NCBI RefSeq assembly: GCF_007004735.1
Contig: NZ_SSNL01000003.1
Span: 372,001 to 436,000 of the forward strand
Length of the DNA stretch: 64,000 nucleotides
DNA from: Salinigranum halophilum
Lineage (GTDB): Archaea; Halobacteriota; Halobacteria; Halobacteriales; Haloferacaceae
Direction of reading: 5' to 3'
In this document: one piece after another, positions 1-64,000 of the stretch
How positions within the stretch are numbered: the stretch's first letter is position 1
How the letters are laid out: each line of letters starts with the position of its first letter
Position numbers and translations under genes: made by a program
Notes under the pieces: model-generated
Database searches by the model: none
The model's input: only the letters and a program-made list of their open reading frames with translations
Told to the model about the DNA's origin: nothing

Positions 1-60
1 CGAGTACGTCTCAGTCAGGTCGAACGTCGCTCCCCGTTCCCCGGTCTCCGGGCAGATCAC
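1..60 (-). CDS. N-terminal end of an unidentified protein, cut by the window edge
   Basis: A leftward frame begins at a possible GTG (58-60) and stays open to base 1. It reads as a short acidic peptide starting with a CPETGER-like stretch. Only 20 codons are visible, so no family can be named. The start is uncertain because the frame also continues upstream. It could equally be non-coding. Confidence 0.25.
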   Translation of the reverse strand, partial: MICPETGERGATFDLTETYS

Positions 61-265
61 AGAACGGACCTCACTCTCCGCTCTCGTACGGTTCGTCGAC
101 GGGCACTGTAGTCCGGGTGTCCCCGACCAGCGGCCGACGTGACGGCCGGCGAACGCTGTTCGACGCGCCGACCGAACGGGAGGACGTCGAGACTAACAGA
201 GTCGGAAGCTCCGATTCAGCGCGCTCGGACGTGACTGCCGCTCGGTGAGTGAGTTCGCGAGAAGA

Positions 266-336
266 GCCTAGGCCGGGATTTGAACCCGGGCTCTCGTCCT
301 TACCAAGGACGCGCTTTACCGCTAAGCTACCCAGGC
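266..336 (-). tRNA. tRNA-Thr (anticodon GGT)
   Basis: On the minus strand this folds as a full cloverleaf of 71 nt. The acceptor stem GCCTGGG pairs with CCTAGGC (one G-U). The anticodon stem CGTCC/GGACG encloses loop TTGGTAA with anticodon GGT. The T arm is CCGGG-TTCAAAT-CCCGG. CCA is not encoded. Intact, with no inserted element. Confidence 0.93.
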
Positions 337-406
337 GCATTACCGCGTAAGCCGGATTCGTCTTTAGGCGTTTCGATACGTCGGCGCCGTGTCTCGGTGT
401 CGCACT

Positions 407-1099
407 CTACGGGTCGGTCGCCGACGACGGGACGCGGTCGCACCCGTCCTCCGGCGCCACGAGTGCGGCGAGTCTGTCGACGGTGGTCTCGTCGAGCACG
501 GCCGCCGCCGGGGGGAGTCGGCCGTCGCCGTCGACCCGTCGCGCGAGCCCCTCCGCGTGGTCGACGAGCGCGGGCGAGGCCTCGGCGTCGACGGCTGTCG
601 CGCCGGCGATGCACGCGAGGACGAACACCGACTCCTCGAGCGTGCGGTCGAGCGCTGCGGTGTCGGCGCCGGCCTGTCGCCGGCGCGTCTGGTTCCGGCC
701 GAACACCCGGACCGTCTCGACGGCGTGGTCGGCGGCGTCGGTGCGGGCGAGCAGGTAGAAGCCGCGCGAGACCAGGACGGATGCGGCGAGCATGTCGAGG
801 TCGGCGTCGATGTCTCCCTCCTCGTCGGCGGTCTTCCACGGTTCGTCGTGCGCGAGCGTGCGCGTCAGGCGAAGGCCCTCGTAGATGAGTTGCACTCCAG
901 CGACCCGTTCCGAGAGGGCGTCAGTCTCGACGTCGACTCCGACCCGTCGGCCGAGCGCCCGGGCGCAGAGCAGCGAGAACACGGCCGGAGCCATCGACGC
1001 GTCGTCCAGTCTGTCGTAGAGTGCGTCGCGGAGACGTGGCGGTTCGATATCGGCCAGTGCCTCACGCGCGGCATCGCGGGCCCGCGCGGCATCGTCCAT
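407..1099 (-). CDS. Conserved haloarchaeal all-helical protein (DUF7114-like)
   Basis: A 230-aa, Ala/Asp/Arg-rich, mostly helical protein with no signal peptide or membrane segment. Its length and N-terminal pattern resemble the haloarchaea-specific DUF7114 family, whose function is unknown; this assignment is from memory of the family. The all-helical pattern is loosely reminiscent of polyprenyl-synthase-like folds, but no DDxxD motif is visible, so no enzyme activity is proposed. It is divergent from the enoyl-CoA hydratase gene, with 60 bp between the two starts that must hold both promoters. Confidence 0.7.
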   Translation of the reverse strand: MDDAARARDAAREALADIEPPRLRDALYDRLDDASMAPAVFSLLCARALGRRVGVDVETDALSERVAGVQLIYEGLRLTRTLAHDEPWKTADEEGDIDADLDMLAASVLVSRGFYLLARTDAADHAVETVRVFGRNQTRRRQAGADTAALDRTLEESVFVLACIAGATAVDAEASPALVDHAEGLARRVDGDGRLPPAAAVLDETTVDRLAALVAPEDGCDRVPSSATDP

Positions 1100-1159
1100 C
1101 GTGGCGAACTAGCGACGGCAGAGCCAAAGACCTTTGGAAAGTGGGCGACACCGGAGGAC

Positions 1160-1855
1160 ATGATTCGAACGACGACCGAAGACGACGTCCGAATCGTCAC
1201 GCTCGACCGCCCCGCCCGTCGGAACGCGCTTCGCCCTCCCGACCTCGACGCGCTCGAGTCGGCTGTCGTCGACGCCGACGAACCGGTCGTCTACCTCCAC
1301 GGCGCCGGCTCGAGTTTCTGTGCGGGGGCGGACTTCGACGCCGTCGCTGCACTCGACGACCCCGAAGCGTTCGCCCGCCAGGGTCAGCGCGTCGCGCGCG
1401 TCCTTGAGGAGAGCGATTCGGTCGTCGTCGCCGGTATCGACGGGCCGGCCCGCGGCGGAGGCGTCGAACTCGCACTCGCCTGTGACCTCCGAGTGGCGAC
1501 CCCCGAGGCCACTCTCGGCGAACCCGGCGTCCGCTTCGGCCTGTTCGGTGCGTGGGGTGGGACCGTCCGACTCCCTCGCATCGTCGGAGAGGGGGCAGCC
1601 CTCGACTTCTCGCTCTCCGGACGCGTTGTCGACGCCGACGAAGCCCTCCGAATGGGACTCGTCTCCCGCGTCGTCGCCGACCCTCGCGTCGTCGCGACCG
1701 ACCTCGCCGATGGGGCACACGACGCACTCGCCGTCGTCAAGCGTCGGGTCCGTGCCCGGGAGGACCGGTCGACACAGGAGCGAGCCGAGGCCGCGGCGTT
1801 CGCGAGGCTCCACCGCGCACACGCCGACGACATCGCCGCGTCGCGAGCGGAGTGA
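1160..1855 (+). CDS. Enoyl-CoA hydratase/isomerase family protein
   Basis: A 231-aa crotonase-fold enzyme, cytosolic, probably acting on acyl-CoA in fatty-acid or amino-acid breakdown. The oxyanion-hole segments are visible: CAGADF at residues 54-59 and the Gly-rich GPARGGGVELA at about 95-105, followed by the ACDLR motif. The later EATLGEPGVRFG segment is also typical. It is somewhat shorter than the usual 255-260 aa, mainly at the C-terminus, so the substrate cannot be predicted. The ATG at 1160 is chosen because the family's N-terminal beta strand (RIVTLDRP) begins just after it. The frame stays open upstream but that stretch is not protein-like. Confidence 0.9.
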   Translation: MIRTTTEDDVRIVTLDRPARRNALRPPDLDALESAVVDADEPVVYLHGAGSSFCAGADFDAVAALDDPEAFARQGQRVARVLEESDSVVVAGIDGPARGGGVELALACDLRVATPEATLGEPGVRFGLFGAWGGTVRLPRIVGEGAALDFSLSGRVVDADEALRMGLVSRVVADPRVVATDLADGAHDALAVVKRRVRAREDRSTQERAEAAAFARLHRAHADDIAASRAE

Positions 1856-2245
1856 CACGCCGAGCCGCCGTTAGCCGCTGCGCCGACTGACTCGGTCTGC
1901 ACGACTGCCCGCACTGCTCGGCGGGTCGCCAGCAGGGGACGGTGTCGCGGCCACATCGCCTCCCACGGGCCTCGGGGCGGTCCACACCCGCGGGACGATG
2001 GGGCTGGTCGTCCTCGGTGACGGCGTCGAACTCTCGCAGGACTGGTAGTAGCCGCAGGCGAACGCCTTCCACTCCGAGGGGCCGACCTCTCGGGACGCCG
2101 ACCCGCCGTACGCGGTCTCTGTCACGGTGAACGGCGGAACCGGTCGACCCCGCGACGGACGTCCCTCGGGGTCCGTCAGGGACCCAGAACGCCGGGACGC
2201 AGGGTGGCAGCGTCCGAACCGTCGTCGAGGAGGCGTGACCGCCGT
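1856..2245. other. Intergenic stretch without a secure gene
   Basis: About 390 bp between the crotonase stop and the nadE stop. A leftward 84-codon frame (1871-2125) exists, but its composition is Ser/Pro/Thr/Arg-rich like a shadow frame of GC-rich DNA, and it has no recognisable motif. I see no tRNA or strong hairpin. Confidence 0.5.
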
Positions 2246-3076
2246 TCAAAAACGCGGTTCGGGAGCGGGGGGCATCTGCCGCTTGTGCGCGCTCCGTTCG
2301 TAGAGGTCGACGACGCGGTCGACCTGCGTCGGTTCGACGTCGAGTTCGCGGACCGTCGCCGCCTTCGACAGCGGCCCGTCGACGTGGAGCGCGAGGATGG
2401 CGTCGAGCGTGTCGTAGCCGAGACCCATCTCCTCCTCGTCGGTCTGCCCGAGCCACATCTCGGCCGACGGCGTCTTCATCACGAGGTCGCTCGGCATTCC
2501 GAGCGCCGCAGCGAGTTGGCGAACCTGCTGTTTGTAGAGGTTCCCGATGGGGTTGCAGTCGACTGCCTGGTCGCCGTACTTCGTGAAGTACCCCGTCAGC
2601 GCCTCGCTTCTGTTTCCGGTTCCCAGGACGAGCTTCTCCTCGTGGTTGGCGACGAAGTAGTTCAACACCCCGCGGAGGCGAACCCGGACGTTGCCGGTTG
2701 CCATCCGGTCTTCGGTCGCGTCGGGGTACGCCTCGAAGACGGCGTCGGCGATGGGGTTGATATCGACGACGTCGTACTCGACTCCCAGCATCTCGGCGAC
2801 GCGCTCGGCGTCGCTCATGTTCTCGTCCGTGTTCACCTCGCTCGGCATCACGAGGCCGTGCACCGCGTCGGCCCCGAGCGCCTCGACGGCGATGGCGGCC
2901 GTCGCCGTCGAGTCGATGCCGCCCGAGAGGCCGATGACGGCCCCGTCGGCCCCGGCGTCCTCGACGACGCCCCGGATGAACGAGACGATGTGGTCGCGTG
3001 TCGCTTCGAGTTCCGCGTCGGAGAGTCGCAGGTCGAGCGGTGCGCTGTCGTGGAGAACCGACGTGTCCTGACTCAT
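2246..3076 (-). CDS. nadE: NAD+ synthetase
   Basis: A 276-aa cytosolic enzyme that amidates nicotinic acid adenine dinucleotide to NAD+, the last step of NAD synthesis. It has the N-type ATP pyrophosphatase P-loop SGGIDS at residues 51-56, the downstream MPSEVNT segment, and the deamido-NAD-binding stretch LVLGTGNRSEALTGYFTKYGD. There is no N-terminal glutaminase domain, so it is the ammonia-using form. The ATG at 3076 starts MSQDTSV. In-frame upstream codons lack conserved residues. It is the last intact host gene before the integrated element; its start is about 150 bp from the tRNA-Gly remnant. Confidence 0.95.
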   Translation of the reverse strand: MSQDTSVLHDSAPLDLRLSDAELEATRDHIVSFIRGVVEDAGADGAVIGLSGGIDSTATAAIAVEALGADAVHGLVMPSEVNTDENMSDAERVAEMLGVEYDVVDINPIADAVFEAYPDATEDRMATGNVRVRLRGVLNYFVANHEEKLVLGTGNRSEALTGYFTKYGDQAVDCNPIGNLYKQQVRQLAAALGMPSDLVMKTPSAEMWLGQTDEEEMGLGYDTLDAILALHVDGPLSKAATVRELDVEPTQVDRVVDLYERSAHKRQMPPAPEPRF

Positions 3077-3200
3077 CGTCCGCCGATAACGGTGCGGGTG
3101 ACTAATAGCCACGTCCTTTCCACACACGGTGGACGAACGTTCGGTTCTGTCCCGCCGGCCCCGTGTCCGTCTGAAGCGCTATTTTCAAGTACGGTGGTCC

Positions 3201-3206
3201 GATATG
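3201..3206 (+). promoter_or_regulatory. Candidate box A of the host tRNA-Gly gene
   Basis: GATATG lies 23-28 bp upstream of the first base of the tRNA-Gly 5' half, the usual archaeal TATA distance. It is a weak match to the consensus. It matters because it is the only candidate promoter seen for both the broken half and the intact tRNA-Gly that follows it. Confidence 0.4.
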
Positions 3207-3228
3207 GAGAGGTGCACACGTGGTGTGA

Positions 3229-3265
3229 GCGCCGTTGGTCCAGTGGTAGGACATTGGCTTCCCAA
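3229..3265 (+). pseudogene. 5' half of the host tRNA-Gly(CCC), broken by the integrated element
   Basis: These 37 nt are the acceptor strand GCGCCGT, D arm, anticodon 5' stem ATTGGC and complete loop TTCCCAA of a tRNA-Gly(CCC). What follows (CATACGCGACAT) cannot pair with the stem, so the gene is cut after the loop. The matching 3' half is at 34407-34447: ATTGGC pairs with GCCAAT and GCGCCGT with ACGGCGC, both perfectly. Joining the halves restores one cloverleaf. Confidence 0.93.
3259..3265 (+). other. attL core (7-bp crossover sequence)
   Basis: TTCCCAA is the longest sequence shared by the two ends of the element at this position (second copy 34407-34413). Flanking bases differ on both sides. 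Seven bases is a typical crossover spacer for tyrosine recombinases, and the spacer equals the anticodon loop. Confidence 0.85.
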
Positions 3266-3302
3266 CATACGCGACATGTAGGCAGATTACCCGCGGCAAC
3301 AT

Positions 3303-3373
3303 GCGCCGGTGGTCCAATGGTAGGACTCGGGCTTCCCAAGCCCGCGGTCCGGGTTCGATTCCCGGCCGGCGCA
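3303..3373 (+). tRNA. tRNA-Gly (anticodon CCC), carried by the element
   Basis: A complete 71-nt cloverleaf: acceptor GCGCCGG/CCGGCGC, anticodon stem CGGGC/GCCCG around loop TTCCCAA (anticodon CCC), T arm CCGGG-TTCGATT-CCCGG, discriminator A, no encoded CCA. A T-run (3375-3379) follows and can end transcription. It differs from the broken host copy in the acceptor, D-loop, anticodon stem and variable region, so it is not a recent duplicate. It lies inside the element and can replace the disrupted gene's function. No separate box A is evident in the 37 bp before it. Confidence 0.93.
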
Positions 3374-3421
3374 CTTTTTCACCTGGTCTCTTGCTTAGCG
3401 AGATCTCATTTTGCAAAATGA

Positions 3422-3763
3422 GTGGACAAACTTTACGCTACGGGTAATGAACAAGCAAACTGGTGTTCATTGCCGGTGACTGATTCGAATCCAAAGACCT
3501 GTGCTGTCTGTACTGACAACCGTGCCACGTTCGAGGAGGGTCTTCCAGTCAACTGGGAGGAACATCTCCGTGAAACACGAGACTGGATACCTGTGGGCAC
3601 GCCTCGTACTCCGCTCTGTTCTGAATGTAAGCCTCAATACGATATTCTCAAAAGCGGCGGCTATGGACCTATATCAGCAGATGACGAAGAGGTTGCTGCG
3701 CTCTTGGAACAGATTTCGACGGAACATATTATCGAGCACTTCTCATTCCCGTCGCGTGAGTGA
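3422..3763 (+). CDS. Small zinc-ribbon protein of unknown function
   Basis: A 113-aa soluble protein. Two Cys pairs (C27-x2-C30 and C66-x2-C69) could bind one zinc, with an acidic linker between them. The start is GTG at 3422; the overlapping ATG at 3418 leads quickly to a stop. It is the first gene inside the left end, read away from attL and converging on the leftward mini-gene operon. No family is recognised. GC content is lower than in host genes, as expected for the element. Confidence 0.6.
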   Translation: MDKLYATGNEQANWCSLPVTDSNPKTCAVCTDNRATFEEGLPVNWEEHLRETRDWIPVGTPRTPLCSECKPQYDILKSGGYGPISADDEEVAALLEQISTEHIIEHFSFPSRE

Positions 3764-3827
3764 GTCTCGCAGTTCTCTCCCTGGGAACGGAGGATTCCCC
3801 ATCTGTTAAAATATGGGAAGTTCGGTC

Positions 3828-3944
3828 TTATACGTCGAGCTTGAGGATCGCCTTGGCCACCGGAGCCGCTGGTAGGTCGGATTCTGCGAGTGCTTGGAGC
3901 TCTCGACGATTGATTTTGACCTTGCGCTTTACGTCATCTTTCAT
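3828..3944 (-). CDS. Micro-protein of 38 residues, last gene of a four-gene operon
   Basis: The frame begins with ATG at 3944, which overlaps the stop of the upstream 54-aa gene (ATGA arrangement), and ends with TAA at 3828-3830. The peptide is basic at its N-terminus (MKDDVKRKVKINRRE) with a helical middle. No motif or family is recognised. Support comes from translational coupling and non-random composition. It could be a small regulator or an unexpressed frame. Confidence 0.5.
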   Translation of the reverse strand: MKDDVKRKVKINRRELQALAESDLPAAPVAKAILKLDV

Positions 3945-4105
3945 CTGTTACCACCCAGTCCAGCGTCGACAGCGGTGTGACCGTACAGGTGCCACGCGAA
4001 GTAGTGGTAGTCCTCGCCCCGCTTCGCCCCACAGAGAGGGCACTCCACCGTGACGAGGTATCGACCCGTGCTTGCTTGTCGATGGCCGATGTCACGAATC
4101 GCCAT
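3941..4105 (-). CDS. 54-residue C2H2-type zinc-finger protein
   Basis: Read from ATG at 4105 to TGA at 3941. It shows ECPLCG (C22, C25) then, 13 residues later, HLYGH (H39, H43), a classical Cys2His2 spacing with aromatic residues between. It overlaps the upstream 68-aa gene by 14 bp and the downstream 38-aa gene by the ATGA junction. Such single-finger proteins are common in haloviruses and are presumed DNA- or protein-binding. Its target is unknown. Confidence 0.65.
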   Translation of the reverse strand: MAIRDIGHRQASTGRYLVTVECPLCGAKRGEDYHYFAWHLYGHTAVDAGLGGNR

Positions 4106-4298
4106 AGGTCTCCTCGACGTATTTCACTTGGTGCGGCGGGTACCGTCTCAATTCCTCGCTGTCTTCGTCGACGATGGCGGCCACCCACCCGTTCTTACAC
4201 ACCCACAGGCGGTAGAACGTGAGCGTGGTACCGTCTTTGGTGACGAGGCGCGGCGTGTCCTCGTTGACCTCTTTTCGGGTGGTTCGCTGGTGGCTCAC
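4092..4298 (-). CDS. Small protein of unknown function (68 aa)
   Basis: Starts with GTG at 4298, whose bases overlap the stop of the RHH/winged-helix gene (GTGA), so the two are translationally coupled. The product is a compact mixed-charge protein with a beta-rich centre (TLTFYRLWVCKNGWVAAIVDED) and no zinc motif or membrane segment. It is the second gene of the leftward operon 4681-3828. No family recognised; perhaps an accessory factor of the upstream DNA-binding protein. Confidence 0.6.
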   Translation of the reverse strand: MSHQRTTRKEVNEDTPRLVTKDGTTLTFYRLWVCKNGWVAAIVDEDSEELRRYPPHQVKYVEETYGDS

Positions 4299-4681
4299 TG
4301 GTGAATCACCTTGTAGGAGACGAACCGCCCAGTCGTATCCGACTGCATCCGGAGATATCCGCGCCTACAGAGCGGCGCGAGGAGGTAGCGACGGACGGAA
4401 CGCTTGTCCATCGAAAATTGCTGAGAAAGCTTCCCCACTAGCACACGGCTATCCATCCATCCGCTCTCTGGGGCCGCCCGCCTGATAGCACGGTACGCCT
4501 GTGCCAGTTCATCGTCGTTGGGAAGTTCGACCTCGTAGTCGTCGTCACTCGGGAGATGTGCCCGAATTGCTTCCCGAATAAACTCCGACTGACTACCCGG
4601 CTGTGCCTCGACTGCCTCTTTGAGCGACGGGGATACTCGCGCAGATAAGACAGGCCGCTCATCTTCCAGCGAAAACGTCAC
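4295..4681 (-). CDS. Ribbon-helix-helix plus winged-helix DNA-binding protein
   Basis: A 128-aa protein. Residues 12-47 have the beta-helix-helix pattern of CopG/Arc-type regulators (SARVSPSLKEAVE...SEFIREAIRAHL). Residues about 60-128 look like a winged helix with a recognition helix near RSVRRYLLAPLCRRGYL. Start is GTG at 4681, preceded at good spacing by GGAGG. It heads a leftward operon with three tiny genes. Two 15-bp repeats with internal dyad symmetry lie 50-110 bp upstream and are the best candidate operators, so it may control itself; this is an inference. Confidence 0.7.
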   Translation of the reverse strand: MTFSLEDERPVLSARVSPSLKEAVEAQPGSQSEFIREAIRAHLPSDDDYEVELPNDDELAQAYRAIRRAAPESGWMDSRVLVGKLSQQFSMDKRSVRRYLLAPLCRRGYLRMQSDTTGRFVSYKVIHQ

Positions 4682-4731
4682 ACAAACCTCCGAGTTGTGT
4701 TACAGCTGAAAGCAAGGGGTCGAAATCCTCT

Positions 4732-4790
4732 CGCAGTCTTGCGATTAACCTTCATCCCAACTGGAACCGCCTCCGCGCAGTCTTGCGATT
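4732..4790. promoter_or_regulatory. Two 15-bp direct repeats, candidate operators
   Basis: CGCAGTCTTGCGATT occurs at 4732-4746 and again at 4776-4790. The offset of 44 bp is close to four helical turns, placing both on one DNA face. Each repeat contains a CGCA...TGCG dyad. They sit upstream of the RHH regulator gene. Confidence 0.55.
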
Positions 4791-4866
4791 TTCCGAATCG
4801 GAAGAAAATCACGGTGCGGCGTCGGGGCTCGAAGGGTGCGTTTCGACTGAAAGGTATAGTGTCTAC

Positions 4867-4903
4867 ACACCCCCTCCCCTCCTCCGAGGGTGGGTGGGGG
4901 TGT
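4867..4903. repeat. GC-rich nested inverted repeat
   Basis: Outer arms ACACCCCC (4867-4874) and GGGGGTGT (4896-4903) match perfectly, and an inner hairpin CCCTC-CTCC-GAGGG lies between them. It is placed downstream of the SWIM-protein gene and upstream of the RHH operon, so a transcription stop or an operator are both possible. Of the surrounding non-coding stretch (4682-5060), only this and the 15-bp repeats stand out. Confidence 0.5.
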
Positions 4904-5060
4904 CTGTGATTTCGACTACACTGGGGGACACAACCAAACGAACGATTGACCGAACAAAGGTGTATGCCGACCCGTTCCTGTACCCAGCCGACCAAAGCAA
5001 AGCATTGGCGGGTTCGACATACGTCTCGGCGTTGACCAGGCCGTCGTAAGAAGGTGTCCC

Positions 5061-5468
5061 TCATGGCTTCGCCTCCGGTGGGTGCGTCGCCCCACACACC
5101 GGACAGACCGGCGCAGCGTCGAGACCGTCAGCGGCGTGGTGAACCGTAACCGTACCGTGGCGCTCGGCCATCCTGATTCCCCACAGATGGGCACACTCGT
5201 CGTCGTGGAACTGCCAGCCTTTGCACGAGCATCGACCAAACCGCGCTAACTCGCCTTGCCAATCGTCGACGAAGTACTCGACGACGTGTTCGTGTCGCTC
5301 ATCAACGGAGCAGTCGGTAATCGCCACCGTATAGTGGTACTCCCCGATAGGTCGGATGACGACACCGTTGTTCTCGACACGCTGGTACGACGCCGACGGT
5401 TCCTCGGGAACGTCGTAACGGAGTCTCTCGGCGTCTGTGTCGAAGGCGTCGATCCAAGAGCTACTCAT
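5061..5468 (-). CDS. SWIM zinc-finger protein
   Basis: A 135-aa protein with a SWIM motif at residues 80-94: CSCKGW, then C92 and H94 in ECAHLW, matching CxC-x(n)-CxH. A second knuckle CPVCGATH lies at 122-129. SWIM domains bind DNA or proteins in recombination and chromatin proteins; in haloarchaea and their viruses they often occur as small stand-alone proteins of unknown role. The start ATG overlaps the last 8 bp of the upstream RHH/zinc gene, so the two form an operon. Confidence 0.75.
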   Translation of the reverse strand: MSSSWIDAFDTDAERLRYDVPEEPSASYQRVENNGVVIRPIGEYHYTVAITDCSVDERHEHVVEYFVDDWQGELARFGRCSCKGWQFHDDECAHLWGIRMAERHGTVTVHHAADGLDAAPVCPVCGATHPPEAKP

Positions 5469-5694
5469 ATGCTACCGTTGCCTCCCCCTCGCAGTACGGG
5501 CATGTCAAAGTCTCACGCCCACCATACGGAGATGCCTTGAAATAGTCGCCACAGTCGCTCTCGCACGCAAACCACACGAGGTGAGAATGGCGGTAGATAT
5601 CGATTGCTCTCCGTATCGCACCGCTCCGTGTTTCGTCGAGTTGATCGAGCCAGTCCTGTTCTTTGTCAGTCAGATAGACTGTTGGATTCGGCAT
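5461..5694 (-). CDS. RHH-like protein with C-terminal zinc ribbon
   Basis: Starting at ATG 5694, this gives 77 aa: a beta-helix-helix N-terminus (VYLTDKEQDWLDQL...SGAIRRAIDIYR) followed by a Cys4 module (C44-x3-C48 and C65-x2-C68). The open frame runs further upstream, but that part is Pro/Cys-rich and holds a motif repeated elsewhere at DNA level, so I treat it as leader. Probably a DNA-binding regulator, translationally coupled to the SWIM gene. Confidence 0.65.
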   Translation of the reverse strand: MPNPTVYLTDKEQDWLDQLDETRSGAIRRAIDIYRHSHLVWFACESDCGDYFKASPYGGRETLTCPYCEGEATVAYE

Positions 5695-5754
5695 TGGTAT
5701 ATCCGCGACATGGCAACCTCTGTCGGAGTCGTCCGACGTCCGCTGGTTAGGCGG

Positions 5755-5765
5755 TGGTACAGGGT
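5755..5765 (-). repeat. Copy 1 of the recurrent TGGTACAGGGT motif
   Basis: One of four exact 11-bp copies (others at 6012, 7240 and 13697). It lies about 60 bp upstream of the 5694 start, in the presumed leader. Beyond the core it shares a GGTTAG...GCGG flank with the copy at 7240. Confidence 0.55.
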
Positions 5766-5939
5766 TATTGTCGCATACGGTTCCAGCATGGCATGACACT
5801 TGTATGTTAGGGGATATTTCCTAGAATTCTGGGTGTCGAAATATGCCACATTTTGGGTCTCAATTTCCCCAAATGGGCGTCTCGATACCGATTATGAGCT
5901 GTATGGACCAAGACTTAATGTAGCACCCTGATAAGAAAC

Positions 5940-6100
5940 GCATGCAACGCGTGAAACGGCGAGTAACGCGTTGGCCAGCCGAGGATGGTACCCTCGACTT
6001 GGCAAACCCTCTGGTACAGGGTTGGGGCCTTCCGGCCCCTTGCTTCGGGCGTGCAAGCCGTCAGCAACTGTTTGTCTTATGGCATCGTATAAGAATCCCC
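5940..6100. ncRNA. Hairpin-rich region, possible structured RNA
   Basis: This non-coding stretch between the recombinase stop and the 5694 operon holds several local hairpins: CGAGG/CCTCG, ACCCT/AGGGT, a perfect GGGGCC-TTCC-GGCCCC, CTTGC/GCAAG, and CTTAT/ATAAG close to the recombinase end. The density is unusual for this element. It also holds one copy of the TGGTACAGGGT motif (6012-6022) within the AGGGT hairpin. It may be a small RNA on either strand, or a leader and terminator region. No known RNA family is recognised. Confidence 0.35.
6012..6022 (-). repeat. Copy 2 of the recurrent TGGTACAGGGT motif
   Basis: An exact 11-bp copy inside the hairpin-rich region. Unlike the other three it is not just upstream of, or at, a gene start. 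Confidence 0.45.
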
Positions 6101-6115
6101 GTTAAAAGGAGGAAC

Positions 6116-6781
6116 CTACACTTTGTAGAGTCCCTCGCGTTCGAGTGCCCGGTTTATCGACCGTCTCGACGTGTTTAGTCGGGCTGCCGCCTTTCGTTTC
6201 GACAGCTCACCGGATTCGACCGCTTCGAGAACAGCCACCACGTTGAGATAGTCGTCACCTTCGACGAGAATCCCGTCGTCCTTCTCGAAGCCGAGTGGTG
6301 CGGGACCGTGGGCGTAGTCGTCGTTGGCTGCTCGGCGGGCGGCGATGCCCTCCTTCGTGTTCATCTGCTTGACTCGTGCTTCCCACTCGGCGAACGCACC
6401 CAGCATTTGCATCTGGAGTCGACTCATCGGGCTGTCTTTCTCGTCGCCGAACGAGAGGCCGTCGCGGACGAAGTGTATCGACGTGTCGTGAGCGGTGACG
6501 CGCTCGACTGTCGAGAGCAGGTCCTGTTGCGAGCGGGCCATGCGGCTGATCTCGTGGCAGACGACGGCGACCACCTCGTCGGCCTCGACAGCTTCCATCA
6601 GTCGGCGGTAGCCGTCGCGCTTGGTGTTCGTGCCGGTACTCTTGTCGCGGTACGTGGTGATCTCCGAGAGGTCGGCCCCCAGTTCGTTCTGCGCGTACTC
6701 GCTGGTGCTGGTCAACTGGCGGTCGAGAGACTGGTCGGCAGTCGACACCCGGACGTAACACGCGATGCACGCCTCACTCAT
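6116..6781 (-). CDS. Serine recombinase (resolvase/invertase family)
   Basis: A 221-aa site-specific recombinase. The N-terminal catalytic domain shows CYVRVSTADQSLDRQ with nucleophile S13, then the conserved VVCHEISRMARSQQDLL and GAFAEWEARVKQMNTKEG segments. The C-terminus (from about 185) is a helix-turn-helix (LSKRKAAARLNTSRRSINRALERE). Small enzymes of this type are frequent in haloarchaeal plasmids and viruses, acting as resolvases or invertases. The ATG at 6781 overlaps the stop of the upstream zinc-finger gene. No obvious invertible segment was found, so multimer resolution is the simpler guess. Confidence 0.88.
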   Translation of the reverse strand: MSEACIACYVRVSTADQSLDRQLTSTSEYAQNELGADLSEITTYRDKSTGTNTKRDGYRRLMEAVEADEVVAVVCHEISRMARSQQDLLSTVERVTAHDTSIHFVRDGLSFGDEKDSPMSRLQMQMLGAFAEWEARVKQMNTKEGIAARRAANDDYAHGPAPLGFEKDDGILVEGDDYLNVVAVLEAVESGELSKRKAAARLNTSRRSINRALEREGLYKV

Positions 6782-7055
6782 GATCGGTGTGCTCCTCGTA
6801 GAAGTGGTCAAGCAGCGCGGCGACGAGTTCGCTTTGACGCTCACGGACGAGTTCGGTCCCACAGGTGTTGCACTCGTGCGCGTGGCGGTCACGCGAGGAA
6901 CCGTCGATGGGTTCGGGGATTCGACCCAGGCTGTCGGCGAGGAACTGGACAGTAGCGACGTCGGCCTCGACGGCGTGGGGGCCACAGAGATCGCCATCGG
7001 CGAGTTGGTACAGCGCAGCCCGTCCGCACTCCTCGCGCTCGCACTCGACTTCCAT
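6774..7055 (-). CDS. Double zinc-finger protein (93 aa)
   Basis: Two potential zinc sites: C5/C10/C24/H27 near the N-terminus and a Cys2His2 finger C62-x2-C65...H84-x4-H89 near the C-terminus. No membrane segment. It is the middle gene of the 7258-6116 operon, overlapping both neighbours, and is co-translated with the serine recombinase, so it may assist or regulate recombination. The family is not recognised. Confidence 0.7.
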   Translation of the reverse strand: MEVECEREECGRAALYQLADGDLCGPHAVEADVATVQFLADSLGRIPEPIDGSSRDRHAHECNTCGTELVRERQSELVAALLDHFYEEHTDHE

Positions 7056-7258
7056 CAGACGCCCTCCGGCGCTTCGTGTCGAGTGATACGCCGGGCGACA
7101 GAGTGGGCTGGTCCCATCTCGGCGGCCTCGATGAACGCCTCGGCTATGTCGGTCGTCGTGTGAACGACGGTGCTCGTCGCCTCGTCAACGACGTAGTACG
7201 TCGGACTGTCTCGCTCGGAGTCCGCATGGTTAGTGCGGGTGGTACAGGGTGGAGTCAT
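7055..7258 (-). CDS. Small protein of unknown function (67 aa)
   Basis: The chosen ATG at 7258 lies 28 bp downstream of a clear TATA box, giving a nearly leaderless mRNA. The first 15 codons overlap a copy of the TGGTACAGGGT motif and look poorly protein-like, so the true start could be further in. The rest (YYVVDEATSTVVHTTTDIAE...) resembles a small alpha/beta domain. First gene of the recombinase operon. Function unknown. Confidence 0.55.
   Translation of the reverse strand: MTPPCTTRTNHADSERDSPTYYVVDEATSTVVHTTTDIAEAFIEAAEMGPAHSVARRITRHEAPEGV
7240..7250 (-). repeat. Copy 3 of the recurrent TGGTACAGGGT motif
   Basis: An exact copy at the very start of the 7258 gene, about 35-50 bp downstream of its TATA box. 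It shares the GGTTAG...GCGG flank with copy 1 although the reading frames differ, so the conservation is at DNA or RNA level. Confidence 0.55.
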
Positions 7259-7285
7259 CGTCCGTATTCGCGCAGGGGGATAGCC

Positions 7286-7293
7286 TATATAAA
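7286..7293 (-). promoter_or_regulatory. TATA box of the recombinase operon
   Basis: On the minus strand this reads TTTATATA, a near-ideal haloarchaeal box A. It lies about 28 bp upstream of the ATG at 7258, predicting a transcript with a leader of only a few bases. Confidence 0.7.
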
Positions 7294-7303
7294 GAAAACA
7301 CAA

Positions 7304-7322
7304 CTCGCACACCCTGTGCGAG
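7304..7322. promoter_or_regulatory. Perfect 8-3-8 palindrome, candidate operator
   Basis: CTCGCACACCCTGTGCGAG has 8-bp perfect arms around a 3-bp centre. It sits 11 bp upstream of the TATA box of the recombinase operon and between two divergent transcription units, a typical position for a dimeric activator or repressor site. Confidence 0.6.
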
Positions 7323-7381
7323 AACGAACGTTACTGCACAGGGAACAATGATTGGGACGTCTTGTTATCAACAAAGCGGCT

Positions 7382-7413
7382 TTACTGGACCATTTCTGTG
7401 GACTTACTGGACC
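7382..7413 (+). promoter_or_regulatory. Direct repeat upstream of the zinc-ribbon cluster
   Basis: TTACTGGACC occurs at 7382-7391 and 7404-7413, 22 bp apart (two helical turns). The pair lies 60-90 bp upstream of the first zinc-ribbon start and just upstream of a candidate box A (CTTATT, about 7438-7443), so it may bind a regulator of this cassette. Confidence 0.5.
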
Positions 7414-7471
7414 GGCTGCTATGTGGTCTCGAAAACACTTATTGTGGGGAAATAGTTACTTTGGGTTGTAC

Positions 7472-7570
7472 ATGCCTATTTGTCCTCGATGTAAGAACGA
7501 TGCAGCGATGAGCACGCTTAAGAAATCGAAGACTGGGAAAGTCTGCGACGAATGTGGACGGGAGTTTTAA
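7472..7570 (+). CDS. Zinc-ribbon micro-protein 1 (32 aa)
   Basis: A complete 32-aa protein with pattern MP-I-CPRCK...VCDECGREF: C4/C7 and C25/C28 can hold one zinc ion. It is the first of four tandem paralogues. The linker is basic (LKKSKTGK), unlike the acidic linkers of the others. Small CPxCG-type zinc-finger proteins are known in haloarchaea such as Haloferax volcanii, where some affect motility or biofilm. A tandem set of four is unusual. The next gene starts 4 bp after this stop. Confidence 0.8.
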   Translation: MPICPRCKNDAAMSTLKKSKTGKVCDECGREF

Positions 7571-7574
7571 TTCC

Positions 7575-7685
7575 ATGCCTCTGTGTCCGCAGTGCAAAGA
7601 GGGAGCAATGATGACCACTGAGGCCCTCGCAGATGGAGAAAAGAGAGAAACCAAAATCTGTGATGAATGTGGAAACAAATTCTAA
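7575..7685 (+). CDS. Zinc-ribbon micro-protein 2 (36 aa)
   Basis: Second tandem paralogue: MPLCPQCK at the start and ICDECGNKF at the end, with a linker four residues longer than its siblings (ALADGEKRETK). The Cys ligands are all kept although linker sequences have diverged strongly. Only 2 bp separate its stop from the next ATG, so the four genes are surely on one transcript. Confidence 0.8.
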   Translation: MPLCPQCKEGAMMTTEALADGEKRETKICDECGNKF

Positions 7686-7687
7686 CC

Positions 7688-7786
7688 ATGCCACTTTGCC
7701 CAGAATGTAAGGGAGGCGTTGAGATTCATACCACCGTTGACAGTGACAAGGTGCGAACTTGCGATGAGTGCGGGAAACGGTTCTAA
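7688..7786 (+). CDS. Zinc-ribbon micro-protein 3 (32 aa)
   Basis: Third tandem paralogue, starting MPLCPECKGG and ending TCDECGKRF. Both CxxC pairs are intact and the linker is beta-prone (VEIHTTVDSDKV). It is more similar to paralogue 4 in length and spacing. Function unknown; zinc binding is inferred from the motif. Confidence 0.8.
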   Translation: MPLCPECKGGVEIHTTVDSDKVRTCDECGKRF

Positions 7787-7791
7787 TACAC

Positions 7792-7890
7792 ATGCCACTT
7801 TGCCCGAGATGTAAGTCCGACACGGAGACACACATGACAGTAAATATTGAGGAACCATCTATTTGCGATGAGTGTGGTAAGAAATTCTGA
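7792..7890 (+). CDS. Zinc-ribbon micro-protein 4 (32 aa)
   Basis: Fourth tandem paralogue, starting MPLCPRCKSD and ending ICDECGKKF. Its TGA overlaps by one base the ATG of the following membrane-protein gene, so ribosomes finishing this gene can restart on that one. This coupling ties the zinc-ribbon set to the membrane protein. Confidence 0.8.
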   Translation: MPLCPRCKSDTETHMTVNIEEPSICDECGKKF

Positions 7891-8417
7891 TGACAGGCCC
7901 CGATGGGAATAACGAACAGAACGATCCTAATGCCGACGTAGACCTTTCCCAACTGGCACTTGATGAGATACGACTTCGGTATCAAGAGGAGTCCGACCGG
8001 AGGACGGCAGTGGAGGCCAAGATTGGAACGGTCCTAACAGTTGACGCAATCATCGTTTCAATTATCGGTATATTTTCAAATCTCACACTCCTGCTTTTGG
8101 GAGCGATGGGTGTTGCTATCTTCTCTGTAATTAATGGAATTTTAGCCCTCAGACTGAGAGATTACCATACCCCAGGGAAAGATGAAGACGATTACTTACA
8201 GTACATCGATAATCCACCAGAACAGATTCGGCGTGAACTAGTCAAGTCTTACCTCACATCTATCGTAGGAAATGAGGAGACAGATGACCCAGAGTTATTT
8301 TTCAAAGGAAACCGGACCAAGAACGACGAGAAGTACAAGAAGTTGAATCAGTGTCTGAGACTAACAGGACTTTCTCTATTTTTAGTTCTGCTTCACTCTA
8401 TTCTATCGATCTGCTAA
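7890..8417 (+). CDS. Three-TM membrane protein, possible effector
   Basis: A 175-aa protein with an acidic cytoplasmic N-terminus, an amphipathic helix leading into TM1 (GTVLTVDAIIVSIIGIF, about 50-66), TM2 (LLLLGAMGVAIFSVINGILAL, about 70-92), a charged soluble segment of about 60 aa, and TM3 at the C-terminus. The ERRTAVEAKIGTVLTVDA pattern before TM1 resembles that before the membrane helices of small TM effectors in antiviral signalling systems (PycTM- or SLATT-like). This is a resemblance only; no cyclase gene is nearby. It is co-translated with the zinc-ribbon quartet and followed by a restriction enzyme. Confidence 0.75.
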   Translation: MTGPDGNNEQNDPNADVDLSQLALDEIRLRYQEESDRRTAVEAKIGTVLTVDAIIVSIIGIFSNLTLLLLGAMGVAIFSVINGILALRLRDYHTPGKDEDDYLQYIDNPPEQIRRELVKSYLTSIVGNEETDDPELFFKGNRTKNDEKYKKLNQCLRLTGLSLFLVLLHSILSIC

Positions 8418-8516
8418 TTAGAAATTGCAAGAAAGAGCGGATCTTCGACTCATTTATCTCATTTATCATAATGACCCACAACTTCTTGAAGACGGCAAAT
8501 AGGAATACGATAACAG

Positions 8517-11500
8517 ATGAGTCAGGCGACGCTCGGGCCGACGCCCTACAACAATTCGAATCTTTTCTCCGGCTATTACCTCGAAGAACGAGTTGACGAT
8601 CTCGACACCTGGGACTGCGACGAAGAGGCAGAAGTGGCGTTCGAGGAACTCCAACGAATCTGGGAACTGGAATTCGAACTCGTAGAGTCGTACAAGGAAG
8701 ACGAGTTGCTCAGTTCGTGGATCGATGAGGTCCTCGACGTTCTCGGTTTCGGTACCCTGGCGGAAACGACTTTACCCGAGAAGGGTGGCTACAATGACCG
8801 TCTGCTCTTCGAGTCCGACGAGGTTCGCCGCGATGCGAGTCTCCGAAAGCGTGACGGGGAAGTCGAGGCGATGTACGGGCTTGCCTCTGCGGTACTCGAA
8901 GCGAAGCAGTGGGGTGCTGATTTCACTAAACGATTCGCCGAGACGCGGTCGTACCGTGACGCATCCCACCAGATCAAATACTATCTTGAGCACACCCCGG
9001 AGCGACTCCAGTGGGGGATACTGACGGACGGAAAGAAGTGGCGACTGTACGGGACGAAAGACTACGCGACCGAGACGTACTACGAGGTCGACCTCCCCGA
9101 ACTGCTCATGTCGGGGGACGTTGAGAAATTCAAATATTTCTACCTCTTCTTCCGGCCCGAAGCCTTCCGTGAAGTCTCTGGCACTTCCTTCCTCGAAACC
9201 GTCTGGAACGAATCCGAGACGGCCGCACAGGAACTCGGGGAGGACCTTCAGGACAACGTCTTCACTGCCCTTCGGGTGCTCGGTGAGGGGTTCATCGAAA
9301 CCAACGATCTCTCTATCGACCCCGACGACGCCGAAGCCCGTGAGGAACTGAAAGAGCAGTCGCTCGTCCTCCTCTACCGGCTGATGTTCGTGTTGTACGG
9401 CGAATCTCGCAATCTCATCAGCCCCGACGAACCGGCCAAACAGCGAGAGTTCGAGGAGAATTTCAGCCTCGACGAACTTCGGTACGAGATTCACGACAAC
9501 ATCAGTTCGGGAGGGTCGTTCGAGGAGTACAGCGAGTACTCCACCTCGATGTGGGGGCGACTGCAGGACCTCTTCCGACTCGTCGACTCGGGCGAAGAGT
9601 CGCTGGGAGTTCCCCCATACAACGGCGGCCTGTTCGACGGCGACTCACACTCGTTCCTCGAACGGAACGAGGTGTCCGACCGGTACATCGCCGAGGTGGT
9701 GTACCGACTCGGAACGACGCGAGCGGACGACGGTGATGGGTTCGTGCTTGCGGACTACGCCGACCTCGACACTCGGCACCTGGGGACGATCTATGAGGGA
9801 CTCCTCGAACACGAGTTCCGAATCGCACCCGAACAGTACGCCGCTGTCGCCGAGGACGGTAGACAGGTGTGGAAGCCCGCGACAGAGGTGAGTGTCGCCG
9901 AGGCTGTCGAGACAGTCGAGCGAGGAGAGTTGTACGTCGTCAACGACGATGGCGAGCGGAAGGCCACGGGTGCGTACTACACACCCGACTACGTGGTGGC
10001 GTACATCGTCGAGGAGACAATCGACCCCCTGCTGGCCGATATCAAGGAAGAGCTACAGGCGGATGGCCTGGAGCCGAGTGACCGCGAGTACTTCGCTCGA
10101 TTCTGGCAGTCCGTGCTGGACCTCACGGTACTCGATCCTGCGATGGGCTCGGGCCACTTCCTCACGAAGGCGACCGGCTATCTGACCGAGCGGGTGATGG
10201 AGGTCGTCCGCGAACAGGAGATCCAGAGCTACGACGAGCAGGACCTGCGGCGACAGATCGCCAAAGAGTGCATCTACGGCGTCGACGTGAACGGAATGGC
10301 CGTCGAACTGGCGAAGCTCTCGATGTGGCTGGAGACGCTTGCGGCCGACAAACCGCTCGCGTTCCTCGACCACCACCTCAAGGCCGGTAACTCGCTCGTT
10401 GGTTCGGACATCACGGAGGTCCTCTCTGACGATGCCGACGAGGAGGGTGGACAACTCACTCTCATGCAGGCTGCTGCGCGAGTTCGTCGTCGGACTCTCG
10501 AACACGTGATGGAACTGATGCAGGATCTCCTCGCCATCGATAACGAGCGACTGGAAGACATCAAGTCGATGGAGGAGCTGTACGACGAGATCCGTGACGA
10601 CCCGTTGTATGGGCGGCTCTTCGAGTTAGCGAACGTTCACACGGCGGAGCGGTTTGGGTTGGACGTGCCTGAGGGTGTGTACGAGGAAATGGCTGGCGCG
10701 ATTGAGGACGGTGATGAGTGGGCCGAAATTCGTGAACGGGACTGGTTCGCCTCGGCGCAGGCAACGGCTGGTGAGGAGGATTTCTTCCATTGGGAGCTTG
10801 AGTACCCGGAGGTGTTCTTCGGGAGCGAGGGTAAGAGACGTGAAGACGCCGGATTTGATGCAGTCATTGGAAACCCCCCTTACGTACGTATCTATGGAGA
10901 CACACTCCCCGAGGACTACGTCGAATATCTTAGAGAGGTTTACGAAACCGCTCACATGAAATTTGATTTGTATGTCGTATTCACCCAACTAGGGATTGAG
11001 TTAGCCCAAGATGGTGGCACATTCTCGTATATCATCCCGGACAAATTCACTAGCACCCCGTATGGAGAGCCTCTGCGGAATTTGATTTTGGAAGAGACAG
11101 AGATTCTGTCGATTTTGGACCTTCGAGAGCGAGAGGTATTCGATGGAGTGACTGTCTCCAACCTCATCCCCGTGTTGCGACGCAGCAGTGCAGCCAGAGA
11201 TTCGGTGGAGATTCGCAACCTAGACGGCATTGACACTATCGAAACAACCCAACTGAGTCTTGAAGCGATTGTCGGTGATGAAGACAATTCGTTCCGTCTC
11301 GGCCGCTCTGTAGAGGATTTCAAACTCACCGAGAGTATCCGAGACCAGTCGATTCGGTTTGATTCTATTTTTTATACAAACTGGGGACTCAGAACCGGAA
11401 CGAAAGAAAAAACGGAGCGATTCGTCGTCGAGGAATCTTCGGATCCTAGAGCAAAGCCGATGATTCGTGGGAAGGATATCATTGAGCGATACCAACTACG

Positions 11501-12650
11501 ATCTCCTCAAGAGTACATCATCTATGAAAAGCCAGAGTTGTACAACCCGATGTTTGAGGAATTGTTTGAAAGTGACAAGATCGTCTTTCGAAAAATTAGT
11601 GGAAGGGGATTGATGGCTGTGGCCGACGAGAGTGGATACTACTGCTTCTCCACACTCATCCCCTGTGTGAACATTCGACATGTTGCGAATGTTTCTCGCT
11701 CAGGGATTCCCGAGGTCACGGAGGAGTCGAAGTCGTATCAGGACATGTACTACCCGCTCGCGGTGGTAAATTCGACGTTGATGGAGTGGTTCTACGGTGT
11801 CAATTTGTCTGATGATCTGAGCGTCGTGCCGGGTCATATTAACGAACTACCGATTCCAGCAATCGAGGACATAAACTCGGAGGTGGATGAAGAGGAGTAT
11901 GAGACAAGACTTGATGTGGTGATGGCTGGGGTTCGTGACGAATCGGAACTCGATACGGCGATGGAGGCGGTTCACGGATTACATTCAGATCGAATCTATC
12001 ACGACCTTCTCGCAGATCTTGGTCGGGAAATGATGGATATGAATACCAAACATATTGAACTCAATCTCTCACTGCTTGACTATCTTGGAACATATGACGA
12101 GGGACCGACTCTGGTTGATGTAGGATTCACCCAGCCCCCACCGAACGCTGCGGAGTCGGTTCTCCAAGAAACAACTAAAGAGAAACCAAATCTTCGGATC
12201 GGTCGGGCTGAAGTACATCGTGAATCAAAATCAACCGTTGAAATCGAACTCACTGCGCGGTACAAGCCCGATGATGACACGGTCGACACAGACCAGTGGG
12301 GATACACCGAAACTGAGCTCCTCCCCGCATTACGAATCACCGACCTCTCGGCTACCGAGGCTGAGTTAATTGAAGCGTTCGTCCCGGTCGCCGTCGACGA
12401 AGCTGGTGGGTTCGCCAACTTCCGTGAAACAGCAACGAAAACAAATTCGCTCATTGACCGGCTTCGCAAGCTCACACTTCCGCAAATCAGTAGTGTTCAG
12501 GACGGCTTGGAGAGTTACACAAAAACACGAGAGCGTGCCGACGAACTGGAGTCAAGGATCGAACGTACAGACGACCTAATTGACGAGATTGTCTACGAAC
12601 TGTACGGGCTGTCCGAGCAAGATATTAGGACCATAGAAGCGGCTATTTAG
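8517..12650 (+). CDS. Type IIG restriction-modification enzyme (Eco57I-like, single chain)
   Basis: A 1,377-aa protein joining nuclease, methyltransferase and specificity parts. The N-terminal PD-(D/E)xK-type site is visible as NDRLLF (D94) and EAKQW (E128, K130). The conserved GAYYTP stretch precedes SAM-binding motif I, DPAMGSGHF (540-548). The amino-methyltransferase motif NPPY is at 786-789. The remainder should hold target recognition and helical linker regions. It would methylate host adenines and cut unmodified DNA, so it could exclude rival phages. No separate methylase or specificity gene is present. GC drops sharply from about 10,850, near NPPY, to the end. BREX PglX is an alternative, but it lacks the nuclease-like N-terminus and no BREX partners occur here. 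Confidence 0.88.
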   Translation: MSQATLGPTPYNNSNLFSGYYLEERVDDLDTWDCDEEAEVAFEELQRIWELEFELVESYKEDELLSSWIDEVLDVLGFGTLAETTLPEKGGYNDRLLFESDEVRRDASLRKRDGEVEAMYGLASAVLEAKQWGADFTKRFAETRSYRDASHQIKYYLEHTPERLQWGILTDGKKWRLYGTKDYATETYYEVDLPELLMSGDVEKFKYFYLFFRPEAFREVSGTSFLETVWNESETAAQELGEDLQDNVFTALRVLGEGFIETNDLSIDPDDAEAREELKEQSLVLLYRLMFVLYGESRNLISPDEPAKQREFEENFSLDELRYEIHDNISSGGSFEEYSEYSTSMWGRLQDLFRLVDSGEESLGVPPYNGGLFDGDSHSFLERNEVSDRYIAEVVYRLGTTRADDGDGFVLADYADLDTRHLGTIYEGLLEHEFRIAPEQYAAVAEDGRQVWKPATEVSVAEAVETVERGELYVVNDDGERKATGAYYTPDYVVAYIVEETIDPLLADIKEELQADGLEPSDREYFARFWQSVLDLTVLDPAMGSGHFLTKATGYLTERVMEVVREQEIQSYDEQDLRRQIAKECIYGVDVNGMAVELAKLSMWLETLAADKPLAFLDHHLKAGNSLVGSDITEVLSDDADEEGGQLTLMQAAARVRRRTLEHVMELMQDLLAIDNERLEDIKSMEELYDEIRDDPLYGRLFELANVHTAERFGLDVPEGVYEEMAGAIEDGDEWAEIRERDWFASAQATAGEEDFFHWELEYPEVFFGSEGKRREDAGFDAVIGNPPYVRIYGDTLPEDYVEYLREVYETAHMKFDLYVVFTQLGIELAQDGGTFSYIIPDKFTSTPYGEPLRNLILEETEILSILDLREREVFDGVTVSNLIPVLRRSSAARDSVEIRNLDGIDTIETTQLSLEAIVGDEDNSFRLGRSVEDFKLTESIRDQSIRFDSIFYTNWGLRTGTKEKTERFVVEESSDPRAKPMIRGKDIIERYQLRSPQEYIIYEKPELYNPMFEELFESDKIVFRKISGRGLMAVADESGYYCFSTLIPCVNIRHVANVSRSGIPEVTEESKSYQDMYYPLAVVNSTLMEWFYGVNLSDDLSVVPGHINELPIPAIEDINSEVDEEEYETRLDVVMAGVRDESELDTAMEAVHGLHSDRIYHDLLADLGREMMDMNTKHIELNLSLLDYLGTYDEGPTLVDVGFTQPPPNAAESVLQETTKEKPNLRIGRAEVHRESKSTVEIELTARYKPDDDTVDTDQWGYTETELLPALRITDLSATEAELIEAFVPVAVDEAGGFANFRETATKTNSLIDRLRKLTLPQISSVQDGLESYTKTRERADELESRIERTDDLIDEIVYELYGLSEQDIRTIEAAI

Positions 12651-12722
12651 GAGTGAGAGGGTACGGGGAGCAGTCACCCGACCCGTCGAAGTGCGACTCG
12701 GCTTATCGTTTGATTGAGTCTC

Positions 12723-13502
12723 TCATTCGTCGTCACCGCGCACGATTTCGGTAGCTTCCTTCATTGCGTATCCAGGCGTCTGCGCGGTCTTGGCGTTCAT
12801 GTAATCTCGACCGAGTTGGGTCAACTGATAGAGGTTCTTGCTCCCTTCTTTCTCGTCGCGGTAGACCCAGCCATGACTCGTGGCTTTCGAGAGCGTAGCC
12901 GAGACTGATTTGTAGCTGACCTCCCAGTCAGTGTCGTCCAGCATGGAGGTGATTTGTCCGAGCGTGAGGCCGCCTTGAACTTGGTGAAGAAGACCGCAGA
13001 CGTACCACTTGTTCGTATCCGGATTGAGCGGCGAGGAGATGATGTCACGGAACTCGTCGGGGCCGACTGTCTCACCTTCAGCAACTCTGTCGATGAGATC
13101 TGATTCGAGGTAGTCGCGGGCTGCTTGCCCGGTGTTCTCAGGTCGGTTGGTTACAGGTGGTTCGTTGGTAGGGCCGTCGAGATTGCCTTCAGATGGGGCG
13201 GCTGTGGCGGATGCACCACCGTCGGCAGAGAGTAGCTGGTCGGTGGTGTGTCTCTCACCTTGTGATGGGCCGCTGGGCGATGTCTCTGTGCTTTCAGGAC
13301 CCTCGGTCGTAGTTCCATCCTCGGTGCTCGTGCCGCTCTCGGTAGCTTCGTGTTGGTCCTTCAGGAATGGATTGTTGGATTCGACTTCGATTCGGATTCT
13401 CCCGATACTCGGGGTTAGCTCGATCTGGTTTAGGAGCGATTTGAGTAAGGGGATCTGTTCGCCGGTTACTTCCAGTTCTACCGTGTGCTGGTGTTCAGTC
13501 AT
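12723..13502 (-). CDS. Winged-helix protein with a disordered middle
   Basis: A 259-aa protein from the ATG at 13502. The N-terminus (VELEVTGEQIPLLKSLLNQIE...RIRIEVES) forms a small alpha/beta domain. Residues about 50-130 are a low-complexity Ser/Thr/Glu/Pro linker. The C-terminal third has a winged-helix pattern (GGLTLGQITSMLDD...VSATLSKATSHGWVYRDEKEGSKNLYQLTQLGRDY). Likely a DNA-binding regulator of the element. It overlaps the stop of the 51-aa gene upstream and converges on the restriction gene. Confidence 0.75.
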   Translation of the reverse strand: MTEHQHTVELEVTGEQIPLLKSLLNQIELTPSIGRIRIEVESNNPFLKDQHEATESGTSTEDGTTTEGPESTETSPSGPSQGERHTTDQLLSADGGASATAAPSEGNLDGPTNEPPVTNRPENTGQAARDYLESDLIDRVAEGETVGPDEFRDIISSPLNPDTNKWYVCGLLHQVQGGLTLGQITSMLDDTDWEVSYKSVSATLSKATSHGWVYRDEKEGSKNLYQLTQLGRDYMNAKTAQTPGYAMKEATEIVRGDDE

Positions 13503-13650
13503 GGTCGATTTGTTTGGCAACCCTCAGTGGGTCTGGTTGGTTTCCATGACTCGACCGCGTCGCACCTGCTCGTAGAAATGCGTCGACCTGGTCGTCGCGC
13601 AAAACTATCCGCTCACCGTTCGCGTACACGATCAGCGTTCGCTTACTCAC
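13495..13650 (-). CDS. Small protein with beta-hairpin N-terminus (51 aa)
   Basis: Read from GTG 13650 to TGA 13495, overlapping the start of the winged-helix gene by 8 bp. The N-terminus RTLIVYANGERIVLRDDQVDAFLRAG looks like a beta-hairpin plus helix, similar to small DNA-mimic or regulatory proteins, but no family is recognised. The overlapping coding arrangement supports expression with the winged-helix gene. Confidence 0.55.
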   Translation of the reverse strand: MSKRTLIVYANGERIVLRDDQVDAFLRAGATRSSHGNQPDPLRVAKQIDHD

Positions 13651-13696
13651 GGTTGACTTGTTAGGTCAACACGGTGTGGTGGTTGGCCGGTCATGG

Positions 13697-13707
13697 TGGT
13701 ACAGGGT
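13697..13707 (-). repeat. Copy 4 of the recurrent TGGTACAGGGT motif
   Basis: An exact copy about 47 bp upstream of the GTG at 13650, in the presumed leader of the 13650-12723 operon. A 15-codon frame just after it ends on that GTG, but it is too short to call. Confidence 0.55.
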
Positions 13708-13867
13708 TGGGAGTGCGTAACCGCTTCCCGAGTATCTCACATCGTACTACTGACTAAGGCTTTGTGATGATTCTATCAGAATTCAATCGGACAGATGCGA
13801 TCTCAACTAGAAATTCAGAGAACAAGCCTGCACAAGTATTAGCCACTGAAGAAACATATTCGAGGTT

Positions 13868-14200
13868 ATGGACTGGAAGAAGATTCGTTCCGGAGGCTTT
13901 CGATACGGCCTAGTTTACGCTGGCGTCACCGTTCTTGTCATTGGGTTTGTGACTAGAAGTGAATTAGCGGTGGCAGCACTCTTCATTGTCGGACTGATGC
14001 TTCTACTGTTCGTCTTCGGGATTGGGAACGTACGAACGGGAGACATCTCGATTTCAGGACAGTCGTATGACGTAGATAGCCAACTGGCAGACGCTCATAT
14101 TGATCAGCACGAGTACGTGAGCTTTGACCAGAAACTCCTCTTTTTTGCGATTGGACTGGCGATATTTGGGTTTGGAGGAATGGTGGTCCTAGGAGGATGA
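13868..14200 (+). CDS. Small membrane protein (110 aa)
   Basis: Two TM segments lie near the N-terminus (YGLVYAGVTVLVIGFV at about 13-28 and VAALFIVGLMLLLFVFGIG at about 36-54) and a third at the C-terminus (LLFFAIGLAIFGFGGMVVLG), with a soluble loop between. GC content is low for the window. It stands alone and converges on the late virion operon. Function unknown; superinfection exclusion or a holin-like role are possible but unsupported. Confidence 0.7.
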   Translation: MDWKKIRSGGFRYGLVYAGVTVLVIGFVTRSELAVAALFIVGLMLLLFVFGIGNVRTGDISISGQSYDVDSQLADAHIDQHEYVSFDQKLLFFAIGLAIFGFGGMVVLGG

Positions 14201-14216
14201 CTTCCTTCGCCCTGTG

Positions 14217-14522
14217 TCAAGGGGGAGCTTTCTTATCGTCATCCTCACGGGGTCGAGCAGCGTTAATCCATTCTGCCACCAGTCGCAGCACGTCACCGGT
14301 CGGGACGATAATGAGGATGAACAGCACCAGGAGAACACCGACAGGCATCTCCATCGGCTGTTTCATCCAGTCGCCGAACACCGTTGCTACCGCCGTCGAC
14401 AGCGCGAGGATGATAGCGAGCGCACTGGTCCTCGGCTCGATCTCGACACCGCCGTCTGTCGCGTACCGTGGTGTTGGCTCGGAGACGTACCGCTGTAACC
14501 AGAGACGAAGGCGGCGCAACAT
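14217..14522 (-). CDS. Two-TM protein, last gene of the virion operon
   Basis: A 101-aa protein with a basic N-terminus, TM1 (SALAIILALSTAVATVFG, about 35-52) and TM2 (VGVLLVLFILIIVPTGDVL, about 63-82), then a charged, Lys/Asp-rich tail ending DDDKKAPP. It directly follows the spike gene. The size and topology fit a minor membrane virion protein or a holin; neither can be shown from sequence. Confidence 0.65.
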   Translation of the reverse strand: MLRRLRLWLQRYVSEPTPRYATDGGVEIEPRTSALAIILALSTAVATVFGDWMKQPMEMPVGVLLVLFILIIVPTGDVLRLVAEWINAARPREDDDKKAPP

Positions 14523-14524
14523 GG

Positions 14525-16525
14525 CTACGTCTCTCGGAGGTCGTCGAACCAGCACCCAGCCCCACTCCCAGCGAAGCCGACCTTTCCGGACTGGTACGTC
14601 GTGTCGTTCGCGGTCACGCTGTCGATCTCCGTCCCGTCCTCGTGAGAAGCCGTGAGGTTGAGCGTGCCGTCGGCTTTCACCTGCATGACCAGTTCGACCC
14701 ACGTATCGGCGATAGCGCCGATGTCGGCACCTTCGACGAGCGTGGTCGAGGCACCGGCGTCGAGTCGCTTGATATTGAGGCTCTTGGAGAAGCCCTGGTC
14801 GAACTCCAACTGGTAGCCGCTCACGTCGGCAATGCCCGTCGAGGTGGGCTGGACCATGAGCATCGGCTTCGTGACGTTGCCAGCGAAACAGCGGACCCAC
14901 AGCCGGTACTCCCGACCGAGGGTAACGTCGCCGTCCGCGTCACTGCGGAACACTAGTGCGCTCGCCTCGCTCTTGAGAGAGGCGGCCCCCTCGTGCGTGA
15001 TGCCGGTGTCGAACGAGAAGCTCGCCGTCTCACCCGAGTAGTTGGCGAGTGACTGGGCCTCGAAATCCTCGACGGTCCGATTGAGGACGAGGGCGTTGTT
15101 GAACGCCGCGCCGTCGTAGTTCTTGAGCCTCGAAGTCTGCCACTTCGCTCCGGTGAAGAACTCGGGCGCGTTCGGCGTCACGAACGACGAGCCGTTGTAC
15201 GCCTTCAGCTTCCCGATTGCGGGCTTCGTCGTAGGTGCCGTGACGTTCGGCGGCGGTGGCGGCGGTGTCTTGTCGCCCTCTGCGGGGTTCGAGCCGTCGC
15301 CACCGGGTGCGGGACCACCGTCGAGCACTCGGGGGAAGCCGGGGCCGATATCGCCCGCAACCTCCCACGCGCCGAGATCGGGGTCGGACCCGTCGTACTC
15401 CTCGATGCCGATGGAGAGGATCGCTCCCGAGTTGATCAGAGGGGACACCGAGGGGGTGGGCCGAAGGAAGTCGGGGTCCGTATCGGTGAGGGAGGCAAAC
15501 TGCGGGTTCGAGATGCCGAGGTTCCACGCGTTGTTGACCGCGTCGTGGTGGAGAAGCGAATCGGCGTTCTGGTAGCTCACGCAGTTGCGGAGGTAGGCGA
15601 CCTTCCCAGCGAAAGTTACGTCCCCGTAGACGTGGAAGCCATAGAGGTCGTTGTTCCACGCGGTACAGTTGTAGTACTTGATCGGGTAGCTGGCCCCGTT
15701 GTTGTCGAAGCCGCGGCGTCCGTTACTCCACGCGGCGCAGCGATAGACGAGGTGTCCGCCACCGTTACGGGACGCTCCGCCGCCACCCATCTTGAAGCCG
15801 TTTCCGTCTCCGGTCGCGCCAGTACCGGTTTCGGTCCCGTTGTCGTAGGCGACACAGTTGACGAGGGTACACGGGTCGGTCGGATCTGCTGCCCAGAAGT
15901 CGAAGCCGTCGTCGGCATTGTTGTAGGCCGCACAGTTCTCGAACACGATGTTACGAGCACGGCCCTGTGTCGCGTTTCCGCCGACGTAGAAGCCGTCCGA
16001 GTGTGATGCCGTCCGGCCCGTGTGACAGACGACGTTCCGACACCGGTTGTTGTACGTGTCGCCGTAGAAGATGATACCGTTTCCAGCGGTCGAGCTACCC
16101 GCACCCCCGTAGTGGTGGACGGTCAAATCCTCGTACAGGTTGTCGTGAGATACGAGATTTCCGCTGGTCGAGCACCGAATCATGTTGTCGCCGATGTTCT
16201 TGAACTCGATTCCACGAATCACCCACCACGCGGATCCGAACATATCGACGCCGTTCCCCTCGCGGTCGCCGAAGTCGACGACCGGTGACTCTCCGGCGTA
16301 GTTCTCGAACGTGATGGGATTCGCTTCGGTCCCTTCGATTGTCGAGAAGTCGATTTTCTCCGAGGGTGTGAGCGTGGCCGTGTCGCGGAGCTTGATCGTG
16401 TCTCCCGCACTGGCTTCGAGGCGACCCTGGTCTTCTATCGGTTCCGTCGTTGCGAGCGCGGTAACTTCGGACGTACCAGCCGCTGCGTCGTCGCCGTTCA
16501 GTGGGTCGATGTAGTAAGTCGTCAT
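14525..16525 (-). CDS. Parallel beta-helix spike/host-recognition protein
   Basis: A 666-aa protein. Residues 1 to about 410 are a right-handed parallel beta-helix of the pectate-lyase/tailspike type. The entry YYIDPLNGDDAAAGT is typical, and repeating turns follow (IVFENCAAYNNADDGFDFW, LVNCVAYDNGT, YRCAAWSNGRRGFDNNG, YNCTAWNNDLYGFHV). A run of six prolines near 420 links to a jelly-roll-like C-terminal domain (about 490-666). Such proteins bind or cleave surface glycans. Its place in the virion operon suggests the receptor-binding spike, the most variable part of SH1-like viruses. Confidence 0.8.
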   Translation of the reverse strand: MTTYYIDPLNGDDAAAGTSEVTALATTEPIEDQGRLEASAGDTIKLRDTATLTPSEKIDFSTIEGTEANPITFENYAGESPVVDFGDREGNGVDMFGSAWWVIRGIEFKNIGDNMIRCSTSGNLVSHDNLYEDLTVHHYGGAGSSTAGNGIIFYGDTYNNRCRNVVCHTGRTASHSDGFYVGGNATQGRARNIVFENCAAYNNADDGFDFWAADPTDPCTLVNCVAYDNGTETGTGATGDGNGFKMGGGGASRNGGGHLVYRCAAWSNGRRGFDNNGASYPIKYYNCTAWNNDLYGFHVYGDVTFAGKVAYLRNCVSYQNADSLLHHDAVNNAWNLGISNPQFASLTDTDPDFLRPTPSVSPLINSGAILSIGIEEYDGSDPDLGAWEVAGDIGPGFPRVLDGGPAPGGDGSNPAEGDKTPPPPPPNVTAPTTKPAIGKLKAYNGSSFVTPNAPEFFTGAKWQTSRLKNYDGAAFNNALVLNRTVEDFEAQSLANYSGETASFSFDTGITHEGAASLKSEASALVFRSDADGDVTLGREYRLWVRCFAGNVTKPMLMVQPTSTGIADVSGYQLEFDQGFSKSLNIKRLDAGASTTLVEGADIGAIADTWVELVMQVKADGTLNLTASHEDGTEIDSVTANDTTYQSGKVGFAGSGAGCWFDDLRET

Positions 16526-17121
16526 GCGAGGCTCACCGTGCCGGTCTTGGTCGTTCCAGTCGAGTCCTTGACCTCGAAGACGAGGTTCGATCCCGCCTCG
16601 TCGAGTCGGACGCGCATTTCGTTGTTCTCCAGCGTCTCGGCCGTCCCGCCGTCGACGACGCCGTGTATCAGCTCATCTCCGGCCACTCGTGCGACGTTCT
16701 CGGTATCGACGACAGCCCCGTACCCGAGTGCCGTCGAGGCCGTCTGGTTGGCCTCTGCGGACGGTCCCACGGCCACGCCTCGATACGCCCGCGACTTGGT
16801 GGCGTAGCCGACAGCGACCTGCTGTGCGCCGCCTGTCCCCAGCACGTCCGAGGCAGACGCCGAGGTGCCGATACCGACGCTGTTCGGGACGCGAACCAGA
16901 GAACCGCCAATAGCGGTGGACCCTTGCGGAACTGCCTCTGCCGGGGCGTTGATTGCGGTGGCGTGTTGGCCGTCCGCCTCGGTGCTGTACCCGAGAGCGA
17001 GGGCCGGGGCACTCGACAGGCCGTTGTCCGCCACGGCGTCCTGCCCGAGCGCCATGTTCACCGTGCCGAAGAGCCGCTGGCGAAGGAGCTTCGCCATCGG
17101 CTCAGTCGTCCCTATCGTCAT
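16522..17121 (-). CDS. YadA-head-like fibre protein
   Basis: A 199-aa protein whose middle is built of short Ala/Gly/Ser repeats of the trimeric YadA/haemagglutinin head type: ALGYSTEADGQHATAIN, SVGIGTSASA, QVAVGYATKSRA, GVAVGPSAEANQTAS, ALGYGAVVD. In bacteria such repeats make a left-handed trimeric beta-roll used for adhesion. The C-terminus is a beta-rich domain. It overlaps the spike gene (ATGA), so the two are probably made together as one vertex complex. Trimerisation is an inference from the repeat. Confidence 0.7.
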   Translation of the reverse strand: MTIGTTEPMAKLLRQRLFGTVNMALGQDAVADNGLSSAPALALGYSTEADGQHATAINAPAEAVPQGSTAIGGSLVRVPNSVGIGTSASASDVLGTGGAQQVAVGYATKSRAYRGVAVGPSAEANQTASTALGYGAVVDTENVARVAGDELIHGVVDGGTAETLENNEMRVRLDEAGSNLVFEVKDSTGTTKTGTVSLA

Positions 17122-17327
17122 GGCGAGGAGGTGTCGATCCAGAGGTCGCCCGCCTCGGGGTTCGCCGGAGCGGTGTCCCCGACGTAGAGCTTTACGTCAC
17201 CGTTCGAGATGACGAGGTTGTCCCCGTTGAGCGTCACGTTCTCCGGTGTCGGCATCGCAGACGAGTAGACGGAGCGTTCGAGGAGCTTGATGCGTTCGAC
17301 GAGATCGGTTTCTTCTGCGTTTGGCAT
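17118..17327 (-). CDS. Small virion-associated protein (69 aa)
   Basis: From the ATG at 17327: an N-terminal helix (EETDLVERIKLLERSVYS), a beta-hairpin (NVTLNGDNLVISNGDVKLYVG) and the ending PEAGDLWIDTS. The GDLWIDT tail is common at the end of phage fibre and tail-associated modules, where it marks a surface-exposed beta segment. It overlaps the fibre gene and probably serves as an adaptor or collar. No name can be assigned. Confidence 0.65.
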   Translation of the reverse strand: MPNAEETDLVERIKLLERSVYSSAMPTPENVTLNGDNLVISNGDVKLYVGDTAPANPEAGDLWIDTSSP

Positions 17328-17335
17328 TGGTGGAT

Positions 17336-17749
17336 TCAGTACCCCACGATAACGACCGTGGGCGTCGTGGCTGCGGAACTCTGCTGTCGGACCCACACGT
17401 ATGCCGAGTTGAGGGGTGGTCGGCCACCCATCGAGAACTCCCCCACGTCGTCGAGGGGGATCGCGGCTGACTCGGTGTTTTGTGGATTGCGAAAGGCAAC
17501 GTCGATATCGTCGGTGTGGCGGATCGTGACCTCGGAGAGCACCCGGCCAAAGTCCACTCTCTGCCAGTCGTCGGACGCGACCTCGACCGGTTCCGGCCCT
17601 GTCGAAAAGTACGTCGCCGTGTTGCCCGACCGTGGCTGGTCGAGGGCGGGCCTCGCGCCGTCCTCGTCGTTCTCTTTCGAGGCCAGCGCCTTGCGGATCG
17701 CCTTCAGTTCGGCGAGGGCTTCGTCACCCGCGTCACGGAGGAACGGCAC
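17336..17749 (-). CDS. Virion operon protein of unknown function (137 aa)
   Basis: An N-terminal coiled-coil-prone helix (DEALAELKAIRKALASKEND) is followed by a beta-rich domain (TYFSTGPEPVEVAS...VTIRHTDDIDVAF...YVWVRQQSS..VVIVGY) that looks like a jelly roll ending at the last residue. Soluble. It lies between the two-TM 175-aa gene and the GDLWIDT gene with short spacing, so it is expected in the capsid or vertex. Confidence 0.65.
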   Translation of the reverse strand: MPFLRDAGDEALAELKAIRKALASKENDEDGARPALDQPRSGNTATYFSTGPEPVEVASDDWQRVDFGRVLSEVTIRHTDDIDVAFRNPQNTESAAIPLDDVGEFSMGGRPPLNSAYVWVRQQSSAATTPTVVIVGY

Positions 17750-18276
17750 TACTGCGTCCCCCCGTTGAGCGCGTAGTTCATCACGACCGCGACGACGAGG
17801 AGTGTGACGACGAGTCGCGTCGTCGAGTCGCCGAACAGTCCACTCTCGTTGCCCTTCGTATGGGGAACAGTACGCTCCCGACTTTCGAGGTACATCTCGA
17901 CGAGCTTCTGCCGCGCTTCTGGTGGAAGGTCCGAGTTGATGATGTCGGCGAGGGCGTCGTCCGCACTCTGTTCCGTCTCGGCAATCTCCTTCATGCGCCG
18001 TACGTCCTGTTCACGGAACAGGAACACGCCGCCAGCGGTGGTCGCGCCGACGACGGCGGCGGGCTTCCAGTACGATCTGACGATACTGTCACCACGGCTC
18101 GCGGCGTCGTCGACGACGTTCCCTGCGTCGTCCACGACCTTGCCCGTCCGTTCGGCTACGTCGTCGACCAGACGTTTCGCCGGCCCAGTCCCGATGTCGT
18201 CGACGAGCTTCATCGCCTTCGAGATGGGAACGCCAGCGACTCGGGCGAGCTTGATTGCGATTGTGCTGTATACCAT
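17749..18276 (-). CDS. Membrane-anchored virion protein with VDD repeats (175 aa)
   Basis: Residues about 24-65 contain repeats of VDD(I/V/A) spaced 11, 12 and 7 residues apart, as in a long coiled coil. They are followed by a TM segment (PAAVVGATTAGGVFLF), a charged helical stretch and a second TM near the C-terminus (LVVTLLVVAVVMNYAL). The same VDD-type repeat plus Gly-rich TM layout occurs in the 801-aa neighbour. Its ATG overlaps that gene's TAA. Probably an internal-membrane virion protein in the VP5/VP10 position of SH1-like viruses; the exact equivalence is uncertain. Confidence 0.65.
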   Translation of the reverse strand: MVYSTIAIKLARVAGVPISKAMKLVDDIGTGPAKRLVDDVAERTGKVVDDAGNVVDDAASRGDSIVRSYWKPAAVVGATTAGGVFLFREQDVRRMKEIAETEQSADDALADIINSDLPPEARQKLVEMYLESRERTVPHTKGNESGLFGDSTTRLVVTLLVVAVVMNYALNGGTQ

Positions 18277-20681
18277 TATTCGGCCTCCTGTGAGCCGAGC
18301 ATGACGACAGCACCGACGCCGAGCGCCGCGAGGGCGACCTTGTTGTCGGTGAGCTTTTCGACCACGGAGGTCGAGTCGGTCGCAGTCGTCGTTTTCTCGG
18401 TGTCTCTCTCGATGAGTTCCTTGTTCGGCGAACCCCCGGTGGGTTCGTCCTCGACGGCGATCTCACCGTTATCCAGCTTCTCGTAGTACGCGACGAGCGC
18501 CGCGTCGAGAGCGTCCAGGTCGGTGTAGATTTTGGGCGTGTAGGCGACCGACCCGTCGTAATCGAGGTACACGTTGTCGCCCGTCTCGTTGACGGACGAT
18601 GCGAGGTACTCGTCGCTCTCGCCGTCCGTGCGGTGGAAGATTCGCCACGGGGCGATTGTCTGAACCTCCTCCCACACCGACCATGCGGACGCACCACCTT
18701 CGGGGACAGCGCCGTCCTCGGGGACGGTGCCGCCACCCGAGACGTTCTTCGCAATCCACAGCTTGTGGGCGTCTCGCGCGGCCTCCTCCGTAGCGAAGAA
18801 CGGCAGAGATTCGATGGTCGTGGTGTTGGGATACGTCTGTTCGACGCCGGTTTGGTCGAGGAACTTGCTCGACGACTCACCGGGTGCCGCGACGAAGAAC
18901 CGGGTTTCCGTCCCGTCCGTCGTTGCCACGGACATGAGGTTCCATCCGTTGTTCAGGTAATCGACCAGTTCAGCGGGTGCCCAGCCCGGTGAATTGTTGA
19001 GCGCGTCGTCGATTGCCTGATAGCGGGCAGCCTCGGCGTATGCCGCGTCGACGATGGAATCTTCCGATCCCGAGGAGTCCGTTCCACCACCACCCCCGGA
19101 ACCATCGCCACCGCTCGTCCCGTCCGACGTCGGGGAGGTCGCGGTAATGCTGGTCGTCGAGGTGGCGAACGGGTCAGTGGTGGCAGGATCGTCGGTCCCC
19201 CCAGATGTATCGCCACCGAGGAGAGTGGACGCACCCAACACGGTAGCCCCACCGAGTACAATTCCGCCGCCAGTCGTGACCCGTGGGTCTTTGAACAGCG
19301 TGGTGGCTGTCTCATCGAGGGCAGGTGCGGTGTCGTCAACTGTCCGTTTCGCCGCATCGGTAGCGTCGTCGAGGATTCGAGACGTGGTGGTCCCAGCATC
19401 GTCGGCCGACCGTACCGTCGTCTCAGCCACCTCGTCGGTGACAGTGAACGAATCGTCGACCGTTCGAGTGGTGAGCGTTCCTGCGTCGTCCACCGTTCGG
19501 GTGGTGAACGCTCCCGCGTCGTCGACGAGCGTATCACCTCGCCCGAGGATGTCGTCGACCCGTTTGGTGACGACGTTCTTCGCAGTCGAGCCGCCACCGA
19601 GCGTGGCAAGCTCGAAGATGTCGAGCGTACCGGGTGAGGCAGAGGTCGAGCCGTCCGACGCCGAGATATCCACACCGTAGAGCGTCTTACCAGCCGCCAC
19701 GAACGGCGACTGAAGGACCTCGCTGGCTAAATCCACAGCCGGACGGGCGTACTTCCCCTCGAATAGACCGGTCGAGGTCACGCCTTCATCGACAGCGCGG
19801 GTGAGGTCCGCGTAATACTCCTGGCGCTCACGAGCGAACTCCTCGTCAGAAAGGTTCGGCCCGAGGATGGCTCGAAGGTTGTCCTGCACCGAGAGGTTTG
19901 GATTGTCGAGTACCAGGTCGGTGGTCGTGCGGACCCCGGCGTCGAACTCGGCGAGTCCGCCGAGGATGCCGCCCTGTTCCTGTGCGGCCTCTTTGGCCGC
20001 ACGATTCTCACGGTAGTCGTCGGACTGGAGGTACTTGGTGACGCCAGTGAGGTTCCCGATGAACCCCCCGATATCGTCAGCGAGGTCCGTTCCTGACGGT
20101 TTCGAGGGCTTCGGGTCTTGCGACTTTTTCCTCGGTGTGTTTCGGTCGATCTGTTCGTACCGGGCCGCCTCGGCCTTCGCCGCTGAGACGATAGACGACT
20201 CGGACGACTTCTTCGAGGAAGACGAGGACGACCGACTCGACGATTTCGAGGAAGACGAGGACGACCGACTCGACGATTTCGAGGAAGACGACTTGCTGCT
20301 TGACGAGGTACCGCCGAGGTTCCGCAACAGCTTGTCGCGTTCGGCCTTCTGCTTCGCTTCCTCGGCCTCGCGCTTCTTTTTCTCCTGGGCAGCCTTCAGG
20401 GCCTTGTCCTCGGCCTCGTACCGTTTCGCTTCGGCAAGCGCGGCCTGTACGATGGACGACGACGAACTGCTCCGCTTTCGTTTCTTGTCCTTCTTGTGGG
20501 GCGTCTGGTTTCGACTCGACGACGACTTCGACTTCGACGACGAACGCGACGACTTACTACTCGACGAAGAGGACTGTTTCTTCTTCTCGGCTTCCTTCTT
20601 TTTCTTCTTCTCTTGCTCTCGCTTGTAGTCGCGGTCGTTCTTCTTCGTCTCCTTCGGCGAGTACCAAGTGCGGAACGCCAT
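18276..20681 (-). CDS. VP2-like large virion protein with low-complexity and 11-residue repeats (801 aa)
   Basis: The N-terminal quarter is Lys/Glu and Ser-rich (poly-Ser runs alternating with KKKKEAEKKK-like helices) with three copies of a S(I/S)V(Q/S)AA(L/K)AEA(K/A)RYE-like block. The middle holds consecutive 11-residue repeats VDDAGTLTTRT, VDDAGAFTTRT and relatives, then a Gly-rich membrane segment (GGGIVLGGATVLGASTLLGG). The C-terminus ends in another hydrophobic helix (VALAALGVGAVVMLG). Length and position downstream of the capsid genes match SH1 VP2. Start ATG 20681 is preferred to earlier in-frame codons because it follows the stop of the 59-aa gene. Confidence 0.7.
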   Translation of the reverse strand: MAFRTWYSPKETKKNDRDYKREQEKKKKKEAEKKKQSSSSSSKSSRSSSKSKSSSSRNQTPHKKDKKRKRSSSSSSIVQAALAEAKRYEAEDKALKAAQEKKKREAEEAKQKAERDKLLRNLGGTSSSSKSSSSKSSSRSSSSSSKSSSRSSSSSSKKSSESSIVSAAKAEAARYEQIDRNTPRKKSQDPKPSKPSGTDLADDIGGFIGNLTGVTKYLQSDDYRENRAAKEAAQEQGGILGGLAEFDAGVRTTTDLVLDNPNLSVQDNLRAILGPNLSDEEFARERQEYYADLTRAVDEGVTSTGLFEGKYARPAVDLASEVLQSPFVAAGKTLYGVDISASDGSTSASPGTLDIFELATLGGGSTAKNVVTKRVDDILGRGDTLVDDAGAFTTRTVDDAGTLTTRTVDDSFTVTDEVAETTVRSADDAGTTTSRILDDATDAAKRTVDDTAPALDETATTLFKDPRVTTGGGIVLGGATVLGASTLLGGDTSGGTDDPATTDPFATSTTSITATSPTSDGTSGGDGSGGGGGTDSSGSEDSIVDAAYAEAARYQAIDDALNNSPGWAPAELVDYLNNGWNLMSVATTDGTETRFFVAAPGESSSKFLDQTGVEQTYPNTTTIESLPFFATEEAARDAHKLWIAKNVSGGGTVPEDGAVPEGGASAWSVWEEVQTIAPWRIFHRTDGESDEYLASSVNETGDNVYLDYDGSVAYTPKIYTDLDALDAALVAYYEKLDNGEIAVEDEPTGGSPNKELIERDTEKTTTATDSTSVVEKLTDNKVALAALGVGAVVMLGSQEAE

Positions 20682-20683
20682 AT

Positions 20684-20863
20684 TCACGCACCCCGCAACT
20701 CGGTGTAGATGAGGAACAGAAGGACGACCGTGAGAACGTCGAGGTACAGCTGAGCATCGGACTTTTCGACCGAGATAGAACTCTCGGCTCCAGCCCGACG
20801 CTCGTTGGCCTCGACGGCCTCGGCACGGTACTCCGGTGTTTCTCGGATACTTTCTCGGATCAT
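20684..20863 (-). CDS. Small single-TM virion operon protein (59 aa)
   Basis: Begins MIRESIRETPEYRAEAVEAN, a charged helix, and ends with a TM helix (YLDVLTVVLLFLIYTEL). The ATG at 20863 overlaps the stop of the 65-aa gene, and its stop is followed directly by the 801-aa gene. The N-terminal arm plus single TM is typical of small proteins of the internal membrane in SH1-like virions. Confidence 0.6.
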   Translation of the reverse strand: MIRESIRETPEYRAEAVEANERRAGAESSISVEKSDAQLYLDVLTVVLLFLIYTELRGA

Positions 20864-21057
20864 GATTCGATGAGTGACGCAAGAGCCGCGAGTGCGGAGA
20901 GAGCCGTAGCGATATCTCGACCCGACACATCCACTTCCGGTGGCTCGTAGGCGTTCAAAAACGGAGAGTTGCGACGGGAGACACGACGGGCTGTGTCGGC
21001 AGTCGTGTCAGTGTCGACCTCCGGGGCGTCACGTACCGTCTCGGTGATAACGCCCAT
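20860..21057 (-). CDS. Small virion operon protein (65 aa), VP13-position
   Basis: A 65-aa acidic protein (MGVITETVRDAPEVDTDT...) with a hydrophobic C-terminal helix (IATALSALAALASLIES). It follows the large capsid gene after 10 bp and overlaps the next gene. SH1 has its small VP13 gene next to VP4; this is suggested by position only. Confidence 0.6.
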   Translation of the reverse strand: MGVITETVRDAPEVDTDTTADTARRVSRRNSPFLNAYEPPEVDVSGRDIATALSALAALASLIES

Positions 21058-21067
21058 GCTACCACCC

Positions 21068-21772
21068 TCAGAGCTTGATGTCGACTTTCTGCTCGAAGGT
21101 GGACACGTAGCTACCGGGGTAGTCGTCGTCCGTCCAGACGATCTGAGTATCGCTGTCGAACACGAGTTCCAGCTTCTCGTACTGGCCGAACCGGATGGAC
21201 CCGTGCATGTTGACCTCGGTGCCGCGTTTGTTCTGGTCGAAGTCGAGGAACCGGTACACGGGCGTTCCCCAGTCGGAGATAACGCCCTCGACCTGCCCGA
21301 ACTGGTTCACACCGCGGTACTTGAGCGTCCCGTCGCTCACCGTCGGATAGACCTTCACGTTGTCCGCGCCGTTCGGCGGCGCAGCGGCGAAGGTGATGGT
21401 ATTGGCAGTGTAGTCCACCGAATCGATGGCAAGCTCGGACCCGCCGACCTCGGCAGCCACGACGGTCGGGAACTTCTGGTCTGCCAGTTCCGTCTCGCCG
21501 TGGTGCGACTGAAGCGGTGTCGTGAGAGTGAACGTCGTAGTCGCACCGTCGCCCGAGAGGGTTTCCATCGTCCGGGGAACGAACTTCGTCGGGTGGCGCT
21601 GTGCGACCAGTTCGATCCAGTCGAACTTGTCGGGACACTCGAAGGCGAGAATCGGCGTCTCAAGCTGGGGAGATACCTGGTTCTGCGAGCGGACGACGTA
21701 AGAGGAGCCGAGGACGGACCCCGTCTGCGAGATGGTGTACTCCTGAATCGACTCGTTGGTTGCGGCGGACAT
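21068..21772 (-). CDS. Large major capsid protein, VP4-like
   Basis: A 234-aa soluble beta-rich protein with no signal or TM, as expected for a single vertical jelly-roll capsid protein. SH1 VP4 is about 232 aa and is encoded directly after VP7, the order seen here. Beta-strand-rich segments include GATTTFTLTTPL, NTITFAAAPPNG and EKLELVFDSDTQIVW. It would form the capsid lattice with the small capsid protein around the internal membrane. The call rests on size, order and fold pattern, not on an alignment. Confidence 0.75.
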   Translation of the reverse strand: MSAATNESIQEYTISQTGSVLGSSYVVRSQNQVSPQLETPILAFECPDKFDWIELVAQRHPTKFVPRTMETLSGDGATTTFTLTTPLQSHHGETELADQKFPTVVAAEVGGSELAIDSVDYTANTITFAAAPPNGADNVKVYPTVSDGTLKYRGVNQFGQVEGVISDWGTPVYRFLDFDQNKRGTEVNMHGSIRFGQYEKLELVFDSDTQIVWTDDDYPGSYVSTFEQKVDIKL

Positions 21773-22320
21773 CAGCGGCCACCTCGCGTCGAGGCACGCT
21801 TGACGGCCTTGCTCTCCTCGGTCGTGAGGTCACTGTGGCTCACGATCTCGGCTGGGACACCGAAGTCCGAGGTGTCGTCACCGATGGTGAGGCGGCTTTC
21901 CGAGGCGCTGAAGCCGTTGGAACCAGCCGGGATGTCGATGAAACATCGAACCAGCTCATCCTCGTCGATCATCAGCGGCTTCGTGACCTTCCGGAAGTAG
22001 TCGGGATCGGTCCTCATCTGCTCGTAGTCGAACGACGAGAGGAGGTCCGTGATAGCGATCTTGCCACCGAGTCTGTTCCCCTGGCGGTCGCACTTCTGGA
22101 GCGTGACGCGGGCACTGGGATCGATGGGGGCTCCCGCAGAGTCCCGGAATTCGGGGGCGAAGTTGGCCCCGACCGGGATTCCAACGACGTAGCCGCGTGG
22201 CCCCTTGATCTCGTAGGCCGGTGTTTCGGAGTCAGCCGCCGCAACGTCTTGCTTCGTGACGAAGGGCTTGCTGTCGTCGATGGTGAGTTCCTTTTCGACG
22301 GCCTGGTTTGCGATTTCCAT
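21772..22320 (-). CDS. Small major capsid protein, VP7-like
   Basis: A 182-aa beta-rich protein (SH1 VP7 is about 185 aa). Stretches such as YEIKGPRGYVVGIPVGANF and ARVTLQKCDRQGNRLGGKIAITDL fit a single jelly roll. The stop overlaps the ATG of the VP4-like gene, linking their synthesis. The pair defines the capsid type of Halopanivirales. Identification is by length and synteny. Confidence 0.75.
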   Translation of the reverse strand: MEIANQAVEKELTIDDSKPFVTKQDVAAADSETPAYEIKGPRGYVVGIPVGANFAPEFRDSAGAPIDPSARVTLQKCDRQGNRLGGKIAITDLLSSFDYEQMRTDPDYFRKVTKPLMIDEDELVRCFIDIPAGSNGFSASESRLTIGDDTSDFGVPAEIVSHSDLTTEESKAVKRASTRGGR

Positions 22321-22331
22321 TGTTGTGTGGT

Positions 22332-22616
22332 TTAAATCAGACCGAACTCGTTAGCGGCCACGCGAACGGCGGTAGCGGTCGAACCCATCGCCAGCGGTCG
22401 GCCATATCGGCCCGGAAGAATCGCCAGCGAGAGGAACGCCGTTACGACGGCGTACACGGCGTCCCCACCACGCATGGAGAGGTCCATGACGTTCGAGCGC
22501 ATCCAGTTTGTCGCGATCTGTGCGAGAAGCGAACCCGCGACAATCATGACGGCGGACTTGATGAACGCCGGGGCCATGAGGGTCGAGGTGGCACGATTCA
22601 CACTAAGTGAAGCCAT
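22332..22616 (-). CDS. VP12-like small membrane protein, first gene of the virion operon
   Basis: A 94-aa protein with two to three hydrophobic helices (APAFIKSAVMIVAGSLLAQIA, AVYAVVTAFLSLAILPG, and a weaker C-terminal one). SH1 VP12 is a membrane protein of about 10 kDa encoded just before VP7. The ATG at 22616 is chosen because it follows a box A-like CGTATAACC at the distance expected for a leaderless late transcript; the open frame runs 14 codons further up. Confidence 0.7.
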   Translation of the reverse strand: MASLSVNRATSTLMAPAFIKSAVMIVAGSLLAQIATNWMRSNVMDLSMRGGDAVYAVVTAFLSLAILPGRYGRPLAMGSTATAVRVAANEFGLI

Positions 22617-22642
22617 TACGAGACGTGCCTTTCCGACCTGTG

Positions 22643-22666
22643 CGGTTATACGGGCCAATTAATTGG
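22643..22666. promoter_or_regulatory. Late promoter with adjacent 12-bp palindrome
   Basis: In the 141-bp divergent gap, the minus strand carries a box A-like GTATAACC (about 22643-22650) 27-34 bp from the ATG at 22616. Immediately upstream is the perfect palindrome CCAATTAATTGG (22655-22666), and a wider GCCAAT...ATTGGC pair overlaps it. A regulator here could control both capsid and ATPase operons. Confidence 0.55.
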
Positions 22667-22757
22667 TGATTGGCGGATTCGATTTAGAAAACCAGTCGAC
22701 AGCGGCTGATTCTTGGTGAAGTGTTTGTCTCATACTCAAACCAGACCCTGATTGGGC

Positions 22758-23147
22758 ATGGGTGTAACAACGAATCCACTGGGCGAGTGCCGGTACTGCG
22801 CCAGTGAGCGGGTGGTGCCTGTCCTCGACAAGCGACTGCACAACTCTCCGAGCGCCGGGAACCCGTTCCGCTCCCGGTGTCTGGGGTGTGAGCGGTGGCT
22901 TCCCATGACGACGAAAGCGGCGTTCAAGCAGTCGCCGAACGCGATGGTCATGCCGCCTGACCAAGATCCCGACGACCCGGCGTTGGTTCCGTTCGACGAA
23001 TACGACTATGCGGACAAGCTGTCGGATTTGGCGGCGAAGGTGGACGACTCGCCTAATCAGTTCGTGTGCCCCGTCGAGGGGTGCGAGACGGACCATACGG
23101 GCTATCCTGACGAGTGCGACGAGTGCGGCACCGAATACAACTGGTGA
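22758..23147 (+). CDS. Zinc-finger protein, first gene of the packaging operon
   Basis: A 129-aa protein starting at ATG 22758 with two Cys clusters near the N-terminus (ECRYCAS and RCLGCERW) and two at the C-terminus (VCPVEGCETDH and ECDECGTEYNW), so two zinc sites are likely. The middle is acidic. It begins a five-gene rightward operon that ends in the packaging ATPase. A role in virion assembly or late regulation is possible; the family is not recognised. Confidence 0.7.
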   Translation: MGVTTNPLGECRYCASERVVPVLDKRLHNSPSAGNPFRSRCLGCERWLPMTTKAAFKQSPNAMVMPPDQDPDDPALVPFDEYDYADKLSDLAAKVDDSPNQFVCPVEGCETDHTGYPDECDECGTEYNW

Positions 23148-23151
23148 TTCG

Positions 23152-23508
23152 ATGAGTGACGACTATTCCGACATCAAGAACGAGACGCCCAGTACGCCAA
23201 CCACAGACGACCTCGACGACACCGCCGGGTCGGGGGTACCACTCCCCTCGATAGACAAGCGAAAGGCGGCATTCGCGGTGGGTGCCGTGGTGGTCCTCGC
23301 CGTTCTCGTGTGGTGGGTCCGCCAGTCCCGGTCCCCTGGTGAATACGACGGAGGCGAGGACGATGAGGGGCGCGAGTACGTAGACCTCGGCGACGACGGT
23401 CCAACTTCGGCAATAGGCAAACCAGACCCTCGTGACGTGGGCGCTGACGACGACGAGGTGCTTGAGTATCTGGTCGAGTCGGGCCACATGGACGGTGGTG
23501 AGCAGTGA
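23152..23508 (+). CDS. Single-TM acidic protein (118 aa)
   Basis: An acidic N-terminal region, one TM helix at about 38-57 (KAAFAVGAVVVLAVLVWWV) with a positive residue pair after it, and a very acidic C-terminal part. Starts 4 bp after the previous stop and overlaps the next gene's GTG. Possibly an internal-membrane virion component tied to packaging. No named family. Confidence 0.65.
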   Translation: MSDDYSDIKNETPSTPTTDDLDDTAGSGVPLPSIDKRKAAFAVGAVVVLAVLVWWVRQSRSPGEYDGGEDDEGREYVDLGDDGPTSAIGKPDPRDVGADDDEVLEYLVESGHMDGGEQ

Positions 23509-24032
23509 CGACGCCGGAGATAGCGACACAGCCCGACGTACCCGAGATGTCGACCATCGATGACGACGATGCGCCGAGTGAGCCGGAGAACGTCGCCGAG
23601 GTAGAGCTAGGTGAGGACGACTATGGCGGGGACAACCTCTTCGACGACGTAGAGGACGCGGAGAGCGATAGTAGTGGTTCGACGCCCGGTGAGTCGAGCG
23701 ACATAATGGACGGCCTCGACGCAGCGACGGGCGGCCTCTCGTCGGCCATGAACGAAGGAGCGGCGCGTCTCGCCGTGGTCGGCCTCGACGACGAGGAAAA
23801 AGAGGAGTTGGAACAGGAATTCACCGAGGTATTCGGCGCGTTCCGTCTCGGCCACTACGCCGGTCGGTGCGCCGAGGAGTACGTGCTGTCAGATACCGAT
23901 GAGGAGGTTGATCCAGCGTGGGGACTGCTCGGATCGGTGCTGGTGTGTTCGGCGGTCGTGATGTGGATGAGGCCGGACGGGGACCAACAGATCCAGCAAC
24001 TGAAGCAGGCTCTCGGAGGTGTCGACGAATGA
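23505..24032 (+). CDS. Acidic protein with C-terminal TM (175 aa)
   Basis: Starts with GTG at 23505, overlapping the previous stop. The first 60 residues are extremely Asp/Glu-rich; a helical domain follows (EEKEELEQEFTEVFGAFRLGHYAGRCAEEYVL), then a hydrophobic segment (WGLLGSVLVCSAVVMWM). Its stop overlaps the next ATG. The domain near the TM may contact the capsid vertex, but nothing in the sequence proves it. Confidence 0.65.
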   Translation: MTTPEIATQPDVPEMSTIDDDDAPSEPENVAEVELGEDDYGGDNLFDDVEDAESDSSGSTPGESSDIMDGLDAATGGLSSAMNEGAARLAVVGLDDEEKEELEQEFTEVFGAFRLGHYAGRCAEEYVLSDTDEEVDPAWGLLGSVLVCSAVVMWMRPDGDQQIQQLKQALGGVDE

Positions 24033-24430
24033 GCGGCATGAGGGGCCTGAATATCGACATGGGGCCACAGCAGGTGATGGGGCTGATGAACGACCCCAAA
24101 GGCGTCGAGAGGATGTTGAAGCAGGCTAGCGACGAGACGGGCGACAGCCCAGCGGACATCATGGCGGACATCATCAACATCCAGCGGCTCGACACCAAGA
24201 TGATCGCCAAGCAGCAGGGCGTAGATCTCGAAATCAACGAGATGACGCCCGAGCGGGCGGCGGAACTGCTTGCGGGCGTGATTCAGGGCGAGGGTGTGGC
24301 CCTGCTCATGGTGTTCAACGAGTTGGAGGACTACAACCACCAGATCCTCCGCGAAGCGATGGGTGAAAACGAGTTCGAGAACTACCGTCGTGCGAAGGTC
24401 GGCAGTCTCAATTCGACGACGGACGAGTAA
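24029..24430 (+). CDS. Small helical protein upstream of the packaging ATPase (133 aa)
   Basis: A mostly helical soluble protein (PQQVMGLMNDPKGVERMLKQASDETG..., ERAAELLAGVIQGEGVALLMVFNELEDYNHQILREAMGENEFENYRR). No catalytic motif. Start ATG 24029 overlaps the previous stop and its stop overlaps the ATPase start by one base. This coupling suggests a partner or regulator of the ATPase. Confidence 0.65.
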   Translation: MSGMRGLNIDMGPQQVMGLMNDPKGVERMLKQASDETGDSPADIMADIINIQRLDTKMIAKQQGVDLEINEMTPERAAELLAGVIQGEGVALLMVFNELEDYNHQILREAMGENEFENYRRAKVGSLNSTTDE

Positions 24431-25158
24431 TGGCCCGTATCACCGTTCTCGGTCGAAGCGGGACCGGCAAGAGCTACTACACGGGCTATCTCCTCGAACA
24501 GTCGGTGCCGGACTTCGACCTCGCCGTTCACATGGATATCGAGGATGAGGAAGGCGGGCTGTCCGACCAGGACAACGAGTATGACCCGCTGTACCTGACG
24601 CTCACGGTTGACAAAGACACGGCCAACGCTCTCGACTGGGTGCGTGTGCTGTGGAACCACCGGAAGGTTCGAGTCGTTCCCGACGACCTCACCCACGACG
24701 AAATACGCGAAATGTTCGCGGCGATCTGTCGGGCGGTCATGCGACTGTGCAAAGACATCCGGCCCGAACTCACGGCGTTCATCTCGTGTGACGAGGCCCA
24801 CAACATCCTGAAGGAACACGACTTTCCCGAGGCGGTCGAGCGGGCGATCACGGGTGGTCGGAAGCACGGCGTCGAGACGCTGTTTTGTTCCCAGCGCCCG
24901 GCTCTCCTGCCGACGACGCTTATTTCGCAAGCGGACAAGCGGGTGTATTTCGCGCTATCAGACGATAACGACATCAAGAAGGTGAACAAGACATCCTCGT
25001 TCCCCGGTGACAAACTGGCGAAACTCCCCGCTCGGAAGGCTATCGTCGAGAACAAAGCCACCGGCCAATGGGAGGAACTTGAGACAGATGGTATCGGGCG
25101 GAAGCGTCCGCACTTTTCCGGCGACGACGGAATCGCCGACCGTCACTTCCCGATATAG
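24430..25158 (+). CDS. Genome-packaging ATPase (HerA/FtsK-like)
   Basis: A 242-aa P-loop ATPase that should translocate viral DNA into the membrane-containing capsid. Walker A is GRSGTGKS (8-15), Walker B FISCDEAH (117-124, with D121 and E122), and the glutamine sensor region LFCSQRP is at 151-157. Length and motif spacing match the short packaging ATPases of SH1-like and other internal-membrane viruses. Last gene of the 22758-25158 operon. The Arg finger cannot be assigned with confidence. Confidence 0.87.
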   Translation: MARITVLGRSGTGKSYYTGYLLEQSVPDFDLAVHMDIEDEEGGLSDQDNEYDPLYLTLTVDKDTANALDWVRVLWNHRKVRVVPDDLTHDEIREMFAAICRAVMRLCKDIRPELTAFISCDEAHNILKEHDFPEAVERAITGGRKHGVETLFCSQRPALLPTTLISQADKRVYFALSDDNDIKKVNKTSSFPGDKLAKLPARKAIVENKATGQWEELETDGIGRKRPHFSGDDGIADRHFPI

Positions 25159-25218
25159 GGCTGTACTGAAACTCTCCGTCGTTGGTAGGTTTTCGAGGGC
25201 GTGATGAATACACAGCGC

Positions 25219-25288
25219 GAGTCGGTCACCAGCGGGTCGCCGAAAACAAGCCGACCGAATCGTTCGATACAAAGCGTGAGTCGGTCAC
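25219..25288. repeat. Two copies of GAGTCGGTCAC in the gap after the ATPase
   Basis: The 11-bp sequence occurs at 25219-25229 and 25278-25288, 59 bp apart, between the convergent ATPase and lipoprotein genes. No promoter is needed there, so the role is unknown; perhaps a processing or packaging signal. Confidence 0.35.
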
Positions 25289-25337
25289 GGGCAAATGTCT
25301 ACCATCCGTCGTTCGTCGTTGCGCCGATGTTGCTCAT

Positions 25338-25817
25338 TCAAATAAAGGTTCGCTCGATGTCCACCGTTTCAGCATCTAATATCTCAATCGTCAACCCCTC
25401 GGAAGCATCCAAAACTTCATCGATAACTAGATTCCCATCAATAATTAGCACGAAGTTATAATGTTCTCCGGGTTTCCTGTACTCACGTAGCTTTATCTTC
25501 TCTGCTGGTGCCAACTCGAATTCGTCGTTGAACACATATGTTCCAGATTCGACTGGGGTTCCACCTCCGTCTGGAATATGTTCAAATTCTCCTAACCGCA
25601 CTCCAACGGTGTGTACATCGTCCGAGAGATTCACCACGGTGAGTTCTTGATTGTCCGGCTCAGGGGTCACACCAGTTTCAGTAGGTGTAGCTGTTGGGGA
25701 AGCGTCACTGGACTCCGTAGAAGCAGGTGACGATGATGGGAAGGATGTACAACCCGCGAGCCAAGTTAACGATAGTACTCCGAATCCTTGTGCAAAATCC
25801 CGCCGAGAGGAGGGCAT
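25338..25817 (-). CDS. Provirus-encoded Tat lipoprotein
   Basis: A 159-aa protein from ATG 25817. Twin-arginine signal SSRRDF (RR at 5-6) and lipobox LAGC with C23 predict export by Tat and lipid anchoring outside the cell. A Ser/Thr/Pro linker (about 27-55) leads to a beta-sandwich-like domain (ELTVVNLSDDVHTVGVRL... GTYVFNDEFELAPAEKIKLREYRKPGEHYNFVLIIDG). It is a single gene with its own promoter region, GC-poorer than host genes. In a provirus it may alter the host surface, for example to block superinfection; this is an inference. Confidence 0.75.
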   Translation of the reverse strand: MPSSRRDFAQGFGVLSLTWLAGCTSFPSSSPASTESSDASPTATPTETGVTPEPDNQELTVVNLSDDVHTVGVRLGEFEHIPDGGGTPVESGTYVFNDEFELAPAEKIKLREYRKPGEHYNFVLIIDGNLVIDEVLDASEGLTIEILDAETVDIERTFI

Positions 25818-26015
25818 GAGTCTTACCAAAATTGGAAGGCGTTGTGACAAATACTTTCTGCGGGCCACAGCAGATTATACTGTTTCAATAGCCACACACA
25901 GTACCGGCTGAATCAGTCGTATCCACGTGAAACCAACAAGCGACTGATGCTGCATACAGCCTCTGTATCTCGCACGCGACTCTTGTCGAACTTCAAGGAG
26001 TTCAACAGAATCGCT

Positions 26016-29000
26016 TTAGAGGCTCACTCCGACGAATTTCAAACTATCGACGCCTACGAAGTCCATCTGGTTCGGTGCTTGAATCCATGTCTCGAAGTCC
26101 ACGACCTGCTCGCGTGCTTGTATGCCTTCGTCCATGTCCTGAGCCTTCGGCGACCGGCGACGGTGGTGTTCGAGCGCCTTCTGATAGTCGGTGTCCATGA
26201 GGCTCGTCGCCGTGGCGTTCGCAGCGACGGCAACACCGCCATCCGTCGCCATGTCGATCATCGGATCGTAGGTCGGCGCGTCGAACTCGAACAGCCCGCC
26301 GAGGCGACCGAACAGCGTAGTGCCTTCCGTCTCGGCGGTCGGGGCGTTCGTCCCGGCGTCTCCCCACTCGACGTTCACGAGTCTCGGGAGGTCGGCGAGA
26401 GCGACCGTCCGTTGTTCCTTCTTCCCGCCTTCGGTCTTGACGGTCACAGTCGTCTGTATCTCCATCGGCTCCTGTCCGAAACGGGCTCGAACCTCGTTGA
26501 CCATCGACCCGTACTCGCGGGCCTCTCGGAGAGCGTCGTTGTAGTTCTCGATGGCCTTCTTGCTCTCCTCGGCTTCGAGAGCGGCGGCCCGAAAGCCGTT
26601 CCACGCTCGCTGTAACGTCCGAAGCGCGAAGGGCGGAAGCTCGGTGCCGTCGCCACCAGCGACCTCGACGACCTCGGCGGTGACAGCTTCCTCGCCCTCC
26701 TCAATCGGCCCACCGTCGTCCGTGATCAGCGAGTCCATACGGAACTCCATCTCGGCCACGTCAGCTCTCATCTCCTCGATTTCCTCGTCGGTCCAGCCGC
26801 AGTCACTCACGAGATGGACACAGGCGGCTTCGTCGCCCTTCCCACACCACTCCTCAGCGTGATGGCACTCCTCGCCCTGGGCTTTCTTGGCGCTCTTGGC
26901 GCGTCGTGCGACGACGTGTGCGGCGTCGTCCTCGTCGGCGTCGGTGTAGTTCGCACCGCCCCCACGCTGGGCACCTGCCCCCGTCCCGTCCGCATCGAAC
27001 TGCATGGTCCGGGCGGTCTGCTGGGGCACTAGTGAGAGGTGTTCGCGGGCCTCGATTGTGTGGTCGTACTTCGCCAGCCAGTCGGAGATGCCGTGGTACG
27101 TGAGGATGGCCTTCGCGCTCCGAGCGTGGAAGCCGTGGGTTCCCCACGTCCACCCGTCACGCTTCTTGAGACGCTTCTTCTCGTCGTCGGTGAGATCGGT
27201 CTGTCCGTATTTTACATCGCTCTCACGCTGGTCGTCCAGAGTTTCGGTTTCCCACGTGTCGCGCTCTTTCTCCGAGAGGGCGTCGGCGTACACCTCGACG
27301 GTCTTGTGTCGACGGTCGTATTTGCTCGTCTCGGCCTCGTCGGGTAGCTCATCGCGCATGAGGTTCGCGGCTTCTCGGGTGTCGAACCTGTGCGAGAGTG
27401 TCTTGCGGTAGCCGTCGCCGTTGTCGTCCTCGGCAGTGGACTGGATGGCCTGCTCGTCGGCCTCCTGCTCAGCGTCTCGCTCGGCGTCGAGGGTGTCGAG
27501 CACGTCGAGGTCGGCTTTCTCTGCGGCGGTCGCGTCCAAGTTGGCGAACACGGCGAATCCGGCGGCGGTGTCCTCTTCCTCGTAATCTCGCGTTTCGTCG
27601 TCTTGGTAGAGGAAGTTGCTCACGTCGAGGTCACTGACGGAGGCACCCATGTCCTTCCCCAATGCCCACTCGACTTCGGAAAGCCCGTCGAACGCCGGTC
27701 CCCACACGTCCTCGTCCGACATCTCATACAAGGCGTCGGCCTTCGCGTCGGCGGCGTCGAGAGCTTCCCGTGCGTACTTCTCGGCGTCCCACTCGTCGCT
27801 CGTGGATTCGTCGCCGATAGCGTCCCTGACGAGTGGGACGATCTCGACGAGTCGGTCGTTCATCTTTGGCCCCACCTTGTCGATATCGCCGAAGCCTCCG
27901 TGGGTATCGTAGTAGGCGACGAGGCCTGCTACATCATCCACCTCGTTGCGGAGGTTGTCGGCTCCGAAGCCGTCGATGTCGGCAACGTTCAGGACCAACC
28001 AGAGATCGTCGTTCGCGGCGTGGTGGCGAATCTGCCCGACTTTCAACTGGGTGAGGCGCTTACCTCGAATCTCCGACTCACCCCACGGTTGCTTTTCTCG
28101 GAGCTTCGATTCCTGCTGGCGCTCGAACTGTTCGAGGCCCTTCGTGTCCGCGGTCCGAACACCGAAGCGACCCAGCCCCTCACGTTCGTTCTCGACGCTG
28201 GTGGGTTCGCTGGGCGTGGCGAGGTAGCCCTTGTTCTGCGCAGCGCGGTGTTCGCGGCTGGTGCTGTCGGTCCCCTCCTGAATCTCTATGCCGAACAGTT
28301 CGAGACCCTGCCCCGCGCCACGGTCGTCGCGATTGTCGGTCCACTGCTCGGATTCGTCTGTTGCCTGCTCCGGGTTCTTCGTGTCCTCGAAACCGGTTTG
28401 ACTCTCGAACTCGCGCCAGTCGGCGTCACCGGACACAAGCCGTTCGTCGGTGGGCTTACTGACGAACAGTCGCCACTCGTTGTCAAACTCGCGCTCATTG
28501 AGGGGAGGAGGGAAGCCGTAGTCACGGAGGCCGTCTTTGACGGCGTTGACGGTGTCCTCGTTCCACGAGTCGTCCATCACGATGACGGGCTTGCCACCGA
28601 TTATCTCGACGTAATACCGACCGTCTATGCCCGCGTTCGGACCCTCTTTCATCCACCAGAGGGCTTGAGCGGCCCAATAGTGGGCGTTCTCCATGTGCTT
28701 GTCCTTGAACGGGCCGGTGTAGTCGTCGGCCTCGACGGCTTCGGCTGCTATGTCTCCAGGGTTGTGGTTCTGCATCCAGTCGGTCGCCAGTTCGACTGCC
28801 TTGTTCCCGAACACGCCGCTTTCAACGCGCTCGATAGTCCCCCAGTCGGACTCGACAACGACGTTGTGACGGTTCTTCTCGGCGCTTTCGACCGTCACCC
28901 ACACAGTGTTCTCGGGATTGATGTAGGTCCACCACTCGCCCTCGTAGCGTTCCCATCCGTTGATGTTCTCGGGGATCGGTGCGGCTCCATCGAAGGCTTC

Positions 29001-31886
29001 GACGTGTGCCCGTAGCTCGCCGTAGACGGTGCGGTCCTCTCGAATGAGGACGACGCTGTTCTTCCCGATGTCCTTCGCGGGTTTGCGGGTGAACCAGTCG
29101 GAAAGAGCGTACTCGCCAGCCGCGAGGGTACCGTCCGGCAGTTCGTACATAGCTGTGACCGATGGGATGCCGTGACTCATGCCCCGATACGCCAACACCA
29201 CGTCCTCTTTCCCGTGGTCGGCCCAGCGTACCCAGCCGTTCACCTCGTCCGGTGGGTCACGCTCGAACTTGGCGTCTGCCCTCACCGTGGCCTGCTTCTC
29301 GCCTTCTTTGAGCCACGCGTCGGCAGCGGCCTTCGCCTGCTCGTCCTCGATCTCTCGTAGTACGTCGGCGTCGATGTTGTCCGAGGCCCACGCGATAACT
29401 GTGCGGGCCTTCTGGTATCGACGGTTGAGTGCCTTCTGTGGCTGTTCGTCGGGGTCGATGTCGTCGCTTCCGAAGTTGCCCGACGACCGCTCATACGGGG
29501 TGAGCTTGTAGTGCATCTCTCGCCAGTAACCGGGGTTATCGGGGTCGTCCTCGTGTTCGGTAGACCACCGACCCATACTGGCGCGAACGTCTTCGTGGTG
29601 ACTGAAGCCGGTACGTGCGCCACCGGCTTGCAGGATACGGCGGGCGAGGTCGATTTCCACCTCCTTCTCGCTCTTGGGGACGTTCTCGGGGTGGGCCACG
29701 TCCTGCCACTCGATTTCCCCAGTGAACTCCACGTCGTCGTCGAGCAGATCGCGGGGATCGAACGCTCGGGTGCGGTCGGCCTCGTCGGGTTCGTCGTCGC
29801 GGTTGAGGTATGCCTTGCGAGCCTTCTGCCATGCATCGAGGCTCGACGGGCCAACGCCCTTCAGGTCCTCGATGGTGCTCGGTGTCGCGCCGAAGGCTTC
29901 GTCGAGGGTCGTGAATTTCGAGGCGATTGCCTTTGCTCCCTGTGCGGGGATTCCCTGTGCTTTCAGTTCGTCAATGAGGCTGCTGTCGGTCATGTCTGTG
30001 GAGTCGTCAGTGTCGGTATCGTCGGCCTCGACGGCCTCGGGGAGTAACCCCGTCTCAATCAGTGCGTCTCGAACGTTCGAGGCCTCCTCCTTGGTGAAAT
30101 TCCCCTCGACGACCTCGGCCTTCGGGAGCTTCTTGAGGAACGATGAGTCGAGTTGCTGGGTCGTTTTCAGCGTCTCGGGCTGTGGCTCGTCGCTGTTCCA
30201 CAGCGTCCCGCCTCGAAGCGGGTTGGGGTACTCGATTCGGACGCTCTTCTGGTTCACCCGGACGACGCGCCCGGTGTGGAGGTTCGGATTGCGAAAGACC
30301 ACGAGGTCGCCTTCGGACAGTTCGCCTCGCTTGGCGTCCCGTAGCTTCTCACGTTTCAGTTCGTTCTGTTCGGCGACGGAGCTTCCGGCCTTCTTGAGTG
30401 CGCGGCTTCGAGCGCCGTTCACTCGGCCCCGTAGCCGTTCTATCTTCTCGTCGAACTCCTCCTTTCCCCGACGCTCGGAGTCACTGGCTTTCCGATGCTT
30501 GCGGACGGGATAGTTCGACGGTCCGGCCTCGGCCCAGCCGGGTATCTGGTCGTATCGCTTCTTTCGACCGACCCAGTCGTTGAACGCCCGTCGAGCGGCG
30601 TTGATAGTGCGACCGAGCTTGTAGTCGTTGAGGTAGTAGCGTCGGGCCTCGTCGCTGGGTAGCTCGTCATAGGCGCGTCGGAGCCCCTCGACGATCCTCT
30701 CTGGCGGCTTCGAGTAGCCGGGGATGTGGAGTTCTTCGACTGCCTCGACCATCTCGTCGATACTCCCGAACGACTTGATTGGACTGAGGTGCGGAGTGGC
30801 ATCAAGCCGGTCGAGCGACCGCTGGCGGTAGTCGCCGAAGCCCATGACCGTGGGCTTCTGTTTCTTCTCGTCGGCCTCATCGGGTGAGAAGGACTCGAAT
30901 CCGGTCTGTCCTCCATCAGCTCGTAGCGCCCGCTCGGCGGCTCGCATTGCCCGTTCTTCGGACTCGTTGATTCGGGCCTCCCAGTCGATGCTCTCTGGGA
31001 CAACTCCATCTCGGTGATCCTGCGGGCTCCACAGATCGGCCTCGTCGGGTGTGATAGTTGGCGGGCCGTATCCGGCTTCGCTCATGCGGCGTTCGGCCTC
31101 GATGTTCTCGGCCTCGTCCCATCCTTCGTCCTCGGAATCGGACTCTGCCGGGTCGGGACACTCGCTGGCGTCGTACACTTCTGGTGAGATCGGAGGTCGG
31201 TAGTTGTACCTAACAGACCACGCTCTCACGAGATTGTCGAGCGAGTGCTGCATCTTCTCGTACAGCGGGGGGCACTCCCGAGTGGTCTTGATCCACTTGT
31301 CCGGCGTGAACAGCCCCCCGGAGCGGGCGGCCTTGATTACAGAAGCCCCGTCGACGCTCTCGACTGGAATACCGAATTTCGAGACGTGGAGTTGGAGCTT
31401 CGGACCTCCCCCGAGGAGGTGTACCGAGTCAACGTCTCGATACTCGGTCCACTGGTGAAACACCGGCTTCCCGCGAGTGTCGAAGAACCCTTCAGGATCG
31501 CCGTCTGCGCCGATGTCCCAATTAGCGAGAGGAAGCCCGACGCGATGACGGTCGGGAATCTCGGTCGGGTGAACGCCCTTCGGAACCATGATGACAGTCT
31601 CAGCGTGCTCGGCGAGGCGGTCGGCTTGTTCGGTGGCTTCATCGAGATCGGCGGCATCTTGCACGTCGGGGGCAACCGCTAGCTTTGGCTGTTCTCGTTC
31701 CACAGCGGCGAGGTGCTCCTCGAACGGTGTCCGGTCTCGAAAGTTGTAGTCGCAAAACTCGATTTCGAGGGAGTCGGGTGGCCGACTCCTCGATGTTTCG
31801 TAACCGAGGTGCGCTCCCGAGCGGGAGATAGCTTCTGCCGCCTCTGTCCCGTAGGCGGTGGCGCACACGTCGATAGGTTCGGTCAT
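26016..31886 (-). CDS. Giant multidomain protein (1,956 aa) with DUF6610-like N-terminus
   Basis: The N-terminal ~200 aa resemble haloarchaeal DUF6610 (CATAYGTEAAEAISRSGAHLGYETSRSRPP ... MVPKGVHPTEIPDRHRVGLPLANW). Later come basic helical stretches, a KOW/SH3-like strand set near 530-575, a helix-hairpin-helix domain near 645-700 (GVGPSSLDAWQKARKAYL), a Cys/His cluster near 1630-1670 and a helical C-terminus. The motif TGF flanked by acidic residues recurs near 327, 758 and 1164, dividing the chain into ~400-aa parts. It could be a polyvalent protein delivered with the genome, or a VP1-like virion protein. A TATA-like TTTACATA (about 31915-31924) predicts a short leader. No signal peptide. 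Confidence 0.7.
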   Translation of the reverse strand: MTEPIDVCATAYGTEAAEAISRSGAHLGYETSRSRPPDSLEIEFCDYNFRDRTPFEEHLAAVEREQPKLAVAPDVQDAADLDEATEQADRLAEHAETVIMVPKGVHPTEIPDRHRVGLPLANWDIGADGDPEGFFDTRGKPVFHQWTEYRDVDSVHLLGGGPKLQLHVSKFGIPVESVDGASVIKAARSGGLFTPDKWIKTTRECPPLYEKMQHSLDNLVRAWSVRYNYRPPISPEVYDASECPDPAESDSEDEGWDEAENIEAERRMSEAGYGPPTITPDEADLWSPQDHRDGVVPESIDWEARINESEERAMRAAERALRADGGQTGFESFSPDEADEKKQKPTVMGFGDYRQRSLDRLDATPHLSPIKSFGSIDEMVEAVEELHIPGYSKPPERIVEGLRRAYDELPSDEARRYYLNDYKLGRTINAARRAFNDWVGRKKRYDQIPGWAEAGPSNYPVRKHRKASDSERRGKEEFDEKIERLRGRVNGARSRALKKAGSSVAEQNELKREKLRDAKRGELSEGDLVVFRNPNLHTGRVVRVNQKSVRIEYPNPLRGGTLWNSDEPQPETLKTTQQLDSSFLKKLPKAEVVEGNFTKEEASNVRDALIETGLLPEAVEADDTDTDDSTDMTDSSLIDELKAQGIPAQGAKAIASKFTTLDEAFGATPSTIEDLKGVGPSSLDAWQKARKAYLNRDDEPDEADRTRAFDPRDLLDDDVEFTGEIEWQDVAHPENVPKSEKEVEIDLARRILQAGGARTGFSHHEDVRASMGRWSTEHEDDPDNPGYWREMHYKLTPYERSSGNFGSDDIDPDEQPQKALNRRYQKARTVIAWASDNIDADVLREIEDEQAKAAADAWLKEGEKQATVRADAKFERDPPDEVNGWVRWADHGKEDVVLAYRGMSHGIPSVTAMYELPDGTLAAGEYALSDWFTRKPAKDIGKNSVVLIREDRTVYGELRAHVEAFDGAAPIPENINGWERYEGEWWTYINPENTVWVTVESAEKNRHNVVVESDWGTIERVESGVFGNKAVELATDWMQNHNPGDIAAEAVEADDYTGPFKDKHMENAHYWAAQALWWMKEGPNAGIDGRYYVEIIGGKPVIVMDDSWNEDTVNAVKDGLRDYGFPPPLNEREFDNEWRLFVSKPTDERLVSGDADWREFESQTGFEDTKNPEQATDESEQWTDNRDDRGAGQGLELFGIEIQEGTDSTSREHRAAQNKGYLATPSEPTSVENEREGLGRFGVRTADTKGLEQFERQQESKLREKQPWGESEIRGKRLTQLKVGQIRHHAANDDLWLVLNVADIDGFGADNLRNEVDDVAGLVAYYDTHGGFGDIDKVGPKMNDRLVEIVPLVRDAIGDESTSDEWDAEKYAREALDAADAKADALYEMSDEDVWGPAFDGLSEVEWALGKDMGASVSDLDVSNFLYQDDETRDYEEEDTAAGFAVFANLDATAAEKADLDVLDTLDAERDAEQEADEQAIQSTAEDDNGDGYRKTLSHRFDTREAANLMRDELPDEAETSKYDRRHKTVEVYADALSEKERDTWETETLDDQRESDVKYGQTDLTDDEKKRLKKRDGWTWGTHGFHARSAKAILTYHGISDWLAKYDHTIEAREHLSLVPQQTARTMQFDADGTGAGAQRGGGANYTDADEDDAAHVVARRAKSAKKAQGEECHHAEEWCGKGDEAACVHLVSDCGWTDEEIEEMRADVAEMEFRMDSLITDDGGPIEEGEEAVTAEVVEVAGGDGTELPPFALRTLQRAWNGFRAAALEAEESKKAIENYNDALREAREYGSMVNEVRARFGQEPMEIQTTVTVKTEGGKKEQRTVALADLPRLVNVEWGDAGTNAPTAETEGTTLFGRLGGLFEFDAPTYDPMIDMATDGGVAVAANATATSLMDTDYQKALEHHRRRSPKAQDMDEGIQAREQVVDFETWIQAPNQMDFVGVDSLKFVGVSL

Positions 31887-32003
31887 TACCGAACAGTGCT
31901 AGCCGAGGGAGCCGTATGTAAATTGGAGAGAATATCAATACCGGCCGACTGAGAGCCAACTTGGGTGGTACTAATTGGTCAGAGTTTGGCCGAGTCGGAA
32001 GGA

Positions 32004-32138
32004 TTACTGAACAGTGATTTCTACCTCAACTGTCTCGCGGTCGTCAATGTCGATCCGATTATTGAGGACGGCACCAATGGCGAAGGCACAGATCCCGGCG
32101 AGAGACATCCCGATGATGACCTCGTTTTCCGGGTTCAT
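32004..32138 (-). CDS. Single-TM micro-protein (44 aa)
   Basis: From ATG 32138, whose bases overlap the stop of the 96-aa gene. It has a short acidic N-terminus, one TM helix (VIIGMSLAGICAFAIGAVL) and a C-terminal tail with an alternating charged pattern (RIDIDDRETVEVEITVQ). Too small for a family call. The coupling to the upstream membrane protein suggests a two-part membrane complex. Confidence 0.55.
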   Translation of the reverse strand: MNPENEVIIGMSLAGICAFAIGAVLNNRIDIDDRETVEVEITVQ

Positions 32139-32425
32139 CGCGCAGCCTCTCGGGCTTGAAGCACGAGGTAGGTAACGAGTGGAGCAGCGATGGTGACACT
32201 CCACAGTCCGAGGCCGGTTTGACCGGCTATTGGTAGGCCGGTGGCCGAAGTAATTCCGAGACGGAGTGGGTAGGTGAGAAAGACACCGAGTGCCACGAGT
32301 ATCGACACGGTAACTCGGCTATTCGAGAGGCCGGAAATGTTCGGAGGATCGGGTATGGGGCTTCCAGTTGTGTCGGTGACTGTACCAGTAGGACCGTCTC
32401 GTCCATCGAACAGTTCGTTGTTCAC
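32135..32425 (-). CDS. Two-TM membrane protein (96 aa)
   Basis: GTG at 32425 is chosen because a TATA-like TTTTGTA lies about 25 bp upstream, predicting a leaderless mRNA; the longer frame upstream is low-complexity. The N-terminus is polar, followed by TM1 (TVSILVALGVFLTYPLRLGI) and TM2 (LGLWSVTIAAPLVTYLVLQA). Together with the 44-aa gene it forms a two-gene membrane cassette between the integrase region and the giant gene. Function unknown. Confidence 0.6.
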   Translation of the reverse strand: MNNELFDGRDGPTGTVTDTTGSPIPDPPNISGLSNSRVTVSILVALGVFLTYPLRLGITSATGLPIAGQTGLGLWSVTIAAPLVTYLVLQAREAAR

Positions 32426-32644
32426 GGGCCGAGGTTCGGCGGTAGGTACAAAAGACAGACAAACCGTCGAAAAGGGGGGTTGGAGCGTGGGGGGCGACAC
32501 GGTGGACAATATCGCCGGGTTGATTCTGGCCCTACTATCCCCGTCGAATCGATTGGTGGGTTACTGAAAAAGACAAACGGACAGTCCTGTTCGGATTCTC
32601 GGCTATATCGTTATTCGTGCAAAGCGAGGTGTGATCAATAGGTG

Positions 32645-32983
32645 TTAGGATTGACGAATCCGTCTCTCTGCTCGATACCGAAGTATCGTCTCGGCATAGT
32701 AGGAATCCTTTCGATCACTCTCCGCGACTTCCTCAAACGCTTGACGCGTTATCTGCTTAGTAGACAATTCACCATCCTCAATCTTCCAGGCAAACGGCTC
32801 TTTGGGGTCTAATCCTCGCTCTCGCAGCATGTCCCCATCTACCCGCAACGCCCACACGAGTTCGTCACCGTACTCAATTGCTTGTTCTCGGCTCAGCATC
32901 AATTTGTCCAGATATTCATCTCCGTGTGGAGCAGGTGCAGCCCACTCCACTTTCCACTCAGACTCAACGTGATTTGAGGACAT
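32645..32983 (-). CDS. Soluble protein of unknown function (112 aa)
   Basis: An alpha/beta protein without TM or zinc motif (EWKVEWAAPAPHGDEYLDKLMLSREQAIEYGDELVWALRV...). The C-terminal half is helical and charged. It lies just downstream of the integrase on the same strand with a 45-bp gap, so it could be a recombination directionality factor or an immunity regulator, but it shows no clear DNA-binding motif. GC is low, consistent with element origin. Confidence 0.55.
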   Translation of the reverse strand: MSSNHVESEWKVEWAAPAPHGDEYLDKLMLSREQAIEYGDELVWALRVDGDMLRERGLDPKEPFAWKIEDGELSTKQITRQAFEEVAESDRKDSYYAETILRYRAERRIRQS

Positions 32984-33028
32984 ACACATAAACCAATGCC
33001 CGATGAGATAATTGAGGGGGTTCGACTC

Positions 33029-34351
33029 CTACTCCTCGCCCATTTCAGCCCGCAATTCCGCGAGAAGTTCTTCCTTCATTTCGGCCATGATAGCGGCTTT
33101 TGCGTCGGGATCGGACAGAATTTCTTTCGCTGCGTCGAGTCCCTGCTCTTCCTCGACCGTCTCAGTCTCGCCCTTCGACTCCCACAGTGCTTTGTCGGCC
33201 ATCTGGTCGATGTTCTCTGCCGAGTGCCTGAGTGGGACACCGCATGAGTGACAGAACGCAACCCCTGTGAGATTCGAGATCGTGACACCACAACTCGGAC
33301 AGTTCTCGAACAGGTGGCCAACCTCTTCTTCGTCGTCGTCGGTGGCCATACCGTAGTGGTCCTCGATGTCCTCGGCGTGGCTCTTGTCCTTGAGGGAACC
33401 GTATCGGTCGAGGTGCTGACTGTCGCTGTGCCAGCCGACCATGTATTTGATACGCTGGTCGCTGAGACCATCCCGGATCATACGGCGAATCGCGGTGTGG
33501 CGTAGCCGATGGGTTTGTGCCTTCTCTTCGTCGACACCCGCGGAGGCAGCGAGCCGAGAGATAGTTTTCTCGAAGCCGGAATAGCCCAACGGGTCACCCT
33601 TGTTGTAGTGACGCCCTCCTCGCATGGTGACGAACAGTGCGTCGTCCTCGTCGTAGTCGGGCCAGTGCGGGTGTTTGTTGAGCCACCGCGTCACGTAGGG
33701 AGTCGCCCAAATCATCGGTCGGTAGCCCTTCGCCCCTTTGAGGCCGGCAGCCTCCGGATTGAGATTGAAGCCACCGCGATTCCCCTTAATCTCGATATCC
33801 TTCAGTCGGATCGAAGCGAGGGCACTGATGCGCTGTCCGGTAGCCAGCATGAGCGCGAGGATCGCCGAGTCTCGCTCGTCGGCAACCATGAACATCTTGG
33901 CTGTCTCGTCGGAGGTGAAGCAGTCGTCCTCGGTGATTTTTCCTGGGGTAGGTTGCCCGACCTCGATCTCTTCGTGCCAGTCACGACCCAGGTGTTTGAA
34001 GAACAATCGAAGGGCTTGACGGAACGACCGGACGTACTCTGCGGAGTATCCCCCCTTCTTGGCACCTTCGATGGTGCCCTGCTGTAGCCCATTGAGGAAG
34101 TGGGAGAAGTCGGAGTTGTACTCGTCGTGCTCGTACTCGTGTAGGGGCTTGTGGGTCAACTCGGCACACCGAATCAGCATCGTGAGCAGGTTGCCCTGTG
34201 TGCTGGCTTCGTATTGACCGCTGGCGTCACGGCGGTCCATGAGAGCTCGAATTGCCTGTCGGTCTTTGTCGTCTATCTTGGCCTTTTGAAGCCGCTTCCG
34301 AGTCTGCTGGTATTTGCCTTCGTAGTCCGAGGGGTCGTTGACTGATACCAC
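33029..34351 (-). CDS. Tyrosine integrase with C-terminal zinc ribbon
   Basis: A 440-aa site-specific recombinase (phage integrase family). With the GTG at 34351 as start, the catalytic residues are R174 (TGQRISAL), H281-x2-R284 (HRLRHTA), H308 (VGWHSDS) and nucleophile Y317 (HLDRYGS). An N-terminal SAM-like core-binding domain covers about 40-130. After the catalytic domain come a Cys4 ribbon (CPSC at 351-354, CHSC at 367-370) and a coiled coil. The TTG at 34357 is an alternative start. It reads away from the right end, ~50 bp from attR, as usual for the enzyme that made the insertion. Confidence 0.92.
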   Translation of the reverse strand: MVSVNDPSDYEGKYQQTRKRLQKAKIDDKDRQAIRALMDRRDASGQYEASTQGNLLTMLIRCAELTHKPLHEYEHDEYNSDFSHFLNGLQQGTIEGAKKGGYSAEYVRSFRQALRLFFKHLGRDWHEEIEVGQPTPGKITEDDCFTSDETAKMFMVADERDSAILALMLATGQRISALASIRLKDIEIKGNRGGFNLNPEAAGLKGAKGYRPMIWATPYVTRWLNKHPHWPDYDEDDALFVTMRGGRHYNKGDPLGYSGFEKTISRLAASAGVDEEKAQTHRLRHTAIRRMIRDGLSDQRIKYMVGWHSDSQHLDRYGSLKDKSHAEDIEDHYGMATDDDEEEVGHLFENCPSCGVTISNLTGVAFCHSCGVPLRHSAENIDQMADKALWESKGETETVEEEQGLDAAKEILSDPDAKAAIMAEMKEELLAELRAEMGEE

Positions 34352-34376
34352 ACCCAAGAGACGACGGAAGGTCTGA

Positions 34377-34393
34377 TAAGACTAACTGTCTTA
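34377..34393. promoter_or_regulatory. Inverted repeat over the integrase promoter
   Basis: TAAGAC-TAACT-GTCTTA is a perfect 6-5-6 dyad. It overlaps the candidate integrase box A (CTTATC on the minus strand, about 34374-34380) and ends one base before the attR arm at 34395. A regulator or excision factor bound here would both block the integrase gene and touch the att site. Confidence 0.5.
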
Positions 34394-34394
34394 G

Positions 34395-34413
34395 ATGTCG
34401 TATAGTTTCCCAA
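34395..34413 (+). other. attR: element arm plus 7-bp core
   Basis: The arm ATGTCGTATAGT (34395-34406) precedes the core TTCCCAA (34407-34413). The left end has the core followed by CATACGCGACAT (3266-3277). The two element arms form an imperfect inverted repeat (8 of 12 positions) around the core, the usual layout of an integrase core site. They do not match the tRNA stem. Confidence 0.75.
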
Positions 34414-34447
34414 GCCAATAGCCCGGGTTCAATTCCCGGACGGCGCA
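34407..34447 (+). pseudogene. 3' half of the host tRNA-Gly(CCC)
   Basis: Begins at the anticodon loop TTCCCAA, then GCCAAT (anticodon 3' stem), T arm CCGGG-TTCAATT-CCCGG, acceptor strand ACGGCGC and discriminator A. It completes the 5' half left at 3229-3265. It has no tRNA 5' end here, so it cannot give a mature tRNA unless the element excises. Confidence 0.93.
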
Positions 34448-34552
34448 TGTCCGTTCTCCGTCGGTTTACGTACCGTCAATCACTCATTTCACCGCTCTCG
34501 CCGAACGAGCCTCCGCTGGCCGCGATGGGCGCGAAGACGCGGTGAGACCCCG

Positions 34553-35173
34553 TTACCGATACGCCGCGATGAACGAGGCCACTCTGGTCGGGAGGCGGTC
34601 GAACACGTCCTCCGGAATCTGTGGTACCACTCTGTCGGCGAGCGCGACGAGCGGCTTCCGCAGGGCGGTGTACACCACCGAGATTCCGAGCGCGCCGGCG
34701 ATTCCGAGCTGTGCCGTGCCGTCGAGGACGAGGAGCGCCGGGAGCGCGAGCGCGCCACTGAGCACCAGGTCCTCCGGCGCACCGTCGTACCGAATCCACC
34801 GCCGTGGGGCGATCCACCGGCCGCTCGCGTGGTTGTACACCGCTCGCTCGCCCTGTCCGAGCCAGGGACGCGGTTCGAGGCCGCCGCCCGCCGCGTCCAT
34901 CACGGAGTGGAGGGCCGCCGCGGCGAGGAACAGGGTGACCGCGAGCGTCGTCGGCGTCGTCACGGCCGCGGCGACGACGCCCGCGAGGAGCGCGGCGACG
35001 CTGTAGTACACCGGGAAGTGTAGCGTCTTGCGGTGGTCTCCCGTGAGGTCGAAGTCGGGGAAGAAGCCACCCACGGCCGCAGCGAGGACCGGCAGTCCGC
35101 CCGCCTCGGGGACGAACAGGGAGACCGCGACTGCGAGTGCCACGCCGGCGAGGGCGTGGGTCGTTGCCATCAT
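34553..35173 (-). CDS. Membrane-bound predicted metal-dependent hydrolase (YdjM-like)
   Basis: A 206-aa membrane protein with several TM helices. The N-terminal MATTHALAG and later FFPDFDLTGDHRKTLHFP and AALHSVMDAAGGG segments carry the conserved His/Asp set of the YdjM/DUF457 family (H6, D41, D46, H47, H52 region). Members are predicted inner-membrane hydrolases of unknown substrate. First host gene after the right end of the element. Two adjacent ATGs (35173 and 35170) are possible starts. It is divergent from the TrkA-domain gene. Confidence 0.85.
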   Translation of the reverse strand: MMATTHALAGVALAVAVSLFVPEAGGLPVLAAAVGGFFPDFDLTGDHRKTLHFPVYYSVAALLAGVVAAAVTTPTTLAVTLFLAAAALHSVMDAAGGGLEPRPWLGQGERAVYNHASGRWIAPRRWIRYDGAPEDLVLSGALALPALLVLDGTAQLGIAGALGISVVYTALRKPLVALADRVVPQIPEDVFDRLPTRVASFIAAYR

Positions 35174-35286
35174 CGTCCCCAGTTTGGGGCGTCGAAGAAA
35201 AAACGCTGTCGTGATTCGTGGTATCGTGTCGACGCTCGGTCTCGACGGGGTCCATCCTTTAAGTTCGGGGCGGCGTACTCGTGGGT

Positions 35287-35955
35287 ATGCGATTCGTTAT
35301 CGTCGGGTACGGCCGTGTCGGTGCGCGGACTGCACGCGTCCTCAAAGAGGAAGGCCACAACGTCGTCGTCGTGGAGAACGACGACCAGAAGGTCGAACGG
35401 GCCAGAGAGGCGGGGTTCGAGGTCGTCGAGGGAGACGGGTCGAACGAGGCGACGCTCGAACGCGCCGGCATCGAACACGCCGACGCCGTCGGTGGGCTCA
35501 CCGGGGACCCGAACGTGAACTTCGCAGCCTGTATGATCGGCAAGGAGTTCGACTGTCGGGCAATCATGCGTATCAGTGAGGACTACCGCGAAGAGATCTA
35601 CGAGCAGTACGCCGAGGACGTCGACGAGGTCATCTACCCCGAGCGCCTCGGCGCGGCGGGAGCGAAGACGGCACTGCTCGGCGGGAACTTCAACGCGCTC
35701 GGCGACCTCACCGAACGGCTCCAGCTCTCGACGGTCACGGTTCCCGAGGGAGCACCGGTCGTCGGACAGCGTGTCTCGGAGGTCGACCTCGGCCCACGGG
35801 CACGCATCTATGCACACAGTCACGACCGCGAGGAGATGACGATTCCGCTCCCGGGGACGGAGATTCACGTCGGTGACCAGCTCGCGCTCATCATCGATCT
35901 CGACGCCGTCGACGAGGTGAAGACGGCGCTGCTCGGCGACGCGGTCGAAGCCTGA
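35287..35955 (+). CDS. TrkA-type K+ uptake regulatory protein
   Basis: A 222-aa cytosolic protein: an N-terminal RCK/TrkA-N Rossmann domain with GYGRVG at 7-12 and acidic strand end E30 for NAD(H), then a TrkA-C domain from about 135 (LSTVTVPEGAPVVGQRVSEVDL...). Such proteins gate K+ transporters in response to nucleotides; salt-in haloarchaea have many. No transporter gene adjoins it. The ATG at 35287 matches the family start; a GTG two codons earlier is less likely. Confidence 0.9.
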   Translation: MRFVIVGYGRVGARTARVLKEEGHNVVVVENDDQKVERAREAGFEVVEGDGSNEATLERAGIEHADAVGGLTGDPNVNFAACMIGKEFDCRAIMRISEDYREEIYEQYAEDVDEVIYPERLGAAGAKTALLGGNFNALGDLTERLQLSTVTVPEGAPVVGQRVSEVDLGPRARIYAHSHDREEMTIPLPGTEIHVGDQLALIIDLDAVDEVKTALLGDAVEA

Positions 35956-36298
35956 GTGAGAGAGTGGTGGCCCGCCGCCGCGAGACAGCACCGACGGCAG
36001 GCGACCGGGAGAGATGGAGCGTTACAGGCACCGCCGACCGGTGCCGCACACCGAACAGCTGTGGGGTGTGCCGGGCGCGCGGGTGGGAGGATGGGAACTG
36101 AGGCCGTAGTGCGCGCCCACCAGTTCCCACCGCGGGTGTCACCTTAAATCCGCGTCAGACAGGCGTGTGACTCCCTCGCGAAAAACCGACCGACAGCACG
36201 GCTCTGTCGAGCGAAACCGGTCGGATTCTGCGGCGGATACGGCCGGACCCGGCGGCGAACCGGTAACTCTCTTGTCGCGCCCACGTGTACCACCACTC
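35956..36298. other. Intergenic stretch, no gene seen
   Basis: About 340 bp of GC-rich sequence between the TrkA gene and a short GTG-initiated gene. It contains several weak inverted repeats (for example TGGGAAC at about 36090-36096 and GTTCCCA at about 36122-36128), which may form a hairpin. I recognise no RNA family. Confidence 0.4.
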
Positions 36299-36421
36299 GT
36301 GACCTGGGAGGCCCTCTTCGAACGAGCGACGAGGTACGACGTGTCCGAAGCGGCCGTCAGAACCGCGCTCGCGACCGTCCGTGACGCCGACGCCGAGAGC
36401 GAGGACGACCGTGTCGACTGA
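36299..36421 (+). CDS. Short protein upstream of a PIN-like protein (40 aa)
   Basis: From GTG 36299: TWEALFERATRYDVSEAAVRTALATVRDADAESED, a helix-turn-helix-like pattern of 40 residues. Its stop lies inside the next gene, which begins at GTG 36411, so the two are coupled. An earlier start is open, but the upstream part is Arg/Ser-rich and not protein-like. The layout of a tiny helical protein followed by a PIN-like protein recalls antitoxin-toxin pairs, though the pair may have a housekeeping role. Confidence 0.55.
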   Translation: MTWEALFERATRYDVSEAAVRTALATVRDADAESEDDRVD

Positions 36422-36884
36422 CGCGAGTCCGGCCCGCGTCGTCGCCGACGCCGACGTCCTCGCCGCCGACCTCCTCGTCGGCGGCGCCTCGCGTGCGGCG
36501 CTCGACCACGTCAGACGCCATTCGTGGATGACGCTCGTCGCGAGCGACGCGCTCCTCGACGACGCCGCGGCGGTCATCACGCGACTCGCGGACGCGGCAC
36601 TCGCGAGCGACTGGCGAGCGCGCTGTGCGGTGTGGCGCGAACCCGTCGACCACCCCACGGGCGACCACCCCGGACTCGCGTCGGCGTATCGCGGCGGCGC
36701 GATGCACCTGCTCTCGTTCGACGAACGACTCGGGAGCGCCCGCGCCGGCGCGTCGCTGCAGGGTCACGTCCCGCTCAGCGTCCGCCCGCCGCAGGCGTTC
36801 GCGACGCTGTTCGACGCCGAGAGCCTCTATCTGGAGGTCGTCGGAGGCGACTATCCGGGTCCCGATTGTGACCCACGTGGCTAG
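36411..36884 (+). CDS. PIN-like domain protein (DUF7384-like)
   Basis: A 157-aa protein from GTG 36411. The N-terminus VVADADVLAADLLVGGASRAALDHVRRH has the first-strand Asp pair of PIN domains (ADADVL), and the later AMHLLSFDERLGS carries the typical strand-D/N site. A nuclease role is therefore possible. It overlaps the 40-aa gene by 11 bp. I recall a haloarchaeal family of this pattern as DUF7384; not certain. The variable middle (HPTGDHPGLASAYRGGAM) departs from VapC toxins. Confidence 0.65.
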   Translation: MSTDASPARVVADADVLAADLLVGGASRAALDHVRRHSWMTLVASDALLDDAAAVITRLADAALASDWRARCAVWREPVDHPTGDHPGLASAYRGGAMHLLSFDERLGSARAGASLQGHVPLSVRPPQAFATLFDAESLYLEVVGGDYPGPDCDPRG

Positions 36885-37039
36885 GACTGGCGAGCGTCTC
36901 ACCGGTCCGAGCCGCCGTCCTGGCGGTCGGCGAACCGTCTCCGCCACCTCGTGCCCGACGAGGCATCCGTCACTCCGGGTTGCTCCGTTCGGGATACCAC
37001 CGGAAGACTCGCACTGCTCGTCTTCCGAGATTCGCTTCG

Positions 37040-37663
37040 CTACCGCTCAGCAAACCACTCAGCGAACTTCGCGAGCGCGCGCCCCCGGTGTGAGACGCCG
37101 TTCTTCTCCTCGGTGCCCATCTCGGCCATCGTCTTCCCGTTGTGCTCGAAGATGGGGTCGTAGCCGAAGCCGCCGTCGCCGCGCGGTTCGACGATGCGCC
37201 CACGGACGACGCCCTCGAACAGTTTCACCGGAAGACCGCTCGACTCGTCGTCCCCGTCGGGACCGGTCGCGGCCGCGACGGTCCTGTCGTCGCGGTCGAC
37301 GGGGTCCGGACTCGCGTCGAACCCCTCACCGTCGCAGTACGCGAGCGTACACCGGAAGGCGGCGCGGTGGTCCGTCTCGGCCGCGGCGAGTTCCTGCACG
37401 CGCTCGATGCCGACTGTCTCCTCGACGTACGACGAGTACGGACCGGGAAACCCATCGAGGGCGTCGATGAACAGCCCGGCGTCGTCGACGAGGACGGGCT
37501 CGCCGGCGTGACGGTACGCCTCTCTCGCCCCGCGTGCGGCGATGGGGCCGAGCTCCGGGCTCTGTATCTCCGTGTAATCGAAGTCGAGCTGGGCGACGGC
37601 CGAGCCGAGATACTCCGTCGCCTCGCGGACCTTCCCGGGATTCGTGGTGACGTATCTGAGCAT
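37040..37663 (-). CDS. XTP/dITP diphosphatase (non-canonical purine NTP pyrophosphatase)
   Basis: A 207-aa cytosolic house-cleaning enzyme of the Ham1/RdgB family that hydrolyses ITP, dITP and XTP to the monophosphates. N-terminal VTTNPGKVREATEYL, then the active-site stretch LVDDAGLFIDALDGFPGPYSSYVEETVG and the C-terminal GGFGYDPIFEHNGKTMAEM...GVSHRGRA are all characteristic. The family spacer around 110-140 is longer and acidic, a usual haloarchaeal trait. Reads in the same direction as the DUF5808 and KEOPS genes, upstream of which the cluster begins. Confidence 0.93.
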   Translation of the reverse strand: MLRYVTTNPGKVREATEYLGSAVAQLDFDYTEIQSPELGPIAARGAREAYRHAGEPVLVDDAGLFIDALDGFPGPYSSYVEETVGIERVQELAAAETDHRAAFRCTLAYCDGEGFDASPDPVDRDDRTVAAATGPDGDDESSGLPVKLFEGVVRGRIVEPRGDGGFGYDPIFEHNGKTMAEMGTEEKNGVSHRGRALAKFAEWFAER

Positions 37664-37714
37664 ACGTCTCCTGGACCGTCGCGAGCAAAAGCAGGTTCGA
37701 TTCGGCCGTTCGGC

Positions 37715-37987
37715 TCAGTCGTCGATGATGACTTCGACGGGGTCGTCCTCGACGGATTCGACGTCGTCTGCACCCTGTCGTTCGTTCCAGAGGAGTGCCG
37801 CGACGACGCCGAGCACGACCCACGAGCGCCACGAGGCGAGGTTGATGGTGTAGCCGATGCCGAAGGGCTTCTCGACGAGCATGCCCTTTCCGGGCTGCCA
37901 GTACGACGACAGCAGGCGGCCGACGCTCGGCCGCTCGAAGTTGTAGGGAACACCGAAGATGCTACCGGACTGGGGTTTCTCAGCCAT
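37715..37987 (-). CDS. DUF5808 family protein
   Basis: A 90-aa protein with the DUF5808 signature: GVPYNFERPSVGRLLSSYWQPGKGMLVEKPFGIGYTINLASWRSWVVLG, where a short TM segment begins (WVVLGVVAALLW), and an acidic tail. Function unknown; probably membrane-attached. Located between the ITPase and Kae1-Bud32 genes on the same strand. The 200 bp upstream of it (37988-38190) carry no gene. Confidence 0.85.
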   Translation of the reverse strand: MAEKPQSGSIFGVPYNFERPSVGRLLSSYWQPGKGMLVEKPFGIGYTINLASWRSWVVLGVVAALLWNERQGADDVESVEDDPVEVIIDD

Positions 37988-38190
37988 ACGCTCCCGTACG
38001 ACGGCGCCGGGTAAATGGTTTAGCCTCCGTCCCCGACCGCGCGCGACCGGTCACTGCTGCCGAAGGTTCTTGTCCGATACCGCGGCCACCGGTCGGTGTG
38101 CACTGACAGCCACTGCGGGGTGTGCCGCGACGCGGCGACACGACACCCCGTCCCCCCGAGTGTCGCCCGTTCGCCCCGTCCGTTCGCGAG

Positions 38191-39789
38191 TCACTGGTAC
38201 CGACCGCGACCCTCGACCGTCCGGAGCCGGTCGACCACCGCCCTGGCGGCCGCGCCCCCGGAGTCGAGATAGCCCGAGAGACACGCGTCGAACAGCGGCT
38301 CCGGGGTCTCGGCTGTCCCCTCGACGCTCTGCCCGAAGACGTGGAGGTCCATCGCGTGGTCCTCGACGTGTCCCGTGTGGAAGCCGAGCCCGAAGTCGAC
38401 GAAGAACACCGACTCGCCCGCACGCTCGCCGACCCGGACGTTCCGCGTCGTCGGGTCGCCGTGGACGATGCCGGCGTCGTGGAGCGTCGCGAGGTACTCG
38501 CCCACGAGCCGCGTCGCCTCCGTCGACAGCGCCCCGGCGAGGTCGACCTCACCCACGTACTGGAGCGTCAGCGTCGCCTCGGGAAGGTCGACGTCGTGAA
38601 CGAGTGGGGTCGGAACCCCTGCCCGTCGAGCCTCGCTCAGCAGTCGTGCCTCGGCGACGGTCCGCTCCCGTCGCAGTCGCTCGTCGAGTTCGGGATGGCG
38701 GTACTCCTTCGGGAGTCGGCGCTTCGTCACGAGGGCTCCCGCCGTGGTCACGGTCGCCTCGGCACCGCGGACGGTCCCCGTCTCCGACGGTGTCCGCGCG
38801 ACGGACTCCTCGCCGCTGCGCCACGAGACGGGGACCTGGTCGGGCCGGAAGTTCGAATCGACCGCGGATTCGGGAATCGCGAGCGTGTCGCCGGCGGCGT
38901 ACATCTTCGCCCCGAGGACGGCGATCATCCCGGCGTTGTCGCGGAGGAACCGCGGGTCGGGCGCGTAGAAGGACGCCCCGCGCGCCTCGCACATCTCCCG
39001 AAGCATCTCCCGGAGCCGTGCGTTCTGACCGACGCCACCCCCGAGCACGAGTTCGTCCGTGCCGGTGAGCGACAGCGCCCGTTCCGCGACCTCGGCGAGC
39101 ATCGCGAAGACGGTCTCTTGGAGCCCACAGCAGACGTCCTCCACGTCGACGCCGTCGTCGTACGCGCCCTTCGCGGCGCTCATGATGCCGGAGAAGGAGA
39201 AGTCCATCCCCTTGACCACGTAGGGGAGGTCGACGTACTCGCCGTCTTCGGCGGCCCGCTCGACCTTCGGGCCGCCCGGATGTGACCAGCCGACGTGGCG
39301 GGTGAACTTGTCGATGGCGTTCCCCACACCGGTGTCCATCGTCTCACCGAGCACCCGGTAGCGACCGTTGTGATATCCGAGGAGGTGGGCGTTCGCGCCC
39401 GAGGCGTTCAGACACACCGGGGAGTCGAAGCCCGACTGGTGTCGGCCGATTTCGAGGTGAGCCACCATGTGGTTCACCCCGACGAGGGGGACGTCGAGCG
39501 CCCCGGCGAGGGCGCGTGCGGCGGTCCCGACGATGCGGAGACAGGGACCGAGGCCGGGGCCACGTGAGAACGCGACGGCGTCGATACCGCCTCGCGCGCG
39601 GGCGTGTGCCAGCGCGGTCTCGACGACACGCGGGATGGCGTCGCCCATGTGTTCGGCGGCTTCACGCGGGTGAATGCCGCCGCTCTCGGGCTGATAGGGG
39701 TCGGACTCGATGAACACGTCGTCGGCCTCGACGTCGAAGACCGCAGCGCTCGCTGCCCAGGCCGTCCCTTCGATACCGAGAACGCGCAC
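38191..39789 (-). CDS. kae1-bud32: KEOPS complex fusion Kae1-Bud32 (tRNA t6A synthesis)
   Basis: A 532-aa fusion. The N-terminal part (1 to about 325) is Kae1, the ATPase-fold threonylcarbamoyltransferase that forms t6A at A37 of ANN-decoding tRNAs; its metal site HMVAH is at 107-111. The C-terminal part (about 335-532) is the Bud32 kinase/ATPase with GIVHGDPTTRNVRV and the DFG motif (VDFGLGF). The fusion occurs in many euryarchaea. It follows the S24e gene on the same strand after 12 bp. The start ATG gives the canonical MRVLGIEGTAWAAS. Pcc1 and Cgi121 are not in the window. Confidence 0.96.
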   Translation of the reverse strand: MRVLGIEGTAWAASAAVFDVEADDVFIESDPYQPESGGIHPREAAEHMGDAIPRVVETALAHARARGGIDAVAFSRGPGLGPCLRIVGTAARALAGALDVPLVGVNHMVAHLEIGRHQSGFDSPVCLNASGANAHLLGYHNGRYRVLGETMDTGVGNAIDKFTRHVGWSHPGGPKVERAAEDGEYVDLPYVVKGMDFSFSGIMSAAKGAYDDGVDVEDVCCGLQETVFAMLAEVAERALSLTGTDELVLGGGVGQNARLREMLREMCEARGASFYAPDPRFLRDNAGMIAVLGAKMYAAGDTLAIPESAVDSNFRPDQVPVSWRSGEESVARTPSETGTVRGAEATVTTAGALVTKRRLPKEYRHPELDERLRRERTVAEARLLSEARRAGVPTPLVHDVDLPEATLTLQYVGEVDLAGALSTEATRLVGEYLATLHDAGIVHGDPTTRNVRVGERAGESVFFVDFGLGFHTGHVEDHAMDLHVFGQSVEGTAETPEPLFDACLSGYLDSGGAAARAVVDRLRTVEGRGRYQ

Positions 39790-39801
39790 CTGTCCGCGAA
39801 G

Positions 39802-40116
39802 TCAGGCCTCTTCGGCCTCGACTTCGGGTTCGTCGCCGCTCGTGATCTTGTTCCGCTCGAGCATGTACTCCTGCTCGACGTCACGGGCGAACTCGGGGCT
39901 CTCGTACACCTTCGCGTAGCCGACGGTCTTTCGCATCCCGAACTTCGTGTCGAGCGTGTGGACGACGACCTCGTCGGAGTTTTTGTTCAGCTTCGCGGCG
40001 AGACTGTCGCGAACAGAGAGACGAGAGGGAGTTGCTTCCTCGTGGACGACCTCGAACCGGACGTCGGTCCGGTGGAGCATCGGATTCTCGTCCTCGTCGA
40101 TGATTTCGATTTCCAT
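39802..40116 (-). CDS. rps24e: 30S ribosomal protein S24e
   Basis: A 104-aa ribosomal protein. The strand-rich start MEIEIIDEDENPMLHRTDVRFEVVHEEATPSR and the family segment VVHTLDTKFGMRKTVGYAKVYES are diagnostic. The C-terminal tail is acidic, as in other halophiles. It is followed after only 12 bp by Kae1-Bud32, leaving no room for the short S27ae gene often found between them in archaea. Confidence 0.95.
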   Translation of the reverse strand: MEIEIIDEDENPMLHRTDVRFEVVHEEATPSRLSVRDSLAAKLNKNSDEVVVHTLDTKFGMRKTVGYAKVYESPEFARDVEQEYMLERNKITSGDEPEVEAEEA

Positions 40117-40212
40117 GGTTCAGTTGCTTCTATTTCGCTCCGAGGCAGGCAAAAGGATTTCGAAGGACGTGACGACGCCACGACGACCTCCGACGTCGCT
40201 GCATGTTCCGCT

Positions 40213-40758
40213 TCAGGCGTCGCCGTCTCCCGCTCCGTCCAGCATCGCCAGCGCGGCGTCAGCGTCGCCGTCGAACCGCCGCAGCAACCCTCGCATCGTC
40301 TCTCGCGACTCGGGCGTGACCCGGATGCAGACCATCCCGACGTCGGGCTGGCCGTAGACGACGCTCGCGCCGTCCGGGGCGGCGACGACGGCCGGGAGCG
40401 TCACGAGGTCCTCCTCGCCGTCGACGTCGAGGACCTGTGGTCCGGGCGCGTCGATGGCTTCGGTGAGCGCCCGGAGTATCGACTCTGACAGTTCGCCGGC
40501 GGGGTTCTCCACAGCGGTCCCCGATGGGAGTTCGTCCAGCGCCGCCGCCGTCTCTGCCGAGACCGACTCGCGTTTCGTCCGGCCGTCGACGACCGCGACG
40601 TCGGGGGTCTTCCCGGCACGCAGGAGGTGTGCGGTGACAACGTCGCCGACGGCGACGAGCGGACCGTCGACCTCGGCGAGGAGGTCGTCCGCGTCGGTGT
40701 AGACGGGGCCGAACGGCTCCTTGAACTCGCTCCGTAGCGATTTCGGGAGGCGGAGCAT
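40213..40758 (-). CDS. GTP-dependent dephospho-CoA kinase
   Basis: A 181-aa cytosolic enzyme (DUF359 family) catalysing the last step of archaeal CoA synthesis, phosphorylating dephospho-CoA with GTP. The segments VAVGDVVTAHLL, DVAVVDGRTKRE, NPAGELSESILRALTEAI and DGEEDLVTLPAV...GASVVYGQPDVGMV are the conserved blocks, with the catalytic acidic residues in the VDGEEDL part. It follows the Spt4 gene after 5 bp in the same operon and precedes S24e. Confidence 0.94.
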   Translation of the reverse strand: MLRLPKSLRSEFKEPFGPVYTDADDLLAEVDGPLVAVGDVVTAHLLRAGKTPDVAVVDGRTKRESVSAETAAALDELPSGTAVENPAGELSESILRALTEAIDAPGPQVLDVDGEEDLVTLPAVVAAPDGASVVYGQPDVGMVCIRVTPESRETMRGLLRRFDGDADAALAMLDGAGDGDA

Positions 40759-40763
40759 CGGGC

Positions 40764-40961
40764 TCAGCGGACCTTCAGCGCGTAGCCACCGGGGTCGGAG
40801 ACGTTCATCTCCTCGGCGATCTCCGACTCCTCGGGGTGAGTGATGTAGACGTACCCCGCCCAGTCTTCGGTGAGCGACGACGAGCCACAGAGGTCACACG
40901 TCTGGTTGTCGGGCCCGTTGATGTGGTGACACTCGCGGCAGGCGAGTCGCTTCTTCGCCAT
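40764..40961 (-). CDS. spt4: Transcription elongation factor Spt4
   Basis: A 65-aa zinc protein, partner of Spt5 (NusG family) on the RNA polymerase clamp. The Cys4 site is C8-x2-C11 and C22-x2-C25, followed by the typical DWAGYVYITHPEESEIAEEM. Its ATG overlaps the rpoE stop by one base, matching the conserved archaeal rpoE-spt4 pair. Confidence 0.95.
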   Translation of the reverse strand: MAKKRLACRECHHINGPDNQTCDLCGSSSLTEDWAGYVYITHPEESEIAEEMNVSDPGGYALKVR

Positions 40962-41530
40962 CAGTCACCGGCCTCCGCTTCCGACTCCTGTCGCTTCGCC
41001 TCGAGCCAGCCGTGTTTGCCGAGGCCGGGCTGCTTCGCCGTGAGGCCGATCTTCGAGTCGCGCGGGTTGCGCTCGTCGACGCTCTTCGTCACGATTCGCA
41101 CCCGGACGGAGTCGCCGACGCCGAGCGTCTGGTTCGACTCCGTCGAGGCGAGTTGTTGGTTCTCCCCGTCGTACGCGAGATATTCGTTGGATATCTGCGA
41201 GACGTGCAGCAGACCGTCGACGGGGCCGATGCCGACGAACGCGCCGAACTCGACGACCTCGACGACGTTCCCGTCGACGACTTCCTGCATCTGTGGGTCG
41301 AAGGTGACGGCGTCGAACTCCGCCTCGTAGTACACGCCCGGGCGACCCGGCAGCACCGAGCCCTCCCCGATGTCGTGTACTTCGATGACGCTGACGACGC
41401 TACCGACGTCTTCGTCCATCCGTCCTTCGAGTTTGTCCTGGAGCAATCGCTTCACCCGTCCGGGGGTGACGTCCGCCAGGTGGCGAGGCGGCACTTCCAC
41501 CGTGTCTTTGAGTCGTACCCGTTTGTACAT
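40961..41530 (-). CDS. rpoE1: DNA-directed RNA polymerase subunit E' (Rpo7)
   Basis: A 189-aa stalk subunit homologous to Rpb7. The N-terminal RNP-like tip domain (MYKRVRLKDTVEVPPRHLADVTPGRVKRLLQDKLEGR) is followed by an S1 domain (about 80-165: GNVVEVVEFGAFVGIGPVDGLLHVSQIS). It binds Rpo4 and helps open the promoter. The ATG at 41530 is set by the universal MYKR start. It lies between a PIN-domain gene and spt4 in one operon. Confidence 0.96.
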   Translation of the reverse strand: MYKRVRLKDTVEVPPRHLADVTPGRVKRLLQDKLEGRMDEDVGSVVSVIEVHDIGEGSVLPGRPGVYYEAEFDAVTFDPQMQEVVDGNVVEVVEFGAFVGIGPVDGLLHVSQISNEYLAYDGENQQLASTESNQTLGVGDSVRVRIVTKSVDERNPRDSKIGLTAKQPGLGKHGWLEAKRQESEAEAGD

Positions 41531-41547
41531 ACGTGGTTTGAGTCCTG

Positions 41548-41934
41548 CTACGGTTCCGTAATCGCAAGTGTGTTGCGGCCCCGCCGGCCGACGACCGGGA
41601 CACCCCGGTCGAGCAATCGGCCGCGGAGGGGTCTGTCGTTCGTGACGACGTAGTCGGCGTCTCCCGCCAGTTCGACGACGGCGTCGTCCGCGTACGACGC
41701 CTCGGTGCCGACGACCCGACACCGGTCTGCGAGGTCGCGACCGACGCTCGCGGCGACGGCCTCCTTGCTCGCACCCGACGAGAGCGTCTCGAGTTCGGTC
41801 ACGACGGCGTGCGGAACGACCAGGTCCACCGCTTCGAGCGACCCGCCGAGCAGGCGAGCGAGTTCGTCGAAGACACGGACGTCGCACTCGACCGGCATCA
41901 TGAGCGCGTTGGTGTCCAGCACGACTGTCGTCAC
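41548..41934 (-). CDS. PIN-domain protein (Fcf1/Utp24-like, VapC9 group)
   Basis: A 128-aa single-domain PIN protein. The acidic active-site residues are visible: LDTNALMMPVE (first Asp), VVTELETL (Glu), and a C-terminal DYVVTNDRPLRGRL (Asp pair). This archaeal group, encoded beside aIF2-gamma, is thought to be an rRNA-processing endonuclease, not a toxin. The stop lies 17 bp before the rpoE start and the gene begins one base after the aIF2-gamma stop. Confidence 0.9.
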   Translation of the reverse strand: MTTVVLDTNALMMPVECDVRVFDELARLLGGSLEAVDLVVPHAVVTELETLSSGASKEAVAASVGRDLADRCRVVGTEASYADDAVVELAGDADYVVTNDRPLRGRLLDRGVPVVGRRGRNTLAITEP

Positions 41935-43173
41935 TTACTGTAGGGTTCCGATTCCGATGAGGCGCCAGCGCGCGCCGACGCGTCGGTTGATGGCGATTTT
42001 CGCCCCCGATTCGGCGCACACCGGTCGCTTGAGGTTCACCTCGCACTCTCCCTCGCGGGCGCTCGTCACCGCGCCCACCGTGGTGGCGGTCCCGACGGTG
42101 AGCATGAGCGGTTCGCCCGTGGAGATGTCTTCGACGTTTCCGCCCTCGTCCTCGGCACCGACCACCCGGTCGAGGAGGTCGACGCCCATGACGAACGACT
42201 CCCGCGTCGGCGGCAGCGTCCCGGGTGCACCGGCGACCTGCCCGGCGAGCGCGTCACCCTTCGTCAGCGACGGGTCCAGTCCCGTCCCGACGCCGAGTAA
42301 CCCACCGGGCCCTGCCTTCTCCAGTTGGGTGCCGCCAGCCTGTAACGACCGGACCGTCGTCTCGATCGGTCGCCACTCGGACTGCCCGCCCTCTTCGACC
42401 TCGCGGCCGGGGCGGAGCTGAATCTCGTCGTCGACCTCCAGTTCACCCTCGACCAGACTGCCGCCGATGACGCCGCCGGTGAGCCCGTCCCAGGTCGTCC
42501 CCGGACGGTTGATGTCGAAACTGCGGGCGACGAACATCCGCGGGTCCTCTGTCGCGTCGCGCTCGGGCGTGGGAATCTCCCGCTCGACGGCGTCGATGAG
42601 GAGGTCCATGTTAATCTCCTGCTGGGCGCTGATGGGGACGATGGGTGCGTCCTCGGCCACGGTGCCCTCGACGAACTCCTGGATCTGCTCGTAGTTCTCG
42701 ACCGCGCGGTCGCGGTCGACGAGGTCGATCTTGTTCTGGGCGATGACGATGTTCTCGATGCCGATGATGTCGAGCGCCATCAGGTGTTCTTCCGTCTGTG
42801 CCTGCGGGACGTTCTCCGTCGCCGAGACGACGAGGACCGCACCGTCCATCAGTGCGGCACCCGAGAGCATCGTCGCCATCAGCGTCTCGTGGCCCGGCGC
42901 GTCGACGAACGACACCGTCCGGAGTACCTCGCTCTTCGAGCCGTCCTCGCACTCTTCTTCGACGGTGTAACAGTCGGGTGCCTCGACGCCGGGACACGTA
43001 CGGAACGTCGCGTCCGCGTAGCCCAGTCGGATGGAGATTCCGCGCTTCATCTCCTCCGAGTGCTGGTCCGTCCACGACCCCGACAGGGCCTGGACCAGCG
43101 TCGTCTTCCCGTGGTCGACGTGGCCGACGAGTCCGATGTTCACCTCCGGTTGCTGTGTTGTGTCTGTCACCAT
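41935..43173 (-). CDS. eif2g: Translation initiation factor aIF2 subunit gamma
   Basis: A 412-aa GTPase that delivers initiator Met-tRNA to the 30S subunit. G1 GHVDHGKT (17-24), G3 DAPGHE, G4 NKID and a zinc knuckle ([16 protein letters not shown]) in the G domain are all present, followed by two beta-barrel domains. The first gene of the leftward cluster aIF2-gamma, PIN, rpoE, spt4, DPCK. It is complete with the expected length (about 410). Confidence 0.97.
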
Positions 43174-43380
43174 TGACCTCCTGAGAGTAATCTTGGGGAA
43201 GTTTCGCCCCGAACGACTGATAAATGTGCTGTTCTCGGCCTCTCCGTGCGGCCACGTACCGCGGTTGCGGTCGTCGCTCGCGGCTGTCGACCGCTCACAT
43301 CGTCCGGGCGGCCCGACCCGGTCCCGACGGCGCGCGCTCGTGTCGGTGTGGTTTTGTCCGCGCCGCCCTCACGGTCTCCC

Positions 43381-44340
43381 GTGCGGGAGTACGCCTTCGA
43401 ACTCGCGCTGTGTGTCCACCTCGAGGAGACGACAGACTGGGTCGTCGCCCGGCAGTTGGGCGGGAGTGTGGCCTCGCCCGGCGGCCGCATCGTCGACGTC
43501 GTCGGCCTCGTCCCCGGCCCGGGGTTCGACCGCCGAGCAGCCGTCACCGCCGCGACGATCCCGCCGCTCGCGCTCGAGAGCGACGTCGGCGTCGGCACGT
43601 CCGTCCGCCCGGAACGAGCGTTCTCCTGTTCGTCATCGGTGGCGCGACGGGTCGCCGACCGCGCGGTCGAGGTCGGGTTCTTCGAGGCCGACCACCGCGG
43701 CGGTCACCGCGTCGTCCGTCGCGCCGTCCGCTACCCCGAAGACTGGTTCGCCGAACTGGTCGCCATCGAGAACAAACCCGACCTCGGGTCGCCGGGCGAC
43801 CTCGAAGCCCAGTTGCGAACCGACGTGAGCCTCGCGCTGTTCGACCGGGTCGTACTCGCGACGGAGAGCTACGTGACCCGCGCGCACCTCAATCGTATCC
43901 CCGAGGGCGTCGGCGTGTGGCGGTTCGACCCCGAGGACGGCGTGAGGGAGGTCGTCCGCGAACCGGCCTCGCTCTCGACGGCGGCCACGGGCGTCGAACC
44001 CGTCGACGCACAGCCGCTCCGGACCGACGTCGAGTTCGTCGCCCCGGACGAGAAGGCCCGTGTGCGGCGCAGGGTCGCCGAACGCGCCTACGGCAAGGGA
44101 TGGCGTCCCGAACCGCCGGGGTGTACCCACGCGACTGTCACCGCCGACGGCCGGCCGTACTGTGCGCGGTTCGACCGGGTGGTCGACCCCGGCGCAGACT
44201 GCGGCGAGGGGTGTTCGGCGTTCGAGGCGGCGGACCCGCCGGCGGCCGACCGCGCGGCGCTCCGAGCCGACAGAACCCCGTGGGTCCGTGACCCCGACGG
44301 CGTCGCTCGCCGGCAGACCGGGCTCGACCACTTCTCGTGA
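43381..44340 (+). CDS. DUF5787 family protein
   Basis: A 319-aa haloarchaeal protein from GTG 43381 (VREYAFELALCVHLEE...). It has a central alpha/beta region (DWFAELVAIENKPDLGSPGDLEAQLRTDVSLALFDRVVLAT) that recalls a PD-(D/E)xK nuclease fold (E and K in AIENKPD, preceded by Asp), and a Cys cluster near the C-terminus (CTHATVTADGRPYCARFDR...DCGEGCSAF). A nuclease function is an inference. Divergent from aIF2-gamma. Confidence 0.8.
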   Translation: MREYAFELALCVHLEETTDWVVARQLGGSVASPGGRIVDVVGLVPGPGFDRRAAVTAATIPPLALESDVGVGTSVRPERAFSCSSSVARRVADRAVEVGFFEADHRGGHRVVRRAVRYPEDWFAELVAIENKPDLGSPGDLEAQLRTDVSLALFDRVVLATESYVTRAHLNRIPEGVGVWRFDPEDGVREVVREPASLSTAATGVEPVDAQPLRTDVEFVAPDEKARVRRRVAERAYGKGWRPEPPGCTHATVTADGRPYCARFDRVVDPGADCGEGCSAFEAADPPAADRAALRADRTPWVRDPDGVARRQTGLDHFS

Positions 44341-44477
44341 GGGTCTCTGGTTCACTCTCGCCCGTAGCGGAAGCCGACCACGGAAACGTCGCCGAACGCG
44401 AGGCCGCCGTGATAGCGCCCCCGCGTCCGTCCGGACGGCTGGGCCGCCTCGGTGAGGCGGATTCACCCCCCGGACTC

Positions 44478-44624
44478 TCAGAAGGAGCGGATGTCGGTCG
44501 ACTCGCAGTACACGCACTCGTCGAGCGGTCCCGCCGTCTGGAAGTTCGCGTCGCACTCCCAGCAGTGGTGGAGGTCTCCCCTCGCGATGCCCAGACCCGT
44601 CCGGACGCTGTCTATCACGCTCAT
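44478..44624 (-). CDS. Small zinc-ribbon protein (48 aa)
   Basis: Read from ATG 44624 (or ATG 44636) to TGA 44478. Residues HCWECDANFQTAGPLDECVYCES supply C21/C24 and C37/C40 for one zinc. Such stand-alone ribbons are abundant in haloarchaea. It converges on the DUF5787 gene and has its own AT-rich upstream stretch (44650-44710). Confidence 0.7.
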   Translation of the reverse strand: MSVIDSVRTGLGIARGDLHHCWECDANFQTAGPLDECVYCESTDIRSF

Positions 44625-44749
44625 GGTCCGTCCCATCTACGTCGTCTGAGAAAATAGCCTTATCTGTTCGAATACTAGTAGAAAAAATACCGAAACGGTA
44701 CTATTTCACACTCCCTCTCGCTGACTGGTACCGGAAGTGGGAGTGGCGG

Positions 44750-45574
44750 TCAGAGGTCGTACTGCTCGCCGTCGACCGCCAGCGGCTCCTCGAAGGCCTC
44801 CTCGACGGGGTAGAAGTGAGCGGTGTGGACGAGTCTCGTCTGCCTCGCGCCGAGCTCTCCGGCGAGGTCGAGTGCCCCCTCGCGCGTCATGTGCTTCGAG
44901 CCGAACGTCCGTGGCACGCCGTCGTCGTCCTCGTGCTTTCCGCCGAGCGGATGGTACTCACAGAGCGACGCGGGGACGATGGCGTCGGCGAGGAGGAGGT
45001 CGGGGTCGGAGAGCACCTCGCGGGACGCCGCGGGCACGTCGTAGCTCGTATCGCCCGTCAGTGACAGCTTCGCGCCGGTCCCGGGGTCCTCGACGGCGAG
45101 GCCGTAACAGACGAGCGGCGGGTGGTCGACCGGCACGAGGGTGCACTCGAAGCCGCAGGCACAAAAGCGCTCGAAGGGGGCGTGGTCACGGACCGTGATG
45201 CGGTCGAGATAGTCGTACTTCCGCCGAATCGTGTCGGCGACCGACTCCTCGGTCACCGGGTCGACGTCGTTCGCCGCGTGGACGGGGAGGTCGTCGAAGA
45301 CGCGGTAGGCGTTGCCGAGGCCGTCGAGGTGGTCGAAGTGGATGTGGGTCACGACGGCCTCGGTTGGCAGTGGAACGTCATGCGTCAGGAACTGGTGGCG
45401 GAAGTCGGGGCTGAGGTCGACGAGGAGACACTCCCCCGTCCGGGGGTTCTCGACGTGCACGGCGAAGCGCGACCGCTCGACGCCCAGTTCGCGAGCACGC
45501 GCGCAGGTGTCGCAGTCGCAGCCGACGGTCGGGGTCCCGGTCGTGTCGCCGGTGCCGAGGAGGGTGACGCGCAT
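44750..45574 (-). CDS. Metallo-beta-lactamase fold hydrolase (PhnP/RNase Z-like)
   Basis: A 274-aa enzyme starting MRVTLLGTGDTTGTPTVGCDCDTC, the PhnP-type opening. The metal-binding HxHxDH motif appears as THIHFDHLDGLGN, with further ligands in TGDTSYDV and VHTAHFYP. PhnP-type members cleave cyclic phosphates; related ones are tRNA 3' processing or lipoyl/octanoyl-linked hydrolases. The exact substrate cannot be told. A Cys pair near 147-149 (CACGFEC) may bind extra zinc. Confidence 0.9.
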   Translation of the reverse strand: MRVTLLGTGDTTGTPTVGCDCDTCARARELGVERSRFAVHVENPRTGECLLVDLSPDFRHQFLTHDVPLPTEAVVTHIHFDHLDGLGNAYRVFDDLPVHAANDVDPVTEESVADTIRRKYDYLDRITVRDHAPFERFCACGFECTLVPVDHPPLVCYGLAVEDPGTGAKLSLTGDTSYDVPAASREVLSDPDLLLADAIVPASLCEYHPLGGKHEDDDGVPRTFGSKHMTREGALDLAGELGARQTRLVHTAHFYPVEEAFEEPLAVDGEQYDL

Positions 45575-45663
45575 CTATGCAGGGGCAGGGGACGGCGATG
45601 CTTAAGGGTGGGCGAAGCGCTCTCACGGACGCCGGCCTCACGCCCGGCGCTGCTCGAACGGTC

Positions 45664-46249
45664 TCACGCTCGCCACTGCTCGAAGACTCTCGCCCGCACG
45701 GGAACCGTCGTCTCGTACTCGCGCGATGCGAGCGAGACGGTCACGTCGACCCATCGCGGGGCCGCAGCCACGAGGTCGTCGAAGAGAACCTCGGTCGCCG
45801 AGACCCGGCTTCCCTGTCGGTCGTCGGTGACGGTCCGGGCCACGACGACGGTGGGCACGCCGCCGCGCGATGTGATGCCGACGGACGCGTCGGGTTCGTC
45901 GTAGCCGAGCCGTTCGGCGGTCGTCTCCGCCACCGCGTCCGACGCGACACTGGCACGCCGGACGCGACCCCAGCGCTCGAACGGCACCGTGTCGTAGACC
46001 GGTTCTCGTTCGGGCTCGGAGCCGTTCTCCACCGCCTCGTGGTTCCCGTGCTCGTACGCCGAGACGTACCGAACCGCGTCCTCGTCCGGGAGATAGGTGT
46101 ACGCTTCGCCGTCGACGTACGCCTCCCGTGCCGAGACCGGGTCCCCTCGCGGTCGGCGCGTCGAGGGTCGTCCCGCCGAGACACCCCGCGAAGCCGGCGA
46201 CGGCGAGGCCCGTCGCCTGGAGGACGGTCCGTCGACTCGTCGGGGACAT
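45664..46249 (-). pseudogene. Frameshifted Tat lipoprotein gene
   Basis: The signal part starts at ATG 46249: SRRTVL twin-arginine and lipobox FAGC (C23). About 35 codons on, the protein-like sequence moves to another frame: before the switch it reads GGTTLDAP, after it REAYVDGEAYTYLPDEDAVRYVSAYEHG and on to the stop at 45664. The shift lies near the GGGG run at about 46140-46146. The downstream half has normal haloarchaeal composition and no family name. It may be a real mutation or a base-calling error in the run. Confidence 0.65.
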
Positions 46250-46329
46250 ACGTCGGCGTTGTGAAGGGCTCGACAACTGTCCTGTGGAAAACCAGCCGTG
46301 TCGTCGAGCGCCCGACTCCTCCTCCGCCG

Positions 46330-47718
46330 TTAGTCGTGGGTGTGGGTGTGTCCGTGGTCGTGGTCGTGGCTGTGCCCGTTCTCCTCGTTGCCCGAGGAGC
46401 CGCCGTCGCCGGCGATGAGCGTCTCCTGGTCGCCGTCGATCATGTCCATATTTTTGAGGTTGTCGCGCTCTTCGAAGTCGGAGACGGCGTCGAGGATGTC
46501 CTCCTGGGTGAGGCTCATTCGCTCCTCGGTGAGCGCTTCGAGGACGGCCTCGCGGAGGACGAGTCTGAGGTCGCTCCCGGTGAGCCCTTCGGTCTTCTCC
46601 GCGACGGCCTCGGGGTCGAACTCCGCGATGTCCATCCGGCGGGTGACGATGCGCAGGATGTCGGCGCGCATCTGGTAGTCGGGCTTGGGGAAGTTGACGA
46701 TCTCGTCGAAGCGCCGCCACGCCGCCGAATCGAGCTGGTCGGGGTGGTTCGTCGCTCCGATGAGGAGCACGTCGTCCCTGATGAGCGAGATCTCGTCGAT
46801 ACACTTCAGCAGGGTGTTGACGGCGCGTTTCAGGGCGGCGTGTTCGTCGGACCGTCGGGTCTTCGCCACCGAGTCGAACTCGTCGATGAAGAGGATACAC
46901 GGGGAGAGCCGACGGGCCACCTCGAACGTCTTGTCGACGTTCTTGGCCGTCTCGCCGAGGTACTGACTCGTGATCATCGAGAGCTTCACCTCCACGAAGG
47001 GCAGCCCGAGTTCGTGTGCGAGCGCCCGCGAGACGGTGGTCTTTCCGGTTCCCGGTGGGCCGACGAACAGGAGTTTCCCGATCTCGCGCAGGCCGATCTC
47101 CGCGAGGTAGTCGCGGTGTTCGATGGCCTTGACGATCTTCTCGATCTCGCCTTCCTGATCGGTGGTGAGCACGAGGTCGTCGAGTGTCATCTCGATCTCC
47201 TCGGGCGCGCGAACGGAGACGAGGTCGAGCATCTCGGCGTCCTCCTCGGCGTCGAAGTACGACTCGAGGAGGCTGTCGATCCAGACCCGGTCCGCCTGGA
47301 TGGGGCGGTTCGACTTCCGCGCCTCCTCGTGGGTCACGTCGACGTCGTCGCGGTCCTCGACGGCGGCCGCGAGCGTGGGGTTCGTCGCGAACCTGTCGCG
47401 GTCGGCCCGCTGGACGAGCCAGTCGAGCGCCATCTCCGGCTGGGTGAGCGTGATGCGCCCCGCGAACTCCTCTTTCTGGGTGAACATGAGGTCGGAGACG
47501 GCCTCCCAGGGGTCGTCTGCGCCTGTCGCTTGCCGCGCCGTCTTCTCTGTCGCAACCAGCGGGCGCTCGACCCCTCCGACCTCGCCCTCCTCCTCGGACT
47601 CGGCCCAGAAGACACGCCGATACCGCGGCGGGAGGTCGTTCGCGTCCAGTTGCCGGTTCTCGCTATAGATGTGGGCAGTCAGAAGGAACTCAACCACGTC
47701 GAGGGCCCGGTCACTCAT
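46330..47718 (-). CDS. AAA+ ATPase with His-rich tail
   Basis: A 462-aa ATPase from ATG 47718. The N-terminal ~200 aa are helical and specific to this group. The AAA module has Walker A GPPGTGKTT, Walker B ILFIDEFDS, sensor 1 ATNHPDQLD and an Arg-finger-type AWRRFD, then the AAA lid. The C-terminal tail NGHSHDHDHGHTHTHD is rich in His and may bind metal. Related to the proteasome-type PAN/Vps4 branch, but it lacks the PAN coiled coil and HbYX tail, so a role as proteasome partner is not supported. Confidence 0.88.
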   Translation of the reverse strand: MSDRALDVVEFLLTAHIYSENRQLDANDLPPRYRRVFWAESEEEGEVGGVERPLVATEKTARQATGADDPWEAVSDLMFTQKEEFAGRITLTQPEMALDWLVQRADRDRFATNPTLAAAVEDRDDVDVTHEEARKSNRPIQADRVWIDSLLESYFDAEEDAEMLDLVSVRAPEEIEMTLDDLVLTTDQEGEIEKIVKAIEHRDYLAEIGLREIGKLLFVGPPGTGKTTVSRALAHELGLPFVEVKLSMITSQYLGETAKNVDKTFEVARRLSPCILFIDEFDSVAKTRRSDEHAALKRAVNTLLKCIDEISLIRDDVLLIGATNHPDQLDSAAWRRFDEIVNFPKPDYQMRADILRIVTRRMDIAEFDPEAVAEKTEGLTGSDLRLVLREAVLEALTEERMSLTQEDILDAVSDFEERDNLKNMDMIDGDQETLIAGDGGSSGNEENGHSHDHDHGHTHTHD

Positions 47719-47818
47719 CCGTTCTTCGTTGCTACTACAGGCGCATAAGACCGTCGAAGGTGTTCTCGTGATTCCGTGTGCGCCCGCCGGCGACGACCGG
47801 GCGTCGCGACACACCTGC

Positions 47819-48142
47819 TCGGGGACGAACTAACGAATGGCCAGTTTCAAGCCGAACTATCTCGTGTTTACGTGACTTAATTCCTTATACATAGATATAT
47901 ATTGTCCCAAATCCGGGTGTTTCGGACCAGAAATCCACTTCTACAACGGGTAGAGTTATATCGCTCCGCTGGCGCACGTTCGAGAGTGCACGAGTCGAAC
48001 ACCCACCGACCCTGGCGCGACGTGTACGAACGACTGTCACCGACCGACGCCGCCGAAGGAGTCCCTCTCAGATGAGTGGTTCAGTGGAGCCCGCGGGCCG
48101 CGAGAGCTTCGGGCCCCGTGACGCCCCGCGTCCCGACTGACG
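47819..48142. other. AT-rich intergenic region between divergent genes
   Basis: About 320 bp between the AAA ATPase and mobA. The middle (about 47870-47960) is unusually AT-rich for the chromosome, with TATA-like CTTATACATAGATATATAT around 47883-47901 and GTTATATC near 47955. These are likely promoter elements for one or both genes. I see no small gene. Confidence 0.45.
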
Positions 48143-48841
48143 ATGCCGAGGATGAAGGCGGACACGGGACGGGCCGGAATCGTCCTCGCGGGAGGGCCGT
48201 CGACGCGGTTCGAAGACGGTGACAAGGCGCTCGCCGCGCTCGCCGGCCGGCCGCTCCTCCTCCACGCCGTCGAGGCGGTCTCGCCGGTCGTCGACGACGT
48301 CGTCGTGAGCTGTCGTCGAGACCAGCGTCGGAGCTTCGAGTCGGCCCTCGAGGGGGTGGACGTGTCGTTCGCCACCGACCCCATCGACGGGCTCGGCCCC
48401 GTCGGCGGCCTCCGGACGGCCCTCCGCGAGACCGACCGGCTCACGGCCGTAGTCATCGGCTGTGACAGCCCGCTCGTCCCGCCCGCGTTCCTCGGGCATC
48501 TGCTCGACCGACTCGAGGGCTCGACGACCGCCGGTGTGCTCGTCCGAACAGACGGCCGCACGCGACGGCTCCCCACGGCGGTCAACACCCGCGCGGCCGC
48601 GGCCGCGGCGAGCGAGGCGCTCGACGACGGCGGCACCCTCCACGACGTCGTCGAGTCGCTCGCTCCGGTCGTCATCCCCGAACATCACGTCGCCGCGGCT
48701 GTCGACACCGAGCGCCTCGTGACCGTCGACACGCGTGCTGACCTCGCCCGTGTCGAAGAGACGCTCGGACGCCGTATCGCGTCTGGTTCACCGGACGGGA
48801 GCCCGTCCGGTGCGGACGGCGTGCGGTCGAACGGTCGGTAG
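48143..48841 (+). CDS. mobA: Molybdenum cofactor guanylyltransferase-like protein
   Basis: A 232-aa nucleotidyltransferase. The N-terminal GIVLAGGPSTRFEDGDKALAALAGRPLL matches the LAGGxSxRxGxxKA signature, and the metal-site CDSPLVPP is present. MobA adds GMP to molybdopterin to make the guanine dinucleotide cofactor; the aldehyde ferredoxin oxidoreductase gene nearby uses a related cofactor. The N-terminal residue may be the ATG at 48143 or one three codons later. Confidence 0.85.
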   Translation: MPRMKADTGRAGIVLAGGPSTRFEDGDKALAALAGRPLLLHAVEAVSPVVDDVVVSCRRDQRRSFESALEGVDVSFATDPIDGLGPVGGLRTALRETDRLTAVVIGCDSPLVPPAFLGHLLDRLEGSTTAGVLVRTDGRTRRLPTAVNTRAAAAAASEALDDGGTLHDVVESLAPVVIPEHHVAAAVDTERLVTVDTRADLARVEETLGRRIASGSPDGSPSGADGVRSNGR

Positions 48842-48953
48842 CGGTACTGTTCGTCGGAGCCACACGGGGGTCTCGACAGCCCTGGACACGTGCTGCGTGT
48901 CGCCGGCTGTCACCGAGTCGGGATTTATACGCCCTGGCCCTCGACGGTAGGCT

Positions 48954-50087
48954 ATGTCCACACCTGTCGTCGCGGCCGCCTCGCGCACCCCACAGGGGAG
49001 AGACGGCGGCGCTCTCTCGGGGGTCAGAAGCGAGGACCTCTCGACGACCCTCATCGACCACCTGCTCGACGTCACCGGACTCGACCCGGCGCTCGTCGAC
49101 GACCTCATGTGGGGCTGCGCCCAGCAGCGCTCGGAACAGGACGCCAACCTCGCACGAGTCATCGCGCTCTTGTCGCGGCTCGGAGAGGAGACGCCGGCGA
49201 CGACCATCAACCGCTGGTGCGCCTCGTCGATGCAGGCGGTCATCTCCGCGTCGGACGCCATCGCGGCGGGGACCCGTGACTGTATCGTCGCCGGCGGCGT
49301 CGAGAGCATGTCTCGCGTTCCGCTCTCCTCGATGCCGTACGACGAACTCCACCCGCGGCTCTCGAGTGTGTACGACCTCGCCGACCTGGAGATGGGGGCG
49401 ACGGCCGAGACGGTCGCCGACGTGTACGACGTCTCCCGTGATGCACAGGACGAGTACGCCCTCCAGTCACAGCGGCGGGCCGCCGAGGCGACCGACTCGG
49501 GTCGCTTCGACGACGAACTCGTCCCGGTCGAGACCGACGACGGACTCGTCGAAGCGGACGAGGGAATCCGCCGCGACACCACCCTGGAGGGGCTCTCGGA
49601 GCTCCCGCCCGCCTTCAGCGAGGACGGCACCGTCACGGCCGGGAACGCCTCGCAGATTTCGGACGGCGCGGCGCTCGTCCTCGTGACGAGCGAGTCGTTC
49701 GCCGCCGACTACGGTCTCGACGTCCTGGCGCGGGTCGGCACGAACCACGTCGCCGGCGTCGACCCGACGGTGATGGGTATCGGTCCGGTGCCGGCGACGC
49801 GGGGGCTCATCGAGCGGGCCGGCCGCGACGTCGACGACTACGACCTCGTCGAACTGAACGAGGCGTTCGCCTCGCAAGCTCTCTACTGCCGCCGTGAACT
49901 CGGCATTCCCCCCGAGCAGTTCAACGTCAACGGCGGCGCTATCGCCATCGGCCACCCGCTCGGCGCGTCCGGCGCGCGCCTCCCCGTGACGCTCGTCCAC
50001 GAGATGCGGAAGCGCGACGTCACACGCGGTCTGGCGACGCTCTGTGTCGGCTTCGGTCAGGGCGCGGCCATCGAGTTCGAGCGGTGA
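48954..50087 (+). CDS. Thiolase family protein (acetyl-CoA C-acyltransferase)
   Basis: A 377-aa thiolase that condenses or cleaves acyl-CoA. The nucleophilic Cys is in NRWCASSMQAV (about 88), and the C-terminal active-site motifs NVNGGAIAIGHPLGASGAR (His) and GLATLCVGFGQGAAIEFE (Cys) are intact. Cytosolic. It overlaps nothing and stands upstream of the convergent AOR gene. Degradative or acetoacetyl-CoA-forming activity cannot be separated from sequence. Confidence 0.95.
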   Translation: MSTPVVAAASRTPQGRDGGALSGVRSEDLSTTLIDHLLDVTGLDPALVDDLMWGCAQQRSEQDANLARVIALLSRLGEETPATTINRWCASSMQAVISASDAIAAGTRDCIVAGGVESMSRVPLSSMPYDELHPRLSSVYDLADLEMGATAETVADVYDVSRDAQDEYALQSQRRAAEATDSGRFDDELVPVETDDGLVEADEGIRRDTTLEGLSELPPAFSEDGTVTAGNASQISDGAALVLVTSESFAADYGLDVLARVGTNHVAGVDPTVMGIGPVPATRGLIERAGRDVDDYDLVELNEAFASQALYCRRELGIPPEQFNVNGGAIAIGHPLGASGARLPVTLVHEMRKRDVTRGLATLCVGFGQGAAIEFER

Positions 50088-50102
50088 GTCGGGACGGCCG
50101 TC

Positions 50103-51797
50103 TCAGTCGTCCGCGGGCGCGGCACCGCCCGACCCGCCGAGGCGCGCGTCGGGGACGGTCCCCTCGACGGTCCAGCCCCGGGCGTCGTAGTAGTCGTCGA
50201 GCGCCCGCTCGAAGCCCGGAAGCTCGTAAGGGAGGGTGTCGGCGTCGCGGTCCAGTCCCCGCTGATTGTTGAAGTGTCGCTCGAGGTCGACGATTCGCGC
50301 GCCGACGGTCAGCAACTCCTCGAACTCCGCGCCGAGGAGCTCCGCGAGGCGCTCGTCGGTGACGAAGCCGCGCGAGAACTTGCAGACGACGCCCGAGTCG
50401 AGCACCGCGTGATGGTTCTCCCGCCCGACGAGCCGCTCCGCCTTCGCGTCGAGTCCCGAGGGGTCCATCGCCTCCTCCTTGTCGACGAGCGGGTACTCGA
50501 GCGCGTAGAACGTGGCGTACATGTGGTCCGCCCCGCGGTTCGCGACGGCGAACGAGAGCCCCTGACCCTGGAGCGTCCGGCCGTCGTGGCCGGGGAACTC
50601 CAGCCCTTTGACGCTCCAGTTCTCGACGCCCAGTTCCTCGTGACAGCGGGCGACGCCCTCGGCGAGGAGGTCGCCGACGCCCTCGCGGTGAGCGATCTTC
50701 GTCACCGTCTCGTGGACGAGGTCGACGTTGCCGAACTCGTCCTCGCTGGCGAGGTACGCGGCGACGGTGTCTCCTGCCGAAATGGTGTCCATCCCGAGCT
50801 GGTCACACAGCTCGTTCGACTGCATCACGTCGACGATGTCGTCGACGGCGCAGTTCGACCCGAACGACATCACCGTCTCGAACTCCGGTCCCTCGGTCTC
50901 GACGCCGGTCTCGTCGTCCTTCGTGGGGAGCTTGCACGCGAAGGCACACGCCGAACACGTCCCCTTCTTGAACTTCTTCTCCTCGACGCGGTCGCCGTTG
51001 ATGCCCTCGACGCCCTCGAACTGCAGTTCCGAGAAGTACCGCGTGGGGAGCGCCGACACTTCGTTGCCGAGGTCGGTGACCGAGGTGGTTCCCTGGCGCT
51101 TCATGATGTGGTCCGAGGTGGCGGCCTCGCGGTGGACGTCCATCTGCACGGGCGGGACGTCGACCGCGGGGGTGGAGTCGCCGTCGAACGTGATGGCCTT
51201 CACACCCTTCGCGCCGAGCACCGCGCCGAGGCCACCGCGGCCGAACGCTCGCGACTCGGAGGTCATGATGCAGGCGAAGCGGACCTCGTTCTCGCCCGCC
51301 GGGCCGATGTTGGCGACGTGCTCGGGGGACAGGTCGTGTGACTCCGCGAGGGACGCGACGGTCTCCGAGGTGGTCGCGCCCGCGAGGTCGGGCACCGGTT
51401 CGAACTCGACCCCCTCGTCGGTGACGTGGAGCGCGAGGAGTTCGTCGCTCGCGCCGTGGAGTTCGACGGCACCGTAGCCGGTGGCAGTGAAGTTCCGCGA
51501 CATGAACCCCCCGGCGTTCGACGAGAACAGGCCGTCGGTGAGTGGCGAGACCGCCGTCGCGTTCATCCGACCCGTGAACGACATCTGCGCGTGCTGCATC
51601 GGACCGGTGGTGAAGTACAGTCGGTTCTCCGGACCGAGCGGGTCGGCGTCGTACGGGACGCGGTCGTGGGCGAGTTTCGTTCCGACACCGCGACCGCCGA
51701 TGAACGACGACAGGACGTCGTCGATGTCCGTTTCGCTCGTCGTCCGGTCGGTGAGATCGATCGAGAGGAGTGGGCCCTTCGCGTGGCGCATGGCCAC
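50103..51797 (-). CDS. Aldehyde ferredoxin oxidoreductase family protein
   Basis: A 564-aa tungsten- or molybdenum-pterin enzyme oxidising aldehydes with ferredoxin. N-terminal GPLLSIDLTDRTTSETDID...FIGGRGVGTKLAHD is typical. The [4Fe-4S] ligands are in GTCSACAFACKLPTK (CxxCxxxC) with the fourth Cys in SGVVCKFSRGF. It is somewhat shorter than the 600-aa archaeal enzymes. The start may be ATG 51797 or 51791. The preceding thiolase and mobA genes fit a cofactor and substrate context. Confidence 0.92.
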   Translation of the reverse strand: MAMRHAKGPLLSIDLTDRTTSETDIDDVLSSFIGGRGVGTKLAHDRVPYDADPLGPENRLYFTTGPMQHAQMSFTGRMNATAVSPLTDGLFSSNAGGFMSRNFTATGYGAVELHGASDELLALHVTDEGVEFEPVPDLAGATTSETVASLAESHDLSPEHVANIGPAGENEVRFACIMTSESRAFGRGGLGAVLGAKGVKAITFDGDSTPAVDVPPVQMDVHREAATSDHIMKRQGTTSVTDLGNEVSALPTRYFSELQFEGVEGINGDRVEEKKFKKGTCSACAFACKLPTKDDETGVETEGPEFETVMSFGSNCAVDDIVDVMQSNELCDQLGMDTISAGDTVAAYLASEDEFGNVDLVHETVTKIAHREGVGDLLAEGVARCHEELGVENWSVKGLEFPGHDGRTLQGQGLSFAVANRGADHMYATFYALEYPLVDKEEAMDPSGLDAKAERLVGRENHHAVLDSGVVCKFSRGFVTDERLAELLGAEFEELLTVGARIVDLERHFNNQRGLDRDADTLPYELPGFERALDDYYDARGWTVEGTVPDARLGGSGGAAPADD

Positions 51798-51893
51798 CCT
51801 TGTCGGGAGCGGGCGATAAACGTTGGCGTCTCGTTACCACCTCGCCATCAGCAACCGGTACGAATATGTCGGCAAGTGCGCAAGTAGGTGGTC

Positions 51894-52070
51894 ATGAAGC
51901 GTCTCGTTGCCGTCGGCGTGGCGGCTGCTCTCACCGGCGTCGGGATGGCTGCCGTCGAAGCTGGACTCGTCGGGCAGCCGATGCTGGGCGACCCCGTCTG
52001 GCTCCTCCTCGGCGGACTCGTCGTCGGCTACTGGGCCGTCTTCCTCCACTGGGCGCGAACGCAGTCGTAG
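51894..52070 (+). CDS. Small two-TM membrane protein (58 aa)
   Basis: From ATG 51894: a hydrophobic helix (LVAVGVAAALTGVGMAAVEAGLVG), a short loop and a second helix (PVWLLLGGLVVGYWAVFLHW). A haloarchaeal hypothetical of this size is common. Divergent from the AOR gene and convergent with the antiporter gene. Function unknown. Confidence 0.65.
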   Translation: MKRLVAVGVAAALTGVGMAAVEAGLVGQPMLGDPVWLLLGGLVVGYWAVFLHWARTQS

Positions 52071-52225
52071 CCGGTCGTCTCGCCTACTCACGACGACCCG
52101 GCCGACGACGCACACCGAACGTGGTCGTTCCACCGGGCCACCGGGCCATCGGTCCGTCGGTCCGTCGGTCCGTCGGGTCACCGTGCCACGTCCGACCGGT
52201 TCGGCGTTCCGACCCCGACTGTCGC

Positions 52226-54094
52226 TCAGTTCTCGGGGTGGACGAACGACATCGCCTCGCGGACGTCCTCGCGCTCGCCGATGACGGTGACGCGGTCGCC
52301 GTACTCGACGGTGAAGCCTTCGGTCGGGACGCGCGCGTCGCCGTCGCGGGCGACGAGCGCGATGAGGACGCCGCCGGGGAGTTCGTCGCTGATCTCCTCG
52401 ATGGTCATCCCGATGAGTTCGTCCGCCGTGAGTTCGACCTCCTGGACGTCGCCGGACCGACCGATTTCGCTCATCCAGTTCATCATCGCGGGGCGCTCGA
52501 TGTAGTTGTCGAGCGCCTGCACGGTGGCGAGGGTCGTCGAGATGGTCCGCACCCCGAGCTCCTCGAACGCTTCGACGTTCGCGGGATTGTTGACGCGCGC
52601 GAGGATGGTCTCGGGCGCGAACTTCGAGTTCGACAGCTGCGCGACGAGGAGGTTCACGTCGTCGTCGCCGGTGGCGGCGACGACCACCTTCGCCTTCTCC
52701 GCGCCCGCCGACCGGAGGACGTCCGTGTCAGTGCCGTCGCCGTGGTGGACGGCGAAGCCCGCGTTGCGGGCGGTCTCGACGGTGTCTTTGTTGTGCTCGA
52801 TCAGTACGACGTTCTCTCCGCGGTCTTCGAGGCGCTCGGCGAGCGTCCGGCCCACCGTTCCGCCTCCGATGACGAGTACACGCATGGGAATCACGTCCAG
52901 GTATTCAGCGATCTGCCGGGCGAAGCCTCCCTCGAAGACGACGGTCATGAGGATGACGAGGAAGACGGTGCCGACGAGGAGGTCCGCGGTCGCCGTCAGC
53001 CCCTGCGCCCGGAGTTCGATGGCGAACAGCGTCGCCACCGAGGCAGGGATGATGCCGCGCGGACCGACGAAGCTCATGAACAGCTTCTCACCGCGGGTGA
53101 ACCGGTTGCCGACGCTGGAGACGAACACCAGCGCGGGGCGGATGACGAGCGCGACGACGGCCACCACGCCGATGCCGGCGACGCCTAGCTGGATGAGCGT
53201 CGAGAACTGCAAGAGGGCGGCGAGGGCGATGAAGACGAACGAGAGCACGACGAGGGTGATGTCGCCTTTGAACTCCGAGATGTCGTCCTCGTAGGGGACG
53301 TCGAGGTTGCCGAGGAGGACGCCCGCGGTCGCGACCGCCGCGATGCCGGCCTCGGTGACGATGGCGTCCGCGGCACCGTACGCGACGAGTGCACCCGCGA
53401 GCACGAGCAGTCGTGCGTTCTGCGGCGCGTTCCCCGGTGAGAGGTCGACGTACCGGAGGAGGTAGTAGACGACCGCAGCGACGACGACGCCGAAGAGCAT
53501 TCCGACGCCGAGCCGCTCGGCGAACAGCGTCACGAACAGACCCGCGCCGGTCTCCTCGGCGATGAGGGCCTCGAAGATGACGACGGCCAGGATGGCCGCG
53601 GTGACGTCGTTGACGATGCCTTCCGTCTCGAGCGCCGCCTCGACCCGGTCGCGTGCGGGGACGACCTCCAAGATGGGAGCGATGACCGTCGGTCCCGTCG
53701 CGACGAGGAGTGCGCCGATGAGGAAGGCGACCAGCCAGGCCGCGCCGAGGAGGTAGTGGACGGCCGCCGCGGTCCCGACGAGCGCGATGGCGGCCCCGAC
53801 GGTGACGAGCCTGACCGTCGCCGCCGGTGCCTCGCGGAGCTTCTCGATACGGAGGTGGAAGGCCCCCTCGAAGACGATGATGGCGACCGAGAGGCCGACG
53901 ATGTCCGAGAGCCCGCCGCCGAACACGTCCGGGTTGACGATGCCGAGGACCTCCGGGCCGAGCGCGATGCCGGCCGCGATGAGAAAGACCACGCTCGGCA
54001 CCTGGAACCGGTCCGAGAGGATCTGTGAGATGACACCGATACCGATGATGGCTGCGACGATCGGAATGAGGCTCACTCCGCCACCGACGGCCAT
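52226..54094 (-). CDS. Na+/H+ antiporter (CPA1/NhaP-type) with TrkA domains
   Basis: A 622-aa protein. Residues 1 to about 400 hold the CPA1-type membrane domain with about 12 TM helices and the ATGPTVIAP segment and the conserved EGIVND motif (about 155-165) for ion translocation. After the last TM comes an RCK/TrkA-N domain (MRVLVIGGGTVGRTLAERL, about 405) and a TrkA-C domain (about 545-618). It would exchange cations for protons, gated by nucleotide binding. Divergent from the USP gene. Confidence 0.92.
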   Translation of the reverse strand: MAVGGGVSLIPIVAAIIGIGVISQILSDRFQVPSVVFLIAAGIALGPEVLGIVNPDVFGGGLSDIVGLSVAIIVFEGAFHLRIEKLREAPAATVRLVTVGAAIALVGTAAAVHYLLGAAWLVAFLIGALLVATGPTVIAPILEVVPARDRVEAALETEGIVNDVTAAILAVVIFEALIAEETGAGLFVTLFAERLGVGMLFGVVVAAVVYYLLRYVDLSPGNAPQNARLLVLAGALVAYGAADAIVTEAGIAAVATAGVLLGNLDVPYEDDISEFKGDITLVVLSFVFIALAALLQFSTLIQLGVAGIGVVAVVALVIRPALVFVSSVGNRFTRGEKLFMSFVGPRGIIPASVATLFAIELRAQGLTATADLLVGTVFLVILMTVVFEGGFARQIAEYLDVIPMRVLVIGGGTVGRTLAERLEDRGENVVLIEHNKDTVETARNAGFAVHHGDGTDTDVLRSAGAEKAKVVVAATGDDDVNLLVAQLSNSKFAPETILARVNNPANVEAFEELGVRTISTTLATVQALDNYIERPAMMNWMSEIGRSGDVQEVELTADELIGMTIEEISDELPGGVLIALVARDGDARVPTEGFTVEYGDRVTVIGEREDVREAMSFVHPEN

Positions 54095-54228
54095 TCAGTT
54101 CACCTCCATGTACGGCGGTCCATGCCTCCCGCGGACATAAACCCATAGATTGTCCCATCCGTCGGCGTCGTTCTCAGAGACTGAGAGCCACGGGGAAATA
54201 TAACCCAGTCGACATCCATTGTGTCTTC

Positions 54229-54651
54229 ATGTACCGTAGCGTCCTCATCCCGACCGACGGCAGCACCGGCGCCGACCGCGGCGTGACCGCGGGGCTCGAC
54301 ATCGCAAAGCAGTACGACGCGACCGTTCACGCGCTGTACGTCGTGGACGAGCGCATCTACGGGGAGACGCCCGCGCTCTCCGACACGGAGCTCCGATTCG
54401 AACAGCTCGAGACCGAGGGGGAAGGCTATCTCGACGACATCGTCGAGCGTGGCTCGGCGGTGGGTCTCGACGTCCAGACCAGCGTCCAGCGCGGGATGCC
54501 GTACGAGATAATCACCTCGTACGCCGAAGAGAACGACATCGACCTCATCGTGATGGGTCGCCACGGTGCCTCGGCGCACCCCGCCCCACACATCGGCTCG
54601 TGCACCGACCGTGTCCTCCGCATGGCGACGGTCCCGGTCCTTCCAGCCTGA
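54229..54651 (+). CDS. Universal stress protein (UspA family)
   Basis: A 140-aa cytosolic protein. The N-terminal VLIPTDGSTGADRGV and the C-terminal ATP-binding motif GRHGASAHPAPHIGSCTDRVLRMATVPVLPA (G-x2-G-x9-G-S/T type) are recognisable, though the central Gly spacing is altered by a Pro/His insertion, so ATP binding is uncertain. A single-copy USP next to an antiporter gene is a usual haloarchaeal arrangement. Its transcript is divergent from the antiporter. Confidence 0.88.
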   Translation: MYRSVLIPTDGSTGADRGVTAGLDIAKQYDATVHALYVVDERIYGETPALSDTELRFEQLETEGEGYLDDIVERGSAVGLDVQTSVQRGMPYEIITSYAEENDIDLIVMGRHGASAHPAPHIGSCTDRVLRMATVPVLPA

Positions 54652-54656
54652 GTCGC

Positions 54657-55559
54657 CTACGTCTCGCCGACGTAGTCGAGGTAGCCCAGCACCCCCTTCG
54701 TGTTGAGCCGGTCTTCCGCCCGCGCCTTCTCCTCGCCCCACACGTCGACCATGTCGGTGTGGTCCATGAAGTACTCGACGACGGCCCGGTCGTCTTCGAG
54801 GTCGGCGCGCTTCGCGCGGACGGCCTCGACCCACTCGACGAGCGTCCGTTTGTACGCGTCCATCACGCCCGCCTCGTACGCCCGCGGCCCGAAGTGGCCG
54901 TAGCACAGGATTTCGGGGTCGAGCGCCGTGATGTCGTCGGCGTCGGCCAGGGACTTCTCGAGGTGGAACTGTGCCGGCGGTGTCGTCGGCCGGACGTCGC
55001 CCGTCTCGGGGACGAAGATGCCCGCCGCGTCGGCGGTGAAGACGACGTCGTCGCCGTCGTCGTGGAAGATGACGTGGTGGGGGGCGTGGCCGGGGGCGTG
55101 GTGGGTCGTGAGCGTCCGGTCGCCGAGGTCGATGACGTCGCCGTCGGTGAGGCCGTCGATGCGCTCTTCGGGGACGGGGACGGGTTCGTCGTAGTACTTC
55201 CACTGGTCCTCGACGGCCGCCTTCGTCCCGGCGACGAGGCGGGAGGGGTCGACGAGGTGTTCGACGCCGCGTTCGTGCGTCAGCACCTGCGCGTCGGGGT
55301 AGCGCTCGGCGAGGTAGCCCGCCCCGCCGGCGTGGTCGAGGTGGACGTGCGTCGGGAGGATGTACGCGGGCTCGGCCTCGAGTTCGTCGAGCAGGTCGTA
55401 CACGTACCCGCGATTCCGTCCGAGTCCCGTGTCGACGACCGCTGGGCGCTCCGCGTCGATGACGTACACCGTCCCGTACTCTGCGATGCCGTACGCGCCG
55501 ATATCGACGTAGTAGAGGTCGGTGCTTCCGGGGACTTCGAACCAGTCGCCGATGGCCAT
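54657..55559 (-). CDS. Metallo-beta-lactamase fold hydrolase
   Basis: A 300-aa enzyme from ATG 55559 (MAIGDWFEV). The metal motif THVHLDHAGGAG (HxHxDH) and downstream GHAPHH, ADAAG and GHFGP ligands are intact. Similar proteins are annotated as hydroxyacylglutathione hydrolase- or quorum-quencher-like; the substrate is unknown. It converges on the USP gene and is divergent from serS. Confidence 0.88.
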   Translation of the reverse strand: MAIGDWFEVPGSTDLYYVDIGAYGIAEYGTVYVIDAERPAVVDTGLGRNRGYVYDLLDELEAEPAYILPTHVHLDHAGGAGYLAERYPDAQVLTHERGVEHLVDPSRLVAGTKAAVEDQWKYYDEPVPVPEERIDGLTDGDVIDLGDRTLTTHHAPGHAPHHVIFHDDGDDVVFTADAAGIFVPETGDVRPTTPPAQFHLEKSLADADDITALDPEILCYGHFGPRAYEAGVMDAYKRTLVEWVEAVRAKRADLEDDRAVVEYFMDHTDMVDVWGEEKARAEDRLNTKGVLGYLDYVGET

Positions 55560-55703
55560 GGCCACAGGAGGGCGGCGGGCTGTCAAAAGGGTTCGGTCGG
55601 GGGCATGCTAGCCCTAGCCCGCTCGGCAGTCTCCGGTTCCCTCTCGTTCGTCGGCGCCGGTCGAACGACACGGTTTTGCCGCGCCCGTCTGAACCCGAAT
55701 CAA

Positions 55704-57077
55704 ATGCTGAGCAGGCAGTACCTCCGCGAGCACCCCGACGAGGTTCGGGCGTCGCTCGACCAACGCGGGTACGACACGGATCTGGACCGACTCCTCGAAC
55801 TCGACGACGAGTGGCGCAGTCTCAAGAGCGAGGGCGACGACCTTCGCCACGAGCGAAACGAGGTCTCCTCGAAGATCGGGCAGCTGAAACAGGCTGGAAA
55901 ACACGACGAGGCGGACGAGGCCATCGAACGCTCACAGGAGCTGAAGTCGCGGATTCAGGACGTCGAGGCGCGGGCGGACGACCTCGAATCGGAACTCGAG
56001 TCGCTCGTGCTCGAACTGCCGAACACGCCGCACGAGTCCGTTCCCGTCGGGGAAGACGAGAGCGACAACGTCGAGGTCAGCCGCTGGGGCTTCGACGACC
56101 TCCGCGACCTCCCCGAGGAGGTAACGCCGCATTACGACCTCGGCGAGGACCTCGACATCATCGACGAGGCCCGCGGCGCGAAGACCACGGGTGCGGGATT
56201 CTACTTCCTGAAGGGCGACGGTGCGCGCCTCGAGCACGCGCTCATCCAGTTCATGCTCGACGTCCACCGCGAGCAGGAGTACGTCGACGTCTTCCCGCCC
56301 ATCCCCGTCAAGAGCCGTTCGATGCGTGGGACGGGCCAGCTCCCCAAGTTCAACGAGGACGCGTACCGCGTCGGCGGCGACGAGTTCGACGACTACGGGG
56401 ACGACGACCTCTGGCTCTGCCCCACGGCGGAGGTCCCCGTGACGAACATGTACGCCGACGACATCCTCCTCCGTGAGGACCTCCCCCTCAAACACCAGGC
56501 GTACACGCCTAACTTCCGCCGTGAGGCAGGTGAACACGGCACCGAGACGAGGGGTATCGTCCGGGTCCACCAGTTCAACAAGGTCGAACTCGTCAACTTC
56601 GTCGAACCCGACGAGTCGTACGACCGACTCGAAGGGCTCGTCGAGGAGGCCGCCGCGGTGCTCGAACGACTCGGCCTCCCGTACCGAATCCTCTCGCTCT
56701 GTACCGGCGACCTCACCTTCGCCTCGGCGAAGACCTACGACCTGGAGGTGTGGGCACCCGGGACCGAGGCCGACGAGGCTCCCGAGATGGGCGGTCGGTG
56801 GCTCGAAGTGTCGAGTGCCTCGAACTTCGAGGAGTTCCAGGCCCGCCGCGCGGGGATTCGCTATCGGCCGGAACACCACGAGTCGGCGGAGTACCTCCAC
56901 ACGCTCAACGCCTCCGGCACCGCGGTCGGCCGGGTGATGGTCGCCATCCTGGAGTACTACCAGAACGACGACGGTACCGTCACGGTCCCCGAAGCGCTCC
57001 GGCCGTACATGGGCGGCACAGCGGTCATCGAAGGTCACGAGAAGGTCGGCGAGTCGGCGCTCGGTTCGGACGACTGA
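55704..57077 (+). CDS. serS: Seryl-tRNA synthetase
   Basis: A 457-aa class II synthetase charging tRNA-Ser. Residues 1 to about 110 form the tRNA-binding antiparallel coiled coil. The catalytic domain includes motif 1 region (FMLDVHREQEYVDVFPP), motif 2 (TPNFRREAGEHGTETRGIVRVHQFNKVELV) and motif 3 (NASGTAVGRVMVAILEYYQ). Start ATG 55704 gives the universal MLSRQYLREHPDEV. The common, bacterial-type SerRS, not the methanogen type. Confidence 0.97.
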   Translation: MLSRQYLREHPDEVRASLDQRGYDTDLDRLLELDDEWRSLKSEGDDLRHERNEVSSKIGQLKQAGKHDEADEAIERSQELKSRIQDVEARADDLESELESLVLELPNTPHESVPVGEDESDNVEVSRWGFDDLRDLPEEVTPHYDLGEDLDIIDEARGAKTTGAGFYFLKGDGARLEHALIQFMLDVHREQEYVDVFPPIPVKSRSMRGTGQLPKFNEDAYRVGGDEFDDYGDDDLWLCPTAEVPVTNMYADDILLREDLPLKHQAYTPNFRREAGEHGTETRGIVRVHQFNKVELVNFVEPDESYDRLEGLVEEAAAVLERLGLPYRILSLCTGDLTFASAKTYDLEVWAPGTEADEAPEMGGRWLEVSSASNFEEFQARRAGIRYRPEHHESAEYLHTLNASGTAVGRVMVAILEYYQNDDGTVTVPEALRPYMGGTAVIEGHEKVGESALGSDD

Positions 57078-57141
57078 TACCTGTTCTCACGGCGTGAGAA
57101 CGACCACGGTTGACACCGCAGTCGGCGTCGTACGTTCTCGT

Positions 57142-57570
57142 ATGACTTCCCGATTCACACGCGGCGTGCACCTCACGACCGGGGTCGTCACCGTCCTCCT
57201 CGCGATTCCGGTGCTCGGCGTGTTGCTCTGGGGGGCGTGGCGGCTGCTCTTCTGGGGCGTCGTCGCCGCGGCACCGCACGCTCAGTACGGGGCAGCGGCC
57301 GGTATGCCCGCGCCCAGCGCGATGCCGCCGGGCGTCGACACGATGGTCGTCGGTGGGACGCTTTCGGGGACCGGCGGTTCACTGACGCTGCTCGCCGTCG
57401 GGAGCCTCGTCCTCGTCGTGTTCCTGCTCGTGGCTCCGTCCGTCACTGCGCGGGTGGGCGACGGTCCCGCGCCGCCCGGAGAGACGTCCGTCCCTGGTGA
57501 GGCCGACGACGAGGATGCTCCTCGTCCGCGTCGGACGCTCACCGGCGGACGGGCCGGGCGGCTGCCCTGA
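57142..57570 (+). CDS. Membrane protein of unknown function (142 aa)
   Basis: ATG 57142 starts a basic N-terminus with TM1 ([30 protein letters not shown]), a Gly/Pro/Ala loop, TM2 ([20 protein letters not shown]) and a polar Arg/Pro tail. No family recognised. It lies 65 bp after serS, same direction. The tail sequence may be poorly conserved. Confidence 0.65.
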
Positions 57571-57620
57571 CGCCATCGACACCCGAACGCGCTTTACCGA
57601 CGCCTCGTCTATCACACGCC

Positions 57621-58118
57621 GTGTCCGTCGACCTGCACGTCCGATACGAGGGCGACGACGACCCCGACAAGTGTACGGCACGGAAGCTCGCGCGGTTCGA
57701 CCTCGCGACGCTCCACCGGTCCGACAGAGCGACGCCGTACGGCGTCGTGTTGAACCCCCACGCCGAGCAAGCGCTCTCGCCGGCGGACGCGACCGAGACA
57801 CTCGTCGCGCTCGACTGCTCCTGGGAGTCCGCGGGGGAGAAACGCTTCTCGCTCCGTGGTGAACACCGCGCGTTACCCTATCTCGTGGCCGCCAACCCGG
57901 TCAACTTCGGGCGGCCGCTCCAGTTGACGACGGTCGAAGCGCTCGCGGCCGCGCTGTGTCTCTTCGGCGAGCGAGACCACGCCGAACGAATCCTCTCGAA
58001 GTTCCGGTGGGGCGAGACCTTCCTCGAACTCAACGACGAACCGCTCAGGCGCTACGCCGACTGCGCGGACTCGACGGACGTGGTCGCGGTCCAGCAGGAG
58101 TATCTCGACAGGGGGTGA
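57621..58118 (+). CDS. tsr3: Tsr3-like rRNA aminocarboxypropyltransferase
   Basis: A 165-aa protein (DUF367 family). The N-terminal [27 protein letters not shown], middle [55 protein letters not shown] and C-terminal [18 protein letters not shown] match the family. Tsr3 adds the acp group from SAM to a small-subunit rRNA nucleotide. It starts with GTG 57621, as shown by the conserved N-terminal residues. Confidence 0.92.
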
Positions 58119-58145
58119 GCAACGGGAGGACTGTGGGTCGGTCGC

Positions 58146-58508
58146 CTACCTCGTCCGTCGTTCGGTCCACCCGCCGCCGGCCCCGGCGACGGCGGCCGCG
58201 GCGGCGAGGAGGAGCGTCACCGCCGAAATCGCGACGAACGTGCCGAACCCGCCGACGAGCGCACCGAGCGCGCCACCGACGGCTGCACCGATGAAGACGA
58301 CGACGACGGCGACGACCAGCCCCGCGAGTGAACCGGCCACGAGCCCATGCCAGGCGCCGCGCCCCGGACCACCACCGGCGAGATAGCCCGCGGCGAAGCC
58401 ACCGACGAGCCCCGCCCCGAGCTGTCCGACCGCCGGCACCGAGATGCCGGCTGCCCCGATGACGACGAGGAGGACGGAGCCGACCCCGACCGCACGCCAG
58501 TTCGTCAT
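58146..58508 (-). CDS. Glycine-rich membrane protein (DUF5518-like)
   Basis: A 120-aa protein with four Gly/Ala-rich hydrophobic helices (VGSVLLVVIGAAGISVPAVG, LGAGLVGGFAAGYLAG, GLVAGSLAGLVVAVVVVFIGAAVGGALGALVG and the last TVAISAVTLLLAAAAAVAGAG). DUF5518 is the closest memory match. Function unknown. It converges on the Tsr3 gene. Confidence 0.75.
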   Translation of the reverse strand: MTNWRAVGVGSVLLVVIGAAGISVPAVGQLGAGLVGGFAAGYLAGGGPGRGAWHGLVAGSLAGLVVAVVVVFIGAAVGGALGALVGGFGTFVAISAVTLLLAAAAAVAGAGGGWTERRTR

Positions 58509-58752
58509 ATCCGGGCCGACGAACGAGAGACGAATAACTGCGTTGGGATACGTCGAGTGCGTGACTTGCGAACAGGCGACACCGTTCTGCTGTGCCGTGC
58601 CCCGCGGTGTCGCACACCCGCAGTCGGGCCACGGCGTTCGTCAGCGCACGACTTCGGGAGGCCGCGGCATCCCATATGAACCCCTGGACCGCTTCGCCGA
58701 GCCACGGACCGCGGACGGCAGGGTTTTCCGCCCGCGCTTCGACAGTCCGGGT

Positions 58753-59265
58753 ATGAGCGACCTGACCGCGACGCTGCACACGTCGAAAGGTGACATCACC
58801 GTCGAACTGTACGACGAGAAGGCGCCGAACACCGTCGAGAACTTCGTCGGCCTCGCCACCGGCGAACAGGAGTGGGAGGACCCCGAGACGGGCGAGACCC
58901 GCACCGACCCCCTCTACGAGGACGTCGTCTTCCACCGGATCATCGACGACTTCATGATCCAGGGTGGGGATCCGACCGGAACCGGCCGCGGCGGCCCCGG
59001 CTACACGTTCGACGACGAGTTCCACGACGACCTCCGCCACGATAGCGCGGGCGTCCTCTCGATGGCCAACAGCGGCCCGAACACGAACGGCTCGCAGTTC
59101 TTCATCACGCTCGACGCCCAACCGCACCTCGACGGTCGCCACGCCGTCTTCGGGAAAGTCACGGAAGGCATGGACGTCGTCGAGGAGATCGGCTCGGTCC
59201 CGACGGGACGGAACGACAAGCCGCGCGAGGACGTCGTCCTCGAATCGGTCGACGTCGACCGCTGA
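58753..59265 (+). CDS. Peptidyl-prolyl cis-trans isomerase (cyclophilin)
   Basis: A 170-aa cytosolic cyclophilin. The active-site segments are [31 protein letters not shown] and [45 protein letters not shown], with the catalytic Arg of FHR. It would speed proline isomerisation in protein folding. Start ATG 58753 gives [22 protein letters not shown] lipoprotein paralogue follows directly. Confidence 0.95.
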
Positions 59266-59365
59266 GCGGGGACAGTACCCCTTCGAGTCTCTTTGGAGAT
59301 ACTCGCCTCCGGAGCGACGCTTCCACAGCGACAGCCGTTATACGTGTGGGCGCGCTCTCGGTGGT

Positions 59366-60040
59366 ATGCACTCGACGCGACGACGCGCCCTCCAGGCCGG
59401 GTTGGCGCTGGCCACCGCCGGCCTCGCCGGCTGTACCGCCTCGTCTTCGACTCCCACGACCTCGACCTCGACCTCGACGCCCACTCCGACGACGAGCGGG
59501 CCAGCGACCGCTCAGTCTGTGGAACTGCCCGCCGCCGAGCGGGCGACGCTGCGGACGACGATGGGCGACGTGACGGTCGACCTCTACCCCGAGAGGGTGC
59601 CGCTCACCGTCGGTAACTTCGTCGGCCTCGCCACGGGGACCGTCGTGTGGCGAGACCCCAAGACCGGTGAGCGGCGGGGGGACCCCCTCTACGAGGACGT
59701 CCCCTTCCACCGGGTCATCGACGGCTTCATGATTCAGAGCGGGGACCCGACCGGAACCGGCCGCGGCGGGCCCGGCTACACGTTCGAAGACGAGTTTCAC
59801 GACGACCTCCGCCACGATAGCGCGGGCGTCCTCTCGATGGCGAACCGCGGTCCCGACACGAACGGCTCGCAGTTCTTCATCACGCTCGACGCACAGCCAC
59901 ATCTCGACGGCCGCCACGCCGTCTTCGGAACAGTCACGGAGGGCATGGACGTCGTCCGCGAAATCGGCGCGGTCCCCACCGACGAGAACGACAGGCCGCT
60001 CGACCCCGTGGCGCTCGAATCGGTCGACGTGGAGCGGTAA
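59366..60040 (+). CDS. Secreted lipoprotein cyclophilin
   Basis: A 224-aa paralogue of the preceding gene. An Arg-rich N-terminus TRRRALQAG and lipobox GLAGC (C23) predict Tat export and lipid anchoring; a Ser/Thr/Pro spacer (24-48) follows. The cyclophilin domain keeps [15 protein letters not shown] and [23 protein letters not shown]. The two genes are close to 80 % identical by eye across 120 residues, so they arose by duplication. This copy would act outside the membrane. Confidence 0.93.
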
Positions 60041-60059
60041 CCGCCTCCGCCGAGGCCGA

Positions 60060-60461
60060 CTATCGGTCGTCGGCAGCGTCGCGTGCAGACGAAGACGCCC
60101 AGTCGCCGGGTTCGACGAGGACGGGGTCGCCGTCGGTGCCGTGGCTCACGGCGACGCTGTGTCTCGTGTGTCGGGCGTGCACCTCGGCCCACCGGCGGGC
60201 GGCCCGTGAGGAGAGGCGTTCGACGCCGCCGGGACAGTTCCGACAGCGTGCGAGCCACGTCGCCGCGTCGTCGGGGAAGTGGCCCGTGTGCTGTTTGTGG
60301 TCGAGGGCGAACTGCTCGACGGCCTGGTTGCCGGCGACGAGTTCGTCGAGTTCGTACGCGAGGTCCCACTCGCGACCGCACCGCGTACACGAGACCGTCG
60401 GGAGGTCGTCGACCGCGTCCACGGGGGCGTCGGAGTCGTCGGAAGCGGGGTGGTCGGACAC
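60060..60461 (-). CDS. Zinc-finger protein of unknown function (133 aa)
   Basis: From GTG 60461: an acidic N-terminus, then CTRCGREWDLAYELDELVAGNQAVEQFALDHKQHTGHFPDDAATWLARCRNCPGG. The first CxxC pair with the later CRNC gives a Cys4 site; HKQH may also bind metal. Haloarchaeal proteins with this pattern are unnamed. The longer frame upstream is Ser/Arg-rich and rejected. Confidence 0.7.
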   Translation of the reverse strand: MSDHPASDDSDAPVDAVDDLPTVSCTRCGREWDLAYELDELVAGNQAVEQFALDHKQHTGHFPDDAATWLARCRNCPGGVERLSSRAARRWAEVHARHTRHSVAVSHGTDGDPVLVEPGDWASSSARDAADDR

Positions 60462-60486
60462 ACGTAAGATAGGGACGCGAGCGCCT

Positions 60487-60774
60487 TCAACACTCCGCGT
60501 CGACCGCCTCGGGCCGGTGTGTGTGGCCGAGGACGAACGCGACAGTGTTCGACGCGAGGAGCGCCACGAAGCCGAAGGGGTGCTCCGCGACGACGCCCGT
60601 CGCGAGCAACGGGAGGTACGACAGCGGGAGGAGTGCCGCCAACCAGAAGGCGACGGCGCGGACGGCGTCCACGACCGCTTCGACCAGCGCCGAGCCGAAC
60701 CGCTGGAGGTCGTCGACACCGTCGATGGCGGTTCTGGTGGCGTGTTCGAAGCGGGTGCGATCTGAGATAGACAT
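60487..60774 (-). CDS. Small membrane protein (95 aa)
   Basis: From ATG 60774: an amphipathic helical N-terminus (RFEHATRTAIDGVDDLQRFGSALVEAVVDAVR), TM1 (AVAFWLAALLPLSYLPLLATGVV) and TM2 (FGFVALLASNTVAFVLGHTH). No family recognised. Its stop lies 25 bp before the zinc-finger gene start, probably an operon. Confidence 0.6.
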   Translation of the reverse strand: MSISDRTRFEHATRTAIDGVDDLQRFGSALVEAVVDAVRAVAFWLAALLPLSYLPLLATGVVAEHPFGFVALLASNTVAFVLGHTHRPEAVDAEC

Positions 60775-61014
60775 GATGGGTGAACTCACTTCCTGCTACG
60801 AGTGGGGACCACCTATAACGGGAGAATCGTTGCCCTCAGTTCAGACGATTTACGCCGGCCACGCGGCGCCGAGAACGTGTTCGGGACGTTTTACGACGGT
60901 TCGAGGCAGCCCGAGACAGTTTATCGACCGGCAAGAACGAGTCTCAGCGGTTTCGACGACTCCGGCGCGGCACGGAGCCGAAACGGTCTCAACCGTCGCC
61001 TCCGTCCGACCGGT

Positions 61015-61494
61015 ATGCGCGACGAGTCCACGACGACCGGCGAGACGGACGAACGATTCCTGCGGCGCGCGCTGGAACTGGCCCGTGAGGCCGCCGCGGA
61101 CGGCAACACCCCGTTCGGGTCGGTGCTCGTCCACGACGGGCGGGTCGTCCGGGAGTCGACGAACACGACCCTGACGGACGACGACGTCACCGCGCATCCG
61201 GAGCTCAAGCTCGCCCGGTGGGCGGCACGAGAACTCACGCCCGCGGAGCGACGAGCGACGACGATGTACACCAGCACCTATCCGTGTATGATGTGTTCGG
61301 GGGCGTTCGCGTACGCGGGACTGGGTCGCCTGGTCTACAGCGTCGACGGCGAGACGGCCGTGGACCTCGCACCCGACGGCCGGAACGAGGACCCACCGCT
61401 GACGACGCACCTCCGCGAGCGCGCGGACGTGACCGTCGTCGGCCCGTTGCTCGAAGCCGAGGGGACGGCGGTCCACCGCGACTGCTGGGACTGA
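61015..61494 (+). CDS. Cytidine/deoxycytidylate deaminase-fold nucleoside deaminase
   Basis: A 159-aa zinc hydrolase. The zinc and catalytic motifs are TAHPELKLARWA and TSTYPCMMCSGAFAYAG (PCxxC). The usual HAE triad reads HPE here; His and Glu are kept. The NTPFGSVLVHDGRVV strand is the family start. Likely a purine (guanine) or nucleoside deaminase. Start ATG 61015. Confidence 0.88.
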   Translation: MRDESTTTGETDERFLRRALELAREAAADGNTPFGSVLVHDGRVVRESTNTTLTDDDVTAHPELKLARWAARELTPAERRATTMYTSTYPCMMCSGAFAYAGLGRLVYSVDGETAVDLAPDGRNEDPPLTTHLRERADVTVVGPLLEAEGTAVHRDCWD

Positions 61495-61502
61495 ACGTCG
61501 CG

Positions 61503-62855
61503 TCAGCCGGCACGTCTCGCCCTGTCGGCTGTGTACCACGTGGGCGGTTCGACCGTCGTCTGTCCCACGTTGCGGTACTGCATCGTCAGGGACAGGCAGG
61601 TCTCCCGCGTGTCGTCGCCGCGGAACGAGACGTAGCAGTACGACCCGGTGTAGTAGACGATGCGACCGTTCGGCTGGACGTGTGCCGTCGCGGTGTAGTT
61701 CCGGACGCCGTCCGAGCCAGCCCCCTCGATGTCGACGACGTACAGCCGGGGCTCCCCGAGGACGGTCCGGACGACGGACGTCTGCTCCGCGTCGAGCAAC
61801 ACCCCGTAGTACTGACTCGCGCGCGCCGCCTGCGGTCCGGTGGGGCCGCGCTGTTCGACCGGGGCCGACTCGACACCCCCTGCCGTGGGCTGGTAGCGCC
61901 GCTCGCCGTCGGCGTAGGACGACCGGGACGAGACCGGGCCGCGCGAACTGAGGAAGCCGTCCGTCGTCACGTGCGAGGTGTACACTGTGGGACTCGCGAC
62001 CCTGACGACCTCTGTCGCGCGACCGCTCTCGTTGCCGCCGGCGTACTCGACGTAGGTGAGCTCCCAGGTGTACGACCGGTTCGACACCGACCGCGCGTGC
62101 GCGTCGGCCAGCGCCCGGGCGTCGACGATGCGCTCGATGGAGAGCCCCGGTGCGAGACCGAGCGCGTCCGGGGTCGGCGTCGCCGTGGCCACGGTCGTCG
62201 GACGTGGCTCGTTCGCGACACCGACGTCGCCCGGGGCTGCACCGGGCGCACCGACGTCGCCTCCCTCCGTGTCCAGGTCGGCGAGCGAGCCGAGTGCCGG
62301 TTCGACCGCCGGCGACGCTGCCGCCCCGAACGCGACGAGTGAAGCCACGAGCAGGACGGCGATGACGACCGTCTGCGGGACGGTCGACGCGAGTGAACGA
62401 GACGAGCGCTCGTCGTGGCTGGCCCCCCGCACCGACCCGGGTGACGACCGCTCGTCGGCGGGTCGCGTCGGCGGTGCGACGTCGGCGACGACGCAGTCGA
62501 AACACTCGCCGAACACCCGGTCTGCGACCGCCCGGTCGAGGCCGTAGCGGGCGAGGTCGTCGAGGTCCGCCGGGGTGAGTGTCGGTGCGTCGTAGCGGGC
62601 TTCCAGCCTGTCGGCGCGACCAGGGTCGACAGTGACGACGACGTCCGGTGACGGCTGGGAGGCGCCGAAACGCGACCGGACGCCCGCTATGGCACCGGCC
62701 CCGACGACCAGATACCGGTCGCCGTCGACGACGGCGGCATCCGACTCGACCCGCGTGGTCGCGCCACGCGCGGCGTACAGCGCAGCGAGGAACGTGGCGA
62801 CGTCACGGCGAGAGCGGGTCCGAAGCAGCGCCGTAAGGGTCGGTCGAGTCGCCAT
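61503..62855 (-). CDS. Membrane protein of unknown function (450 aa)
   Basis: The N-terminal ~110 aa look like a restriction-endonuclease-like or nucleotide-binding alpha/beta domain (LAALYAARGATTRVESDAAVVDGDRYLVVGAGA...PDVVVTVDPGRAD). A linker leads to one TM helix (TVVIAVLLVASLVAFGAAA, about 165-183), then an extracellular beta-rich domain (TVATATPTPD...YTWELTYVEYAGG...RIVYYTGSYCYVSF). Similar haloarchaeal proteins have no assigned function. It converges on the deaminase gene. Confidence 0.75.
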   Translation of the reverse strand: MATRPTLTALLRTRSRRDVATFLAALYAARGATTRVESDAAVVDGDRYLVVGAGAIAGVRSRFGASQPSPDVVVTVDPGRADRLEARYDAPTLTPADLDDLARYGLDRAVADRVFGECFDCVVADVAPPTRPADERSSPGSVRGASHDERSSRSLASTVPQTVVIAVLLVASLVAFGAAASPAVEPALGSLADLDTEGGDVGAPGAAPGDVGVANEPRPTTVATATPTPDALGLAPGLSIERIVDARALADAHARSVSNRSYTWELTYVEYAGGNESGRATEVVRVASPTVYTSHVTTDGFLSSRGPVSSRSSYADGERRYQPTAGGVESAPVEQRGPTGPQAARASQYYGVLLDAEQTSVVRTVLGEPRLYVVDIEGAGSDGVRNYTATAHVQPNGRIVYYTGSYCYVSFRGDDTRETCLSLTMQYRNVGQTTVEPPTWYTADRARRAG

Positions 62856-62961
62856 CGGTGTGAGCGTTGGCGAGCGACTCGCAAGTATCCACCTGTCTCT
62901 CCGCTCGTGTCAACGAGAGAAACAGTGATGTGGCCCTCACGCGTACAGACAGTGATTGAGG

Positions 62962-64000
62962 ATGTCACTCGCTGGCGCGGATAGCGGTTCGCACCCTGTC
63001 CTTCTCGCCGTGTCGCCGCTCGGGTTCGAGTGGACGCTCCCCGTCGCAGTCGTCCTCTTCGCCGCGGTCCTCGCGGTCGGGGTCACCGCGGCGCTGTGGC
63101 GGCGTCGCGATAGCCCTGGCGCGCGGTTGCTGGCCGCACTCGCGCTCGGCGCGGGGTGGTGGTCACTCTTCTACGCGCTGGAGCTGAGCAGTCGGACGCT
63201 GGCCGGGACGCTCCTGTTCGGTCGGCTCTCGTACGTCGGTATCGTCGTCGTCCCGCCCGCGTGGTTCGCGTTCGCCCTCGTCTACACCGGTCGACGAGAG
63301 CTGCTCGGGCGGGTCCGGCTCGCGCTTCTCTTCGTGCCGTCGGTGGCGATGGCCGGACTCGCCTGGACGACGGTGTCGACGGGGTTCGTGTGGTCGAGCT
63401 ACGAACTGACCCAGGCGACGGCGCTCTCGATTCCCGTCCTGGCCGTCGAGTACGGCCCTGCGTTCTGGGCGTGGACGGCGTACGCCTACCTGCTGACCGG
63501 GGCCGGCACCGTCCTGCTGGTGCTGTCCGTGGCGCCGGCCCGGCTGTTCCGCGCACAGACGGCCGCGCTCTTCGTCGCCGTCTCGGCCCCCTGGCTCGGG
63601 AACCTGGCGTTCCTCTCGGGGGCGTCCCCGCTGGACCTCACCCCCATCGGGTTCGTCGTGAGCGCGCTCGTTCTCGGTGGCGGGCTCTACCGGTACTCGC
63701 TGCTCGACGTCCACCCGGTGACGAGCGAACTGGCGCGGGCGGAACTCGTCGAACGGCTCCCCGAGGCAGTCGTCGCCGTCGACAATCGCGGGCGAGTCGT
63801 CGACCTGAATCCGAGCGGGGCGTCCGTCCTCGACACGACTCTGGACGACGCGGTCGGTGCGCCCCTCGCGCGAGTCGCCCCGTCGCTCGCGTCGTTCCTC
63901 GACGACGACGACGTCGAGGCCGACTACGTCGTCCCCGAGACGCAGCGTTCGTACGAGGTTCGCGTCTCCTCGCTTCGGGCTGACCCCGCGGCGGGACAAC
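62962..64000 (+). CDS. Sensor histidine kinase, N-terminal part (cut by window end)
   Basis: 346 codons are visible. The first ~235 residues hold about seven TM helices of the histidine-kinase N-terminal 7TM type (GFEWTLPVAVVLFAAVLAVGV, LLAALALGAGWWSLFYALEL, LSYVGIVVVPPAWFAFALVYTG...). A PAS domain begins about 250 (LVERLPEAVVAVDNRGRVVDLNPSGASVLD). The HisKA and ATPase parts should lie past base 64000. It would sense a signal at the membrane. Start ATG 62962. Confidence 0.85.
   Translation, partial: MSLAGADSGSHPVLLAVSPLGFEWTLPVAVVLFAAVLAVGVTAALWRRRDSPGARLLAALALGAGWWSLFYALELSSRTLAGTLLFGRLSYVGIVVVPPAWFAFALVYTGRRELLGRVRLALLFVPSVAMAGLAWTTVSTGFVWSSYELTQATALSIPVLAVEYGPAFWAWTAYAYLLTGAGTVLLVLSVAPARLFRAQTAALFVAVSAPWLGNLAFLSGASPLDLTPIGFVVSALVLGGGLYRYSLLDVHPVTSELARAELVERLPEAVVAVDNRGRVVDLNPSGASVLDTTLDDAVGAPLARVAPSLASFLDDDDVEADYVVPETQRSYEVRVSSLRADPAAGQ

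What the first reader, a model, noticed from the sequence alone, without database searches (positions are those of the whole stretch)
3229..3373. Element splits tRNA-Gly(CCC) in the anticodon loop and supplies a complete replacement tRNA
Seen: a 5' half at 3229-3265, a matching 3' half at 34407-34447 and an intact, sequence-distinct tRNA-Gly(CCC) at 3303-3373 inside the element. Known: elements inserted at anticodon loops normally carry a 3' tRNA fragment that rebuilds the gene. Here the gene is not rebuilt; a whole tRNA is carried instead. The host may depend on the element for decoding GGG if no other CCC tRNA exists, giving an addiction-like retention.
Basis: partly seen in the sequence, partly recalled or inferred. 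Interest (0 to 1): 0.85.

Follow-up and report, generated by a model that had tools for sequence, protein, structure and literature searches.

The report
Archaeal provirus splits tRNA, supplies replacement
A virus integrated in a salt-loving archaeon has cut the host's only tRNA-Gly(CCC) gene in two and carries a complete substitute tRNA next to the junction; a second archaeon keeps a decayed copy of such an insert in which the substitute tRNA is still intact, which extends a strategy known from bacterial phages to Archaea.

Summary
A 31.1-kb SH1-like (sphaerolipovirus-related) provirus sits in a haloarchaeal tRNA-Gly(CCC) gene. The crossover core is exactly the 7-nt anticodon loop (TTCCCAA), so neither junction rebuilds the gene. 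The joined halves are 100% identical to the single intact tRNA at the same locus in a congener. The provirus carries a complete tRNA-Gly(CCC) 37 nt inside its left end, and this is the only CCC-Gly tRNA of the genome.

I found a second case in another genus (G028): a 1.6-kb remnant at the same locus with only a related integrase (54% identical) and a 68/71-identical replacement tRNA. The host halves there are decaying, while the viral tRNA is intact and is the only CCC copy. Four congeners have the empty site. The architecture therefore recurs, and the viral tRNA outlived the virus.

This is archaeal "tRNA-dependent lysogeny", described experimentally for actinobacteriophages (PMC10865867); I found no archaeal report. 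The window case differs in tRNA placement: beside attP, downstream of the host's conserved tRNA promoter, with no obvious promoter of its own. Strict "addiction" is not shown: three near-complete relatives lack any CCC-Gly tRNA, so tRNA-Gly(TCC) can apparently suffice. Expression is untested.

The parts
3173..3194 (+). Host tRNA-Gly(CCC) promoter region (GAAGCGCTATTTTCAAGTACGG), left upstream of the orphan 5' half
   Evidence: Invariant in G000, G001, G002 and G003 upstream of the same tRNA gene; BRE/TATA-like by inspection; function inferred
3229..3265 (+). Orphan 5' half of the host tRNA-Gly(CCC) gene (positions 1-37), part of attL
   Evidence: identical to the G002 intact gene
3259..3265 (+). 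attL copy of the 7-bp crossover core TTCCCAA (the whole anticodon loop)
   Evidence: the shared sequence between the two ends stops at both edges of the loop
3266..3302 (+). 37-nt provirus spacer between the orphan 5' half and the carried tRNA; no TATA-like stretch
   Evidence: at most 5 of 8 A/T in any 8-mer
3303..3373 (+). Complete provirus-carried replacement tRNA-Gly(CCC), the only CCC-Gly tRNA of the genome
   Evidence: fold z-score -2.87
3375..3379 (+). T5 stretch right after the tRNA (likely archaeal terminator)
   Evidence: Sequence; function inferred
3266..34413 (.). 31,148-bp provirus (one core copy included)
   Evidence: Empty site in G002; G+C 0.50-0.64 against about 0.65-0.71 in the flanks; SH1 homologues
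6116..6997 (-). Serine recombinase (resolvase/invertase family)
   Evidence: Pfam PF00239 3.6e-32; PHROG DNA invertase
8517..12650 (+). Eco57I/TaqI-type DNA methyltransferase, 1377 aa
   Evidence: Pfam PF07669 7.9e-36
17339..22616 (-). Virion gene block related to SH1 VP12, VP7, VP4, VP13, VP2, VP5, VP10, VP9, in SH1 order
   Evidence: tblastn with SH1 proteins, VP7 58%, VP4 51%, VP12 60% identity; VP4
24430..25158 (+). Packaging ATPase, 66% identical to that of SH1
   Evidence: PHROG 2666
33029..34357 (-). Tyrosine integrase, its start about 50 nt from the right core
   Evidence: Pfam PF00589 2.4e-20; R..HxxR..Y residues present
34407..34447 (+). attR: core TTCCCAA (34407-34413) plus orphan 3' half of the host tRNA-Gly(CCC)
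   Evidence: 41/41 identical to the G002 gene

Best explanation
An SH1-like haloarchaeal virus integrates with its tyrosine integrase into the host's single tRNA-Gly(CCC) gene. attP and attB share only the 7-bp anticodon loop, so strand exchange leaves two dead halves (shown by sequence). The virus makes lysogens viable or fit by bringing its own complete tRNA-Gly(CCC) immediately beside attP, in the orientation of the host gene (presence and placement shown by sequence; effect inferred). After integration the host promoter left upstream of the orphan 5' half probably transcribes through 5' half, spacer and viral tRNA to the T5 terminator, and RNase P and the tRNA 3' nuclease release the mature viral tRNA (inferred). 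The viral tRNA thereby replaces the host gene. In G028 the virus genes are gone, the host halves are decaying and the viral tRNA is still intact, as expected if the replacement has become the host's tRNA gene (shown by comparison; selection inferred). It works as tRNA-dependent lysogeny, here in Archaea.
For: Split halves with a 7-bp core, joined halves identical to the congener's gene with both flanks collinear. The carried tRNA is intact and is the sole CCC-Gly tRNA. The provirus has an SH1-like virion block, ATPase and a complete integrase. Second case in G028: 5' half, 48-nt spacer, viral tRNA (68/71), integrase (54%), 3' half, in a 1.6-kb insert; four congeners empty. In G028 the 3' half has lost part of the anticodon loop, while the viral tRNA has only 3 differences from the window's, two of which form a compensatory acceptor pair (positions 7 and 64 of the gene), and it is that genome's only CCC-Gly tRNA. 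Promoter region conserved upstream of the orphan half, none visible in the spacer. GGG is about 21% of Gly codons in the flanking host ORFs, and 310 of 345 good genomes of the order keep a CCC-Gly tRNA by a strict pattern. A mechanism with the same defining anatomy is proven in mycobacteriophages (PMC10865867).
Against: No expression or charging data. Three near-complete relatives have only TCC and GCC Gly tRNAs, so loss of the CCC tRNA need not be lethal. Only two cases were found; a 170-genome family scan gave no third. The G028 promoter region is less clear. Folding of the long precursor alone does not favour the cloverleaf.
Confidence: 0.8

Rival explanations
1. The host already had two tandem tRNA-Gly(CCC) genes and the provirus entered one of them, so the intact one is host DNA caught near the junction.
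For: The intact tRNA lies only 37 nt from the split half, in the same orientation.
Against: It lies between the two halves, inside the insert. Congeners G001, G002 and G003 have one intact CCC tRNA here. The same kind of tRNA recurs beside a related integrase in another genus whose four congeners also have one.
Confidence: 0.03
2. The viral tRNA mainly serves lytic growth or counters host tRNA-cutting defences, and lies next to attP by accident.
For: Virus-borne tRNAs are proposed to have these roles (PMC10865867).
Against: Exact match of isotype and anticodon to the destroyed gene, placement beside attP in the orientation of the host gene, recurrence in G028, and survival there after loss of all virus genes but int.
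Confidence: 0.1
3. The split gene still works: the two halves are transcribed separately and joined in trans, as in the split tRNAs of some archaea, and the viral tRNA is an extra.
For: Sequences flanking the halves are more complementary than shuffles in both cases (9/500 and 3/500), and the halves cofold into a cloverleaf.
Against: The complementarity is what a dyad-symmetric recombinase site gives. The 3' half has only the divergently transcribed integrase gene upstream. In G028 the 3' half has lost anticodon-loop bases.
Confidence: 0.03
4. The replacement is neutral: tRNA-Gly(TCC) reads GGG well enough, and the carried tRNA is drifting cargo.
For: G008, G011 and G331 lack a CCC-Gly tRNA.
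Against: The viral tRNA stays intact with a compensatory pair change, whereas the orphan 3' half in G028 decays; 310 of 345 good genomes keep a CCC-Gly tRNA.
Confidence: 0.12

Closest known systems
tRNA-dependent lysogeny of actinobacteriophages (Fionnbharth, cluster L, Gaia; Guerrero-Bustamante and Hatfull 2024, PMC10865867)
   Same: Tyrosine integrase, attB in a single-copy host tRNA, 8-11 bp core that does not rebuild the tRNA, virus tRNA of the same isotype
   Different: Archaeal host and a tailless internal-membrane (SH1-like) virus; core is exactly the 7-nt anticodon loop; tRNA lies beside attP downstream of the host promoter, whereas the Fionnbharth tRNA lies elsewhere in the genome and has its own strong promoter; a remnant with retained viral tRNA is seen in G028; requirement not tested here
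Lj965 prophage of Lactobacillus johnsonii (as cited in PMC10865867)
   Same: Junction does not rebuild the tRNA; prophage codes for a cognate tRNA
   Different: Bacterial; not examined here
Canonical archaeal tRNA-gene integrations (SSV, pNOB8, pT26-2, SNJ2; review PMC8371274)
   Same: Tyrosine integrase acting in a tRNA gene, here at the anticodon loop
   Different: Those restore an intact tRNA by a shared 3' (or, in pTN3, 5') part; here nothing is restored
SH1-like proviruses of the HalaCibP1/HalaPauP1 kind (PMC5332951; probably like the proviruses in G065 and G121)
   Same: SH1-like capsid proteins and a related integrase (about 32%)
   Different: In G065 and G121 integration is at the 3' end of tRNA-Gln with 17- or 27-bp repeats and the tRNA is kept

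Membership tests
tRNA-dependent lysogeny | Tyrosine-family integrase | tested here: met
   PF00589, 2.4e-20; catalytic residues present
tRNA-dependent lysogeny | attB overlaps a host tRNA gene | tested here: met
   Empty site is an intact tRNA-Gly(CCC) in G002, 71/71
tRNA-dependent lysogeny | Short core; tRNA not reconstructed at either junction | tested here: met
   7-bp core TTCCCAA; only the carried tRNA is detected
tRNA-dependent lysogeny | Virus encodes a complete tRNA of the same isotype | tested here: met
   3303-3373, same isotype and same anticodon
tRNA-dependent lysogeny | The disrupted tRNA is the only copy in the host | tested here: met
   No other CCC-Gly tRNA in G000 or G028
tRNA-dependent lysogeny | The disrupted host tRNA is essential | tested here: inconclusive
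   310 of 345 good genomes keep it by strict pattern, but G008, G011 and G331 lack it
tRNA-dependent lysogeny | Virus tRNA required to establish lysogeny | not testable with these tools
   Needs integrative plasmids or mutants
SH1-like viruses (Alphasphaerolipovirus and relatives) | Two major capsid proteins (VP4, VP7) and packaging ATPase, in syntenic order | tested here: met
   VP4 51%, VP7 58%, ATPase 66% identity, adjacent block
SH1-like viruses (Alphasphaerolipovirus and relatives) | Production of virions | not testable with these tools
   Induction experiment needed
SSV-type suicidal integrase | att site inside the integrase gene, which integration splits | tested here: not met
   Integrase 33029-34357 is whole and the core lies outside it
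Canonical tRNA-restoring integration | Intact host tRNA rebuilt at one junction | tested here: not met
Split (trans-spliced) archaeal tRNA | Both halves intact, expressed, and joined through a BHB motif | tested here: inconclusive
   Complementary flanks but a decayed 3' half in G028 and no evident promoter for the 3' half; RNA data needed

The most novel reading that the evidence does not exclude
A viral tRNA gene takes over permanently from a host tRNA gene by promoter capture: the virus tRNA is silent or weak on the free genome, switches on only when integration puts it behind the host's own tRNA promoter, has a different anticodon stem from the target (so the integrase may no longer recognise it), and persists as the host's only CCC-Gly tRNA after the virus is lost, as in G028. 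This would be a natural disrupt-and-rescue element in Archaea.
Probability: 0.35. Interest if true: 0.75.

Novelty: new variant of a known kind. Interest (0 to 1): 0.62.

Why it matters
A 2021 review of archaeal tyrosine recombinases states that integration restores an intact tRNA gene in all cases (PMC8371274). This is a clear exception, with a shown empty site and a second case in another genus. It brings tRNA-dependent lysogeny to Archaea and to a tailless virus lineage, and the G028 remnant suggests how viral tRNAs can replace host tRNA genes for good. It also gives a testable reason why a virus carries a single tRNA.

Tried and rejected
Tandem host tRNA genes: rejected by the empty sites. 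A second CCC tRNA elsewhere: none. Vertical inheritance of one insertion: G001, G002 and G003 and the four congeners of G028 keep an intact CCC tRNA, and the integrases are only 54% identical. Anticodon-stem divergence as proof of self-resistance: the viral tRNA of G028 differs from a congeneric host tRNA (G413) only at positions 25-28 and 40-44, but host tRNAs also vary mostly there and the same anticodon arm occurs in two f12 genomes, so this is only consistent. Relatives in IMG/VR: no hits for integrase, MCP or tRNA pattern. GTDB contigs: no integrase hit; the pattern scan gave none, but its gap limit of 45 would have missed the 48-nt spacer of G028. Other integrase relatives (at most 52% identical): no tRNA in the 20-35 kb read around 13 of them. 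Trans-splicing: examined and disfavoured. No structure prediction was needed.

Full report
What is there. The window lies on an 812-kb contig of a haloarchaeal genome (G000, 4.2 Mb, 11 contigs). A tRNA-Gly(CCC) 5' half at 3229-3265 and a 3' half at 34407-34447 flank 31,148 bp of lower-G+C DNA. The sequence shared by the two ends is TTCCCAA, exactly the 7-nt anticodon loop. The base on each outer side already differs, so neither junction can encode a tRNA. Joined, the halves are identical at 71 of 71 positions to the only tRNA-Gly(CCC) of congener G002, where the left flank (81%) runs up to the core and the right flank (82%, from 34557) continues on the other side. The empty site is therefore shown.

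The carried tRNA. At 3303-3373, 37 nt inside the left end and in the orientation of the host gene, lies a complete tRNA-Gly(CCC) (RF00005, 69.5 bits), followed by TTTTT at 3375-3379. It differs from the split gene at 12 positions. The genome's other Gly tRNAs have anticodons TCC and GCC, so this is the only CCC-Gly tRNA. GGG makes up about 21% of Gly codons in long ORFs of the flanks and of the element (ORFs picked greedily, so approximate).

The element. tblastn with proteins of halovirus SH1 finds VP12, VP7, VP4, VP13, VP2, VP5, VP10 and VP9 in one block and the packaging ATPase (66%). A tyrosine integrase (33029-34357, minus strand; PF00589) with the R, HxxR and Y residues starts about 50 nt from the right core. 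The element also has a serine recombinase and a large Eco57I/TaqI-type methylase. It is a provirus related to alphasphaerolipoviruses. Whether it is active is not known.

A second case. A search of 392 genomes of the order with the viral tRNA found a 96% match in G028, another genus of the family. There, at the same locus, reading along the tRNA: a 5' half (58359-58323), a 48-nt spacer, an intact tRNA-Gly(CCC) (58274-58204; 68/71 identical to the window's), an integrase 54% identical to the window's in the same relative position, and a 3' half (about 56707-56667), in an insert of about 1.6 kb. Four congeners have one intact tRNA-Gly(CCC) with both flanks collinear. The host halves in G028 have decayed: the 3' half reads TTTCAA for TTCCCAA and has T-arm changes. 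The viral tRNA differs from the window's at three positions, two of which (7 and 64 of the gene) keep an acceptor-stem pair. G028's other Gly tRNAs are TCC and two GCC. The integrase keeps its catalytic residues but has a premature stop about 43 residues before its end. So the virus genes are gone but the viral tRNA remains as the sole CCC-Gly tRNA. A pattern scan of the 170 genomes held for the family found only these two cases. Congeners on both sides keep an intact CCC tRNA and the integrases are distant, so two separate insertions are the simplest reading.

Contrast with the usual strategies. In congener G003 a different 7.2-kb insert in the same gene copies the first 44 nt and rebuilds an intact tRNA from an element-borne 5' part. 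Related SH1-like proviruses in G065 and G121, with integrases about 32% identical, sit at the 3' end of tRNA-Gln with repeats of 17 and 27 bp and leave the tRNA whole. The window's arrangement is thus a departure from what related elements do.

How it probably works. The 22-bp block GAAGCGCTATTTTCAAGTACGG upstream of the gene is invariant in G000 to G003 and is still in place upstream of the orphan half, whereas the spacer has no TATA-like stretch. I infer that the host promoter drives a transcript of 5' half, spacer and viral tRNA up to the T5 stretch, and that RNase P frees the tRNA. The minimum-energy fold of the long precursor on its own does not favour the cloverleaf, which is a caution. 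On this reading the viral tRNA would be switched on by integration itself. That step is inferred.

Dependence. By a strict pattern, 310 of 345 good genomes of the order have a CCC-Gly tRNA, but the pattern misses loops such as CTCCCAC. G008, G011 and G331 have only TCC and GCC Gly tRNAs by covariance search and ARAGORN. The CCC tRNA is therefore usually kept but can be lost, presumably because the TCC tRNA reads GGG by wobble. The word addiction goes beyond the evidence; replacement with likely fitness benefit is supported.

Comparison with known systems. The anatomy meets every sequence-testable feature of tRNA-dependent lysogeny as defined for mycobacteriophages: tyrosine integrase, core of about 10 bp or less, no reconstruction, same-isotype virus tRNA (PMC10865867). 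Essentiality is inconclusive and requirement is untested. Of the 18 papers in the held library that use the term, only three also mention archaea, and judging by titles and the passages read none describes an archaeal case; subscription journals are not covered. The 2021 review of archaeal integrases says intact tRNA genes are restored in all integration events (PMC8371274). The differences from the phage cases are the archaeal host and virus type, the exact anticodon-loop core, the tRNA beside attP and behind the host promoter (the Fionnbharth tRNA has its own promoter), and the remnant that kept the tRNA.

Verdict. A real feature, a new variant of a known kind. It is best read as archaeal tRNA-dependent lysogeny with a recorded case of a viral tRNA outliving its virus.

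Noticed in passing
L060 (G001:C1:591532-591553, 591630-591651); G002:C1:3580527-3580548; G003:C1:3577636-3577657: Short copies of the tRNA-Gly 3' end (about 22 nt) lie just downstream of the intact gene in three congeners, possibly scars of earlier 3'-end integrations at this hotspot.
   Followed up: no
L113 (G003:C1:3577747-3585021): A 7.2-kb insert in the same tRNA gene rebuilds it from an element-borne 5' part of 44 nt, with its own upstream region, like the pTN3 type.
   Followed up: partly
G121:C1:1954664-2010300 (L173-L176): Two near-identical SH1-like proviruses in tandem (27,768-bp period) in tRNA-Gln, with 27-bp att repeats.
   Followed up: partly
L148 (G000:C8:127243-128394): A second integrase of the same kind (41% identical) in the window's own genome, with no tRNA found in the 31 kb read.
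   Followed up: no
G008, G011, G331: Near-complete haloarchaeal genomes without any tRNA-Gly(CCC); how they lost it was not studied.
   Followed up: partly
window 8517-12650 and 6116-6997: The provirus carries a 1377-aa Eco57I/TaqI-type methylase and a serine recombinase of the invertase kind; possible modification or phase-variation roles.
   Followed up: no
window 3266-3302 and 34367-34406: The two attP arms are more complementary to each other than shuffles, also in G028; probably dyad symmetry of the recombination site.
   Followed up: partly

Follow-up and report, generated by a model that had tools for sequence, protein, structure and literature searches.

A PL9-type protein with a predicted lyase active site and a YadA-head-repeat protein at the spike slot of an SH1-like provirus in Salinigranum halophilum

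What does a virus related to SH1 place on its vertices in Salinigranum halophilum, and what might these proteins do at the host surface? According to PMC4958249, little is known of the receptors that these viruses use or of how they enter cells, and the spike proteins are their least conserved structural part. The window (the whole 64,000-nucleotide stretch of DNA analysed) carries two adjacent genes, for proteins of 199 aa and 666 aa, that bear on this question. Our analysis suggests that the pair forms a host-recognition part of the vertex spike, in which a PL9 lyase would bind and cut a uronic-acid-containing glycan of the host surface, and we give this reading a probability of about 0.64.

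The SH1-like provirus and its spike slot

Analysis of the window with PHROG profiles and phmmer revealed homologues of VP4, VP7, VP12, VP9, VP10 and the packaging ATPase in SH1-like order (Table 1). Judged by this gene content, the integrated element is an SH1-like provirus (Halopanivirales, Alphasphaerolipovirus-like). Capsid HMMs that include the window's own proteins, and whose hits in the window would therefore be circular, were used for two divergent elements, L072 and L073, only, and the assignment of the window rests on PHROG and phmmer. Searches for the ends of the provirus did not place them: they found neither a direct repeat of at least 15 nt from the regions of tRNA-Gly and tRNA-Thr nor an att site at either tRNA, and no long flanking repeat pair in positions 1-40000. 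The provirus may be inactive.

Table 1. Features of the provirus in the window, with positions counted from its first nucleotide.
Feature	Positions	Strand	Evidence or remark
101-aa predicted membrane protein, after the lyase gene	14217..14522	-	starts 2 nt past the lyase stop
666-aa PL9-type protein	14525..16525	-	Pfam, profile and model evidence
199-aa YadA-head-repeat protein	16522..17121	-	ATGA overlap with the 666-aa gene
Small ORF lying between the VP9 and YadA-like genes	17118..17396	-	ATGA overlap with the 199-aa gene
Penton VP9 homologue, platform of the spike	17336..17749	-	phrog_16614 E=3.3e-21; phmmer PH1 VP9 6e-24, SH1 VP9 9e-24
VP10 homologue	17749..18276	-	phrog_11985 E=8e-34; PH1 VP10 6e-26, SH1 VP10 1.7e-23
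801-aa VP2+VP5-like fusion	18276..20681	-	profile and phmmer homology
VP13-like small protein	20684..20863	-	phmmer 5.5e-6 to SH1 VP13
VP4 large major capsid protein	21068..21772	-	51% identity to SH1 VP4; phrog_12934 E=4e-75
VP7 small major capsid protein	21772..22320	-	phrog_12422 E=5e-74; SH1 VP7 4e-69
VP12 membrane protein homologue	22332..22658	-	phmmer 2.7e-37 to PH1 VP12
Packaging ATPase, same provirus	24430..25158	+	phrog_2666 E=7e-58; phmmer 1e-107 to HCIV-1 ATPase

The 199-aa and 666-aa genes are placed after the penton gene VP9 with one small ORF intervening. ORF calls confirmed that both genes are real, on the minus strand and over the span first reported, and that an ATGA overlap joins them. 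The earlier note had ended the virion operon at the 666-aa gene; this does not hold, as the 101-aa ORF begins directly behind it. The 101-aa protein has strong hydrophobic stretches (hydropathy maximum 2.62 over 19 residues) and its gene has the position of SH1 ORF34 and HHIV-2 ORF27. The proposal that an SH1-like virus has its spike slot here was borne out by the place of the locus after VP9, where the isolates keep their spike genes. Passages of PMC6414509 put these genes after the penton as VP3/VP6 in SH1, PH1 and HCIV-1 and as VP16/VP17 in HHIV-2; they also describe VP9 as penton and spike platform, VP2 of HCIV-1 as the horn backbone and pentons as adaptors for differing spikes. The provirus and the isolates share both the slot and the backbone (VP2, VP10, and VP9 or the HHIV-2 gene 22 penton), whereas at E<=1 none of the ORFs of SH1, PH1, HCIV-1 and HHIV-2 resembles the PL9 domain.

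The 666-aa protein and its haloarchaeal relatives

Sequence and model together divide the 666-aa protein into a PL9-type beta-helix (residues 1-395), a low-confidence linker (~399-532) and a galectin/CBM66-like beta-sandwich (~535-666). Pfam matched Pel9A-like_beta_helix (PF22842; 1.7e-7, 31 bits against a cut-off of 25.2) and Beta_helix (1.4e-6), both past the cut-off, and profile comparison matched 1ru4 at E=4e-45 and 5olq at E=1.4e-25. The model forms a beta-helix over residues 1-395, with pLDDT >=90 in 31 of its initial 39 blocks of ten residues, in agreement with the beta-helix proposed earlier. A structure search with model residues 1-390 matched 1ru4 with Z 45.0 and 1.8 A over 353 residues. 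PL9 enzymes ranked first (Z 45 and 39), the next non-PL9 entry followed at Z 33.8, and the best tailspike matches reached Z 28.6 (19 A rmsd, 416 residues) or 27.4 (2.5 A, 275 residues). Among solved structures, free PL9 enzymes thus come closest, which replaces the initial description of the fold as tailspike-like. Membership of the protein in PL9 is well supported by sequence and model.

Comparison with solved enzymes revealed the same parallel beta-helix, with aligned calcium-binding aspartates and catalytic lysine, in Pel9A (1ru4) and in the PL9 rhamnogalacturonan lyase 5olq. The viral protein is 28% identical to 1ru4 and differs from it in the extra linker and lectin-like domain and in being encoded in a virion operon. 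The Pel9A site, as given in part of PMC10992409, comprises the calcium ligands Asp209, Asp233 and Asp237 and the base Lys273. These four residues align to D177, D205, D209 and K245 of the viral protein. Pel9A Asp234, which we take to be a further calcium ligand, aligns to D206. All 20 haloarchaeal relatives checked (16 + 4) retain the five residues, and this set, picked without the motif, is the fair test. A larger alignment of 34 rows, which leaves out two of 35 translations with internal stops, was picked by motifs containing D205, D206, D209 and K245, so that its conservation of these four is partly by construction; D177 lies outside those motifs. On this alignment evidence the calcium site and the catalytic lysine are complete, and the 666-aa protein is predicted to be an active lyase that performs beta-elimination on a uronic-acid polysaccharide. 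The protein is not PelN (NCBIfam NF041899; 75 bits against a cut-off of 740), and with a score so far under the cut-off pectate itself is not implied as the substrate, which PL9 profiles do not reveal.

Galectin and CBM66 chains matched 135-163 columns of the 666-aa model (E ~5e-5 to 3e-4, target TM 0.57-0.70). These matches came with no model range, and we infer that they belong to the C-terminal sandwich because a match of this length fits only there. By sequence and model, the C-terminal domain is lectin-like. No such domain was found in the other halopanivirus spike proteins compared, and it had no phage DNA match. In BFVD, two proteins, R4TNE6 and, from Halogranum tailed virus 1, R4TMF9, matched over ~157 columns, the length of the lectin-like domain. 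The first reading of this DNA had missed this domain, the PL9 active site, the host's own homologues and the membrane-protein gene that follows. The lectin-like domain would also suit a protein that only binds, its beta-helix groove and C-terminal domain recognising the glycan with no cutting; a pure binder, however, need not retain the complete calcium site and catalytic lysine, and we consider this reading unlikely.

The nearest relatives of the 666-aa protein are haloarchaeal, and the PL9 group is widespread in haloarchaea (genome motif scan, among the matches listed). The PL9-domain match G159:C30, from another scan, was left out. The relatives of Haloferax larsenii pHl5678-2, a Salinigranum marinum plasmid and the host genome (G000:C8), of the kind annotated as 'right-handed parallel beta-helix repeat-containing protein', have the same full-length architecture, are 35-43% identical and keep the active site. 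The nearest full-length relatives, whose contexts are the annotated ones (other contexts are listed as ORFs), adjoin glycan-synthesis genes or glycosyltransferases, the host genome included. The host carries two PL9 homologues of its own, and the gene order around G000:C8 is that of the S. marinum cluster, with two glycosyltransferase homologues adjacent. The cellular genes are preceded by one for a Tat-leader PPC or carbohydrate-binding protein, whereas the viral gene is preceded by those for VP9 and the YadA-like protein.

In the tree, the viral lyase falls among haloarchaeal PL9 proteins (support 97/92), and the branch that follows immediately outside the group of viral and Haloferacaceae proteins (95/87) is a protein of the virus contig L156, so that a viral source of the gene, or a viral intermediate, is possible on sequence grounds. 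A single-protein scan of IMG/VR found no relatives of the 666-aa protein; PL9-like proteins were present at 33 virus-contig loci in the same database. Two of these loci were inspected: L156 carries DNA polymerase, helicase and ligase genes, and L157 has a tail collar/fibre gene ~4 kb from its PL9 protein. Tailed proviruses had been the expected source of the lyase and were set aside, the annotated contexts of the nearest full-length relatives being glycan clusters. The gene may have come from the haloarchaeal PL9 pool; its source and the order of events are inferred.

The cellular character of the close relatives in glycan clusters, the two PL9 copies in the host and the single gene that follows in the operon would also fit a lyase acting outside the virion, made in lysogeny or from a late gene and remodelling the host surface (superinfection exclusion, loosening of EPS or biofilm, release). 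Against this, the gene sits where four of four compared isolates have spike genes, and it is ATGA-coupled to a YadA-like gene whose relative directly follows a VP9 homologue in a divergent element. The protein also lacks a hydrophobic stretch at its N-terminus by which a living lysogen could secrete it; the missing stretch lends no support to a virion role, because cassette-type cellular copies begin likewise. We judge a role outside the virion slightly less probable than binding alone.

The 199-aa protein and other SH1-like loci

Pfam YadA_head matched the 199-aa protein with E=1.1e-8 (35.6 bits against a curated cut-off of 25), and a profile of this protein and three relatives matched the solved heads of BpaC (7o23, E=9.7e-19) and YadA (1p9h, E=1.5e-15). 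The viral repeats are of the same 14-residue type as in these heads (profile E down to 1e-18). A core motif, defined post hoc from the sequence itself, recurs in steps of 14/13/20/14/14 residues, and an equal motif count was reached by 11 of 2000 shuffles. Single-sequence AlphaFold2 gave an unusable model (pLDDT 41) with no roll, in which the last 35 residues form a small beta domain. Of the two repeat families expected at first, sequence supports both (YadA_head and beta-helix) and the model supports the beta-helix; no usable model produced a roll, and the YadA-type beta-roll is predicted from sequence.

The 199-aa protein is much shorter than YadA and BpaC and has its own C-terminal domain. 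Only YadA_head was matched in Pfam at E<=1, with no YadA membrane anchor, and the protein was not classed as a trimeric autotransporter adhesin, for which a C-terminal YadA anchor is required. YadA-like relatives occur in the two divergent halopanivirus-like elements with no PL9 domain nearby, in one of them directly after a VP9 homologue; weak matches in G249, G051, G017, G192 and G110 were left out of this count. The C-terminal beta domain of the 199-aa protein recurs in both elements. For a second L072 protein the C-terminal comparison fails (50 of 500 shuffles match its score), and its repeat count is weaker (reached by 87 of 2000 shuffles). Another YadA-type candidate, in G325, was rejected as a Tat-leader protein with no capsid genes found nearby. 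In IMG/VR, no relatives of the 199-aa protein were found by single-protein scan, by the YadA profile or with the L073 YadA protein.

The small ORF upstream encodes 92 aa from a GTG start or 69 aa from an internal ATG. It shares a C-terminal motif of ~25 residues with small proteins encoded beside cellular PL9 genes, in five of six compared. The likeness is limited to this stretch, and capture of the small ORF and the PL9 gene as a two-gene cassette is not claimed.

Comparison with seven other SH1-like loci (strong VP4) revealed at least two further arrangements of the spike slot. A PL9 domain was found in none of the seven loci and none of the four isolates, in the stretches read. The pair had been suggested as a third solution at this locus, to be sought in other Halopanivirales; the further arrangements do not support that count, and the search found no second pair but the YadA-like protein alone in the two divergent elements. 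By gene content, the spike slot holds many unrelated solutions. L028 and L029 were rejected as SH1-like loci, having weak VP4 matches and no other structural homologue, and a VP4 profile matched four contigs in IMG/VR, apparently the four isolates compared above. None of the titles and abstracts among the open-access matches listed mentions a halopanivirus spike with a PL9 domain or a YadA-like protein.

Acquisition of a trimeric adhesin and a tailspike-like trimer from bacterial adhesins and tailed phages would agree with the YadA-head repeats, with the beta-helix class shared by tailspikes and with PL9 proteins on virus contigs (L157 near a tail fibre gene, L156 next outside in the tree), but it is very improbable, given the far better fit of PL9 enzymes, the tree position among haloarchaeal proteins and the lack of a bacterial-type YadA membrane anchor in Pfam at E<=1.

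The proposed role of the pair

In the preferred reading, a lyase-bearing vertex spike, the YadA-head-like protein would probably sit on the VP9 penton or close to it, as a stalk or as an adhesive element. In the 666-aa protein a flexible linker would join the PL9 lyase to the lectin-like domain. The protein would attach to an acidic glycan of the haloarchaeal host that contains uronic acids, either a surface polysaccharide or an S-layer glycan, and would cleave it by beta-elimination with the help of calcium. The particle would thereby be held at the host surface and its way to that surface cleared. Presence in the virion, activity and substrate are predictions. Uronic acids are described in the S-layer glycan of Hfx. 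volcanii (PMC3871713), and Haloarcula hispanica has them in its acidic exopolysaccharide (PMC9943897). Counting against a glycan target, one haloarchaeal tailed virus was unaffected by host N-glycosylation, according to passages of PMC10384203. Other SH1-like loci manage without a PL9 domain, an observation that also weighs against the main reading.

A virion that acts on archaeal surface glycan has a precedent in the archaeal fusellovirus SSV19, whose whole virions degrade host glycan; part of PMC12042106 credits the VP4 tailspike with its endo-mannanase domain. SSV19 is spindle-shaped, infects a hyperthermophile and uses a glycoside hydrolase, whereas the present virus would be tailless and icosahedral with a predicted lyase.

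A more specific version, to which we assign somewhat less than even odds, is that the lyase is a true one and sits on the fivefold spikes of an icosahedral virus that has a membrane but no tail. The enzyme would stem from the PL9 pool of haloarchaea, devoted to the surface glycans of the host itself, and would be coupled to a stalk of YadA type. The possible viral source of the gene lowers the odds of this version. The divergent halopaniviruses would use such a stalk without the enzyme. If this is true, a receptor-only vertex would have been turned into a receptor-destroying one through a swapped-in host enzyme.

Virion depolymerase activity is known mainly from tailed phages, and the present case, if true, would show how a virus with no tail can come to possess it. 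Homologues in the host's own genome make virus-host gene exchange testable, and the predicted complete lyase active site at the spike slot points to surface glycans with uronic acids as a class of substrates that can be tested.

Provirus and structural operon

Analysis of gene content identified an SH1-like provirus within the window, which spans G000:C2:372001-436000 of a 4.2-Mb genome. The minus-strand genes were found in the order VP12, VP7, VP4, VP13-like, VP2+VP5-like fusion, VP10, VP9, a small ORF and the genes for proteins of 199, 666 and 101 aa. VP4 is 51% identical to SH1 VP4, and VP7, VP10, VP9 and the ATPase each matched the corresponding PHROG. The G+C content is 0.53-0.64 in 2001-34000 versus 0.65-0.71 beyond that range; a search for the exact ends of the provirus located none. 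VP2 and VP5 are two genes in SH1, PH1, HHIV-2 and HCIV-1, whereas they are apparently one in the window provirus; an apparent fusion also occurs in three other SH1-like loci (L021, L025 and L027). The earlier note described a 199-aa and a 666-aa ORF joined by an ATGA overlap and closing the virion operon. Both ORFs and the overlap are present, and the operon runs one gene further, to the 101-aa ORF. Past its end, on the opposite strand, lies a gene for a 1377-aa type IIG restriction-modification/DrmMI-like protein (Eco57I Pfam, 8e-36; PADLOC DrmMI, 2e-96; PglX, weaker); it may be a provirus-borne defence gene.

Table. Coordinates of provirus genes (window positions) and of PL9-like copies elsewhere in the host genome (G000, contigs C1 and C8)
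Feature	Location	Strand	Remark
1377-aa protein	8517-12650	+	
Predicted membrane protein, 101 aa	14217-14522	-	last in operon order
PL9-type protein, 666 aa	14525-16525	-	
YadA-head-like protein, 199 aa	16522-17121	-	
Small ORF	17118-17396	-	between VP9 and 199-aa gene
VP2+VP5-like fusion, 801 aa	18276-20681	-	
VP12	22332-22658	-	
ATPase	24430-25158		other side of structural genes, with VP1-like gene
VP1-like gene	26016-31886		other side of structural genes
Integrase	33029-34357		
PL9-like copy	G000:C1:591320-592465		Tat-type leader by eye
PL9-like copy	G000:C8:105090-107018		in a glycosyltransferase cluster resembling the Salinigranum marinum one

The 666-aa PL9-type protein and its relatives

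The parallel beta-helix proposed for the 666-aa protein is supported well above chance. The PL9 enzymes Pel9A (1ru4; E=4e-45) and 5olq, a rhamnogalacturonan lyase (E=1.4e-25), both matched a profile built from this protein and four haloarchaeal relatives. Modelled by AlphaFold2 from a 34-row alignment (mean pLDDT 75.9), the protein shows a confident beta-helix at residues 1-395, low confidence at 399-532 and a beta-sandwich from about residue 535. Foldseek ranked 1ru4 first (E=1.1e-17), and VIA-align gave Z 45.0 and 1.8 A over 353 residues. Galectin and CBM66 chains matched the model over 135-163 columns; judging by this length, the match is placed on the C-terminal sandwich, because only that part fits it.

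In Pel9A, calcium is bound by Asp209, Asp233 and Asp237, and Lys273 is the base (review, PMC10992409). In the profile alignment these residues correspond to viral D177, D205, D209 and K245. Asp234, which we take to be a further calcium ligand, aligns to D206. Chain position and published Pel9A number differ by a constant offset of 25 for all five residues, and the five viral residues are all kept in each of the 20 haloarchaeal relatives examined, two sets of 16 and four that were assembled without selecting by motif. Identification as a PL9-type lyase is firm; the activity is predicted from sequence and model.

A PL9 protein search of 391 genomes of the class found matches in 21 (E<=0.001), some through the C-terminal domain only. 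The host genome holds two more copies, on C8 (41% identical over the full length) and C1 (46% over residues 3-391). Full-length relatives on Haloferax larsenii and Salinigranum marinum plasmids adjoin glycosyltransferases (with an epimerase too in Haloferax larsenii) and lie after two other genes, one for a PPC or carbohydrate-binding protein, the next for a small protein; the first cassette protein carries a Tat-like leader in the six loci examined (by eye). The C8 copy lies in a similar cluster, and the 19 kb read there include homologues of the two glycosyltransferases of Salinigranum and of its carbohydrate-binding protein, small protein, aminotransferase and alkaline-phosphatase-family protein; none of these neighbours was found around the C1 copy. 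A tree of 34 PL9 domains (midpoint root, for drawing only) places the viral lyase, on a long branch (0.71), as the sister of two groups of Haloferacaceae paralogues (joint fork 97/92; sister group 98/95), and the next branch outside them is an IMG/VR virus contig (L156; 95/87). IMG/VR held 33 PL9-like loci, with a tail fibre protein in one of the two examined.

The 199-aa YadA-like protein and divergent elements

The YadA-head repeats noted earlier in the 199-aa protein lie well above chance, and the YadA-head fold is predicted from this sequence evidence. Its C-terminal 61 residues, aligned with proteins of two divergent halopanivirus-like elements, scored above all 500 shuffles for L073 and one L072 protein, so kinship with these two relatives rests on more than repeats; a second L072 protein gave no support (50/500 shuffles reached the score). 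L073 has PHROG matches for its packaging ATPase (phrog_2666, 5e-21), its capsid protein (phrog_12934, 7e-4) and its VP9 homologue (phrog_16614, 2e-6), the last followed directly by the YadA-like gene and then a small membrane-type protein. L072 has an ATPase (7e-12), two YadA-like genes and a capsid protein with 31% identity to the L073 one; no penton gene could be recognised there. Neither of the two 19.9-kb stretches yielded a PL9 domain. The divergent capsid type occurs in 61 of 391 genomes, with a YadA-like match in two of the 61, G031 (source of L073) and G159 (source of L072).

Between its ATPase and capsid genes L072 carries an AbrB/VapB-like and PIN/VapC-like pair (3903-4594, by eye). 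Genome G341 (C1) carries four copies of a divergent halopanivirus-type capsid gene; all four contain an internal TAA, and three lie about 22 kb apart. A further haloarchaeal YadA-head-like protein (G325; L231, 8997-9938) shows a Tat-type leader by eye, and its surroundings yielded no viral capsid genes; YadA-type repeats are thus present in archaeal proteins that are apparently secreted as well.

The spike slot and the predicted role of the pair

Comparison with seven other SH1-like loci (L021-L027) and four isolates revealed that the spike slot, the genes after the penton gene, is an exchange hot spot. It holds VP3/VP6 in SH1, PH1 and HCIV-1 and VP16/VP17 in HHIV-2. Pentons of the HHIV-2 gene 22 type occur in L021 to L024, followed by a VP16-like protein in L021 and by long proteins with weak GLUG-motif similarity in L022-L024 (E 0.001-0.005 in L022 and L023, below the cut-off; by eye in L024). 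These long proteins have a CarboxypepD_reg-like part, above the cut-off only in L022, and that of L024 is split into two ORFs. VP9 is kept in L025, L026 and L027, where other large proteins come next; those of L025 and L027 had no Pfam match at E<=0.01. The pair had been called a third solution at this locus, a count that is too low given these further arrangements. The PL9 domain was found in 0/7 other SH1-like loci and 0/4 isolates; by sequence comparison, it has so far been seen at the slot in this element only.

The long putative spike gene of L023 (8054-12654) is broken up by a transposase-like insert at 8574-9999 (by eye). L025 (G326:C1:1953000-1968500) and L026 (1980500-1996500) are SH1-like structural regions of a single genome, 99.9% identical over 13.8 kb and about 28 kb apart.

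Pentons have been described as adaptors for differing spikes (PMC6414509), and a spike role of the pair, predicted from the genes, is likely. The YadA-like protein would serve as a stalk or for adhesion, while a glycan would be bound by the lectin-like C-terminal domain and cleaved by the PL9 domain. Cells of this class do contain bonds of a suitable kind, since the S-layer glycan of Haloferax volcanii contains hexuronic acids (PMC3871713) and the acidic exopolysaccharide of Haloarcula hispanica contains glucuronic acid (PMC9943897). Degradation of host glycan by an archaeal virion was shown for SSV19, whose authors attribute it to the tailspike VP4 (PMC12042106). The tailed haloarchaeal virus HRTV-DL1 is indifferent to host N-glycosylation (PMC10384203), so glycans are not always the viral target. 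No mention of a PL9-type enzyme in a halopanivirus spike was found among the titles and abstracts listed by searches of mainly open-access literature. The two genes and the beta-helix are real, and the YadA-head fold is predicted from sequence; spike modules themselves are already known, and the new element is a probable halopanivirus spike module with a predicted lyase.
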